Positions 1 through 64,000 of a stretch of DNA of 64,000 bases are shown one piece after another; position 1 is the stretch's first letter; each line of letters starts with the position of its first letter. Below the pieces are notes generated by a model that was not told where the DNA came from, ran no database searches, and was given only the letters and a program-made list of their open reading frames with translations. A program made the translations under genes and the position numbers. This DNA is from Bugulina stolonifera (taxonomy: Eukaryota; Bryozoa; Gymnolaemata; Cheilostomatida; Bugulidae), in NCBI GenBank assembly GCA_935421135.1, contig OW285187.1:21576429-21640428 (forward strand), read 5' to 3'.

Positions 1-103
1 TTTCCAATTATCAAACTAGGGTTCAAATATTCGCGTACGGCATAGCTAAATACACGTCTGCTTTGGAGTAACTATGATATTGTACCACTAACTGTTTTTG
101 CAG

Positions 104-993
104 ACAAATGTTGTTTGAGCACTTGAGGCTGTCTGAGGATAGAGATGGTACAATGGAGATATCTAACCCCATGTACCTCAAGTCTACCAATGCTGATAAT
201 GATGAGGAGGCAGATGATGATGATGATTATTCTGTCTATTCAGCTACTAATGTAAGTACATGTGCATTATATGTAAGTTGTATGGTATATTACTATAATG
301 TAAGTATATGTACAGTATATGTAAGTTATATTGTATATTACTATAATGTAAGTATATGTACAGTATATGTAAGTTGTATGGTATATTACTATAATGTAAG
401 TATATGTACAGTATATGTAAGTTATATTGTATATTACTATAATGTAAGTATATTACGTTATATTGATTTAATGCTATTATTTTAGTAATGGAAAATAGTT
501 AATTAATACCACATGTCTTAAGATATCCAATACTGTGTAATTATACAAGAATATACATTTTGTGTTACTAAACCTGCCACAGTAGTAGCTGTACAATCAT
601 GTAAATGGTATCAACATATCCAACTAGTTTAGAGTTGTATGCTCTCAGTTTATTGGAAAGATAACTTCTTCTGACTCTACTTTGGGTTACCCACATTATT
701 GTTTGCTTCCTAGTTATATGGCTCTCAGAGCTTCTATAGACGCTACAACATATTGTTTAAAGTGTTCGACTGAACACATTTCCACCCAGTCAAGGGCCAG
801 ATATTCTATTTCTATTTCTCCTGTATATGCACATAGTCTACATTCATTATATATACAAGTCATATATGTAATATTGTAGACATCCAACTTTGCCAACCCG
901 CTGTTCAGCTCACGTTCAGCCAAGAAGCATAATAAAAGGAATGATGAGCGAGTATTGCTTATAGACAACGAAGATTTAGATGAAGATTTGTGA
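104..993 (+). CDS. 3' end of an LDL-receptor-related protein (LRP1-like) gene, last two exons
   Basis: Two exons, 104-251 and 880-993, have canonical AG/GT borders and join in phase to a TGA at 991-993. They encode only a cytoplasmic tail. Seen: an acidic stretch (EEADDDDDY), a first NPxY-type motif in MEISNPMYLK, a second as SNFANPLF, then a DERVLL run and an acidic end. The order and spacing resemble the LRP1 tail (a GNPTY motif, an FTNPVY motif, then a DEKRELL-like end). In that family such motifs bind PTB-domain and clathrin adaptors and drive endocytosis. In the second motif the tyrosine is replaced by phenylalanine, so tyrosine phosphorylation there is not possible. The ectodomain and membrane segment lie upstream of the window. 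Another LDLR-superfamily receptor is possible, hence no symbol. Confidence 0.6.
252..460 (+). repeat. 48-bp tandem repeat made of splice-donor-like units
   Basis: The intron after the first LRP-like exon opens with about four copies of a 48-bp unit. Two variants (gtaagttgtatgg and gtaagttatattg) alternate, giving a 96-bp higher-order period. Each unit carries two GTAAGT sequences, and AATGTAAGT matches the true exon/intron junction at 249-257. Confidence 0.8.
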
Positions 994-2496
994 GGCTTTG
1001 CTCAACTATAATAGCGGTTCATATAAACTATGCATTGTCTAGCAATACTAGAAATATCATTAGCATAATATTTAACGTTACATGTAAGATAATTAATATT
1101 CTATTAACTTGTAATTACATTTATATGTTAATGTTTTATCTCACTGTGCACTGTGACTACTGCTGTCTGTTTTATATTTTCTGTAAAATACTTACACTAT
1201 GTCTATCTCTCTATTGGCTGGTTCTCACAATCATTGATCCACAATTTTAGTAAACTCTGCCGAGTGGACCAGCCATGAGTCTCAGTCCTCCAAGCTATTG
1301 CCAAATATTTAATTTCAAATTTATTGTATTTTATTGTATCAATTTATCTCACAAATACATCTGACCAAATTATTATACTCCAGTAAAATTCTACTAGGCT
1401 ATTAAGTATTTCTGTCATAGGCTGCTTCATGTTTCTTCTATCATCATGATGTCTTAATACAGCATGTTTACCAAGCAATTTACATTTTCATATCAACTTG
1501 AGACGTTAATAAAGTGTACTTGATTAAACTAGAACATTCAGTGTATTCCGTCTTTTACTGCATTGAAAGTTTTAAACTGCCTCCCTGCCTGTGTTTCATT
1601 TACTTGGAATGTAATTGAATGTATTATTTTGGAATGAGTAGGTCAAGGTCAAGTAACCTTTAGTTGCATGTACATCTACATGTAGTTGGCTCTGGTAGAG
1701 AAGCTGAGAATTACATTCACCTCCATCTAGTCAGGCACTATTCATTATTAATATTACAAAGCTCATTTTATAAAAGTTGTTTACTTTATGCTTTATAGGT
1801 TGTGATTAGTGGACATTAATTATTATCAAAGTTATTCCTACCCTTATAATAAATCACAAACCTAAACCTGTAGCCTGGGATACATTTATTGATATTTATA
1901 CAGATGTATCAGGTCATGGGCACTCAGGTTACTGACTATAATTTGAAGTTGTCCGCTATCATTTCATATTGTTCTGTTTTGCATACCAAGTTCCGAATGA
2001 GATAAAATGAGAGACCTTGGAGTGATTGTACAACATTCATGTGTCATAAAACGGGCAATGCACAAAGCATATTTTTACAAATTCTCCTAATAAGGGTGGG
2101 GAAAGGTTTAATTCGGGTGCAATGGGGAATATAAAGTCTGAATTGCAAATGAGAGAATTTCTTAGCTGGGGTAATGTTTGACAGGTGTGGTATATTCATG
2201 TCTTATACTAAGAACTGTACCACAGTGAGTCAGTGACAGTGACAAACCACTGAGCAATGATCAGGTCAAAACGAAAAGCTAGAAAAATGTTAGGGTTGTC
2301 CTCTCATTATACCTGGGAACATTTGAAAATAAATTTACCGATTATGTCCCGTTCTTTAGTTCGAAAAATTGCTTCTTCTAAACGAAGGGTTTACGTGCTA
2401 TCCTCGATACAAAGGCACTCCGTCAACAATTCGGCTCCTTGCCGCAGCATACCGGTATATGTCGCGTCGATTATAAACTCTACCTATCAACAAGTA
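994..2496. other. LRP-like 3' UTR and intergenic DNA before CCDC40
   Basis: AT-rich DNA without coding signal. The best poly(A) signal for the LRP-like gene is the AATAAA at 1508-1513, about 515 bases after its stop. Nothing else recognised up to the CCDC40 promoter. Confidence 0.5.
1508..1513 (+). terminator. Candidate poly(A) signal of the LRP-like gene
   Basis: AATAAA in the 3' flank on the sense strand, followed by T/G-rich sequence. Assigned by position only. Confidence 0.4.
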
Positions 2497-2510
2497 ATTG
2501 GCATAGCAAC
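2497..2510 (+). promoter_or_regulatory. Candidate RFX X-box upstream of CCDC40
   Basis: ATTGGCATAGCAAC matches the X-box consensus RYYNYYWWRRNRAC at 13 of 14 positions; the right half-site AGCAAC is perfect. It lies 5 bases before the ATG at 2516. RFX factors control many ciliary genes in animals, so a site here fits, but it is closer to the start codon than most X-boxes. Confidence 0.35.
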
Positions 2511-2515
2511 TTAAA

Positions 2516-5500
2516 ATGGCCGACCAAGAAGACAGGTGAGTAACAAGTGCCCTTTTTATAATTTATACATAAATTAAAATTTTTTCCAACTAGCCATTCT
2601 AATTTTTGATTTAATAGGCGCTATCTAAACAAGAAATTCTAGCTTTTTAATACCCATCTTGGCATATTTCTAAGGAACCAATGAAAATAACAGCTGCTGT
2701 CTACTTGTCTCACGTCACAACACAATAATTAATTATATTTTAAATACTCTATAATAATTACATGTGTATCTACATGTATGATGCATTATATTTATGCTTA
2801 GTGATGTACATTTATATTGTTGTTGCATAATGTTAACCATATGCATTTAAAAAGGCATTAATGAAAGACTAGATTTATAACAGTGTCTAAAAGCAGATTG
2901 TCCAGTTGTCAACCACAAGCAATACTGATGTTGAAGTTTGTAGTTTCGTGGAAGTTTCGTTTGTAATACCATGAAATTGAACAATTTGGATTTGAATGTA
3001 TGTTGCCTTTTAATGATAGTTGGAGTTGTATTTAATTAAGTTCACTATCTTTTATTTTCTGTTTCTCTGGTTAAATGATTATTCTAAACACAAGTAAGAG
3101 ATAATAAAATCTTCACTCTGTGAGTAGCATGCACATGTACTGTATTGACTGTTTTTGGGTTTTGCTGTTTATAATTTTGTTTTCAGCTTTAACTTATAAT
3201 TGTTGTGGCTAATGACATCTTAAATCATACTCCAGTGGAAAGTGATAGGTTAAACCAATGAATGAAATTTGAGCTATAAGCCTGTCACTCTTTGTTTTCC
3301 CTTTGCTCTTTAGACCAGGGTCAAGGGGCTCCCAAGGCTCAGTAGCTGACGTCGTGTCTGAGGTTACAGTTAGAGCATTGCAAGAGGTAAATATTATTTA
3401 CCATCAGAAAAAGCTACTCTGTATAATTACATGCATGTGTATAACTCTGTATCCATGTAAATATGTTTTTAGTAAGACTAGTAACAGTTCATTTTTGATG
3501 GAATCAATGGAAATACAATACTGAATAAACTAAGTATTTGTGTTAAATTTCGTTGCAGTTTGACTCTGGGGAAATGCCTGCACCTGAAAATGCTGGTGAA
3601 ACTAGTGCTGTGCCAGATGTAGAACCTGAAAGCCGTGAGTAAAACTCTTTCTAAAACTGGAAAACATTTTTTTTCCAATTTTAATTATTCTTGATCAGAT
3701 TTTTTGTCTTTTTCAAGTCTTATTGTAATTTTTATGTTCTGGAAGCTAAGACCCCAATGTTAAAGAAGTAAAGCAGTTAAAGCGTTAAAGCAGTAATTAC
3801 AACTAAGATCTTCATGCTGTTGCTTTTCAAATACTTAGATGTTCTAGATGGGAAACTAAGAGTAAATTAATATCAGAGAACTAATAATTGGAGTGACTGT
3901 TGTGGCTTGATAATTTAATGATGATGATGATGATAGTGATGGGCTATGAAAACTTCTTTCTAAAGCTTCCAGCTAATCTGTCACACTTTGGATCCACTTT
4001 TTGGCTAGAGATAAATCTTGCTGCCCAGTTTTGAATGATTTTCTACACTTCTGATGACTGGTCAGCATCATGATGCTAATATCTTGTTGATCTACTTTCA
4101 GAAAATGTAGATGAGCAAGCACCACCTCCAGCTGATGCTGACGCAACTGGTGATGCTGAACCTCAGGAAGGAGAGGCAGCTGAGGAAGCTCGTGCACAAT
4201 CAGCCAAAGGATCCAGACCTGTGTCAGCTAAACCATCTTCTGCACGTTCAAGCAGAGCTGGATCTGCCCGTCCTAAATCTGGGACTCCTGCCTCACAGCA
4301 TCCTTCCCGCCAAGGTTCTGCTGGCTCTCGCAAGTCTGTAGCTGAAAGACTGGCTGAGGAAGCACCACATCAAGGTAATATTCACTAGACATATTCTTTC
4401 AGTATAAGTCTTTTGGTATCATCTGTATTCAATGCTCATGTAGCATCTGTGTTTCGTAAATGTGTAGGTCTGTGATGAACTCATGCATGTAGTTACACCT
4501 TCTCAATCCTATAGTCCTTGCTTGCTTTAAAGTCAAATATCCTTTCTATTTGCTATTTTAGTTAAAATATTGTATTTAACAGATGATGGTTTGCCTGATG
4601 AAGTGCACGCACCCCCTACCACAGCCTACACTGGAATTGTTCCCCCTCCTACTCAGGCTCCCGTTGACCAAGGAGGTACCTGATATAAATTACTCTGATT
4701 CCATTATTATCTCTTATGGTATGCTATGCTATGTATTGGTATATGTAGCATGCTATATAAAGTTTATATCAGCTATCTGTTTCTTGTGAAGAAATGGCAG
4801 ATCTGGTGCCGGTTGGCGGAGGAGGTGGTGGAGATGGAGGAAATCCAGGTGATTATCCAGTTGACTATAGGGATGACGAAAGCGATGCTGGACAAGATGT
4901 CATTGAGGCTGCAGAGGAAGAAGGGAGTGATGAGGAAGATGCCGACCTTGTTGTCCTTGACCCTGAGCATGTGAGTGAACATAGATTGTTACCGATTTCT
5001 ATGTTTATATCATAGTTTGTAAAAATTATGTTAGAAAGTTGTTACATTATTTTTTATGGATTTCATTAACAGGAATGACAGTCTATTGTTCAAAATATCT
5101 GCTTACAGCCGCTGATGAAGAGATTCCAAACTGCTCTAAATAAGCAACTGACAAGTCAGCATGAGAAAGTGAAATTAGAAATGAGTGAACTTACTGAAGC
5201 ATTGAAACGAAAAATGAATGAGAGAGAAAATCTTGGTGTAGAACTGTACGGCATACAGCAGGAACTTGCTAGGTACATAATTATACACCACCTCAAAGTT
5301 CTACTACTACTACTACTACATGTACACCCATATTAGTAATGGTTAATTCTCATTAAATTGTGTTATCTGTCGCAATTAAAATCACTGTCAAAATACTAAT
5401 TATATTTTAATGAAAACATCATGTTATGATATAGAATATCATTTACATGTACATATACACTGTATGTTATGATCATACTTCTCAACTATGTATACTTTAA

Positions 5501-8500
5501 ACAAGTGTTGTGGTGAAAAATTGTCTGTGCATGGAACTCTTAAAGGCAGTAAAAACTGACAATGTTTTCTATATTGAATTTATATTTATGTTGATATTTA
5601 CTTGACTTACTGTTAATATATCACTCACCCACTCTCTCTTACTGTAGATATCAAGTGATGTTAGAAGAGAATCATGACAAATATAACCATCTAAACCACC
5701 ATCGAGCAGTAAAAGAACAAAACCTGTTGGGGGTGCGAGAAGAGTATAAACAAATGCAGCTGCAACAAAACCTAGAGAAAAGGAAAGGTATTTTCAACCA
5801 ATTGCCAAGATTCTCTATTCTATATTATAGTATACTAACTTGCCCTGAAACATTCCTCTGTAAACCTACGGCATGCATCTAGTAGCAGTATTTCCTAATT
5901 TTTAGCCGCTGAATTACAACAGGAAGTAGAAAATTTGGCCTTGCGATTGTTCTATGTGAATAATGCGAAAGAGGATGTGAGGTCAGATATAGCAGTAATG
6001 AAACGAGCAGCAGAACGAGCTGATGTTGAAGTGGACCAAGCAGAGATTCAGAAACAAAAACAAGTCCGTATACAAATCGTTATCTATACAATAAATGCAT
6101 TAAACTTAACTAGTGTACTGGTGAAATATTTTCACGTTATTTGTGGTAACGAGAATAAACTCTAAAAGTGTTTACGTCTATATTCAGTTGCTACTGCAAT
6201 GAGAATGCCAACTTAGAGTTTTAATTTAGTTATCCATAGTTAGGTGTCTGTATGAATGGTAATCAATCTACACCAGTTTAGGTTGTATATGTTGTCACTA
6301 TACGCACCAGTATTCTGTAGGATCTGTATGTGGATAGACTGATAGAGTCTGTAGACAAGTTAAGGGAAGACATTGCCATCACTGAGGCACAGATTACAGC
6401 ACAGCTCGAAGAAACTAAAGCAGCCAAGGAAGCTTTGTCAGAAGCATCCATGGAAATCTCAGTAAGAGTCTTGATTCTATGAGAAAATGAATTTCACATT
6501 TATATACAAATGTTTATACAATTTTCTATAAAAATCTCCGCATTAATACAAAAGTTGATTTTTTTCAATTTTTATACAAATGAAATAATAACATTTTATT
6601 TTAGAACATTCAATTGGAGAAAAAGCAGCTGTATGCTCAGTGGAACAGCAGTCTGATCGGCATGAAGAGGCGAGATGAAGCTCATGCAGCCATGCAAGAT
6701 GCCAATGAGTGAGTACCTCCTCCTACACCTTAGAGTGCGTGTGAACTTACGTGGTTTTTCTAGATACTTCTAGCTTTTGTGTATAAGCATTGTGGAAAGT
6801 TTCCAATGATTTGTTGTTGCATGGTTTGTTTTCACCATTATATATAATAATGTGCACTTGCTGACTTATAGTCAGCAGAGGCAGCGTATCAAGTCATTGG
6901 AGACAGAGATAGAAGGATATAAAAAGCAGATCGCCAAAGAGGAAGAGCATAATGAGAAGCTAACTCTGGTTCTTAACAAATGTGAGGTAGACATCGCCAC
7001 CAGCAAGAAACTACTAGACATCTGTACCAGAAAAATGGAAGCCTTGAAGACCGAGTACTCTACATACACTCGGATGTTGCACGAGACAGAGGAGGCCCTG
7101 AGTAGAGCTAGCATGGTCAGTGGTTATTTCATTGTGACGTTTATCATGCTACACAGTAGTCGGTATTCTCTAAGTAATTAGTGTAGCACTGCTTGGTAAC
7201 ACAACGTTATGGGCCCATGCCCTTCTGATGGTAGTTGTGGAATTTTATCAGCATTGTGCGTCATTTTCTTAGTTTATCGGCTGTGAAACGTTTTCCTTTA
7301 TTCTTCATATATCTCACCAAGATTTGAAAGGGTTATTGATATTAGTTGGCTTAATACGCAGCGATAGTCCAAATTTAATTTCACTACAAGTACATGTATT
7401 CTATAAAAAATTTTATTATCATGTTGTAATCCATATAAAACAAGGAGCTTCATCTGAGCTGTTTGTTCACAGGAGAAACTGCAAAGAGGAAATGAAATAA
7501 ACAGTCTGCGGAAGCAGATAGAGAAGGAATACCTGGAGAAAGTACGACTGGAAGATGAAATCATGGAGGTCATCCGCAACCAACTAACCTTCGATAAAGC
7601 TGCACAATACACCGACAGGATGACCAAGAAATGCCGAATGCTCACAAAAGATTTGGTAAGTGAATATCAGTTGTTTATTGTGTATTGCTTCATTGGTACA
7701 CGGACAAACTACCTATCTATTGTAGATGTAGATGTAAACAGGCCAACTCACATTGAAGTTGTCTTCTCACTGTTTCCGTAGTCTTCAGAGTTATCCTTCC
7801 CATAAAGCGTTCATTCAACAAGATAAGCAATAAATTGGGGAATTTGGCTTGAAGATAATTTTCTTTTTGATGTGGTTCTGCATTCGTGATGATTTAACCT
7901 AAACAATTGATATTATATCAGGAAGCACAAATAGCACAAGTAGAGAATGAGATCGCCACAGACTCTCTCAACACCGTGACAACCATGGCAAGGATCAGCA
8001 ATCTGAGAGTCAGTCTAGAAGAACTGGAGGGCATCATTGCTCAGAAGAATGAGATCATCAACAAGAGCGAGAATGAAAGCATCAAGCGTAACGCCGTGAT
8101 TGAGAGGAAACAGCAAATCATTGATCAGTTCAATAAGAAACTAGAGCAGATGATATCTCAAGCTGGGGTAAGTTCTTCTCTCATCATGTAAAAGTTCGAC
8201 TAGTTCTTTTTAAAAGTTTCCATAATATTATGTGTATGGCGAATGTTATTTTGTGTTTACATAAACTGTATTCAAACACTAATTTTTAATGTTTTGTATT
8301 AGGTTAAGGTGAGCTTTTACTTTTACAATGTAGCAAGAACAATTGCAAAATAATAATTCAATCTGTCATTTTGAAGTATGAAGTTCACATTGACATAGAC
8401 GTTGTCAGTTTAAACTGTGTGTTATGTTATTTGTAATATCGTAATTATACAAGTGTTTGTCCAGCATCAGTCACGATATATCTACTGATTTTAGGGAGTG

Positions 8501-11500
8501 GAGCTTGGGCCGCTTGAGATCACAATCAACTCTCTGTCCAAGTCAATCGAGAGTACGCAGCAGGATATCGCTCATCTACAACTCATCTGGCTGAAGGAAC
8601 AGGGAGAACTTGTAAGACTATCTAAAGAAAATGATACCAGCAACGACGATGTAAACCTACTCAAGAAAAAGATTAGCATACTGTCCCAGAAAAAGATTCG
8701 TATTGAGAGTAGGTATCAGGGTGCAGTAAGCGGCATCTAAATCTCAAATTTTGTAGTATAACATACATAGTAGCCATACAAAATAGTTTGCATTATCCCT
8801 GGTAGGAACAGATGATATTCATAGAAAAATTAATAATCACATTATTTATTGTGATATTTATATGGATAGGTATGTAGATATAGTGTGTACATGCATGCTT
8901 GTGTATGTAATATAATGTACACATTTACACGATGAATTTTTAAATTAATAAATGGTCACATTTATAGGGTGTTCTGGGATTGATGTGACCATTATCATAA
9001 GTAAAATTAATCAGCTAAAAATATTGCCGAACAATTGCATGTATAGATAAATTATGTTTATGCCATATAATAGATGCGATTGAAAAAGAGAACTCGGAGA
9101 CAGCTGGTATAGAGAAAAATATTCGTAACTTGAGGAACGACATGTTGAAGCTGAACCAGATGTTGTTCCACGAGACTGGCGCCTACGAGAGTTTGGAGAA
9201 AGACAACATTCTGACAGAAAATGAGTTTATGGGGAAGTTGAAGGAAGCTGAACTCAATAGTATTCAAATGCAGGCCAAGCTGGATGCTCTGAAGGAAGAG
9301 AAAGAGAGACTTCTGAATAGTCTAGTGGAATCTGAGTATGTATATAAATAGTGTATATTCACATTCCTTTAGTTAAACCAGAGCGTTTATATAAAATATG
9401 AATATATGTATATTTATATACACCACAGTAGTGCTGGACTCCCAGGCTTAGAATGGAAGCTTTTCCACTCAGAGCCCACATTCAACTCACAAGCCTCGTT
9501 AAGTGATAGGGCTAAATATACGGCAGCATCCAAGCACAAAGCAGCAAGCAAAATATTTAGGCTACGCCGGTTATGAATTTACCAATCAGACTCTAGTCTT
9601 TACTCTTGTGTATTGAGTGGTGTTACCATTCTTACATTCTCTATCGCAGTATAAAATGTGCTTTAGGTTTATTCAATGGGCAGTTGTGTTCCACATTTTA
9701 GTAACTTAGTCCCTTGTGAAAACCAATTTTGTCGAAATCTAAATGACATACATGTATATCCTTCAGTGTATAAGGTATTATATTCTATCATATTATATTC
9801 TGTCATACAAATGTGTATGTAATTATACCTTGGTAAGTGTCACACTGACACGCTGCCTCTTTTCTAAGAATAGATTCAATCAAGATTATTTCAGTGGAAA
9901 GTTTAAGTGTCCTTCAGGTTAATTAGCTCATAATATATACTATCATGCTGTGATGTAATATGACAGCATCATATAATAATAGTCAGCAGATTGAGATTTC
10001 TATTTTTAGGTACATGTATTATTTTGTAGTTTCTACTATGTTATTTATAATTACAGTAATCGAGCCTGTCTCAAGTCTCGCCCACACGTTTATCTGGTAT
10101 TGAAACATGTTTGTGTGCTGTTCAGTTTTCCAAGATTATATTTTATGTGTTAGTGAACTGATGACTGCAAAAACTGTGTAGTGCTAAATATCATATCAGC
10201 TAAACTGTAGTCTGTCCTAAGACTGCATGTTTTCTAAAAACTTTTGATTTTAGGCGTCAGATTATGTTATGGGAAAAGAAAACTCAGCTGGCACGAGAGA
10301 CAAGAGCCGCTGTAGATTCAGAAGTCGGTCAAGGTGAAATCAGTGCCATGAAGTCTGAAATACATAGAATGGAGGTCAGGTATTCCCAACTGATGAGGCA
10401 ACAGGAGAAGATGATTCAGGATATGGAAAAAGCAGTTTCTAGGTATGAGCTAATATTCGTGTATTAGTGGCAAATGTCAGTGGTTTGTGCCCCTTTATCT
10501 TCACTCGGGTATTATGACAAATGGAAGTCAAATATTGGTTTATTTTGTCCCCAGAGACTAACTAGTAATTTGTCGACTAAGTAAATGTTATTTTACTGTG
10601 AAATGATGTCAAATAGAAACGCAAGTCTTAGTAGCACCTGCCACTTTAGGTCAATGTGCATCTCTTACCTTGCAGACGAGATACTATAGTTACTAGCGAT
10701 ATCTTAGTAGCACCTGCCACTTTGTGTCAATGTGCATCTCTTACCTTGTAGACGAGATACTATAGTTACCAGAGGTGACGCTCAAGCTAAGATTGCTGCA
10801 AGAACTAAGAGTAAAGATAAAACTGTAACTAAAGGAACATTCCAAAGGCAGCTCGCTGAACTGAAAAAGAAAATAAAAAATACCATCCAGGTATTTCATC
10901 ATACATTTCGAGTAACCTATGTCAGTTTCATGTTCACATGCAAAGTGTTTCTGAGAGATTGTCTCCTCACATCCAACAATACAGTTTACCTACTGACTAT
11001 ATAAGGGAGCCACAATAGTGTCTGGCTGAAATGAGAAAATTATGTGTTATTGAATACATCATACAGAGAGCATAACATCTACATGTCAAAAGGGATGCCA
11101 TACTCTATATAAGATTTGGTATACATGTATATCAGGTTTTATACGGTGTCTATATATAGGCCTACATTTACATGTTGGGTACAAGACCATGAAACAGAAA
11201 ATAGTGTCGTTGCTAATATACATTTATAACATAGCTTGAGTGCTCACTTGGTTACCAACAGCTATATAAATACTCATATGTAAGGAATCACAGCTGGTTC
11301 GTACATATGTAGCAATCACAAGTGATCTTGAGTTGACAAGCGCAAGCTTTAGCTTTGAATATTCGTCTATAAACATAAACATGTCGATCTAGAATATAGT
11401 TATTCATTAATTTACAAGCATAAAATCCTACATTTTATTGTTAGTATTTAGTGAAATTGATTTGATCAGATATACTGCCTGTTTGGTTTACTTAGTATTG

Positions 11501-14500
11501 TAAGTTTTTCCTCCCAATACAGTACAGATTCGACATACATTTGTATTTTAGTTACAAATGCTCATATTGTATTATTGTCCACATCAAGTCATGAACAACC
11601 TGCTATTAATTGTCTTCCCATGCAAATGAGGAGACAATTCTCAAGCTTATTTAATGTTGTACAGCTTGTAGTAATTCCTTGACTCATTCACAAGAGTTCA
11701 TATTGTAGGAGGCACAGGGATGTGACGGTGAGCTTCAAGCACTTCGCCAGGACCAGAAGAACCTTGGTCAGATGTTAGAGACGAAACAGATCCGGTGCCG
11801 AGAGATGGAGAGCAGCGCTGACACACTTGATGGTGATATTGAGAGACAGATGGAAATGAAACAGAGGGTAAGCGGTGTAGATGTGATGACAAGTCCCTGT
11901 GTTTATTATAACGTAGACATATGATGCACTTCCTCTACGTATATATACGTGTAGTATATACATATATGATAGCACACTTTTATATACATATATGATAGCA
12001 CACTGTTATATGTCGAGTCAGGTGTAGACATGGAGAAGTTTAATATAGCCTTGGCGCTTCACCAAAACCTATGGAAACAAAATATCCTCTCTATCTTTGT
12101 TCTTGAGTAGCCCTCAACGCCCAAGGCTACATGACGTGAGCTCCATTTTGGCGTGTAATAGTATACATGTAAACGCATGTCCTCACAGAACAGTGAAATG
12201 AATGTCTACTAGTGACACGTCAGGCTATCCATTTGAGTTTAGTAAAGGTTTCACTGCCTGCCAATACAACCTATTGCTATATGAGTATTTTACATGTATA
12301 TTCTGTGCCCAAATCAATACTGATAATGATGTATATACCTTTGTATAGATTGTATGCACAAAGGTGAATTAAAATAATTATATATTACTGGTAGCATAAC
12401 TGTTATAATTAGTTGGTATAGAATACTAAAACTGCAGACGTATATATTGAATGTTCAACTATGCTTATGGTATGCTGGTATTACACAAAGTACTCAAACA
12501 CCTACATGTACTTAGGTGCTACCCTGAATTATTTACTACTTCATGGAAAGTATATCCAGGATGTTTTAACCGTACAATTTCATCATTTGTCATCACGAAA
12601 TACATGAGTATAAATTGCACAGCCTTACGCCTGCAATGTCTTATGCTTTGCATTGAGTAAGTGCAAAATGGCTAAGTGTATAGATTTTATGACAATTTGG
12701 TATACGGAGGTGTCAGTGGCTATAAATAGATTTCAATATCAAAGTCATATTATCGATGACTGTCTATTATAAATGTCCACCAAACTGATAATTTTAATTT
12801 CACTTGACAAATGTAAATCAATTCACAGAACATCGCAGACCTGGTTGCCAAGCAACAGAAAACCAAGTATTACCAGCAGGTAAAAGACAGGAAATATAAA
12901 CGTCTTGTCAAAGAGGACGATTTACTCGAATCTGAGAAAGAGAAACAAGTAAGTGCTGTGCAGTGACCATTCTCATTGACCTCAACTCATGGCAATCTCC
13001 TCTACAGCCATTTGTTTTTAACTTGAATTCCCCGGGGAGTGTTGTACATTATTTATACAGTGCTTATCTAAAATTTGCAAGTCTACACACAGCTTGTTAT
13101 GAATATATATGTTGTGCAATGTGATGATTGTGTATTTGAAATACATAATTCTCAGTTAGTTTAGTTGTTATTTAGTTCTAAGTTGGTCCACATATTAACT
13201 TGTATGTAGCAAGCGTGTGTAGTGGTGTAGTGTATGTGTACTGCAGTGTAGTGTATGTGTACATTAGTGTAGTGTATGTGTAGTGATGTAGTGTATGTGT
13301 ACATTAGTGTAGTGTATGTGTACAGTGGTGTAGTATATGTGTACAGTGGTGTAGTGTATGTGTACAATAGTGTAGTGTATGTGTACAATAGTGTAGTGGT
13401 GTAGTGTATGTGTACAGTAGTGTAGTGTATGTGTACAGTAGTGTAGTGTATGTGTACAGTAGTGTAGTGTATGTGTACAGTAGTGTAGTGTATGTGTACA
13501 ATAGTGTAGTGGTGTAGTGTATGTGTACAGTAGTGTAGTGTATGTGTACAGTAGTGTAGTGTATGTGTACAGTAGTGTAGTGTATGTGTACAGTAGTGTA
13601 GTGTATGTGTACAATAGTGTAGTGGTGTAGTGTATGTGTACAGTAGTGTAGTGTATGTGTACAGTAGTGTAGTGTATGTGTACAGTAGTGTAGTGTATGT
13701 GTACAGTAGTGTAGTGTATGTGTACAGTAGTGTAGTGTATGTGTAGTGGTGTAGTGTATGTGTACAGTAGTGTAGTGTATGTGTTGCAGTGTAGTGTGTG
13801 TGTATAGCAGTGTAGTGTATGCTTATTGCAGTGTAGTGTATGTGTACTGCAGTGTAGTGTATGCTTACTGCAGTGTAGTGTATGTGTAGTGCAGTGTAGT
13901 ATATGTGTACTACGGTCTAGTGTATGTCTACTACAGTGTAGTGTATGGTTGTAGTCAGTGCTCAAAGTGTATGGCAGTTCTTACAGGCTCTGAGATGGGG
14001 TGGGAGGTGGGTGTGGTGGGTTGGGGTGTGGGCATTATGATTTCTTACAGGCTCGCCGAGCCTGGGCGAGCCTGTACACTTTGAGCACTGGTTGTAGTAG
14101 TATAGTGGGTAGCCATCAGCTAGATCAGTTAATTATAGTACTTTACATATAGCAGCTGCCGGTATCACTGCGTGTGAAGCGTGATGTTATTCCTTTGTTG
14201 AGAGCTACTTGTCGCAGCATATTTATTGGAATAATATTAGTCTGTAATAAATACATTTACATATAGAATACAAGTATATGTAGTTACTATATACACGTAT
14301 ATATACATCGTGTATGTATATACAGCTAACCAAGTTCTAAGTAACACTTGATGTTCATGCCCTGTAAATTAGTTTAAGTGGAACTGAGAATACACTCTCT
14401 GTTAGATATACGTTTACTCTGGATACACGAGGATAGAGGTTTGATCATTAACTCTCACAGGAGTTGAACTGAACATACTTCATCTCTCTACTATCTCACA

Positions 14501-15690
14501 CTACTTACACGTACATGTACACATGTAGTACTTACACATGTAATACTTACACATGTAGTACTTACACATGTAGTACTTACACATGTAGTACTTACACATG
14601 TAGTACTTACACATGTAGTACTTACACATGTAGTACTTACACATGTAGTACTTACACATGTAGTGCTTACACATGTAGTACTTACACATGTAGTACTTAC
14701 ACATGTAGTACTTACACATGTAGTACTTACACATGTAGTAACTTACACATGTAGTACTTACATTGTTACCTTTATTGTAACTTAAAAGTCCAACCACACA
14801 GTCGTAAGCTTTGCCGGAATTAATTTAATTCTCATGAAGTTGGTAGTGTGCGATAAAATGTGCGAGTTTAAATCACTTACACTGTGTAATTTGGTGAAAA
14901 CAACAAATTGTATCAAAACCTAACGAAATCAAAATCTTACTGTGTGTTAACATAGAACTCTATCATCACAAGTATATGCGAATGCTGCTCATGACAAAAG
15001 TACAAGCACTAGCAGTACAATTCTTATTTTAACATTTTAACAGCACACCATTATTCAACAATAATTCAAATGATGTGAACCATAGCATGGTACTATTTGT
15101 CGTGCATCACAGATTGAAAGTCGTTAAAATATGTTACATGAGTGATGCTAAAGGTTTTCCGTTGGTGTGTTAATATAAGTCATGGTTATGATATCAATGT
15201 CACCATACAGCGTCATTGCTAGGATATCAGTGTTACCATACAGCGTCATTGCTAGGATATCACTGTCACCATGCAGCGTCATTGCTAGGATATCACTGTT
15301 ACCATACAGCGTCATTGTTAGGATATCACTGTTACCATAAAACGTCATTGCTAGGACATCACTGTTACCATACAACATCATTGCTAGGATATCACTGTTA
15401 CCATACAACGTCATTGCCAGGATATCACTGTTACCATACAGCGTCATTGCTAGGATATCACTGTCACCATACAACATCATTGCTAGGATATCACTGTTAC
15501 CGTACAGTATTTACATTTATTGACCATATTGTAGATTGACAAGATGCAGTCACTGAGTAACATTGTGGAGAAACTGCAGGATGAGTTCCCACACCTCCAG
15601 CCAGCTCTGCGTAAAGTCTCCCTCTCTCTTGGCACCAGAATCATGGAGGAGGGGCCGTCTAGTGCCAGAGGTTCAGAAGTGATGGCATAG
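2516..15690 (+). CDS. CCDC40: CCDC40 orthologue, coiled-coil axonemal 96-nm ruler protein (21 exons)
   Basis: Exons: 2516-2535, 3314-3386, 3559-3634, 4102-4374, 4583-4675, 4792-4970, 5109-5272, 5648-5787, 5906-6063, 6321-6461, 6605-6708, 6872-7115, 7473-7655, 7922-8167, 8495-8708, 9074-9335, 10254-10442, 10752-10890, 11709-11867, 12829-12948, 15535-15690. Every junction is GT-AG and in phase; the sum is 3,333 nt (1,110 aa; human is about 1,140). Residues 1 to ~237 are Pro/Ala/acidic and low-complexity. A nearly continuous coiled coil then starts at the family signature VVLDPEHPLMKRF (~residue 232). Other family blocks seen: [51 protein letters not shown]. In the family, CCDC40 and CCDC39 form the 96-nm repeat ruler of motile cilia and help place inner dynein arms and the N-DRC. 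The ATG at 2516 gives MADQEDR and no upstream exon is needed. Confidence 0.93.
9418..9545. repeat. Possible SINE relic in a CCDC40 intron
   Basis: A stretch with an ACTCAGAGCCCA core resembles the distal part of the SINE at 44937-45362 (same core near 45257). It may be an old truncated copy. The rest of the intron 9336-10253 shows nothing recognisable. Confidence 0.25.
10628..10780 (+). repeat. 76-bp tandem duplication of a CCDC40 splice acceptor and exon start
   Basis: Two near-identical copies each hold the polypyrimidine tract, the AG and the first bases of exon 18. Acceptors lie at 10674-10675 (CAG) and 10750-10751 (TAG), 76 bases apart. Use of the first copy reads into an in-frame TAG at 10749-10751, so the productive exon must start at 10752. 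Confidence 0.85.
10891..12828. other. CCDC40 introns 18 and 19 (with exon 19 between)
   Basis: AT-rich intron DNA around exon 19. The only structure seen is an imperfect inverted repeat (TAGCCTTGGCG near 12046 against CGCCCAAGGCTA near 12118), possibly a small MITE of about 84 bp. Confidence 0.4.
13205..13946. repeat. 21-bp minisatellite in the last CCDC40 intron
   Basis: About 35 copies of a 21-bp unit built on GTAGTGTATGTGTACAGTA, with occasional 15-bp and 12-bp short units. The period is a multiple of three, so long stop-free frames appear on the minus strand; they are artefacts. Confidence 0.92.
13956..14090. mobile_element. hAT-type MITE with 8-bp target duplication
   Basis: A 135-bp element with perfect 16-bp terminal inverted repeats (CAGTGCTCAAAGTGTA). 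It is flanked on both sides by GTTGTAGT (13948-13955 and 14091-14098). CAGTG ends and an 8-bp duplication are hAT features. The interior is G-rich and then contains a short GGCTCGCC/GGCGAGCC hairpin. Confidence 0.85.
14508..14763. repeat. 15-bp minisatellite (TAGTACTTACACATG)
   Basis: About 17 nearly identical copies of a 15-bp unit in the last CCDC40 intron. Each unit holds ACATGT and AGTACT palindromes. Frames through it on either strand are open only because the period is a multiple of three. Confidence 0.92.
15191..15510. repeat. 33-bp minisatellite near the last CCDC40 acceptor
   Basis: About ten copies of a 33-bp unit containing GCTAGGATATCACTGTTACC. It ends about 25 bases before the exon 21 acceptor at 15533-15534, so it occupies the usual branch-point and polypyrimidine region. 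Confidence 0.9.
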
Positions 15691-15941
15691 ATGTAGTGCC
15701 ACGCTAAGTTAGCCAAGATAAACTAACTATACATCTACAATTATACTGTCGATTAGAAAAAATTAATGGTCAGAAATCCTACTAACATCTGTGGGCATGC
15801 ATTCCTAGTGATTTAAACTATTTATAATAATTATTACTTATATTATGTTATCATTATTATTAGTATATTTTATAAAACCTCATTGTATACTATTTTTCAA
15901 AATTACATGATTGTCTATTTTAAGGAAATGCTCCTTATCCC

Positions 15942-15947
15942 AATAAA
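15942..15947 (+). terminator. Candidate CCDC40 poly(A) signal
   Basis: AATAAA, 251 bases after the TAG at 15688-15690 on the sense strand, followed by TGT-rich sequence. Confidence 0.6.
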
Positions 15948-18900
15948 TGTCACAATCATTATTGGCTACCACAGATCACTAACTGCTTCATTCTGTAGCT
16001 TGTGAATGGCAAAAAAGAGAGCAGAAAAGTATTAGGAGTTATCTACTTATGGGGAGGACAACTCTTACCACGTCTTGAGAATGTTGACAGTTGTACAAAA
16101 GATAGCTTGAACGGGGTCTACACCTAAAGGGTTAAAATTATCAAAATTATACGCCCTCATCACTTTTTTATCAATTCAATTCAAATTTATTATGGAAGTT
16201 GAATATTCTTTATTTACGTTATCATAATTTTATGCCACAATTTGTTCCTGGTGAACATACGTGTATACATAGATAAAGGAATAGATATAATCAATGCTAT
16301 AATAATGCAGTTACTGGTACCGACCAATCATACTTCACTTGACTGGTAAAGCCTGGAGTGGTGAGGAAAGGCAAGCAATTAGTGCTGCCTATTCATACAG
16401 CACAGCAGCTCTTTAACTGACTCTTATATATTTTATACTAGCTACAACTTCTTGTTGGTACAATCCTACTAACTGGCTGGATTCAGTACACACTTATCTT
16501 TGAAACATCAACCAACACTACAAAAACAATAATTTTCAGGTAAGGTCTCATATTTCAATTGCCAAATTTCACTGAAATATACTAACAGTAACCAATCAAT
16601 TCAAAGAAGTAAATATAATCATGTATTGCTCAGCTGTGGCAACTGGATAGTCATTTACTAGATTACTTTAGCCAAAATTATTTCTGATGATTATAAGACA
16701 ATATCAGATTTTGTAGAGTTATTCTGTCAATACTTCATATAGACAGTGTATAGCCTTTGTACCATACAAAATGTGATTGACAATAGTGGTAGTGGAAATA
16801 AAAAAAGACATGTATACTATTCCAAATTAGAAAACTTAGGATTCTAAATACAATGCGACTTTTCTAAATGTGTGGTCTGTGAGAAGGGCTGTATTGCTAG
16901 AGGTCATACAGTAAGGGTGAAGAGAATAAAACAACAACTTATTTATGTTATTAGAGTTGAGTAAGTTGATTGGTTGAATAGCTACTACACAATGTACTTT
17001 CCAGAATTTACTAATAATGAAAATGGCAAAAATGCGTTTTACTTATTAATTGTATGTTATTTCATTTTATTTCATACCAACTTGATCTCAAGTTGTCAGA
17101 AAATGAAGCCTTTTATTTAAAAAGTTTTGAACACCATTATTTTAAAATTAGTTTTGCATTGTGTTGTGTTTGTCGTTTTGGAATTTTAAATTTTTCGTGA
17201 CACAAGTGTTTAGTGAGATCTAGAGTAACACTTCCTGTATGATGTCACTAGATGTCTGATGAAATCAACTAGCACCACTGAACCTCGTAGCGTCCAAATA
17301 ATATCATAGACGGTGTAGTGAAGTCCATGACCATCCAATTATGCCGTAAAATAGTCCATAGCATGTGAAACAAGATGATGGATGCATTTTGAACATGTCA
17401 GTAGTAGCTTTCACACACTGAGTAAAGAACGTGATGTCATAATGCTGAATATTTCCTAGGCCAAATCTTAAATACCGAGTGAGATCATGAATAACACAGA
17501 CAGTGAGTTCACAAGCTCCATTTGGTGATAACGTGATGTACAGTGTACAGTGTGCAGTGTGCATATGTGAACAGTACTGTTACTATTACAATCCCAAAGC
17601 AGCTCACACATCACTTAGCATACACGTACACATTCTAATTTATCAAGTTCTATTACAAGGAACACAAGTCATGCAGTATATACCATTGTGTGGTCAGTAA
17701 TAAAGTGCCCAAGTTCCAGGAATTTCAGAGATGGTCAACCCTTGCATTTGTCTAGATACATTGCCTACTTTATATTCATTCCTCAAATGAGATTATTCAA
17801 TTATTGTACATGTTGATAAATGTTCACCTTGTTATCTAGTATTAAGCAGCATGTAAAGATAAACATTGCTCTTGCTTCTTGCACATAAGCCTGCTACAGT
17901 CCTCTAACTTAGGATTACCTGATGTTATACTTAACTAAATTAGCATCAATTGTATAGTAGTTCTCTGTTGCACTTTGCAGAAAACTACCTGCAGTGTTTT
18001 AGACCTAGTCTAAACTATTTGTATGAACATGTATGTGGCCTTGGTTCCAAGCGTTCAAAACCAAAGGCTACGTAGATGAGCCCATCGCATATCTGAAATC
18101 TAATATATTGCTCACCTACATTATAATGTTTGGAAGATTGGATCCCAGGCTAAATTCATGCTGTACACCGAATAGCTGAACCATTTATATAACTACATGT
18201 AAAGCGGGAGTTGACATGACAAAACTATTTTTCTTATGCTTAAGAAATTTATTTCAGCGTTTTTATTGTTGCTTCTACAATCTACATGTACATTGTAAAT
18301 ATCACACTATAACCCAGTTTCCTTAGACTTGAGCTTCTTGAAAAGAGTGAATGGTTAGAATTTGGCTAAGAAATTACAGTACGAGTTCAGTAGTTGATAG
18401 CCTCAGCTGTTCTCCTACAGTGTTTAGAACTCAGGCTAAGTGTAGTGTAACGGCTGCGCAAGTTGGTGGTGCATTCTGATCTATTGCTTGGTTCTGTCTC
18501 ATGAGATATAGACAAGTACAGTATATAAGGTAGGATTTGAAGGCTACAACATGTAAATTAAGTGTAGCATATGTTCTGTTCATATACTCCAAGACATCAA
18601 GGCAAAGAATTATAATATTTTATAGAGAACTAAATACTGTAACTATTAGTTTTATCTGTTTTATATAGGCATGCAAACCAACTAATAGCTACTTTATATC
18701 ACATGTCATGTCCACTGCAGACGCTGAAAAATCAATCCTTTTATATCCTACTTATTATAAACGAATATTGTGTAACTATTTCATAAATTACTGGCCTGGG
18801 CATCAGGCCCAATAACTGCACAGGTTCACACCTAGCATAGTGTAAACCTGTAAACCTGTACACTATAACGGTCAATGGGCCCTGATGCCCAGGCTAATAA

Positions 18901-21160
18901 ACTACAGTGTTATTACACTCATAAGAGTGTATGGTGGAACTACCAACTCCTACCTACTTTTAGATGTAAGCTAGCATATACTTTGTATATACAATATATA
19001 TGTGTGTGTAGTAGTATTTGAATTTAGACTGATGACGTGTTTTTAGAATATAATAGAAGGATACTAATGCAGCGTTTTTGCAAGGAATTTTTATATCTAT
19101 GCATGTATATGACAGGGCTGTAAGACAAATATTAAATTCTAGTTATATCAATGCTTGGTTTTGTTTATGGAGATGATGTTGATACACAGATTTTGTCAGG
19201 ACACCCCCTGGTTTTTGTGCCTGTCCTTACTAATTTTCCAGCTGCCCTGACTTTTATTTGTGGTGGAAATGTTACCAAACCTCACAAAACACAAAATACA
19301 ACCTAAAATATGTCATCTACACTGAGGAAAACATTTTAAAAGCCAAATGGCTAAAGCCAAAATGGATAATTTGACACCTTTTAGAAATAATTTTTATTCA
19401 AACAATATACACCAAAACTATGTCCAGGGATTCTGGGACTTGTCTAAGGATTTTGAGCAGATGAGATCAGATTCGTTCTGAGTTTTTGTTCTTGTTCCTT
19501 GGCAAGTACATGTATGTCATGGACAATCAAACCGCTTAGATAGCAAGTGCCCAATGTACTGTGTACTATTAATAGAATATCTACACTGCTGTCAAGTTTA
19601 TATCATTCTAATGTTTAATTTATTAGCAGGTAGCAGAGGGAGACAACTGCACTTTACCTTATATATCATTAAATAATATATTATTTATTAGCCTATTGAA
19701 TCGAGTGTGATTATGAATATATGCATATACTATATATAAGCATACTGACTGTCAGCAGAAGCTACACGAGAATAGTGAATTTTATATCCATTTATTAGGA
19801 TGTAGAATATTACTAATATTGTTTGCATAGAGGTGAACTTATGAAACGTAATGTTCTTTCTGTAGCTTTTCATGTACAAATCTATGATCTAAGAGTGTAT
19901 TGATTTCTACCAACTTATAGTCTACATTAAGTTTATATTACTGTTAGCGAGGCACCACTGCTAGCAAGTAGGCTGTTGTGTATTGACAGCAGTAATAGTG
20001 TAAATTAAACTAATAATATCATTTTGATAACTGACTGCACTCTGATAAGCCTCACTATATTCAGTGTGGGTGGGTTAATTAGTTATTATAACATGATATT
20101 ATTTGAAATGTTTACTACACATGAGTTGTAGTACAACCTTCACACAACGTATCAGTATAAATTAGCAATCAACTGTATTATACAAGTATGTACATGTATG
20201 TACATGTATTTGTAGCACATATCTATATGTCAGAATATTTAAAAGCTACTCAAATACAATCCTGGACATACAGACACTGTACAACAATAATTTATGATTG
20301 TTTTAAAGTACGGGTTCAATAATTGCTGCCATTTCCGACACCATTGAAATATTTGAAATTAGGGAAGTCCCATATGGTATGCAAACGCCTAGCAATCAAT
20401 AAATGAACATTGATCGGACTGTTAAATGTGTGAAACATGCAGTTTGTTTGTATGTGTAGTAGTAACCACATACCATGACTTGATATAATGCCTATATCAA
20501 CAGTAATAATATTGTCTAAATAAGTTCCAGTATAATAATATTAATATCATAATTTTATATGTTAATAATGGTTATTTTATGATTTTAAAGTTGCCATTTC
20601 TATCTTCTATGTTTTATAAATGAAATGAACATATTCAGGTTGTATTATGGATACAGCCCTATTAACTGCTTTGCCACAGCCTTTGGAACCCAGTCTAAAC
20701 TGCACTGAGCTCTACTGTACCTGTAGAGAGAAGCTATATGTAATTACTTATTTATGGCTTGACCTCTAGAGAGTTAGTTAACATTTACATGAAATTATGA
20801 ATCATTCACCTGCCATTATAATTATTATTACATCATAGTCAAATATTTTGCTAAGTGTTATTTACTGTAGTTTGTAGAGAAGGCAGTGTTTTTTATTTTT
20901 GCATAAAATCTCATGAAGTAAATAAATTAAATTAAACAATCGCTATAGATGTTCTTCAGGGAATATAATGTTTCTTGTTTGCCCTTCTGCCAGTGTATTA
21001 TGTCGCTCAAAACATGTTTTCTTGGACAGCCCTGTCTCAGAGCACATACAGCTTCTCTCATGTTGTTATTAGGGGGGATAACTCTGCAGAGTACTGTAGA
21101 ATGTAGAGTGTATTGACCAAGCTCATTGGCCATTTCGGAGAGGGTAGGTGTGAGCAAATA
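15948..21160. other. Gene-poor intergenic DNA
   Basis: AT-rich sequence with many TACATGTA-type palindromes. No coding frame with family resemblance and no RNA gene seen. The only discrete structure is the hairpin at 18794-18894. Confidence 0.5.
18794..18894. repeat. Short inverted-repeat element
   Basis: GCCTGGGCATCAGGCCCAAT (18794-18813) faces AATGGGCCCTGATGCCCAGGC (ending about 18893), differing by one base. The roughly 60-bp loop holds repeated GTAAACCTG units. It is probably a small foldback MITE; target duplications are not clear. Confidence 0.65.
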
Positions 21161-22060
21161 GAAGGGTAACAGTCTACATGTACTCGTATATATGCTATAG
21201 AAGGGTAACAGTCTACATGTACTCGTATATATGCTATAGAAGGGTAACAGTCTACATGTACTCGTATATATGCTATAGAAGGGTAACAGTCTACATGTAC
21301 TCGTATATATGATATAGAAGGGTAACAGTTTACATGTACTCGTATATATGCTATAGAAGGGTAACAGTCTACATGTACTCGTATATATGATATAGAAGGG
21401 TAACAGTCTACATGTACTCGTATATATGCTATAGAAGGGTAACAGTCTACATGTACTCGTATATATGCTATAGAAGGGTAACAGTCTACATGTACTCGTA
21501 TATATGCTATAGAAGGGTAACAGTCTACATGTACTCGTATATATGCTATAGAAGGGTAACAGTTTACATGTACTCGTATATATGCTATAGAAGGGTAACA
21601 GTTTACATGTACTCGTATATATGCTATAGAAGGGTAACAGTTCACATGTACTTGTATATATGCTATAGAAGGGTAACAGTCTACATGCACTCGTATATAT
21701 GCTATAGAAGGGTAACAGTTCACATGTACTTGTATATATGCTATAGAAGGGTAACAGTCTACATGTACTCGTATATATGCTATAGAAGGGTAACAGTTTA
21801 CATGCACTCGTATATATGCTATAGAAGGGTAACAGTTCACATGTACTTGTATATATGCTATAGAAGGGTAACAGTCAACATGTACTCGTATATATGCTAT
21901 AGAAGGGTAACAGTTTACATGTACTCGTATATATGCTATAGAAGGGTAACAGTTTACATGTACTCGTATATATGCTATAGAAGGGTAACAGTTCACATGT
22001 ACTTGTATATATGCTATAGAAGGGTAACAGTCTACATGTACTCGTATATGCTATAGCTTT
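21161..22060. repeat. 39-bp satellite array, about 23 copies
   Basis: Tandem 39-bp units built on TAGAAGGGTAACAGTCTACA and TGTACTCGTATATATGC. Variants (CTC/TTG, CTAC/TTAC/TTCAC) recur in blocks, suggesting multi-unit duplications. The period is divisible by three, so both strands show open frames of 200-300 codons made only of the repeat. Confidence 0.95.
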
Positions 22061-23461
22061 GTTGAAAGGTGCCCGTTGTCAATAAAATTTCTTCATAACT
22101 GGCACATAGGTTATGTTAATAGACTGATATGAAGGTTTATGCATAGAACTACTGTAATCCTACTGGATTGTAAGTATTTATCCTCAAGTATCATGTTGAT
22201 AAACGACAATTGGTAGTGACATTACACACATCAAGTGTGCTAACTGCAATAATATGCAGCGTCCTACAGTCATGTAGTGTATGGTACAGCCGTATTATAC
22301 ATGATATACACAGTGAATACATATACATAATACATAGTAATTATTAATATAAGTACATACAAATATGACGTATGTAATACATAGATAGTGATGATGTAAT
22401 ACTGCTGTTATGCTGCTGGTATAAAGCAGGAAGATGATCGAAGCTAAAGTTCATTATTTCAATACGATCCTACATGAAACAAATGTTTAATTTCATTCCT
22501 ATCTCATTATTTCTAAGACAGCATATACCCGTATTATATTTAGAAATTATTGGACTCGACATTCATTAGACAAGAGAGTTGTATCTTTTAGGCTGCGTAC
22601 TGGTGCACTTGACCAGTTTACTCTCCCTAACACTAATCCATTTAGTCAGTGCTATTCGATGAGGATCAAACAAGCAAATAACTTTCTGTAGATTTCGACT
22701 AAAAATACTGGTTTACAGCCTCAAATTTATGCTTGCTATTTTTGCTGGTGCATTGGCAACCATTTGCTATGTCTGTGCGTCTACAACAACATGTACGTAT
22801 GTATGTAGTGTGTACATATGTATGTAAGTACGCATGTATGTAGTGTGTACATATGTATGTAAGTACGTACATACGTATGTAAGTACATGCGTATGTAGTG
22901 CGCAACATCAGTACACCAACACTTTGCACCACCATACAGAACCCATCCGTGTGTTTTAGAAGCAATCGAACTTGATGTGCACGAGTTTGGTGAGCGAGTT
23001 CCATGTGTGATTGACTACAGCCTATTATACATAATATACGTGTACTAGATTGCATTAATACATTATACGGCTGTTCACTGTGATTAACAGGAAATAGCTT
23101 GTGAAGTTTACGAACACACACATCATTTCTCTGAATCTAGTTCGTATGGTCTCAAAGGGGCACAGAGAAAAGTATCTCTCTTTGTACTGAGAGACCCGAA
23201 AGACATCTTTTAAACTGATTATTCTTGCTGCCCAGCTGACTGGGAATTCCACTTATTACCTTCCAAGAATCTACTTTCTTCTTAAATATCACAAGCCCCC
23301 TTTGCCTCGGTGCTGCTGTAGGCTGTCAACTCTTGTAATCTTGCACCCATTTCACCTTTACATATACACAAGTAAAAGTACTGTTACTGTATATTATACT
23401 GTGTAATTTACTGTGCTAATTGTACTCTATACTCTACTGTATATAATGCTAATGTGCTGTA
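22061..23461. other. Intergenic DNA with a degenerate GTAT/GTAC tract
   Basis: No gene supported. Positions 22785-22900 are a degenerate tetranucleotide tract (tatg/tacg/gtac) with a repeated GTAGTGTGTACATATGTATG. A 140-codon open frame on the minus strand crosses this tract and has no recognisable domain. Confidence 0.45.
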
Positions 23462-23469
23462 TGTTATAC

Positions 23470-24826
23470 TAGGCCTGCACCGGTGTTGCCTCCCCACTGA
23501 TATTCGGTTTTTGGGGTGGTGGTAATCAAACACCGGTTGACACCGGTTCTCTTGTGCCTGGTCTCATTCGGTGTCAACCGATGCCAAATTTGGATCGATA
23601 TACCGAACCGCACCGGACCCCTTGGTCCTGGTCTCAATCGGTGTCAACTTTGGTTCGATATACCGGATCGAATCGGTCCAGGAGCTAGTTTGCCTAATAG
23701 AGTTGTCCCATCATGATCATTCAATACAAGGGAACAAAAATCCTCAACACTTTCTTGCAACATGAGTTCATGCCAATCATGGTTTATTTTATTTTCAGAT
23801 ATGGCAGGCAGACAAGGCTTCATTAAAACATAGTATATGTATATTATTTTCATTAAAGTGGCTATAGGGTTAATGAAAGTAATCAGTGCTTACTTCTACT
23901 CCAAGATTTTGTATTTGCCCATGTAGCCTAGTGAGTCTTAAGTTGCATTGGGTCTCACTTCACCTATTTTATATAATTTTAATAAATATAAAAACAATAG
24001 ACTGGACACACACCCAACCGACTACATACTATTTATTAGATTTATTACTGATTGTGACCAAATTACAGAAGAAAAACAGCAAACATTGTTTCCACCACAC
24101 TCGTACCATTGACACAAAAAGATAACAAATTTAAAATAAAAATTACATGGGCTAACTTCATATCACAAGAGAAAGAAGAAATGCTAGCATAGTTGCATTT
24201 GCATATGATGTAATGATAATGTAGGAAATCTTTCTTGCAAGCTTTCTTGATAGATTGCTGATTTGGTGTAATTCAGTGTGTCCACCGATTCAACCTAGCA
24301 GATTTGTCTTCAGATTGGATATTACGATGGCTCAGTCTGATGAATTCTACCTACAAAATATTGATTGAACATTACATTAGTATTAGCTTATTTTAAATAA
24401 ATAAAGAGCTGCAGCTGGTACTTACCAATAGCATAACTACACAACGATTTTAAATTAAAAAGCCATGATTCATAATGATTGAATTGTATTGTAGCTATTT
24501 ATTATAATTTGATAATAATTATTACCTCCACAACATTGATAATCAATCACAGCCACGATGGCAGTTAATGTGGAAACGGATAAGCGAAGGTATGCAACCT
24601 AGTTTGAAGTGAGGTAAACAAGAACACGTGATATTAGACACCATGAATATTGAATGACTACTGGCATAGCGGTCCGGTTCGATAACATCGAACTACACCG
24701 AACCATCGATATATCGTTTGGGCACGGTGCCGGTACGATTCGGTGCATAAAAAATTTGCCGATGTGTAACACCGAGGGTTCACACACCGTTTACATCGTT
24801 TGAAACCGAAACACCGTGCAGGCCTA
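23470..24826. mobile_element. Non-autonomous hAT-like element (1.36 kb) with perfect 8-bp duplications
   Basis: TGTTATAC occurs on both sides (23462-23469 and 24827-24834). The termini are inverted: TAGGCCTGCACCGGTGTT on the left, AACACCGTGCAGGCCTA on the right. Subterminal regions are full of ACCGGT, ACCGAAC and GATATACCG motifs in both orientations (23500-23700 and 24670-24815), the kind of clustered repeat that hAT transposases bind. The middle is AT-rich with no transposase frame, so it depended on a partner element. Confidence 0.85.
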
Positions 24827-24930
24827 TGTTATACTGTACATTATACCTGTGTAGTTTCGTTTACGTTGTAATAAAATGTAATACACAACATTATACCGTA
24901 TATTACGCTGTATGTTATACTGTATGTTAT

Positions 24931-25070
24931 AAGGTGTCTTCGCGATGGTAGGTCAATGGGGTCGCAAAAAATAAAGCAAGTAGTTTATTTTTAGAAGGAG
25001 GTCGAAAAAATAAATCTGCGTGTTAGCGAGGAGGGTCGGTAAAAACCATCACCAGGAGTTGCGACACCTT
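24931..25070. mobile_element. MITE of the AGGTGTC family, copy 1
   Basis: Starts AAGGTGTCTTCGCGA and ends TTGCGACACCTT. It shares its termini with the element at 46767-47039. About 140 bp, non-coding. Confidence 0.6.
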
Positions 25071-25169
25071 TATTTAACAATAATATCGCCCTATTCTCGA
25101 TTAGTCTGAGCGGATCGATCTGTCAGCTTTGCAAACCTGATTGGTTGGTTGCAAGTCTCCATCTACTGT

Positions 25170-25460
25170 GCACCTATACTGTATGTTATACTGCAATGTA
25201 ACATCCAGCATAATATACAGTATAATACAACATAATACACATTGTAATATAATACAGTATAATACAGCGTAATACACAATATGATATAGTATAATATGAT
25301 ATAAAACACACATATTACACTATATATTCTGCACGGCATTACACTGTATATTATGCACTGTATTACACTATATATTATGCACGGTATTACGCTATATATT
25401 ATGCACGGTATTACACTGTATATTATGCGCTGTATTACACTCACTGTATATTATGTACTG
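25170..25460. repeat. Degenerate ~23-bp tandem repeat
   Basis: Repeats of TATATTATGCACGGTATTACAC-type units, best preserved at 25310-25450, grading into related ATAATACA sequence on the left. Confidence 0.75.
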
Positions 25461-25890
25461 TATTCTATTATATACTGGCATGCATCTACAAATTGCTGAG
25501 GTGAATTTACTTGATAAGGTTTGCACATCTGTCTAATTAATTAATAAGCAGGTTGAAATATGGTAGGAAAGCAGTAGTCACTCACTACCCTGGGTAAAAT
25601 AAATGGAAAACTCAAGGGAAGACTTTTATTAACCAAGGAAACAGGAAATTGAAATTTGAAATAAAAACAAATAACAAACTTTACTTACAGGGCAGCCAAG
25701 TCACTTGGCCGCTTATAATGAAACCATTTACAATAATTTTCCAGAATGTTCAGTAGTCTTGAGCCGATGTGAGCAGAGAGTCATGTGCATCTTTATTTAT
25801 GGTATCATGTGATCTTCGAAGTTTTATTTTTCAATTCGACTTGTTTTCACATTCGCCGTACTGTACTTGTTGTCAGTAAACTGTTTTTTC
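25461..25890. other. Intergenic DNA without recognised features
   Basis: AT-rich, no gene or repeat structure that I can support. Confidence 0.4.
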
Positions 25891-25891
25891 T

Positions 25892-26285
25892 CTACGGCAC
25901 CTAATCGCTAGCACAGTGAACAGAACATGCTACCACTACACCAGCTCAGCAACCTATAAAGGAAGCTTCACCAGTGAACAGTAGACATGCTCTGAGCGAA
26001 TTGCACTCAAAGCACCCTTTTTATTATGGTACGATTAAGTGCTGCAGAGCCCCCCCCCCCCCCCCCCCCGAGTTCAAACCCCAGTCAGGGACTGGTATTT
26101 TCATGGATTTGAAACAAGTCTCTGACTGCTCAAAAATAAGTTCCTTGCTTAAAAATACATCATTACATAAAAAACCGGCTAAACCCCCTAACATCCTATA
26201 AAGCACGAGGTGGCCATAAGAAGGGTGCCTCGTGTGCAGTTGGCTCAGAGCATGTCTACTGCTCACTGGTGAAACTTCCTTTATA
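25892..26285. mobile_element. Nested SINE cluster with inverted flanks and a C20 run
   Basis: 25892-25958 is an inverted, truncated copy of the tRNA-like head seen at 26955-27050. A roughly 65-bp imperfect inverted repeat follows (25964-26030 against 26218-26280; core CAGTAGACATGCTCTGAG and its complement). Between the arms is a plus-strand SINE body: 20 C residues (26050-26069), a B-box-like GAGTTCAAACCCC, then a tail shared with the SINE at 26955 (GAAACAAGTCTCTGACTGCT) that ends in ATACATCATTA. Confidence 0.7.
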
Positions 26286-26288
26286 GTT

Positions 26289-26706
26289 TATACTGTAATG
26301 TTTTAGTGCTGACCCGATAGTGCAGGTGAGAAGAGCCTATGAGTGGTGCTAGGCCTTTTCTATTACATAAAAGAGCGAACAGTACTTGTAGTTATAGTAT
26401 TTAACCAAGACGACCCATAGGTTCCCAGTCAGTGCTTAGACTTGTGCTTGAGAAAGAGTATGTTCAGTCCTAGTAGAGCTAACCTTAGCTACGAAAGAAG
26501 ACTCTGTATAAGTAGTACAGAAGTGTCCAAGCATCAACTGACAGAACAATACAAATGCACACGCTTTATATAGTTTTAGACTTCCGGTAAAAACTTCCGG
26601 TAAAAGGACGATGTAGCATCGCCTGGAAATTGTACAACAAGATGTCTGCCAGGTGGACGAGGCCTGACCTAACTAGGGTCAGCCTTAAACAAAAAATGCT
26701 TAAAAT
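26289..26706 (-). mobile_element. LTR-like dispersed repeat, copy 1
   Basis: Related along its length to 48110-48668. Shared blocks include CTGTAATGTTTT, TTACATAAAAGAG, GAGAAAGAGTATGT, CTTCCGG and ACAACA-ATGTCTG. On the minus strand a TATATAAAG box near 26565 precedes the R-like part, which suggests a solo LTR transcribed leftward. I see no clear target duplication, so the ends are approximate. Confidence 0.5.
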
Positions 26707-26954
26707 GATGTGAATCATATGCAAAATTAATTATAACAAGATCTGAGACCTCGGCCTCCATTACATAGGTATAAAGAGGCAGTTATACATAGTAATTTAC
26801 ATGTTATAATGCGTAAGGTACAATATAAATAATATAGTCATTGTGCACGATAATTATAGCCTGATGACATAACAGTTTAGGCTACTATAGTGTTAATAAT
26901 AGTGTGGCACGAGAGAACTAGGTCTATCACAAGTGTCTGGCCACTACAATACTT

Positions 26955-27135
26955 TATAGGTTGCTGAGCTGGTCTAGTGGTAGCATGTTCTGTTCACTGT
27001 GCTAGGCGATTAGGTGCCGTAGAGGCTCCGGGTTCAAACCCCAAACAGGGACCGGTATTTTCATGGACTTGAAACAAGTCTCTGACTGCTCAAAAGTAAA
27101 TTCCTTGCTTAAAAATACATCAATATGTACATGTA
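26955..27135 (+). mobile_element. tRNA-derived SINE
   Basis: The head looks like a tRNA: A-box-like GGTCTAGTGGTAGC and B-box GGTTCAAACCCC, about 60 bases apart, the RNA polymerase III internal promoter pattern. It is followed by a family-specific body (GGTATTTTCATGGACTTGAA) and the tail CTTGCTTAAAAATACATCA. The head has extra bases for a functional tRNA, so it is called a SINE, not a tRNA gene. Confidence 0.8.
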
Positions 27136-27560
27136 CATGAACACACATACATGTATATATACAATATGTATGGTACATATACATTTGTAGGTTTCATTAC
27201 CATTCTTTAGCCCAAACCTCAGTATACAAGATTTTGCTAAATGTGTTGCAGGTTATTAACTGTGTGTAGTGTTGCTGTACAATGACTGGAAGATATACTT
27301 AGATCTGTATAATACAAACAATAATGATGATTCTATCTTGGTCATTAAAATGACCTATAGTCACATGAACTAGAGCAGCGTAATATGTTAATCAATAAAC
27401 TGTCTAATTAGATATTACAGGAGTTTATAACAGTTTCTAGACCACTAGCATACACTGTATACAGATCATTAGGTTTATAATTATACAATGTACACACCAT
27501 CTACGCTTTGCAATATTCAATTATCTTTATCTTTACACCATTTCCCTCTCTCTCTCTTTG
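27136..27560. other. Upstream flank of the K2P gene
   Basis: AT-rich. A pyrimidine tract ending TTTGTAG at 27558-27564 looks like a splice acceptor, so a non-coding 5' exon of the channel gene may end in the upstream flank and its second exon begin at 27565. Confidence 0.4.
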
Positions 27561-27749
27561 TAGGAGGTGATAAAAGCTGTAATAGTTCTCATTGCCTATG
27601 CTGACGCCTTCTGAGATGCTGTATGTACTCTAATCAAAACTAGACTGTGAGGAAGTAACAAAGAGTTGTTACAGTAGTTGGAACTGTTGGCAGTAGAGAA
27701 GGAGTACAGTGATGGTTACGTATACATGCAGAGTCTGACAGACCTCTAG

Positions 27750-30987
<3,238 letters not shown>

Positions 30988-31153
30988 GTAATGTTACCAT
31001 AAAATGATGCTTGTACACATTGTATGCATTTTGTGCTGTTCTGTGTGTAAAATATATTACATAGTCCGCATCAATACTCTTTCTATTCTGATACGTCATC
31101 TGGTATTACTTTTTTATACTACAATGCAAAAAATTTGATACCGTGTCAGTAGC

Positions 31154-31323
31154 ATGAATAACAAAACGAGACGCATTTTTATATTTTTATTTAATCCTAA
31201 TATTTCGATGTACATGTATATCCATACATCATCGTCAGATGATCATGTATGGATATACAATGTGCATCGAATATTAGGATTAAATAAAAATTGTATAAAA
31301 ATGCGTCTCGTTTTGTTATTCAT
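31154..31323. mobile_element. 170-bp palindromic insertion downstream of the K2P gene
   Basis: Arms of about 75-80 bp pair almost fully, with outer ends ATGAATAACAAAACGAGACG and its complement and the centre near 31238. The direct repeat TGTCAGTAGCATG flanks it (31144-31156 and 31358-31370). The right arm carries AATAAA (31283-31288), the first clear sense-strand poly(A) signal after the channel stop codon. Confidence 0.85.
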
Positions 31324-31610
31324 TATTAAAATACTCGCTCACACCAACATTTTCCAATGTCAGTAGCATGCATATTTCTACCTAGTATGGCCTATACAAA
31401 AATAGCGTAAGGAAATAGGGATCATTCAATGATAATATCCTATACGTCCAAATACACCCAGTTTGGCAGTCCTAAAATTACGTGTCTCACTTTCCCGCCC
31501 TCCATCTTCTACGTGTTTGGATGGCTGATCGCTGGTTTGTTTACACGGGCGATAAAGCCTCTTTGATTGGCCTGAGTCACACCAATAGTAAGTATGTATT
31601 AATATATGTA

Positions 31611-31742
31611 ACAGACTTGCCAAGTTCCAATGTTGGAAATCAGGGAGATTCAGCATTTGGGGAGGGGTGTCCATTTTGGGTGGGGTACCGAAATTTTGAG
31701 GTAAAAGGCAGGGTGTCTCGTGCAGAATCAGAGAGACTTGGT
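31611..31742 (+). mobile_element. ~130-bp MITE, TTGCCAAGT family, copy 1
   Basis: Begins ACTTGCCAAGTTCC and ends AGACTTGG, with AATCAGGGAGATT and GTGGGGTACC inside. It is the inverted partner of 37427-37556. Confidence 0.65.
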
Positions 31743-33829
31743 AGAGGAGACACATCACATTTCTATTCTGATGTGAACTGTGGGCTATAGAGAAGAAAAA
31801 TTTATTTCAGGTGTCTACATGCATTTGTGTGTTTTTATATAATAATTAAACAATGCTGGTAGAGTAATTTGTAACTTCCATAGTTCACCATGTTAGTAAA
31901 TATAACATTTCATTATCGTCATCTCAACTGTGTAGAAATAGGAAAACATAATTATGTGGGCTACGCCAAAACATTCTACTTTAATTGATATACAGTCATG
32001 TACATCATATTACCTACATCTCATTACTGAGCGAGTTATTTTACATAACTATCATGATCATTTCGAATATACCAGTACATGTACATTAATCATTCTACAT
32101 GTCCATGTATTATAGCCTCATATGATTATATTTTATATAGGAATTATCAAAGCCTAAATTGAAGCAAATGGATAGACAATATTTAAAATTGAAGCTTGAA
32201 TATAATACATGTACTATGTATTCCAACTTGATGCTGAAAAGAAAAAAACCTGATATAATTTGGATTTCTATTTATAGAAAATATTTCCCAACCATGTTAA
32301 TTCTAAGTATGTTACTAACAACAGGCTTGTGAATGAATTTACAAAAATTATAGACTATGTTACCATAACAGGCACCTAACCCTTCTAATGAAATATTTGG
32401 TGAATTTACAAACATAGGGCTAAATAGTTGGTATAATGCCTAAAATTACCATAGCTGGAATAATATTGTCAATAAGTAGGTGTTTCAACTTAGGCTATGA
32501 TAATTTCTCTATAATGATATTCTGTTAGTTTATGTACTATTGCACACCATCCATGGAACTAATAGAGTGATTCATGTATTTAATTACACATTTAATAATA
32601 CAGGTAAGATGTAACCATTTTACTAAACTTATTTTAACACCCTGGTCATCCATAGATCACTCTGTGTATTTTTTCATCAATTTTCAATAAAATGTATTTT
32701 TTCATAATTAAAGTATTATCTCATCTTACAATAATGTAGTCTTACATGTATAATTCAACATGTAAGTATAATTATTACTGTACATGTAATTATAACTAGA
32801 TGTGTCAAGTTACCTAAGGTGGGTGCTTTGCTTAGGGAGGTATTAGGCTGAGGTCAAAGGAATAGAACAAAGACATCTGCACTACTCTGTGGAGACTGAG
32901 TAAGGTCTTCTGTAGTACATGTAGGTTAGTTTAGGTCTTGGAAAAGGCTTTATTATTAGATTTAAAACGTAGCTATCTTTAAATAACTCCAATAATTAAA
33001 GGACTTTTGAATAGCTACAAGCTTACTATTGTTAGTAACAACTAACAAATACTTGCACCATCAGTTCAACGATAAATTCATAATGTAAGTTATGACAATT
33101 CTAAAGAGGGAGGTTTTGAACTGGTGCATATAGCAGGCCGATAAAATGTCCTAGTTGGCAAGTTCATACAGTTCATAGTTCATACAGTACAGCATTATGA
33201 CTCATCAAAGCTGGTGTCACCCGCCACCAACTACACAAGTACATGTATATAAAATATATTGATGATGCCATGACCACGTAAATGTACACTTTGATTTCAT
33301 TGAGCTTAGATAAAACATCAAGAATATCTTTATAGTGCAATTACCGCCCACAATTTGAAAATCACCTCGTATATCATAGTCAACAATCACAAAATATGAA
33401 TTTGTCTGCATCAGATCTTTCCAGTTATTGATATGGTCAATATAGATTTACATTGTACCTTCGTCATGCAAGGAATTCATTAGTTTGGGTACTTATCTCT
33501 ACACTTCTGCAGCTGCTGTCAACGACAGAGGCCAGGGAGAAGACAAATATATGGCCTACAATGATGTGCTCTTCATGGGTTAACACCTGCTACGAAGTAT
33601 AATATATTACATAATATAATGTACATGTATGAAATAATATCATTTTGTTTTTGAAAACTGAGAGAGGACAACTTCTTAGCACAATCTTCCTAATACATTT
33701 TGAGTGCTGTTGGTTTGCACTATTTAACTATGTTGTATTACTGTTATGTTCACTGAAAAAGAAGGTAAATTTATAGCTATATCCATGGTTACTCTACACT
33801 GTCAATACAGTCTGTCAACACTCATCACA
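31743..33829. other. Intergenic AT-rich DNA
   Basis: No gene, RNA or discrete repeat recognised over about 2 kb. Confidence 0.45.
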
Positions 33830-33831
33830 TA

Positions 33832-36232
33832 CAAGGTCCGTAAATTAAGTAATGAGACTTGTTATACTAGGCTAATTATTTACAATTAATTTACAAATTG
33901 AGGTTATCTCCTTCAAAATAGTTGTCTTGGGAAGCCACACAGCGCATTGGACGCTGTTTCCATTTCTCATAGCAGAGCTGGAACTTGGAAACTGTTATTA
34001 CCTTTAAAGGGCTACAGAAATGATAATATTTTGTTTGGTATATCTAAACTTTAAGCCCTGAGGCTGCTATATTCACTTTATTAAAACTCTGAAAATAATT
34101 TGGGCTGGGATATGCCAGCATATAAAGTTATCATGAAAAGTGGGTTCTGGAAAAGGAAGTCCCAAGTTACAGGGGTGTTGTCCACATCCTGTGTGAAGGC
34201 CCATAGCTTGGCTCTCTAATTATAGCCCTGTGTAGGGGAGTTACCAGGTGCCCCATACTTACACTACAATCTCACAGCTATGAGCTTTCTGTAATTATTT
34301 GGCTTATGTAATCCTATGGTTTTCTCAATAATATGACCAGCCATTGAATGATACAGTATAATCAAGGACTATTACAGCAAGCAAAGGAAACTATGAGTGA
34401 TGGATATTGAGACAAAAATCCTATAGTTGCTTACCAAAGCTTGTTGAGGGCTAATGACTATGTTGTAGCAATATAATACAAGCAGATATTGTTAGTATAA
34501 TACTTGTATACATGCAAAATAATTTTGATATTTAAATTACAAGTGGCAATATAATATGCATGTAATAATTGTTATATAGACCTACATGTACATCCAGACC
34601 TGTTTGAGATTATAAATATGTTCAACCATGTTACTTATTAATACAAATCATGTACATGTAGGTACAGATATACAGTAGTACTTGCATGAAAATATAGAGT
34701 AGATACTATATACATTTTGTGGTATATACTAGATAGACTATAATATGTTATATTACACTGAATTATAAACACAGTATATACATTGTACATATAGTATAAC
34801 TACATGTATATAATAATATTATACTGCGTTATGGTCTAATACAGTATCAGTATGTACATGTATTATAACGTGCATGCATTGTATTACTGTACATCAAAAT
34901 ATACTGCACTCTAATACAAATAAATATTTCATTGGAGGGGTAGGAAGTAATGCAACAGTTATTCAAGCCAATTGAGAGTGGTGTAAGTGTGGCATACATC
35001 ATTTGGGGCCACATGCTGTAGTAAGCAGATGCACATAAAACAAGAAAACATGGCAGAACTGAGTTACTCTGTTGTAACAAGCAAAATTTTACCAAATACA
35101 CAGTGATTAACTCGATCCAAGTTTCTGTTTGAAGCCTAGACTTGGAATAGCAGATTACATGAAGGCATTGGGTACTGCTGGCATTAATTCCCACCCATTA
35201 CCTATGCTGGAATTTCAGCTAAATTAACAACACTAATTTAATTGGCTAGGCTTTGTTATGTAACAACTTCCATTTTGTTTCCACAGTTACAGAGTAAACA
35301 AAGTTTACATCCTTTGTAATTCAATATGGCAGAATGAGGGCTTGCAGTGTTTTCCATTTGCAGAAAACAGACAAACTGATTATGTTATATGAATTTTTGT
35401 TGCATATATTGAAAAATAATAACCTATATAGCATAATTGCTACATGAAAAAGCATGATTTCAGTAGTACTTTAATTGGCACGTCACAGCCATTTTGATTT
35501 TCTCTAAACCTTTAAAATGACCCATTTTGACACGAATTATAACTTTTGCGAATAGAAAGAAGTCACAGAGACTCAAATCTTGAGAATATGGATCGAGGCT
35601 GTGGTACAACTGTTATGTTTTTCTGTGTGAGAAGGCTCAAATGCCTCTTCCGCTCTCTTTCTGTTCAAAAGTGGAGTTCTTTTGCACACATTTTACAGAA
35701 ACTTTCTTAGTTCCCAGATCATCAGTCAAAACTTGATGAACTGTTGTATGGTTCATATTTAAGTGTTTAGCAATCAATCTGTGGTTAGACGATGGTCAGA
35801 TCAAAAAAATCTTTTAATTTGTTCAACACTTTCATCATTTTTAACATTTCCTGACCGAGATTAATCTTCTACAGACTCCCTGCCTTCAGAAAATGCTTTG
35901 AACCACCTAAAAACTTGTGCTCTTGATAAAGTAGTCTCTCCATAGACCTGCTGAATCTTTGAGTAGGTTTCAGAGGCTCTGTGTTGGTTTGAAGCAGAAC
36001 ATTATCACACCGTTCTGCTCAAGACTGACTCTTACACCCATTTCTAGAACGCGTGTAAAGATAGTAACGTTACAAATCCTGCTCTCACAGTTCATCTGCT
36101 ACTCCTATGAAGTTGCTAATTGCACTACTGATAGTTTAGAGTTAACACTACATAATTTTACATGGAAGTTTCCAGAGTAGTCCCCATTCTAATATTATGT
36201 GACTAGTCTCATTACCTAATTTACGCACCTTG
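33832..36232 (-). mobile_element. Decayed mariner-family transposon with a second insertion
   Basis: Inverted ends pair: CAAGGTCCGTAAATTAAGTA on the left against the complement of TACCTAATTTACGCACCTTG on the right, with TA at each side (33830-33831 and 36233-36234), as expected for mariner. Minus-strand reading at 35560-36040 gives broken mariner-like N-terminal helix-turn-helix pieces (FKAFSEGRE, then ...LNMNHTTVHQVL). Minus-strand 33880-33995 gives a C-terminal piece (MRCVASQDNYFEGD). The catalytic middle is missing; 34003-35516 is unrelated DNA. The gene is dead. Confidence 0.8.
34003..35516. mobile_element. Possible nested insertion inside the mariner copy
   Basis: The mariner sequence stops at 34002 and resumes near 35517. 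Both junctions read CCTTTAAA (34001-34008 and 35510-35517), and the ends are weakly inverted (TTTAAAGGGCTACAG against TTTAAAGGTTTAGAG). There is no coding sequence of note. It could be a TTAA- or TTTAAA-targeting element, or a deletion with filler. Confidence 0.45.
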
Positions 36233-36234
36233 TA

Positions 36235-37426
36235 CATATACAACATGTACACTTGTGCTATGAATAGAAGGTGGAACCAATTGACAGTAGCACCAGTTGG
36301 AAGTAGCACGAGTTAGTGGTAGGTAGCACTAGCTGGTAGTAGCGCAAGTACGTAATGGCACTAGTTGACAGAGGAATGAGTCGCTACTGGCACGACTTCA
36401 CATACACACCTTTGAAAGTACAAATGGCTGCTAGATGGGCGATTCTATGACGCAACAGGCAATGAGCCCATGCGCCCAGCATGAACCTTGCTTACACAAG
36501 AGAGAAGACAAATTTGTGTAAGAAAATGAAGGAAACTGGGTGAAATGACGTGTTGAAATAGTTGTAATTCAGTGTAATTTGAAACCACATGAGAAATTAA
36601 TGGAAAAACAGGTGTTTTAGTCAAGTCATTTTATCATCTTGAGGGTTTTTTTACATAAATAGTCTCTGACAAAGTGTGTTGAACAAAACCTCCAGAATTT
36701 GCTATTTACTTGACAGGTATTTGCAGTAGTTTATAACTTTTTGGCAACTACAGCTGTAAGATATGGAAATATGCAAATACGATCATGTGGATTGGGAAGC
36801 ATAGAGTTGTGTTGTCCTGCATCTCGAAAACTTTCATCACGTGTCGGTCAACTGTAAAGCAGTCTTTGATTGGATACAACAGAAAGAAACTGTTGTGGGG
36901 GAATCCCAGCAACTCTTCATCTTTTCTCAAACTTGGCTGCCAAGTGGGCTGTCACGAATTTGTTTCCTTATATTGTGCTTCAGTATGTAAGGCAGGATAT
37001 CGAAATGTTCTCTGCATGGCAGGATTATTAGTTTTCTTGTATATAGCCGTATTTTTTCATGTTATTAATCACATGATATGTATTTTATATTATATTAAAT
37101 CATTTATTATTATTTTTATTTTATATATAATTAATAATAATAATAAATAATTAACCCTGAGGGCCTGGTTAATATTTGTTTTAGTTTTAATTTACTGTGT
37201 TTTTATTTTAAATTTACGTAATCTTCCTTTCTGTTTTTGTGGCTCTTTACTGGGAGTGTCTTATTTTTATTATTAAATTATGTTATATTTATTATTATAA
37301 TTATTATTATTTACAATTATTTTATATTATTATTGATTATAATGGATCCCACTTATTCTTATAGGGATTATTTCGTTGGCTATAGAATTGCTGTATTCAG
37401 TTTAGGGAAACTACTCACACTGGGCT
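36235..37426. other. Intergenic DNA with degenerate AGTAGCAC repeats
   Basis: 36280-36400 holds diverged GTAGCAC(C/G)AGTT units. 37060-37340 is a very AT-rich TTATTAT tract. No gene recognised. Confidence 0.4.
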
Positions 37427-37556
37427 GCAGGTTTGCCAAGTCTCCCTGATTCTGCAGGAAACTCCCTGATTTTAAACTCAAATTTTGGTACCCCACCCCA
37501 CCCCACCCAAATACTCAATCTCCCTGATTTTTATCAGTTGAACTTGGCAAGCCTGC
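37427..37556 (-). mobile_element. ~130-bp MITE, TTGCCAAGT family, copy 2
   Basis: Inverted copy of 31611-31742, with ends GGTTTGCCAAGTCTC and AACTTGGCAAGCCTG and a CCCCACCCCACCCCACCC run in the middle. Confidence 0.65.
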
Positions 37557-37891
37557 TGGGCTGCTGCTAAAAAACTCAAAAATTTCACCAAGCCCTCAAT
37601 ACTATAGCTGATGGAGCATATAGTATTGTTGCATGCAAATAGTGACAATTAGTATATTTAAGAGTTGTCCACTCTTGTGCACTTGAGAGATTATAACTCC
37701 TGGCTAAAATTAATTGGCTGACTGTAGATAGGGCAGGTATATATAGGAGAGGAGTACCTACATGGAAGAGCAGAATCAGTAGAGAGATAGATATACAAAT
37801 ACCTAGAGTAGACTGTGAAAATGAGGCATGAAGAGACAGCAGTATAGACTGTCAACATACATGTAGATATATAGTCACACAGTGACAAGAG

Positions 37892-38074
37892 TGTAATAGT
37901 TTGAAGTTATATTCTCGTTGTTATTTACTTAGAGATTATATTTTATCATGTTTAGTATTTTTGGTTATAGGCTAAAGCAGCCGCCATCTTTTAGTTAATA
38001 TACAACGTGTTGGATTTACACAGTCAACCTAAATAAACAAGTCAAATATAAAGATGTATGCCAAAGTTTGTACA
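37892..38074 (+). repeat. 5' LTR
   Basis: TGTAATAG...TGTACA, with terminal TG and CA. It contains AATAAA at 38032-38037. Identical to the 3' LTR except G against T in ACGTGTTGNATTTACAC. Confidence 0.96.
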
Positions 38075-38092
38075 TGGCGTCGTAGACTATAA
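38075..38092 (+). other. Primer-binding site
   Basis: TGGCGTCGTAGACTATAA follows the 5' LTR directly. TGG pairs with a tRNA CCA end; I cannot name the tRNA. Confidence 0.7.
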
Positions 38093-38164
38093 CGGACTGT
38101 GTTGGGACAGGCATTGATGGTGGGCAGCCCTGGTTGAGCAGTTTTGGAGTGTTTTGTTGTTGTG

Positions 38165-41100
38165 ATGGCTGGAATAAAGTCACCAAAGCCACTGGACTTT
38201 TCCAATGCTAGAGAGAGGTGGGATGAGTGGAAGGCTAGGTTTACAAGATACAGATCAGCTGTAGAGCTGGATCAGAAGACACCTCAGAGGCAGGTTGACA
38301 CACTGCTGCTATGTATGGGAGAGGAGTCAGATACCATATATAGACAACTAGCCATTCCAGACCCATATGATACTTTCACAATCTATGACTTAACTATAGC
38401 GGCTTTTGATGATTATTTCAATCCGCACTCTACTGCTTTACACCACAAGGTGATGTTCTTTGGTAGAATACAGGGCAGAGATGAGTCTAACCAGGCCTAC
38501 ATCAGAGACTGCTATGATTTAGCGTCAAAATGTCAATGGACAGGCCTAGTAAAGAGTGACATGTTAAGAGTGAGACTGTTGGCAGGTATGCAAGATAAAC
38601 AGCTTTCAGCTCAGATGCAACTAGACAACAACTCCTTGGAGGAGGTAGTTACTAAAATGAGAACTAAGGAAGCTATTCAACAGGAGATGAAGGCTCAACT
38701 TGATGGTACTCAACAAGCAAGCGTGACAGTAGATGCTGTTGATCAGGGAGCCACAGCTGTTGATGCTATTGCTAGAAGGAAATACGCGACTGATAGGAAG
38801 TCCAAGCCCATACGTGATGCCACTGATGATTGGGTAAGAGACTGTAAATATTGTGGTGAGTCACACGTAAAGAGACGATGTAAGGCATATAACAAACGGT
38901 GCTCACTGTGTAAGAAATTCAACCATTTCGCCAAGGTATGCTCTAGCAATAAGAGAACTGACACTGTTCATGTTAATGATAGAAAGAGTGAGGAATCTGA
39001 TTGTGATGAGTATTTTTATGTAACTAGTGTAGAACATAAGTCTGAGTCATTTTCTGGTAACACCAAATGTATTGAAGAATCTGATAGTGATGAGTATTTT
39101 TATGTAACTAGTGTAGAACATAAGTCTGAGTCATTTTCTGGTAACACCAAATGGATTGAGTCCCTGTTGATAAATGGTAAATCTATAGAGTGTAAGATTG
39201 ATACAGGGGCTGAAGTAAATGTAATTCCAGTTCAGTCATTGCGAAGCCTGGGAATAGAGCGGGTGGAGAAGTCAAGTGCCTCCTTGACGGGTTATTCGGG
39301 GGATGCGATACCCACTGTGGGCAGGTTATCTATGGGTGTAGGCATGCCGGGACGGAAGGCTATACGGAGCAGGTTCTATGTGCGCGGTGTGGTGCGTGGT
39401 GCTGCCGAATCCCTACCATTACTGAGCTTTCAGACAGCGTGCGCACTTGGTTTACAGTTGCCCACACCCAAGTCCATTGATAGCATTCAGCCAATCAGCA
39501 ATCCGAGCCCTATCACAACTATGATATCTGACATAGATCAAGCCAAACGTGAATACCCCAAGGCCTTTGATGGGTTAGGTTGTGTTAAGGATATTACCAT
39601 GAGTCTAACACTCAAACCAAATGCTGTACCGAAGACCTTCAGTGCTAGACAAGTCCCATTAGCTGTACAGGCTGCCTACAAACAGGAATTGGAAGAAATG
39701 CAGCGCAACAATGTCATAGTACCCGATCCCGAACCCTCGGCTTGGTTGAACCCCACAGTCATAGTTAGCAAGCCTGATGGCAAGGTAAGAATATGTCTCA
39801 ACCCTCAGTATTTGAATAGTCAGTTACTCAAAACGCAGTGCACCATTCCAACAGCTACCAGTATATTCAGTGAGCTAAAAGGAGCTAAATACTTTAGCTG
39901 CCTTGATGCCAAGAGCGGCTTCCACCAGGTAAGATTAGATGAGGTATCCTCCAAACTGACCTCATTCCTAACGCCTTTCGGGAAGTTCAAATATGCCAGA
40001 TTACCAATGGGCCTGAACTGTAGCCCGGAGCTGTTCCATCAGATGATGGTTAAGTTATTCATGCATATCCCACATGTCAAGGTGTACATTGATGATATTC
40101 TAGTCTATGGTAGGAATGAAGCTGAGCATGATGAATCCCTAAGACAGGTACTGGCAGTCTGTGAGCAGGTAGGTCTGACCCTAAAGTATGAGAAATGTGT
40201 TATTAAACAGACAACAGTGACATTTCTAGGTCATGAGTTGAGCGAGAGAGGTTTGAAAGCTGACTATGACAAAGTTCAGGCATTACATGATATTGCTGTA
40301 CCTAAGGACCAGGATGATACCCAGCGTTTTCTAGGATTTGTTAATTACCTGAGTAAATTCATACCAGGTCTATCTGAGTTAGCGAAGCCACTAAGAGAGC
40401 TATGTAAGAAAGGTAGGATCTTCAGTTTTGAGAAGCCACATATCGATGCTTTTGAAGCCATCAGGGCCAAAGCTATGCAAGATATTACACTGCAGTATTA
40501 TGACCCTGATAAGCCAGTAGTGTTGTCCGTGGATGCTAGTGCCCACAGCCTAGGTGCGGTTTTGTTACAAGAAGGTAAGCCAATAGAATATGCCTCCAAG
40601 TCACTGACTGAGACGCAGCAAGGCTATAGCCAAATAGAGAAAGAGATGTTAGCAGTATTGTTTGGCTGCACCCGATTCCACTACTATCTGTTTGGTCGTC
40701 ATGTGACCATTGAGACAGACCACAAGCCTTTGGTAGGTCTAGTCGTAAAAGATCTAAACTTACTGACAGCTAGACTTGCAACCATGAGACTGTGCTTGGT
40801 GAGCTATGATTTTGACTTGGTCTGGAAACCCGGTAAGTATATGATATTAGCTGACACACTGTCACGTGCATGCCCTGCCGGAACAGGTGAGAATGAAGAC
40901 CTCAAGTTTGATCCACTGCAAAGAATTTGCAGTATAGTTCTTACAACAGACAGTGCTTTAGACAGGTATGAGAAAGCCACAGCCATTGATGAAGAGCTAC
41001 AGGTAGTGTACCGCCTAATACAGAGTGGATGGCCTACTGATAGAAAGATGTGTCCTGAAAGAGCCTTGGCATACTGGCCCCTCCATGATTATTTAAGTTG

Positions 41101-42268
41101 TAGGCAAGGAGTTGTATTTTATAAGGACAGACTTGTGGTACCTGGAGCTGAGAGATCTAGTGTAATAGGTGAGTTGCATAAAGCCCACCAAGGTGCTTCT
41201 AAGACCTTACAGCAAGCACAGAAGACAATCTTTTGGCCCGGAATGAAGAGACATATCACTGATCGATGCTTATCATGTGAACCCTGCAGGTCAGTAAGTA
41301 GGGACGAGAGAAAGGAACCCCTCATGAATTTTCCTATACCAAATCACCCGTTTCAAGTCATCGGCACTGATCTCTTTGAGATAACTGGTAAGTCATATCT
41401 TATGATAGTCGATTATCTGAGTAAGTGGCCCGTTGTTGTACCCTTGAAACACACCACCAGCAGAGATGTAGTGCAGGCTATGCAAGCCACATTTGCTCAG
41501 TATGGAATGCCCGAATATATTGTATCAGATAATGGCCCACAGTACAGCTCAAAGGAGTTCATGGACTTTTGTAAGGATATACAGGCCAAGCATGAAACTA
41601 GTTCACCACATCACCAGCAAGGTAATGGCCAGGCAGAACGAATGATTGGCATAGTTAAGTCCAGTATGAAGAAGAGGATCAAAAGTAATAGTGAGTGGTG
41701 GGAGGCCATTCTTGCTATTCGCAACACTCCTATTGGTGACGGCTTACTGTCCCCAGCCCAGATTCTACAAGGTAGGAACCTAAGAGATCACATAAGTCTG
41801 CCACTGAGTAATTATCAGGTACAGGGTTATGACATCGGCAAGCTGCAAGAGCAGTTAAAACAGAGGCAGTCTGTACAGAAGTTTTACTATGATAGGAGGG
41901 CTGGCCCAGATAAGACTTCCCTGATACCTGGTGATACTGTTATGTTCAAAACACCCCGTGACTGGCAGCCAGGACTAGTGTCCGGTATAGTAGGCGATAG
42001 GTCTTATTCTGTGGAAACTCCTCAAGGGCTCACGCTGAGAAGAAATAGGAAGGATGTGAGGGTAACGGGTGCACCAGTGCATGAGGATCGTGCGCATGAG
42101 CGAGCCACTCCACCAGAGGAGACTCGGGTAGCTGGGGGTTGTGGTGTGGGTGCACCTGTGGATGGTCTGTCGCGGGGGGTTTCGGGTGTTCCGGGGGTGA
42201 CTGGATCGGGGAGGCTGGTCAGGCCACCTGTTAGATTCGAAGACTACGTGATGACTGGCTGGAAGTAG
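38165..42268 (+). CDS. Gag-Pol polyprotein of the Ty3/Gypsy element
   Basis: One open frame of 1,367 codons with no gag/pol frameshift. In order: a Gag capsid-like start (WDEWKARFTRYR), two zinc knuckles (one with CX2CX3H spacing, then CSLCKKFNHFAKVC), aspartic protease (DTGAEVNVIP near 39201), reverse transcriptase (YIDDILVYG near 40086), RNase H (SVDASAHSLGAVL near 40529), the integrase HHCC finger (from 41173), and a DDE core (GTDLFE, SDNGPQY, GQAERMIG). It ends in a GPY/F-like module (WQPGLVSGIVGDRSY). An 84-bp direct duplication (38993-39076 and 39077-39160) repeats 28 residues between the knuckles and the protease. The start is the first ATG with a capsid-like sequence after it. Function: self-copying through an RNA intermediate. 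Confidence 0.96.
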   Translation: MAGIKSPKPLDFSNARERWDEWKARFTRYRSAVELDQKTPQRQVDTLLLCMGEESDTIYRQLAIPDPYDTFTIYDLTIAAFDDYFNPHSTALHHKVMFFGRIQGRDESNQAYIRDCYDLASKCQWTGLVKSDMLRVRLLAGMQDKQLSAQMQLDNNSLEEVVTKMRTKEAIQQEMKAQLDGTQQASVTVDAVDQGATAVDAIARRKYATDRKSKPIRDATDDWVRDCKYCGESHVKRRCKAYNKRCSLCKKFNHFAKVCSSNKRTDTVHVNDRKSEESDCDEYFYVTSVEHKSESFSGNTKCIEESDSDEYFYVTSVEHKSESFSGNTKWIESLLINGKSIECKIDTGAEVNVIPVQSLRSLGIERVEKSSASLTGYSGDAIPTVGRLSMGVGMPGRKAIRSRFYVRGVVRGAAESLPLLSFQTACALGLQLPTPKSIDSIQPISNPSPITTMISDIDQAKREYPKAFDGLGCVKDITMSLTLKPNAVPKTFSARQVPLAVQAAYKQELEEMQRNNVIVPDPEPSAWLNPTVIVSKPDGKVRICLNPQYLNSQLLKTQCTIPTATSIFSELKGAKYFSCLDAKSGFHQVRLDEVSSKLTSFLTPFGKFKYARLPMGLNCSPELFHQMMVKLFMHIPHVKVYIDDILVYGRNEAEHDESLRQVLAVCEQVGLTLKYEKCVIKQTTVTFLGHELSERGLKADYDKVQALHDIAVPKDQDDTQRFLGFVNYLSKFIPGLSELAKPLRELCKKGRIFSFEKPHIDAFEAIRAKAMQDITLQYYDPDKPVVLSVDASAHSLGAVLLQEGKPIEYASKSLTETQQGYSQIEKEMLAVLFGCTRFHYYLFGRHVTIETDHKPLVGLVVKDLNLLTARLATMRLCLVSYDFDLVWKPGKYMILADTLSRACPAGTGENEDLKFDPLQRICSIVLTTDSALDRYEKATAIDEELQVVYRLIQSGWPTDRKMCPERALAYWPLHDYLSCRQGVVFYKDRLVVPGAERSSVIGELHKAHQGASKTLQQAQKTIFWPGMKRHITDRCLSCEPCRSVSRDERKEPLMNFPIPNHPFQVIGTDLFEITGKSYLMIVDYLSKWPVVVPLKHTTSRDVVQAMQATFAQYGMPEYIVSDNGPQYSSKEFMDFCKDIQAKHETSSPHHQQGNGQAERMIGIVKSSMKKRIKSNSEWWEAILAIRNTPIGDGLLSPAQILQGRNLRDHISLPLSNYQVQGYDIGKLQEQLKQRQSVQKFYYDRRAGPDKTSLIPGDTVMFKTPRDWQPGLVSGIVGDRSYSVETPQGLTLRRNRKDVRVTGAPVHEDRAHERATPPEETRVAGGCGVGAPVDGLSRGVSGVPGVTGSGRLVRPPVRFEDYVMTGWK

Positions 42269-42289
42269 TTTTGTTTCTCACTGATGTGC

Positions 42290-42300
42290 AAAAAGGGAGA
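42290..42300 (+). other. Polypurine tract
   Basis: AAAAAGGGAGA directly before the 3' LTR; expected plus-strand primer for reverse transcription. Confidence 0.85.
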
Positions 42301-42483
42301 TGTAATAGTTTGAAGTTATATTCTCGTTGTTATTTACTTAGAGATTATATTTTATCATGTTTAGTATTTTTGGTTATAGGCTAAAGCAGCCGCCATCTTT
42401 TAGTTAATATACAACGTGTTGTATTTACACAGTCAACCTAAATAAACAAGTCAAATATAAAGATGTATGCCAAAGTTTGTACA
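42301..42483 (+). repeat. 3' LTR
   Basis: 183 bp, one mismatch against the 5' LTR, followed by the target duplication AAGAG. Confidence 0.96.
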
Positions 42484-43091
42484 AAGAGTGGACGTTACAC
42501 ATACATATTATACAAATGTATAAGCTAGTGGAAAACACGAAAATGAAAGAAAAACTACAAAATAGAAAACCAAAGAAAAACCAATAAAACACTAAAACAA
42601 AAACACTAAAAACTAAACTAAACTGCAACAGTGTGGAGCGTGTGGAGTGTAGGTGGATCGTATGCTACCCAGTAACTCATATCAATGCGTACTAAGGAGC
42701 AAGGATATATGCGGAACAACTATCTCGTTGTAGACCTCGGAATAGAGTCGACACTGCCACATCTTAGACCACAGAACCAGAACCTACGCCACACAGCTAA
42801 CTAAATTGGAGATCAAGGTGCTGACAAAAGGACTTACAGACACCGTACTACCACTATATACTACGTACAGCTGGTGAGTCCTAAGTACTTTGGCTCCAAT
42901 TAAATGTTATAACTGACAATACCATAACCCCCCAATTTTAGTTATAACATTAACAGTATTATTATAGGAAAAAATAAGGTAACAATTATATTTTACATTT
43001 TTATACCACTTTTCTCTTCTTTAGTGTGCACTAGAGCTTATAGCAAGGGGTTCACCTCAACGGTCCCATTCATAGGTCAACAGAGTTCATT

Positions 43092-43620
43092 TCAGCAGTG
43101 CAACCCTTTTGTGGTAAAATAGTTGTTAAGATTTTTCTTGAGCGTAGACTTTATTTCTTGAACGGTCTTTGGGAGGAAATTGATATGATTGGCTGTGGTT
43201 TTTGCAAAGTTTCTTGGAGGTTCACCCCTGAATGCCACCCTGGTGGTTGGAATGTTATCTGATTTGATGTTCATTAATTCATCATAAGTACTAGTTAGAG
43301 GTTCATGGATTTGCTCTTTTGAGAGATGACGTAGCAGTTGACTGTGTCTTTGTTTATAAAGCTTTGAGGCAAGACTTTCCAGATTTAGTTTCTGACATGC
43401 CTCTTTGATCCTGACTCGTTCCTTGAGATGTAAAATAAATTTCACAGCATTATTTTCCACCATCTCTATGTCATGTGTAGGGTGTTGGAGGCTAGGGTCC
43501 CACACAGCAGCGTATTCCATAAGGGGTCTACAGAGGGAAGTAGAGGCCATGAGTTTGTACTTTTTAATTTGAGATTTAATGCTTGCACTGCAACACCCAC
43601 TACTACTCTGTATTACATGA
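43092..43620 (-). pseudogene. LINE (CR1/L2-like) ORF2 C-terminal relic
   Basis: The minus-strand frame to 43092 reads LCRPLMEYAAVWDPS, then DIEMVENNAVKFIL, then a tail with LASKLYKQRHSQLLRHL. This is the region just after the RT domain in CR1/L2-type non-LTR elements (usual form: LVRPxLEYASxVWDP ... IEKVQRRAARFV). The RT catalytic part is absent, a common 5' truncation. The frame continues a little upstream of the first ATG at 43550. Confidence 0.8.
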
Positions 43621-44494
43621 TATTATTTGGTACTTTCATAGTACCTGGTTCACTATATAGACTTGGTACCCAGGCTATACTTGGTCTGTCGTAAGTAGGT
43701 GGTTAAACCAATTACTTATATTATGTACATTCAAGCCCTTCTATGGCAATATAAGTCAGACCTATTTAGTTTGTCAAATTGGTCCTCTGGTACATACTAT
43801 TGTATCCTACTGGGCAATGGGGCACAACCATACAACATATACCAGAGTATGAGTACTAAAGAAACGCTAACCATGAAGATGTTGACTACTGTGTTAATGC
43901 CTAGCCCTAGTGCTGACCACTGGACAGAGGACAACCTCACACTCTTGACCTGACTGACGCATGAGTGGGCTACCAGAGGTCATGCCCCTGCATCAATGGA
44001 AGGAGTGGATGGCGGAATTCCACACTAGCCTACTTGTGTGGCACGACACCTAGTTAGACTGTGGGCTGCATGGGTTGGATACATAAGGTATAGACCGACA
44101 TCCCCCAGTGTTTATACAGTGGAGCAGTGGGTTCTAGTGACAGTCCTGGTTAACAATAGGACTGTATCCACATACAAAGTAAGACGCTTTTATGTTATAC
44201 TGTTAGCAGTAACCAGTCTAAGGCCTAGTACATGTATGTTACTTTATTAAAAGCCAACAAGCAACTGAAAATCATAGTGATATGGAGGTCCACCCACTAC
44301 AGAAATTGTGGTTACATAAGTTAGGTCGGTGTCACATACAACATCAGCATCTACCAGATAGACTCACCTGAGGGTACTTGTTAGGGTGTGTTAACTGTCA
44401 GAGTTGAACACCATACTGCTGTCAGTCACTCACACACCTGTTTGTAAGGTGGTACTAACTAACAACCTTGTCATTCCATTTAATTAGAATTAGA
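43621..44494. other. Upstream region of the RING gene
   Basis: No family-supported frame. It probably contains the promoter of the gene starting at 44495; no clear TATA box chosen. Confidence 0.35.
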
Positions 44495-47400
44495 ATGGCA
44501 GAAGCAGCTGTAGATTCACCCAATGTACAATGTGGATTCTGTTTAAGAGAAGGAGACTTGGATAATCCTAAATCTCTACCATGTAGTCATGTACATTGTC
44601 AGCCATGTCTAACTGGTAACTTGGGAGTAAATGGTATACTCAGGTGTCCATGGTGTAGGTACGTACGCTAGTACATATAGCTAACCAGTGTTTCAACACT
44701 GACATCTTATTTCAATTGTTCCTTTCTATGGGTCCTAGTGAATCTATTCTCATGTAAAAAGTGGTCACTATACGTGGTGGTGAACTGAAACCATGAGAAC
44801 TGTGATAGAGCCTAGTTATTAGACAGACTAGAGTTACCTTGGTATTGTATACTATATCGTATACAACTGATTGGTTACATTGACATGCTATGATCAACAG
44901 GTTATTAGGCTAGTCTAGTTGACTTTTGGGTAACATGGGTGTCAGGGTGGCACAGTTGGTGGCATACATGCACACAAACCGTGAGGTTGTGAGTTCAAGC
45001 CCCCAGCTGTGTCATTTCTGGCAAAGGCCTTCAGCAAGTCTTTCACCCTTGCTGCGCCTGTTCGGATCAGGGCGTATAAATAATACAGGAGGTCCCGTGT
45101 AGTGTTTACATCAAAAACACGCACGTTAAAGATCCACCTCTGCCCTGATTCGCAAAGAGAAGCCAGATTCTGGCGGGGTATGTGACCACATTAGGGTGGC
45201 AGGTTGATGTAGTGGTCACTGACCATGCACTCCTGTTGTGGAAGGTGAGCTCTTCTACTCAGAGCCCAGCTCCTGTCGCTCATACAAGTTTCGAACTTCT
45301 GAGGTCCGTTAAATAGGATGGCCAAGTGGCTCGACAGAAACAAAACAAAACAAAACAAAATATATGTTACTGAGAATATCAAAGCTGGTGAATCACTGCC
45401 AGTATGCAAAGACAGTGAATGTGTAGTCGGCATGATTGTTATTTATTTTCCTCAATTTAAATTGAAATTTTTCTCATATATTACCATGTATGTTCAGGTA
45501 CAACAACGTATATACAGTGATGTGAAAAAGTTTAAGGACGCTTCACAACGCAAAAAAGCAAATGCCAGTTTTGTGATACAGCACACACAGTTTTATAGGC
45601 ATACTACATATCAAAATGACCCTTACGATGTTCTCATCTTAGCCATTCATAATAATATTTGCTTTATGGTCTCTCTAAAATTTTAGGTGAACTTATGAGG
45701 TACCATGTATACAGGGGAGACAACAATGAAAAATTCACAAAATAATGCCAACCTTCAAATTTTGGAGGGAAGTCTTACTTCATGTCATGCACAATGTGAA
45801 AATTCATCATTGAGTCATTTGTTGCTATCAACAACATAAAAATTTGGCCACATAAGAAAGACTGGAGTTGCGCTCCCCTATCTACTCTTGCTATTTCTCT
45901 TCTAAGTGGTGCAAAAACTCACAATAAGTAGAATTTATGGCTATAAAATGACAGAACACATGTTAAGGATCGTTTTGGTATATAGAACTTCCATTAAAAT
46001 GCTTAAAACCGGTGAGCAATGCTTATTAAACAGGAAAACTACATTTTTGCAAACCGTCCTTAAACTTTTTCACAGCACTGTAAAGTGGGAATCTAATCTC
46101 AAACATTGGCAGCCATTTCCCGTGATGTAATAGAATAGCATGTTCATGTATATGGACATGTGCTGTGTATGTGTGCATATTACTTGTACTGGATGTGTTA
46201 TTATAATTGTAGTGAGGTTTATGATGTGCCTATAGACAGTTTACCTTCTGCTAACCTTGAAGATGATTCCATGTCATGTGACATCTGTATAAAGAGAGGG
46301 AAAAAGAACCAATCAGCTGTCACATATTGTACTTTGTGCCGTAAACTATTCTGTGTGAAACACGAGGAGGTATGTAGTCTCTGTTGTATTGGACCTGGTT
46401 TAGTTTTGTATTTTACTATCTTTATATTTGTAAAGTGTTAAGATGAAAATTTTCTTTTCCTAACTCCAATGGTAACAGAAGCTCACATAGGCCATGTGCT
46501 CTTATGACCTTGATAAGCCCTTTTAGTATTTCATGGATGATTATTATATTTTTTTGGTAAAAGATATGGATCAATATAATATACATATTTGAAAGGTGCT
46601 CATCCAGATATAACTTTTATCCTCCAGATATAGGTTTATACTTACAGTAAGTCAAATGTGTTATCAGGATTATTACAGATACATTAGGCGTTTTCGGAAA
46701 CTGTACTGGTTCATATGAGACTGCTTTTAATATCCGGAGACAGCAGCTTAAGCGTTCAGGCGTGACTAGGTGTCTTCGCGACCTCAGCTTCAGACCCAGG
46801 CCGATTTACGAAAATATTTTCCGGCACACATCTGTCACAGGGTCGCGAACACACCGGCCTGGGCCAAAAGCAAAATACTCGTTTTCGGGCGAAGAAATCA
46901 GGTGTGCCGATGAGCTAGGGATGGTTTCTTCCGGCCAAGCAAAATCCTAGGCCAATAGCCATTCTGGCCTTGGTCGGACGGACATCTTGTAATTTTTATT
47001 TGCGACCCGGATTCGTCCAAGAGGTCGCAAAGACACCTAATAATGCTTGATCTGAAGGGGACTCCCCTTATTTACGATAAATATTATTACCAGGCACGCC
47101 TAACCCTTGGTTATAGCTAGCGTTATATTATTGAATAAAATAAATTGTTGCCGCAGATTGTTATTTATAAAGCTTGCACTGTGCAATATCCGAATACGCC
47201 TATTATCTACAATGCTGTCTGGAGTTGTTATGATGACAGTAAACATGTAAAATCGGAGTAACTTGCAGTGATAGTCTAATAATGCACAGACTATATAGTA
47301 TTGATTACACAGTGTACATATCTGCCTACATGTACATGTATTTATATTATACAGTCACATGACGACATCGGTGAGGACCACCAGAAGATGACTATAGCTG

Positions 47401-50400
47401 AGTATAGAACACAGGCTAAGAGATTAGAGAAGAGAGTTTGCCCTAATCATACACAGTTTCCATATAGTCTGGGATGTAAAAGCTGTGTTAAACTGTTCTG
47501 TGTGCAGTGTGCATCTGGGGCTAACCTGTGTGATGATGGTGAGTATAACCAGTATAACCAGTTTACCAAGACTACCCACTCCAGGTAAATGCGTCACAAG
47601 TTTGGAGTTGTCTCACGTTCAGTTTGAGCTAAGCAATTTCGGAGACCATAATAATACTAATTGTTGGGGTTTTACATAGTCGCTGGCTGAATTGCGTATA
47701 AGCCACATTCAAAGGACAGACAACTCCAACTGTTAATAGGCAAATTGCCAACAACTACATAAAAATTGAGTGACTTTTGAGTGATCATTGAAAATTTTTT
47801 GAAGACCAGACAACCCCAAATTGACAAAGACTGGTTGCACAGAGTTATAATTGAGTGAACAGTTGGACAAAGTCATTGTATACATGTATGTGATTGATAT
47901 AAACTGATAATCTCTCTCTCAACAATAGTATAATAATCAAATAGTAGTGGTGTGAGAGTGACCAGCGACCTGTCCATAACAATATAAAGAGTGTTAAAAT
48001 CAACTGAGTAGTTAGTTACAAGCTTCTCATGATAGGATTGAGGTTCCTGTGTTATTGTAGGTCATTTATAAGACATTCGACTTGTAATTTAGTGATTCAA
48101 TAATTCAGATATACTGTAATGTTTTTTAGTACTATTGCATACGAGAGCCGAGGGCTACGGGTATGCGAAGGGCTTGGAAGGTGGTAGAGGCCGACCAAGT
48201 GTACCTTCTGCTCATTACATAAAAGAGTGAACAGTTATGGGTGCTCTTTATAGTGTAGATTGTATATTATCTCAGAGTGTAGAGAAAGAGTATGTAACCT
48301 TAAGGGCCTAAGTCCGACGCTAGGTTCATTAGAACCCGGGATCGGCCTAAGCCTAAGGGGTGGATAGGTGTGCTTAGCCTAGGATGAGGTGAGTTCGAAC
48401 CGTACTGAATCCTAAGGATTCTCAGGGAGAACTACCCGCCTAAAGAGTAAGCGTCTGTAGGTTGAGTTAGGAGATGTTGCTTTATTCAAGCGCAATCAAC
48501 AACTGATTCACTGCCTTATATACATAACAAACTTCCGGCAAAAAGGGACGACATGGTGTCGGTTAACCGACATGGGGTTGGCTCCGGAACTTACACAACA
48601 ATATGTCTGGTTCCGCCCGACTCGGCCATATGAAAAGGTCGGCCATTGCACAAAATGTGCTAACAATAGGTAGAAACATGTCAGTAGTATTACCAGTGCA
48701 GATCTGCACAGACATTTCCCCACGGATTCAGCCAATCACAGAGCCGTATTTCGGATTCTGACCAATCAGGAGCCACCACCCTCCGTGACCTTCGTCAAGG
48801 ACACCGGAACTAGCCAAAATTTCCCCACGACCTTGCCAAGGTCGCGCTCCGGAACTGAGCGTTTCCTCCTCAAAAAATTTCCTAACTGCGAACGAAAAAT
48901 CTCCAAAAATTTTCCTAACCGCGACCGAAAAATCTCAAAAAATAATCCTAACCGCGAACGAAAAAAATCTCCAAAAAAAAACTTACCTCGAATGAAACGT
49001 CCCCGTCTTCGATTCTCTTAAAACTCTCCAACCTCTCCCTCGCGCCTCTTCTCTCCACGCCTCTCGAATGATCGCCACCGACTCCGTCCCCCGCCTCTCC
49101 TATTCCAAGCCCCGCCCTCAAACCTCGGAATCTCTGCCCCGACCCTTTGACCAAACGACTGTGGACGAGGGGTGGGAGCCGGCCGCCAGCCGGGTCCCTC
49201 CCGCCCGGGACCCGTCGCGTTCTTCCCGACTATCTCCCCGGAGTTTTGAAATTCGTATCACCATTTTTTTGGGTTTCGATTAATAATACGTATATTTTAT
49301 CGTATTCCTTAGAAACTATATAATGATAGAAAGTATAGAATAGAAAAAAAATGGAAAGTATAGAGTAGAAAAAAGTACATAACTGAAACTATATAGAAAA
49401 GCATAATATCGTATTCGCTAGAAAGTATAAATGCGTTTATTTTGTTTGAAATTATAAATTTAAAACTATAAATATAGAAGCGAAAGGTGTATAAATAAGA
49501 TAGTAATATATAAAAAAATATGGAGAGTGCCCTGAGACCCTTACTCTGAGGTGAGCTCTCTTGTTTTCTGATCGTAGGCGTGAGCTTTACGTTTAAAACG
49601 ATCTACTAGCTCACTCCTACAACCAGAAGCGATACACCTCAGAGCATGACTATGATAAAAATAAACTTTAGCTCTATATAAATCTATTAGGCATTCTCGA
49701 TTGAGATAGGTCTCAGGCAACTCTCCATTGTCTGACACGGATGTTGATGTAGTGCACGGAGAGGGTGGTGACTGTGCTGGTGGTGGTGGTGATGGAGAAT
49801 GACATATAGGTGATTGGGGTGATGTGGTAGGTGAGGTGGATATGGGGGTTGGAGAGTCGTTATTACAATGCACGTGTAAGCCGAATGGAGATGGAGAATG
49901 ACTTTCACGCACTGGAGGTAGAGGTTGGAGAGAAGGTGAAGTCGATGCAGTCATTTGTTTGATAGGAGTGTGTGGTGGACAGTTTATAGATGAGTCTTTG
50001 CTTTTTGGCGAAGGGAAAAGCATTTCTAGAACCTCATCCTCATAATTAGATCTTTGAGGAGAAGTAGGAGGAGGAGGAGGAGGAACTATTTGACATGGAG
50101 GAGAAGAGGGTGATTGTGATGCAGCTTGAGGTTCTGTTGAGGCGAGGTAATGGTCTACTAAATATTCATTGTAATTTTGTGAATTGTCTTGAGGTTGAGG
50201 AGATGATGATTGAGAATGAGGAGGTGATAATGATTGAGATCTGATTAGAGGTGAGGAGGGAGTAGTGTTAGATGAGTAAGATGTACTGGTAGAGGCAGCG
50301 ATGGATGTAGTAGTGATGGAGGTGGTAGTGGTGGTGGTGGTGGGCTTGTTAGTGGAGAGTTGTTTAAATCGTCGAAATGGTTGGTAAGAAACCATACCAC

Positions 50401-53400
50401 ACGGGATTTTACATCCTCCACAAAAGATAGGGGTGAGAGTGTTAGGCAAGGTTATGAAAGGTGGGGGGGGCGGGATGTGGAAATGTTAGAGTTGGAGACC
50501 AATCCCGAGTTATGATAGTAGTGATGGTGTGTGCACAATCCATCAAGCTATCCGTGTCAGACAAAAATCTCTCCGCATGTGACAAAGGATGATCCTTTTC
50601 ATCATACGGAGATTTGGATAGGTGCACGTGCATGCGTTCATCATTTACCCGAGTCTGTAAGCATGTACAGACTCGGAAAAGAAAATGTTGCTGCACGTGC
50701 TCCTTTATCCGACAACCTATTTTTTTTTTACATAATGGACAGAGCTTAGATGAATCACATTCTTTTAGGTATTCTTTTAACTTTTCTTGATTTTCTTTTT
50801 TCATGAATATGTAGTATTTAAGAGACTTCTTCTCTTTTGTATATCTTGTAATACCTAAAAAACCATTAGAATTGTTTCATTTTTTATGCTAGATATTTAC
50901 ATAGTTACAACTAATTATTTATACTACATATTTACATAGTTATAACAAAGTTTTAAACATCTCTAGATATTTAAATCAACTCACCAATCTCTTCACCACT
51001 TATAGATACTTCTTTGAGGAGATTTCATTCTTTTTCGCTCAATACCCTCCCTCTATTGTTATTTAGTTTAGCCTGGTAAAGAGAAAATGAAAAAAAATGT
51101 GAATAAAAAGTTCAAAAAATTAATGAAGAAAGATTAGAAAATATAATGGAGACAGTAGAGAGTAATGTATACAGCTATATATTCAAAACGATAGGGTAAA
51201 AACACTTACTTAAGCTACCACCTTCATATTTTGCTTGATTGAAGCAATCGATTCAATGTTTTTGTCATTGCAATAAGCCTATAATTAAAAGATAAAAAAA
51301 ATGTCAAAGAAGTGAGAATACAATAAATAAAAATGTAGAGCAAAAAATCTTATCATTCAGAGAAAATTACTAGAAAAAATTACTAGAAAATTACTAGAAA
51401 AATAAGGTAAATATTACTCACCATTGTTGTAGTTCAGTATATTCACTAGACTTTTGGACTTCTAATTTTTTAAAGAAAGTAGAACTTTTTTCAATACAGA
51501 TTTACCTTTCTTCAACTTTAGTTCTTGGAATGAGGCCCAACCAGAAAAACTTTTGTTTTTATATGTTTTTGCTCAAAAATTTCTTAACCAATCAGCTAAA
51601 AGGGGCATTATAAGGTTAAAAAGGCATTTTTAAGGTTAGGACTTTTTTTAGAATTATTAAGAGGTAAGAGGTAGATTTTGAAGGTTGGAGGGGACGGAGA
51701 GGGTCGGAGGGGGGTCGGAGGAGGGTGTTAGGGGGTCGGGGAGTGGTGTTAGGGGGTCGGAGGGGGTTGGAAAGGGGTGTTAGGGGGTCGGAGAGGGGTG
51801 CTAGGGGGTCGGAGATGGGTTTTAGGGGGTCGGAGAGGGGTTTTAAGGAGTCAGAGGGGGTTGGAGAGGGGTTTTAGGGGGTCGGAGAGGGGTTTTAGGG
51901 GGTCGGAGAAAGGTTTTAAGGGGTCGGAGAGGGGTTTTAGAGGGTCGGAGGGGGTCGGAGAGGGGTTTTAAGGGGTCGGAGGGGGTCGGAGAAGGGTGCT
52001 AGGGGGTCGGAGAGGGGTTTTAGGGGGTCGGAGAGGGATTTTAGGGGGTCGGAAGGGGTCGGAGAAGGGTTTTAAGGGGTCGGAGGGGGTCGGAGAGGGG
52101 TTTTAGAGGGTCGGAGGGGGTCGGAGAGGGGTTTTAAGGGGTCGGAGGGGGTCGGAGAGGGTTTTAAGGGGTCAGAGAGGGGTGCTAGGGGGTCGGAGGG
52201 GGTCGGGGAGGGGTTTTAGGGGGTCGGAGAAGGGTTTTAGGGGGTCGGAGAGGGGTTTTAGAGGGTCGGAGGGGGTCGGAGAGGGGTTTTAGGGGGTCGG
52301 AGAGGGGTTTTAGAGGGTCGGAGAGGGGTGAAACTACCTCCCACCCCTCTCCAAACCCTCCCACCCCTCTCTAGTCCTCTCAGGTCTTAGTGAGATAAGT
52401 TTGAGAGGTAAGAGAGATTTCTGCTATAAAACTCCCACCCCCTCCGACCTCCTCCCACCCCACTCCGACCCTCTCCCACCACCTCCGACCCTCTCCCACC
52501 ACCTCCGACCCTCTCCTACCCTCTCCCACCACCTCCGACCCTCTCCCACCCTTCTCCCACCACCTCCGACCCTCTCCCACCTCTCTCCCACCACCTCCGA
52601 CCCTCTCCTACCCCTCTCCCACCACCTCCGACCCTCTCCCACCCCTCTCCCACCCCCCTCCGACCCTCTCCCACCCCCTCCGACCTCCTCTCACCCCACT
52701 CCGACCCTCTCCCACCACCTCCGACCCTCTCCCACCACCTCCGACCCTCTCCCACCACCTCCGACCCTCTCCCACCCCTCTCCCACCACCTCCGACCCTC
52801 TCCCACCCCCCTCCGACCCTCTCCCACCCCCTCCGACCTCCTCCCACCCCACTCCGACCCTCTCCCACCACCTCCGACCCTCTCCCACCCCTCTCCCACC
52901 ACCTCCAACCCTCTCCCACCCCCTCCCACCCTCTCCCACCCCCTCCCACCCTCTCCCACCCCCTCCCACCCCCTCCGACCTCCTCCCGCCCCACTCCGAC
53001 CCTCTCCCACCTCTCTCCCACCCCCCTCCGACCCTCTCCCACCCCTCCGACCTCCTCCCACCCTACTCCGACCCTCTCCCACCACCTCTGACCCTCTCCC
53101 ACTACCTCCGACCCTCTCCCACCCCTCCCCCACCACCTCCGACCCCCATCCCACCCTCTCCCACCCTCTCCGACCTCCTCCAACCCTCCTCCGACCCCCT
53201 CCGACCCTCTCCAACTCTCCTCCGACCCCCTCCAACCCTCTCCGACCTCCTCCAACCCCCTCCGACCCTCTCCGACTCTCTCCGACCTTCTCCGACCCCC
53301 TCCGACCTAGGAGGGTCCTCATAGACTAGGGGTGAGGTGGGTAATCACCCCATGATGATGTATATTCAGCATGAGAGCTAGAAAATCAGTACGAAAACAG

Positions 53401-53969
53401 TTTCGACCAATAAAATCAAAGCGTGTACATACACAAGTACACACCCACTCTGTATAAAAGAGCAAGCATTTGCTAAGTTTCATCAGCATCCACACTCCAG
53501 TGTAAGTGTGACAACAACTCACTACAACTCTTGCAGCAGAAGATTCTTCTACTACACTCAGATCTTCTACTACACTCAAATCCTCTACTACACTCACTCA
53601 ACATGAGTTCTCAAGACATGAGTTCGGACAACTTTTTCTTTTCATCGACGCCACCACCGCCACCACCACTTCGCAGCGGTGACACAGACGGGCTGATGAG
53701 TTTAACTGACGCTGAGCTGGAGCAGGTGATCGAGTACGAAGAGGAGAGTCAGAATAGACCCAGAGAAGTTGAGGAGTTGAGGGCGGAGATGGCGAGACGG
53801 GAGCGCTTTCGAAGGAGGCTTGATATTCCAGCCGCGACTGGTAGAAGAGAGTTATCATCAATGCTACAGCGTCCACCACCCACCAGCTCTCCAGCGCCTC
53901 GCGGTGTTATAGAGCAAGGAGAGCACTCGCAGGCGCAGCGTCCAACAACCCCCATCAAGAATAGTATTG

Positions 53970-54010
<41 letters not shown>

Positions 54011-57000
54011 GGTGTTGTTAGACATCGTAAAAGGAAAGCGACTACAATCAATGAGGAAAGTGGTGAGGAAGATGATGACACGCTTATACTCTCGTCCGAA
54101 GAAGATGGTGTTGTCATGGCGGCGAAAGTTGTGGACAAGAAAAAGAAAGAGAATGACGGGACATCGAGTAAGAAGGTTGGAATTAAACGTGGCTGTGCAG
54201 TTACTTGGATGGTAAAGGCAAGCGTGTACACTCCAAGATGCACATCCCCTCAAGGCACGCTCCAAAGTGCGGAGTCACCAATGATAATGGAAAGGCAAAC
54301 AAGGGCGACTCCCTCTCGCCAAGAGTTATGGTGTACTTGGGAGAGAAGGCAAGGGCTGATGGTAAGCACTCCTTCCGACATCTAGAATTCGTGTGCACTC
54401 CCACCCACGCGACGATGAAGAAGACGGCTGCCGATCTGAGAAAAAAGAGTGTAGAAGAGTTGCAAGACTACTTCAGGGTGAGGACACTCTCCATTCTTCC
54501 CAAGGGGAGTGTCCTGGTTGTGACGGCGATTCGAACCTTGGCAGTCGGCTTCAGTGTGGGAGGTGAGGCTATGAAAAAGATGGTGACTAGTGGTGTGGCG
54601 ACCTTCGAAACCATCGTAGACGGTAGAGAGGTTCATGGAGAGGTATTTCTACCTCAGCGCTACATCAGTCAGCTGGAGGGTAACCTCCCAGGCGTTGTAA
54701 TATACAAGGGTGTCAAGAAGAATAAGACTAGAAGTCGTGAGTATTACGACTGTTGCGTCTTGGATCGGGTGGGCAAAGAGCAGCTACTCACCAAGACTAT
54801 GAGCTGAGTTGTACTCTCACCTCTCCTCATGACTCACTAGACACCTCACCAACTCATTGGTGATATTTTTTCCCATGCATTTTGTAGATAAGTAGCGATC
54901 CATTGACATTATTATTGTTTTCTATATTCTTGTAGAAGGTCTCCGCCTCAGATTCAGAGAGTTTGACAGTTGTAGCCTGAAAATTGTGCAATAAACGTTT
55001 AACACTCACTACATTTCACCATATTATTCTAGCCCTCCCGCTTTTTCTAACTCTGTCATTTTCCATATACTTGTAAGAGGTCTCTGCCTCAGATTCAGAG
55101 GGTTTGCCAGTTGTAGCCTGAAAACTGTGCAATAAACGTTTTCACACTCGCTATATTTCGCTATATTATTTCAGCTCCATTTCCAACTCGGTTGACCTCC
55201 CCTCTGATTGGTCAATTGTATTTGCGAGGTTATGTCCTTTATAAATGTATTTACAAATGCATTAGTATCACCACTTCATCGACGAAGCTTTCAGTCCAAT
55301 GGTGGTGCTCGCGGAGTGCGCGTGTATGGTATGTCATTGACACTTATCCAGACTTTGTTTCCTAGGAATAGATGGGCGAGCTGGGATGATTGGAGTGCGT
55401 TCAGATCACTGACAACAGAAGAACTCTACGTTTCGCGTAGATACTTTTGGAAATCGGATCATCGAAGTAATAAGAGTGCAAAGGTCTTCCAGCATCTTAA
55501 CCATGGTGATCACAATGCTGTCGCTTTCGCTTTACTCGTTGCTGAGAGTGGCAATAGTGTGGCCGTGCGTGACAAAGAGGGGCGGACGGTGCTGCACGCA
55601 CTGCTACTTTCCGCTAAAGAGGGGAGTAAAGATGTGGCATCTCTTGCTTTTCACACCAATCCTAGTATGGTGGGCATGACGGATAAAAATAATGGTCAAA
55701 ATCCATACCATTTGATAGCAAAGATCGGAGATGAGAGCTTGCTACGTCGATTATGCTCTCCAATCACACCTCAACAGCTGCACCGTCCACATTTCATCAT
55801 CTCACCGTGTGCACTACCCTCTCCAGCCATCAATGAGCTAGATAAAGAGGGAAAGGCTCCCTTACATTACGCATTCGAATACGACTTGACCGAGAGTGGG
55901 TGGAGTATGAGATTAAGCGGAATGATGTTAGATTTTCGAGGTGTTGACCCCAACGTTAGACAGAGTGGTAGTGGAAATACTATTGGACACATGGCAGCAT
56001 TGTACGAGTTTCACGTGGCGACTGCACGATTTCTCGCACAAGGTCTCTCGCCAAGAGTAACCAATGAAGAAGGAGTATCCGTGTTAGACCTGTGTCCACT
56101 CGTTGACTTGACATTCGTTCTACAACATAGCTACGAGAAGGGGAGGGGTAGTCTGTAGCATTGATAAAGTGGATGAGTGCACGCACACTCTTAAGCGACT
56201 ACTTTGAAATAATTATATCTTTTATAAATAAAGTTTTGTAGATAAATAATTCAGCACACGCATTAGCACTCCATTGACATTATTGATTTTTTCTGTATAT
56301 ATTCTTGTAAGAGGTCTCTGCCTCAGATTCAGAGGGTTTGTCAGTTGCAGCCTGAAAACTGTGCAATAAACATTTAACACTCACTATATTTCAATATGTT
56401 ATTTTAACACTAAATAACAATAGAGGGAGGATATTGAGTGAAAAAGAAAGAAATCTCCTCAAAGAAGTATCTATAAGTGGTGAAGAGATTAGTGAGTTGA
56501 TTTAAATATGTAGAGATGTTTAAAACTTTGTTATAACTATGTAATTTATCATAGTCATGCTCTGAGGTGTATCGCTTCTGGTTGTAGGAGTGAGCTAGTA
56601 GATCGTTTTAAACGTAAAGCTCACGCCTACGATCAGAAAACAAGAGAGCTCACCTCAGAGTAAGGGTCTCAGCGCACTCTCCATATTTTTTTTATATATT
56701 ACTATCTTATTTATACACCTTTCGCTTCTATATTTATAGTTTTAAATTTATAATTTCAAACAAAATATACGCATTTATACTTTCTAGCGAATACGATATT
56801 ATGCTTTTCTATATAGTTTCAGTTATGTACTTTTTTCTACTCTATACTTTCCATTTTTTTTCTATTCTATACTTTCTATCATTATATACTTTCTAAGGAA
56901 TACGATAAAATATACGTATTATTAATCGAAACCCAAAAAAATGGTGATACGAATTTCAAAACCCCGGGGAGATAGTCGGGAAGAACGCGACGGGTCCCGG

Positions 57001-60000
57001 GCGGGAGGGACCCGGCTGGCGGCCGGCTCCCACCCCTCGTCCACAGTCGTTTGGTCAAACGGTCGGGGCGGAGATTCCGAGGTTTGAGGGCGGGGCTTGG
57101 AATAGGAGAGGCGGGGGACGGAGTCGGTGGCGATCATTCGAGAGGCGAGAGGCGTGGAGAGAAGAGACGCGAGGGAGAGGTTGGAGAGTTTTAAGAGAAT
57201 CGAAGACGGGGACGTTTCATTCGAGGTAAGTTTTTTTTTGGAGATTTTTTTCGTTCGCGGTTAGGATTATTTTTTGAGATTTTTCGGTCGCGGTTAGGAA
57301 AATTTTTGGAGATTTTTCGTTCGCGGTTAGGAAATTTTTTGAGGAGGAAACGCTCAGTTCCGGAGCGCGACCTTGGCAAGGTCGTGGGGAAATTTTGGTT
57401 AGTTCCGGTGTCCTTGACGAAGGTCACGGAGGGTGGTGGCTCCTGATTGGTCAGAATCCGAAATACGGCTCTGTGATTGGCTGAATCCGTGGGGAAATGT
57501 CTGTGCAGATCTGCACTGATATTACTACTCATGTCGTCTGTAAATGTGAGCTAAATCCATAAGTTCGGCCACGTGGTTACAATATAAAGTGGCAAAAAGA
57601 CTCTAATAATTCACAATCAAGTAAGGATAGAAAGACAATTACTAAATAAGTATAAATGTGGGAAAAACCAAGTTGCAATAGAATGTAATTCCAAGGCTTG
57701 ATTGCTAGTACAGACATGTATATAATACACGCAGTGGATAAGGTAATGAATGCATGGATAATATGGATAAACAATGTGATTAAATGTCAGCTATTATATG
57801 GTTAAGTGACTAGCCAAGGGAGGCTAGCTGTTACGATTCTCTTAGAGCTGTCCAGGAGGGATAACATTCGCTTAGGTACTAGGGCCTTTTTAACGGCATC
57901 TGCGTATGTGATCCTGGGGGTGCTGTGGACCGGCGGTTTCATCACAATACTAATATGAGTTTCCTATCAATTTCCCTGATGTAACCTCAACCTTGTTACC
58001 GACACAGGGTTAGCTCCCTGCCGTAACTGTTGTGACCTCACAGGAAGTAGACCGTATCTGGTCAGTCTACGTGTTACTCATGCTAACCTGGTCACCTGGA
58101 CCTATGCCAGGCTATGTGGTGGGGGTCCGTGGCAGCAGGCAACTGTGAGGGGGGAGCCTGGTTGTAAAATATAGTTAAAAAACTGGCTCTCTAAACAAAG
58201 TTTTTGAAATGCCAAGTCATACATGCATGGAAAGCTGAATGGTAACTTGTGAGTGATCTAGCTCTATAATTGTGGTTCTTCATTACAGTAAAAGGTTGAA
58301 AATTTTTGACTCATGGTACACTCTTTTAGATTTGTTATATTCTCTTGTTATAATTGTTAATTATTACAGTAAAAGGCAGAGTATTGGTGAATTGCAGTAT
58401 ACTCTTATATTTGTTATTATTGTAATTGTTTTCATGATTTCTGCAGGTTCATCCTATAATTGCTGTTATGGTTTATACAGGTTTATTCCATCAGCTGATC
58501 AATATAGATGAGTTGATAAAGGAGCTAATAACAGCAGATGAACTGTTTACTACAGAGGATAAACTATCAGCTCTGTTTAAGCTAGTCTCTAGAGCTGTAA
58601 CAGACTTTGATACGGAAACAGATCAGTCGTTGGATATTCTACATAAACAACGTGACCAACAGGTATGATTTGATAATATAACTTCTTTCTTTGACCACAA
58701 TACCCAGTAGTATTGGAAATGAGTAGAGAGAGTAGACAACTTCTGCTGTCAGATCAACTTAGCATTCACTGTACAACCAGCTCAGGTCTGCTGTAATTTA
58801 GGTATTATTACTCGCTCATTAGTACTTTAATAATTTTATCTTGTTTAGTTGGCTGAAGTGAGAATAAAGTATGAAACACTTGAGACAGAGTTCTTGGCCA
58901 ACAGAAGGAAGAATAAAACAGAACTGACCAGATATATGGAGGAGGAAGTAGGAACTATCTGGTCTAATCTGAGTAAGAGTAGAATGAAGATAGAAGCACA
59001 GCTTAGACAAAACCATCAGGTGTGTACCTACAGTGTGTACATTATATATTTATGTATACATACACAATATATATTTACTAGAACATGCTTAAGGTACCAA
59101 GAAATAGGGAAATGGCACAAATTTATCAATCTTTTACACTTAGTTTTGACTTTTTAATGATGTTAGCCAAGTAATACTGTAATGTACGACTGTGGGTAAC
59201 ACACAGCCTACACACCAATTGTATCAAATGACTCCTACCAGCCTGAATAGGGTTGTGATAGTTATGTGTGTTAATTCAAATGCATAGGGCAGAGATCTGG
59301 CCCTAGGCCCAACTGTGTATTCCACAACTGGACTAATGTGTTCCGGCTCTCATAAGGGGGGGGTCTGGAACACACCCAGTACCGTGGTGGAGTAGGCAGA
59401 AGAACTTATCTAGCAAGTGAATAACCAAGTTCAGAGAGATGGACACTGTTCAAAAGTTTATTGACAATTGACAACTGAACTTCAACTGAGAAACTGCTGT
59501 CCTTATATAGGCATTTTAGCCACTCCCACCTGAGAGGGGGGCTGGGCTGGGGTCGGCCCTACGCGTATACCACAAACATATAATAACCATGTTGTTAATT
59601 CTCAAAATTAGTAACATAAAATTCTATCAGCTGGATTTCAATAAGCTAAGTATGGTTCATTGTCCATCAGCCCCTTTTACTGGAGTTCGGTTTGCCTGTC
59701 ATCTGGTCCTTACCCATGAGTTGAGTCTTATCCAGGATAGGCCCCCTTGATGTCACATCGCCACAATAATAATTTACCAGGATACATGCTACAAGTGTTT
59801 ATACTGATTTTATAATATAAACTTCTGTTTATGGCTGCTAGTAGGGAGAATGTGACATCGAGTTTAGAATTGCAGCATTTGCCTCAATGTTTTATTTTGC
59901 AGCTTTATTATCATTTTGGTAGGATAGCTAAAAGGGTTAGTTATTTATATGTCAATGTAACTAGAATTGTTATTTTGTATTATATTATAAAAGTAGGTGT

Positions 60001-61988
60001 CATTCAGAAATTTTAAGCTGAGACAACGTGATTTTAACCCGTCTTTTAACCTATCAGGGAAATATTGGGTACTATTTACATTGTACACTACCCGACACAT
60101 GTTATAATTCTAGAAACCCAGGTTATATTGTTTCTACTCCTTCTACCCCTTACTTGAAGTTATGATGTACAGCATATACATGTTTGTTTATTTCTAAGAT
60201 GGTAAGTTTGTTACATACAGGTGGACATTGTACAGGGATATGCTGAGATTAAAGATAAAATACAGAAACTGTTATCAGTTGAGATACCTAGACTAGAGTT
60301 GTGTGATGTGATGACTTTAGAGGTCAAAGGTATGAGTTTCATGGCTTTATCATCCATATTGTAATGTAGACATGCAATCCATACATTTGATAGATACACT
60401 TACATGGTACATGGTACTTCATGTAGTAATTATGACTACATTCCCCTCAGCCCTTGTGTGTATAATCAGAGACCTGTCATGTATTATATATACAATGTAC
60501 GCGTGAGTGTAGTCATAGCATCCTGTATATGGTGATAGTGTAGTGAGGTTTATTTGATCCTCATATAAGGATAACATAGTAACTAATAGTGTTGTCTGGA
60601 GCAGGTTTCTGTCAATACTTTAAAACTGATCCAATATCAATACTTTCCACTACTCGCCTGGCATGGCCTACATCCTATGTCCGATGCCAATATCCATTAC
60701 TATGATTTCCAATCCTGCTCTACTCTCTTTGATTAGAAGTTATATTACAATGGGTGAGTTAAAACTGAGAGATCAAATGTTCAATTTCGATACCCTATAG
60801 TATTGTATTAGATGTTGGCCTCAAACAGTATTGGTCAATAGTTAATTGACCTCAAACTTGGTCTGGAGTATTTGCAACAGTTTCGCATCATATATTATAT
60901 CATAACAGGAGAAAGGAGAGATATCGAAGTAGAAGTTGTGCCCACAACAGACATATCTATTAGTTTAGATGAAGGAATGGCTACTTCTATTCTATCTAAA
61001 TCTCTTACACTGGTACGAACTGTCGATGTATCTAATAATTGCCTAGTTGTATGCACACACCAGGGTATTACTTATGTTGGACTGACTGGTGAAGGAGGGA
61101 TAGATAGAGTGAATAAGGACTATAGTATCACCAAGTATTTTATTGCTGCTCGGGATTCTGTGAATACAATCACAGCATATAAAGATAGACTCTATGTACT
61201 TGTACGTGGGAACCCTTGGACAGTGAATGTGTATGATCTCTCTGGGAAGCTGATCACTAGTTGGAATCATAGTGATACTAATGACAGTACTAACAAACTT
61301 GCTATTGTTGATGGTGAAGTTCCAATCCTAAGCAGAACCAGCAAAGAACTAATTCTATATTCTCTCACTGGCGAGGTAATAAAACGCTTTTCCTGCCCTT
61401 TACTTAGTAATAGTCAGACAAAGATTTGTGCAGCAGACAGACATTGCGTTGTTGTTTCTGATTACGGATCTTCTCAAGTGTTTAAGTTATCCTTGACAAC
61501 AGAACAAGTTATCTGGATATCTAAAGTTGTACCCAATCCACAAGGTGTGACCTGCTATAGAAGCAGATATATCCTTGTGACTAATTCAAGCAGTGAAACT
61601 ACCATCTGGATCCTCGATGTTAAGACAGGTAAGTAGTATTAGGTAGATCATAGGTGTGAAATACTTTCTTACAGGTTATACTGTAATAGGATGTGTTAGT
61701 AGATATTGTTATTATTGTACTACCATGTCATGCCACCTACCCAACATAGCAGTGTTACGAGAAGCAGACATGGTGGATAGATTGTCTATAAATTATGTTA
61801 TTATTTCTATTTGTAAAAATTTGACTCAACATCTTCATAATATGATCCTTACAGGTAGACTACTGCTCAAGTTAACTGATCCTACTAACAGAGGGAGTAG
61901 CAGTGTATATGACCTACATGTCTCTGGTGATACTCTGGTTGTTCCAAGATACTTTAATAAGAAGGTTCTGTTCTATCAGATTAAATAA
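44495..61988 (+). CDS. RING / B-box / coiled-coil / beta-propeller protein (TRIM-NHL-like)
   Basis: Exons 44495-44658, 46213-46369, 47355-47538, 58481-58662, 58849-59019, 60221-60329, 60909-61628 and 61855-61988 are all GT-AG and in phase (606 aa). RING C3HC4: C13, C16, C30, H32, C35, C38, C51, C54. Two Cys/His B-box-like modules follow (CDICIKRG...CTLCRKLFC; CPNH...CKSCVKLFC), then a coiled coil (~170-320). The C-terminal ~280 residues hold repeated blades such as LYVLVRGNPWTVNVYDLSGK and IWILDVKTG, as in NHL-type propellers. Family role: E3 ubiquitin ligase with the propeller binding substrate or RNA; the substrate here is unknown. Intron 3 (47539-58480) is 10.9 kb because of inserted elements. 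An earlier acceptor at 58446 would give a stop, so 58481 is used. The TAA is also the first base triplet of a 29-bp satellite. Confidence 0.88.
44937..45362 (+). mobile_element. tRNA-derived SINE with conserved centre and (AAAAC)n tail
   Basis: The head carries an A-box-like GGCACAGTTGGTGG and a B-box-like GAGTTCAAGCCCC. A central block includes GATCAGGGCGTATAAATAAT and CACGCACGTTAAAGATCC, followed by GGTGGCAGGTTGATGTAGTG, and it ends in AAACAAAACAAAACAAAACA. Inserted in intron 1 of the RING gene. Confidence 0.85.
45513..46082. mobile_element. Tc1/mariner-type MITE, 570 bp
   Basis: Left end TACAGTGATGTGAAAAAGTT then TAAGGACG; right end CGTCCTTAAACTTTTTCACA then GCACTGTA, a 28-bp inverted repeat with one mismatch. 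TA at both borders fits TA target choice. The interior has no transposase. In intron 1 of the RING gene. Confidence 0.88.
46767..47039. mobile_element. MITE of the AGGTGTC family, copy 2
   Basis: TAGGTGTCTTCGCGACCTC and GAGGTCGCAAAGACACCTA are inverted with two mismatches. The GC-rich interior stands out from the AT-rich surroundings. In intron 2 of the RING gene. Confidence 0.75.
48110..48668 (-). mobile_element. LTR-like dispersed repeat, copy 2
   Basis: Homologous to 26289-26706. On the minus strand a TATATAAGG box (near 48520) is followed about 35 bases later by AATAAA (near 48482), the promoter and poly(A) order of an LTR R region. The 8.8-kb element begins 26 bases to the right. Confidence 0.55.
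48694..49659 (+). repeat. Left terminal inverted repeat
   Basis: Near-identical to the complement of 56545-57518, with a handful of substitutions and one 7-base indel (GCCTCTC). The outer part has a perfect palindrome GTGCAGATCTGCAC. About three to four direct repeats of CCTAACCGCGACCGAAAAATC type (48873-48985) follow, then a CpG-rich block (49040-49230). The innermost ~120 bp code for the C-terminus of the left gene. Confidence 0.93.
49437..49442 (-). terminator. Poly(A) signal of the left gene
   Basis: TTTATT on the plus strand is AATAAA on the minus strand, about 100 bases past the stop. In the right TIR the matching site reads AATATA, so the signal is lost there. Confidence 0.6.
49541..51424 (-). 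CDS. Left cargo gene: zinc-finger, Pro/Ser/Thr-rich protein (interrupted)
   Basis: Unrecognised. Splice sites predict minus-strand exons 51461-51422 (ending in an ATG, 51424-51422, in good context), 51278-51222, 51072-50985 and 50854-49541. The last encodes a C2H2-like finger (CPLCKKKIGC..H...H), then a second Cys cluster (CGGCKIPC), a long T/S/P-rich linker, and a conserved basic C-terminus (RSELVDRFKRKAHAYDQKT) that also lies in both TIRs. Two breaks are visible: an in-frame TGA at 51027-51025 in exon 3, and a frame change at a run of eight G (50463-50470). An ATG at 50804 starts an uninterrupted 120-codon frame, which overlaps the 302-codon frame (ATG at 50449) by 8 bases. It may be a decaying gene, or the G-run may be a sequencing error. 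A nuclear DNA-binding role is inference. Confidence 0.5.
51556..51592 (-). promoter_or_regulatory. Left-gene promoter: TATA and CCAAT boxes
   Basis: On the minus strand, TATAAAAA (51563-51556) is preceded by an inverted CCAAT (51592-51588). Transcription would start near 51530 and run leftward. It mirrors the promoter at 53407-53460. Confidence 0.6.
51687..52332. repeat. G-rich minisatellite, left half of the central array
   Basis: Units of about 21 bp (GGGGTCGGAGAGGGGTTTTA) with shorter GGGGTCGGAGG variants, about 30 copies. Repeated G3-G5 runs separated by TTTTA and TCGGAGA would favour G-quadruplexes on the plus strand. Confidence 0.92.
52432..53310. repeat. C-rich minisatellite, right half of the central array
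   Basis: Units of about 20 bp (CTCCCACCACCTCCGACCCT). Read on the minus strand they give GGGTCGGAGG, the core of the left array, so the two halves face each other across a 100-bp spacer. Long stop-free frames here are repeat artefacts. Confidence 0.92.
53407..53460 (+). promoter_or_regulatory. Right-gene promoter: CCAAT and TATA boxes
   Basis: CCAAT at 53407-53411 and TATAAAAG at 53453-53460. The expected start is near 53485 (TTTCATCAGCATCC), giving a leader of about 120 bases before the ATG at 53603. A CTACTACACTCA repeat lies in the leader. Confidence 0.65.
53603..54807 (+). CDS. Right cargo gene A: acidic/basic nuclear-type protein (frameshifted)
   Basis: Unrecognised. The ATG at 53603 opens a frame with a Pro run, a coiled-coil-like charged segment (ELEQVIEYEEESQ...EELRAEMARRERFRRR), a D/E run coded by GATGAT repeats (53970-54008), a basic patch VRHRKRKAT and a second acidic/Lys region. 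From about 54187-54205 the likely coding frame shifts by one base and continues to a TGA at 54807. That part is a compact folded-looking domain (KMHIPSRHAPKCGV; VMVYLGEKARADGKHSF; GSVLVVTAIRTLAVGF). Together they would span about 400 codons. The break is one indel: a mutation, a sequencing error or a programmed shift. The nuclear-localisation-like patch and acidic tracts suggest a nucleic-acid or chromatin role, which is inference. Confidence 0.55.
54919..55020 (+). terminator. 3'-end motif, copy 1
   Basis: Contains TCTCCGCCTCAGATTCAGAG, GTTGTAGCCTGAAAATTGTG and AATAAA (54990-54995). It lies about 110 bases after gene A. Confidence 0.7.
55060..55160 (+). terminator. 3'-end motif, copy 2
   Basis: Contains TCTCTGCCTCAGATTCAGAG, GTTGTAGCCTGAAAACTGTG and AATAAA (55131-55136). 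CTCTG and CAGAG can form a short stem. No gene lies between copies 1 and 2. Confidence 0.7.
55232..56158 (+). CDS. Right cargo gene B: ankyrin-repeat protein
   Basis: 308 codons, uninterrupted, ATG at 55232 to TAG at 56156-56158. Seen: an N-terminal basic segment, then ankyrin-type units: VRDKEGRTVLHALL, DKNNGQNPYHLIAK, NELDKEGKAPLHYAFE, QSGSGNTIGHMAALYE and VTNEEGVSVLDLCP, each with the G-x-TxLH-type turn in variable form. Ankyrin repeats bind proteins; the partner is unknown. An inverted CCAAT (ATTGG) precedes the ATG closely. A poly(A) motif copy follows about 140 bases after the stop. As the only unbroken gene in the element, it may be under selection or simply young. Standalone ankyrin genes occur in large DNA viruses and symbionts; that link is inference. 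Confidence 0.75.
   Translation: MSFINVFTNALVSPLHRRSFQSNGGARGVRVYGMSLTLIQTLFPRNRWASWDDWSAFRSLTTEELYVSRRYFWKSDHRSNKSAKVFQHLNHGDHNAVAFALLVAESGNSVAVRDKEGRTVLHALLLSAKEGSKDVASLAFHTNPSMVGMTDKNNGQNPYHLIAKIGDESLLRRLCSPITPQQLHRPHFIISPCALPSPAINELDKEGKAPLHYAFEYDLTESGWSMRLSGMMLDFRGVDPNVRQSGSGNTIGHMAALYEFHVATARFLAQGLSPRVTNEEGVSVLDLCPLVDLTFVLQHSYEKGRGSL
56290..56392 (+). terminator. 3'-end motif, copy 3
   Basis: Same motif as at 54919 and 55060, with AATAAA at 56365-56370, placed after the ankyrin gene. Confidence 0.7.
56405..56544 (+). pseudogene. Inverted fragment of the left cargo gene (exon 3 and intron 3 start)
   Basis: Matches the complement of 50935-51070. The homology begins at the exon 3 start and runs through the donor into the intron. 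It then joins directly to the TIR copy of the gene's C-terminus at 56545, so about 1.27 kb present on the left (49660-50930) is absent here. At 56449-56451 this copy has AGA where the left gene has TGA. Confidence 0.8.
56545..57518 (-). repeat. Right terminal inverted repeat
   Basis: Inverted copy of 48694-49659. The inner end holds the last ~36 codons of the left gene in sense orientation. A GC box (GGGCGGGGC, 57088-57096) and a splice donor (CGAG|GTAAGT, after 57225) face outward toward the host gene's downstream exons. Confidence 0.93.
57519..58446. other. Rest of RING-gene intron 3
   Basis: 57519-57780 is AT-rich. 57800-58160 is clearly richer in G and C (for example GGTGCTGTGGACCGGCGGTT and GGGGGTCCGTGGCAGC) and looks like part of a dispersed repeat whose family I cannot name. 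Confidence 0.35.
59285..59765 (-). mobile_element. LTR-like repeat, second family
   Basis: On the minus strand it starts TGTGGCGATGTGACATC (59765 down). CTATATAAGG (near 59500) is followed by AATAAAC (near 59460) about 45 bases later: TATA then poly(A) signal, as in an LTR. No internal coding region and no clear target duplication; probably a solo LTR in intron 5 of the RING gene. Confidence 0.5.
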
Positions 61989-63898
61989 TCAGGTATATTA
62001 TCTGTATATTCTAGTAATCAGGTATATTATCTGTATATTCTAGTAATCAGGTATATTATCTGTATATTCTAGTAATCAGGTATATTATCTGTATACTCTA
62101 GTAATCAGGTATATTATCCGTATATTCTAGTAATCAGGTATATTATCTGTATACTCTAGTAATCAGGTATATCATCTGTATATTCTAGTAATCAGGTATA
62201 TTATCTGTATACTCTAGTAATCAGGTATATTATCTGTATATTCTAGTAATCAGGTATATTATCTGTATACTCTAGTAATCAGGTATATCATCTGTATATT
62301 CTAGTAATCAGGTATATTATCTGTATACTCTAGTAATCAGGTATATTATCTGTATACTCTAGTAATCAGGTATATTATCTGTATACTCTAGTAATCAGGT
62401 ATATTATCTGTATACTCTAGTAATCAGGTATATTATCTGTATATTCTAGTAATCAGGTATATTATATGTATACTCTGGTAATCAGGTATATTATCTGTAT
62501 ATTCTAGTAATCAGGTATATTATATGTATACTCTGGTAATCAGGTATATTATCTGTATATTCTAGTAATCAGGTATATTATCCGTATATTCTAGTAATTA
62601 GGTATATTATCTGTATATTCTAGTAATCAGGTATATTATCTGTATATTCTAGTAATCAGGTATATTATCTGTATATTCTAGTAATCAGGTATATTATCTG
62701 TATATTCTAGTAATCAGGTATATTATTTGTATACTCTAGTAATCAGGTATATCATCTGTATATTCTAGTAATCAGGTATATTATCTGTATACTCTAGTAA
62801 TCAGGTATATTATCTGTATACTTTAGTAATCAGGTATATTATCCGTATATTCTAGTAATCAGGTATATTATCTGTGTACTCTAGTAATCAGGTATATTAT
62901 CTGTATACTCTAGTAATCAGGTATATTATCTGTATACTCTAGTAATCAGGTATATTATCTGTATATTCTAGTAATCAGGTATATTATCTGTATACTCTAG
63001 TAATCAGGTATATCATCTGTATATTCTAGTAATCAGGTATATTATCTGTATACTCTAGTAATCAGGTATATTATCTGTATACTCTAGTAATCAGGTATAT
63101 TATCTGTATACTCTAGTAATCAGGTATATTATCTGTATACTCTAGTAATCAGGTATATTATCTGTATATTCTAGTAATCAGGTATATTATCTGTATACTC
63201 TAGTAATCAGGTATATCATCTGTATATTCTAGTAATCAGGTATATTATCTGTATACTCTAGTAATCAGGTATATTATCTGTATACTCTAGTAATCAGGTA
63301 TATTATCTGTATACTCTAGTAATCAGGTATATTATCTGTATACTCTAGTAATCAGGTATATTATCTGTATATTCTAGTAATCAGGTATATTATATGTATA
63401 CTCTGGTAATCAGGTATATTATCTGTATATTCTAGTAATCAGGTATATTATATGTATACTCTGGTAATCAGGTATATTATCTGTATATTCTAGTAATCAG
63501 GTATATTATCCGTATATTCTAGTAATTAGGTATATTATCTGTATATTCTAGTAATCAGGTATATTATCTGTATATTCTAGTAATCAGGTATATTATCTGT
63601 ATATTCTAGTAATCAGGTATATTATCTGTATATTCTAGTAATCAGGTATATTATTTGTATACTCTAGTAATCAGGTATATCATCTGTATATTCTAGTAAT
63701 CAGGTATATTATCTGTATACTCTAGTAATCAGGTATATTATCTGTATACTCTAGTAATCAGGTATATTATCCGTATATTCTAGTAATCAGGTATATTATC
63801 TGTGTACTCTAGTAATCAGGTATATTATCTGTATATTCTAGTAATCAGGTATATTATATGTATACTCTGGTAATCAGGTATATTGTCTGTATATTCTT
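61986..63898. repeat. 29-bp satellite, about 66 copies, with higher-order repeat
   Basis: Unit TAATCAGGTATATTATCTGT then ATAYTCTAG. The first TAA is the stop codon of the RING gene. A variant series (TATATG, CTCTGG, CCGTAT, TAATTAGG) recurs 928 bp (32 units) later: TAATTAGG at 62595 and 63523. Confidence 0.97.
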
Positions 63899-63907
63899 GT
63901 AATATTT

Positions 63908-64000
63908 ACTTGATGGCGATATTATTACTCCAGGCATGAGAAGTAGACCTGTTCCAGCACTAACTAAATGAGTGGAAGAGATACATATATGTGATGGTAA
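63908..64000 (+). pseudogene. Partial copy of the K2P channel C-terminal exon
   Basis: 93 bp matching 30609-30701 with two mismatches. It starts in mid-exon with no splice acceptor. One mismatch turns GGA into TGA (63969-63971), so the channel frame is closed. The copy runs off the window edge, and its full extent is unknown. Confidence 0.88.

What the first reader, a model, noticed from the sequence alone, without database searches (positions are those of the whole stretch)
48694..57518. Mirror-symmetric 8.8-kb element with ~1-kb inverted ends and outward-facing genes
The sequence shows long TIRs, a central pair of facing G-rich and C-rich arrays, two CCAAT/TATA promoters firing away from the centre, a spliced zinc-finger gene on one side, and an acidic nuclear-type gene plus an ankyrin gene on the other. 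No enzyme of a known transposon or virus group is visible. This could be a new non-autonomous large transposon, or an endogenous virus-like element whose replication genes lie elsewhere.
Basis: partly seen in the sequence, partly recalled or inferred. Interest (0 to 1): 0.92.

Follow-up and report, generated by a model that had tools for sequence, protein, structure and literature searches.

The report
One piece of a segmented Maverick
The 8.8-kb mirror-like element belongs to a Maverick/Polinton virus-like family whose replication genes, capsid-and-integrase genes and accessory genes sit on separate elements with the same ends, so it looks like one segment of a split DNA-virus genome, an arrangement I did not find described for this group.

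Summary
The element is 48683-57529, with ~0.98-kb terminal inverted repeats (TIRs), flanked by a 6-bp target duplication (CATGTC). Its terminus (AGTAGTA...) recurs across the genome; 20 of 21 elements read at both ends have perfect 6-bp duplications. (AGT)2 ends plus 6-bp duplications are Maverick hallmarks (PMC8097293).

Elements with this TIR fall into kinds with different genes. A (window, 7 copies): proline-rich zinc-finger gene, acidic gene, predicted ssDNA-binding gene, ankyrin gene. B (13 copies): integrase, capsid proteins, protease, mostly a packaging ATPase. P (7 copies): PolB plus another version of the ssDNA-binding gene. None of 41 paired elements shows both PolB and ATPase. TIRs are ~97-99% identical across kinds; 21 of 22 elements read hold a facing G-/C-rich array. 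One A element carries a B end. A second lineage also seems to keep PolB away from capsid genes (capped lists, ends not read).

Best reading: a Maverick split into trans-complementing, separately integrating segments; the window holds a slightly damaged accessory segment. Shared ends and gene partition are shown; virions and co-packaging are inferred. Closest precedent: segmented bidna-like viruses.

The parts
48677..48682 (.). left target-site duplication CATGTC
48683..49659 (+). left TIR, terminus AGTAGTATTACCAGTGCAGATCTGCACAG
49541..50804 (-). Cys/His-rich, proline-rich gene ('zinc finger'); one 440-aa open frame in the C2 copy, broken into two frames (50442-50804 and 49541-50449) here; its last 39 codons lie inside the TIR and recur at the right end
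   Evidence: (weak Cys_rich_CWC, 0.0011, below cut-off)
50932..51067 (+). inner block of the inverted repeat (partner 56409-56544), separated from the TIR by the zinc-finger gene
51555..51600 (-). promoter-like inverted CCAAT and TATA, - strand
   Evidence: sequence; not tested
51650..52330 (+). G-rich half of the central array
52432..53307 (+). C-rich half of the central array; 51034-53307 aligns with a B element at 78.6%, and 52432-54198 (this half plus nuc1) with the P element at 76.5%
53407..53459 (+). promoter-like CCAAT and TATAAAA, + strand
   Evidence: sequence; not tested
53603..54190 (+). acidic gene 'nuc1' (MSSQDMSSDNFFF...)
   Evidence: 94% of the reference covered
54187..54807 (+). 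C-terminal 70% of 'nuc2', predicted RPA-like tandem OB-fold ssDNA-binding protein; N-terminal part missing in this copy
54895..55031 (+). first of three copies of a 3'-UTR-like block with AATAAA (others 55065-55178, 56296-56406)
   Evidence: sequence
55208..56158 (+). ankyrin-repeat gene, open frame
56545..57529 (-). right TIR (inverted)
57530..57535 (.). right target-site duplication CATGTC

Best explanation
The window element is an accessory/replication-support segment ('A') of a Maverick/Polinton whose gene set is divided over at least three separately replicating and integrating linear dsDNA segments with the same TIRs: A (zinc-finger/proline-rich protein, ssDNA-binding protein, ankyrin protein), B (ATPase, integrase, capsid proteins, protease) and P (PolB and ssDNA-binding protein). 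Likely working: PolB from P starts replication at the common termini of every segment; the ssDNA-binding protein from P and A coats displaced strands; integrase from B inserts each segment with a 6-bp target duplication; capsid proteins and ATPase from B package all segments, recognising common TIR or array signals. Shown: shared ends, separate target duplications, clean gene partition among the copies examined, family membership of the B and P proteins, one A/B recombinant. Inferred: protein-primed replication in trans, packaging, the ssDNA-binding role, ankyrin and zinc-finger proteins as host-interaction or control factors. The window copy itself is slightly damaged.
For: Termini and TSDs: 20 of 21 perfect. 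Ends match Maverick (AGT)2 motifs with 6-bp TSDs. Gene partition in 23 loci read in pieces (7 A, 13 B, 1 P, 1 C, 1 mosaic): tblastn at E 1e-6 finds no B gene in A, P or C except a protease tail in one A, and no PolB in A, B or C. Over 41 pairs made from the 100 listed termini: 11 with ATPase, 7 with PolB plus nuc2, 18 with nuc2 only, 5 with none, 0 with PolB and ATPase together (absence rests on capped hit lists). TIRs intermix between kinds: A/P 99.0%, A/A 98.7%, A/B 97.8% mean identity. G/C array in 21 of 22 elements, only its G half in C6:252135. A element C5:4389479 begins with 1.14 kb that matches the end of a B element at 97.8%, the inner 360 bp being 120 protease codons, and still has a perfect TSD. 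Integrase rve 4.4e-9 and chromodomain 9e-7, A32-like ATPase 2.2e-6, DDE and protease residues in place, double-jelly-roll capsid fold, PolB relatives in several animals. nuc2 A vs P: dN/dS 0.25. Second lineage: 4 of 98 nuc2 sites within 20 kb of one of 138 ATPase sites; over both lineages 2 of 40 PolB sites within 25 kb of one of 94 capsid sites, ~0.96 expected by chance (one contig length guessed).
Against: No virion, episome or transcript data. Searches of the own genome score only the best candidates, so a monopartite copy could be missed. Second lineage: no element was read whole; B2 termini were not read; a nuc1-like frame and another array lie beyond its protease, so a diverged polymerase further on is not excluded; the ~220 pairs of variant termini mostly have unknown contents, and the listed places do not flank the main second-lineage PolB/nuc2 sites on C1, so shared ends there are not shown. 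Capsid genes of 9 of the 13 B copies show near-neutral pooled dN/dS (0.85, non-independent pairs), as expected after insertion but no proof of function. nuc2 fold model is of moderate confidence (pLDDT 64.7, TM-scores ~0.2).
Confidence: 0.66

Rival explanations
1. A, B and P are non-autonomous derivatives of one ordinary monopartite Maverick, each having lost different genes and keeping the TIRs; the parent is extinct, unsampled or missed here.
For: Vertebrate Mavericks carry PolB and morphogenesis genes in one element; other PolB families exist in this genome (11 PF03175 matches at 10 loci); hit lists are capped.
Against: No parent with these TIRs among 41 paired elements; kinds are complementary without overlap of core genes rather than random deletions; A, B and P each have several near-identical copies; PolB and capsid genes are also apart in a second lineage at 67-68% DNA identity for PolB.
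Confidence: 0.2
2. B plus P form a two-segment helper, and A (and the nuc-nuc elements) are satellites that use its TIR recognition, polymerase and capsid.
For: No core gene was found in A; A's ssDNA-binding gene has a counterpart in P; nuc-nuc and near-palindromic elements look like defective derivatives.
Against: A has two genes not seen in B or P, the ankyrin frame being open over 299-316 codons in 4 of 7 copies; 7 of 7 A elements hold all four genes in whole or in part.
Confidence: 0.3
3. A purely intracellular transposon family whose members move by supplying each other's enzymes; no particles are made.
For: Only integrated copies seen; IMG/VR gave no confirmed match with the capsid profile or the terminus, and one remote hit with the PolB profile.
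Against: Open frames for capsid, penton-like, ATPase and protease are kept in many B copies; second-lineage ATPase (~80%) and capsid (72%) copies are open and nearly all of one score; capsid relatives occur on other public contigs.
Confidence: 0.2
4. Assembly artefact or segmental duplication of one inverted region.
For: Long inverted repeats and arrays are hard to assemble.
Against: 21 elements on 10 contigs, 20 with a perfect TSD.
Confidence: 0.01

Closest known systems
Maverick/Polinton elements (vertebrate Mavericks, PMC8097293; section 7 read, passages of the rest)
   Same: (AGT)2 ends, 6-bp TSD, long TIRs; integrase, A32-like ATPase, double-jelly-roll capsid, penton-like, protease and PolB genes, taken over the family as a whole
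   Different: Core genes sit on separate elements with the same TIRs instead of one 12.7-24.6 kb element; central G/C array; acidic/ssDNA-binding gene pair on P and A
Segmented bidna-like viruses: Vesanto virus (PMC8363768, passages) and Bombyx bidensovirus (PMC4061559, passages)
   Same: Segmented linear DNA genome, PolB of Polinton kin, inverted repeats; sequence similarity of terminal repeats between many putative Vesanto segments is reported
   Different: ssDNA viruses with segments of 3.3-6.5 kb and, in the Bombyx virus, a parvovirus-like capsid; here Maverick capsid genes, integrase and integrated elements of mostly 8-13 kb
Adintoviruses (PMC11071296, passages)
   Same: rve integrase with C-terminal chromodomain, Hexon/Penton genes
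   Different: [quoted passage not shown] the PolB here has C2H2 zinc-finger and weak Vsr-like matches
Polydnaviruses of wasps (recalled; PMC2646287 seen only in search listings)
   Same: Many integrated segments, ankyrin genes
   Different: Different virus origin; circular packaged segments; no PolB or TIR system of this kind

Membership tests
Maverick/Polinton | (AGT)2 or (AG)3 end motif | tested here: met
   AGTAGTA at both ends of the 21 elements read (the search pattern required it); Maverick end motif from PMC8097293
Maverick/Polinton | 6-bp target-site duplication | tested here: met
   20 of 21 perfect, the other with one mismatch
Maverick/Polinton | TIR of 46-1447 bp | tested here: met
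   ~650-980 bp
Maverick/Polinton | rve integrase, DDE triad | tested here: met
   On B elements; not found in the window element
Maverick/Polinton | PolB | tested here: met
   On P elements; motifs present, split over two frames in the copy read; Pfam match below cut-off, homologs strong
Maverick/Polinton | double-jelly-roll major capsid protein | tested here: met
   On B elements; Foldseek E 1.9e-17 to iridovirus capsid, 8.1e-14 to mavirus capsid
Maverick/Polinton | core genes together in one element | tested here: not met
   0 of 41 paired elements with PolB and ATPase hits (capped lists); 0 of 22 typed elements read in pieces
Segmented bidna-like viruses | several segments with similar terminal repeats, PolB on one of them | tested here: met
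   if the integrated elements are segments
Segmented bidna-like viruses | parvovirus-type capsid protein and SF3 helicase | tested here: not met
   Capsid is double jelly-roll; no helicase family above its cut-off among 20 proteins scanned
Segmented virus in general | segments packaged in particles | not testable with these tools
   sequence only

The most novel reading that the evidence does not exclude
A segmented double-jelly-roll DNA virus: a Maverick whose genome is three or more linear dsDNA segments with near-identical TIRs and a common central array, each endogenised on its own. PolB and capsid genes appear to stay apart in two lineages of one probably animal host, with exchange of segment ends, so segmentation would be an old, stable trait rather than a recent break-up.
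Probability: 0.45. Interest if true: 0.93.

Novelty: new variant of a known kind. Interest (0 to 1): 0.86.

Why it matters
Mavericks are described as single-element genomes (PMC8097293). A split Maverick would show how monopartite double-jelly-roll viruses can become segmented, would parallel the segmented bidna-like viruses with their Polinton-derived PolB, and would make that question testable in one genome with dozens to hundreds of integrated segments. It also warns that 'non-autonomous' Mavericks without polymerase or capsid genes may be true segments. Seven paper searches showed no report of a segmented Maverick in the titles and abstract starts listed, nor in the passages I read of PMC11071296, PMC11071308, PMC8097293, PMC8363768 and PMC4061559; the library holds only open-licence PubMed Central papers.

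Tried and rejected
Rejected: new unrelated transposon group (ends and partners are Maverick); segmental duplication or assembly artefact; the zinc-finger gene being spliced (one open frame in the C2 copy).

Led nowhere: IMG/VR scans with the capsid profile (39 pattern matches, none confirmed), PolB profile (one remote 29% hit) and terminus (none). PHROGs gave nothing for capsid, penton-like, ATPase and protease, transposase families for the integrase and an endonuclease for PolB. PDB sequence searches gave nothing of use for the capsid and weak Vsr endonuclease matches for PolB. Rfam on the window: none. A stretch after the B2 protease was tested as a possible TIR and proved to be a one-sided gene flank. 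The TSD column was off by 2 bp for most rows because of a fuzzy pattern; one search replaces it. In one search the protease row is nonsense (a stop sign inside the extract) and was dropped. The host was not identified (an animal is likely from the gene content; a sponge is only my guess).
Full report
Observation. Window 48683-57529 is bounded by ~0.98-kb inverted repeats, 99% complementary in ungapped blocks, and by the duplication CATGTC. The centre holds facing G-rich and C-rich arrays. The main genes run outward. The window lies at G000:C1:21576429-21640428 in a 235-Mb, 27-contig genome.

Copies. A 1,007-bp TIR query gives 54 matches, 40 of 55 candidates scored; its outer 178 bp gives 40 matches, 97-100% identical, 40 of 62 candidates scored. 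The 26-bp terminus pattern with up to 3 mismatches matches 414 + 414 times against 0 + 0 for the reversed control; only the first 100 places are listed, 95 of them without mismatch. Of 21 elements whose two ends I could read, 20 have a perfect 6-bp duplication and one (C11) has one mismatch. Within-element TIR identity over the aligned parts is 93.3-99.8%. Vertebrate Mavericks have (AGT)2 ends, 6-bp duplications and TIRs of 46-1447 bp (PMC8097293, section 7; passages).

Kinds. Reading 22 elements and one mosaic in pieces: 7 A elements (window included) carry nuc1, nuc2, the zinc-finger/proline-rich gene and the ankyrin gene, in whole or in part; 13 B elements carry the capsid-integrase set, two of them without the ATPase and its neighbour gene; one P element (C5:1560162-1572166) carries a C2H2 zinc-finger frame, PolB in two frames, and nuc1/nuc2; one C element has nuc1/nuc2 on both sides and is near-palindromic. 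Six further PolB elements with paired termini were found by coordinates only, making 7 P elements; a further PolB copy has one listed end (C9:3322056). Over 41 pairs made from the 100 listed termini: 11 ATPase, 7 PolB + nuc2, 11 one nuc2, 7 two nuc2, 5 none (two of these are 40-bp palindromes, two are the B elements without ATPase, one is untyped); none has both PolB and ATPase. 10 left and 8 right ends in the list stay unpaired, some probably because the partner was not listed.

Proteins. B: rve integrase 4.4e-9 with chromodomain 9e-7, Pox_A32 2.2e-6; D82-D142-E177, Walker A and B, protease His/Asp/Cys motifs; capsid model pLDDT 80.6, Foldseek hits to iridovirus, PBCV-1, Sputnik and mavirus capsids; 16 capsid relatives at 24-72% identity on unnamed public contigs. 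The penton-like and PX-like labels rest on my recall of motifs and gene order; Pfam gave nothing for them. P: PolB has a weak PF03175 match (1.1e-4, below cut-off) and 365 relatives, 38-55% identical in the 120 listed, including lancelets, sea stars, sea cucumbers and an anemone. A and P: for nuc2 one relative was found (48%, among 1854 candidates); its model (pLDDT 64.7) matches RPA ssDNA-binding domains in all 5 hits with E up to 0.001, with low TM-scores, so the role is a lead. nuc2 of A and P differ by 54 synonymous changes at 179 sites and 55 replacement changes at 595 sites, dN/dS 0.25; nuc1 0.39; the ankyrin gene among 4 A copies 0.22-0.40 on few changes; the capsid gene among 9 B copies 0.85 pooled.

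Common cis parts. TIRs of all kinds intermix in a tree of 43 ends; mean identity A/A 98.7, A/P 99.0, A/C 99.2, A/B 97.8, B/B 97.1%; one end (C6:9409737, right) is an outlier at ~76%. The array region of A aligns with that of a B element at 78.6% over 2.4 kb; the C-rich half plus nuc1 aligns with P at 76.5%; a 381-bp flank inside the right TIR is 98.7% identical between the window and P. So termini are more alike between kinds than the arrays or the shared genes, as expected if all are copied by one replication system. The array is found in 21 of 22 elements, only its G half in C6:252135.

Exchange. The A element C5:4389479 begins with 1.14 kb matching the end of a B element at 97.8%; the inner part holds 120 protease codons not found in the other 6 A elements; its duplication is perfect. 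It is a recombinant that integrated as a unit. The right end of the window element repeats the last 39 codons of the zinc-finger gene of its left side. At C9:3535500-3549100 a second-lineage B sequence runs into a first-lineage B sequence.

Second lineage. ATPase at 79-80% identity: 138 of 150 scored sites, 262 candidates. Capsid at 72%: 82 of 94 scored, 268 candidates, nearly all with the same score and open 461-aa frames, a sign of recent spread. nuc2 at 42-45%: 98 of 134 scored, 365 candidates. PolB at 67-68% DNA identity: 31 of 40 scored, 557 candidates. Of the 40 PolB sites of both lineages, 26 have a listed nuc2 within 12 kb and 1 has a listed ATPase within 20 kb, outside its own terminus; 2 lie within 25 kb of a listed capsid gene against ~0.96 expected (the length of C7 was guessed). 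4 of 98 nuc2 sites lie within 20 kb of a listed ATPase. A pattern made to exclude first-lineage ends gave 219 + 226 places against 7 + 9 in the control, many of the 100 listed being paired ~9.7 kb apart; by eye two pairs hold a listed PolB and one a listed nuc2. Most of these pairs have unknown contents, and the main PolB/nuc2 sites of the second lineage on C1 are not inside listed pairs. The ends of B2 were not read; a 570-base piece shows a nuc1-like frame (my reading of the sequence) and another tandem array beyond its protease. Whether B2 and its PolB elements share ends is open.

Mechanism. Common TIRs point to one PolB acting on all segments; the integrase, found on B alone, would have to act in trans, since A and P have perfect duplications but no integrase was found in them; packaging by B's ATPase and capsid is inferred. 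The window copy has a broken zinc-finger frame and a deletion across nuc1/nuc2; copies with these frames open exist.

Verdict. A Maverick-family element by its ends, but not an ordinary Maverick: the defining 'core genes in one element' was tested and not met. It works like a segment. New variant of a known kind.

Noticed in passing
G000:C6:2762518-2762557, C11:4387311-4387350 (also C1:14505550-14505589, C1:20953015-20953054): Two Maverick-type termini overlap head to head in a 40-bp stretch: element ends with nothing between, perhaps mini-insertions or joined-end products.
   Followed up: no
G000:C5:4389479-4399617 (L013:249-1389): A-type element with a B-type end including 120 protease codons at 97% identity: a segment-end recombinant with a perfect TSD.
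   Followed up: partly
82 listed capsid sites genome-wide, e.g. G000:C1:14513523-14514866: Second-lineage capsid proteins in at least 82 copies, nearly all of the same score and with open frames: a recent burst.
   Followed up: partly
L047 (G000:C9:14282780-14283349): nuc1-like frame convergent with the protease of a second-lineage B element, followed by a different tandem array.
   Followed up: partly
G000:C1:12828897 and nine other loci: PolB matches to PF03175 (11 matches, 10 loci), none within 25 kb of a listed capsid gene; relation to the PolB studied here not worked out.
   Followed up: no
G000:C9:13553235-13572337 and C5:5950521-5980197: Elements of 19.1 and 29.7 kb between paired termini, presumably with insertions; contents of the inserts not worked out.
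   Followed up: no
G000:C1:29218210-29224090: 5.9-kb element with exact first-lineage termini and none of the genes searched for.
   Followed up: no
window 38144-42268: Open 1374-aa retroelement polyprotein: RT, RNase H, integrase; gypsy-type by recall.
   Followed up: no
window 61986-63903: 29-bp tandem repeat, 66 copies, 94% matches; also a 39-bp repeat of 23 copies at 21158-22056.
   Followed up: no
window 30124-30987: Frame with an ion-channel pore domain, Ion_trans_2 1e-14, probably host.
   Followed up: no
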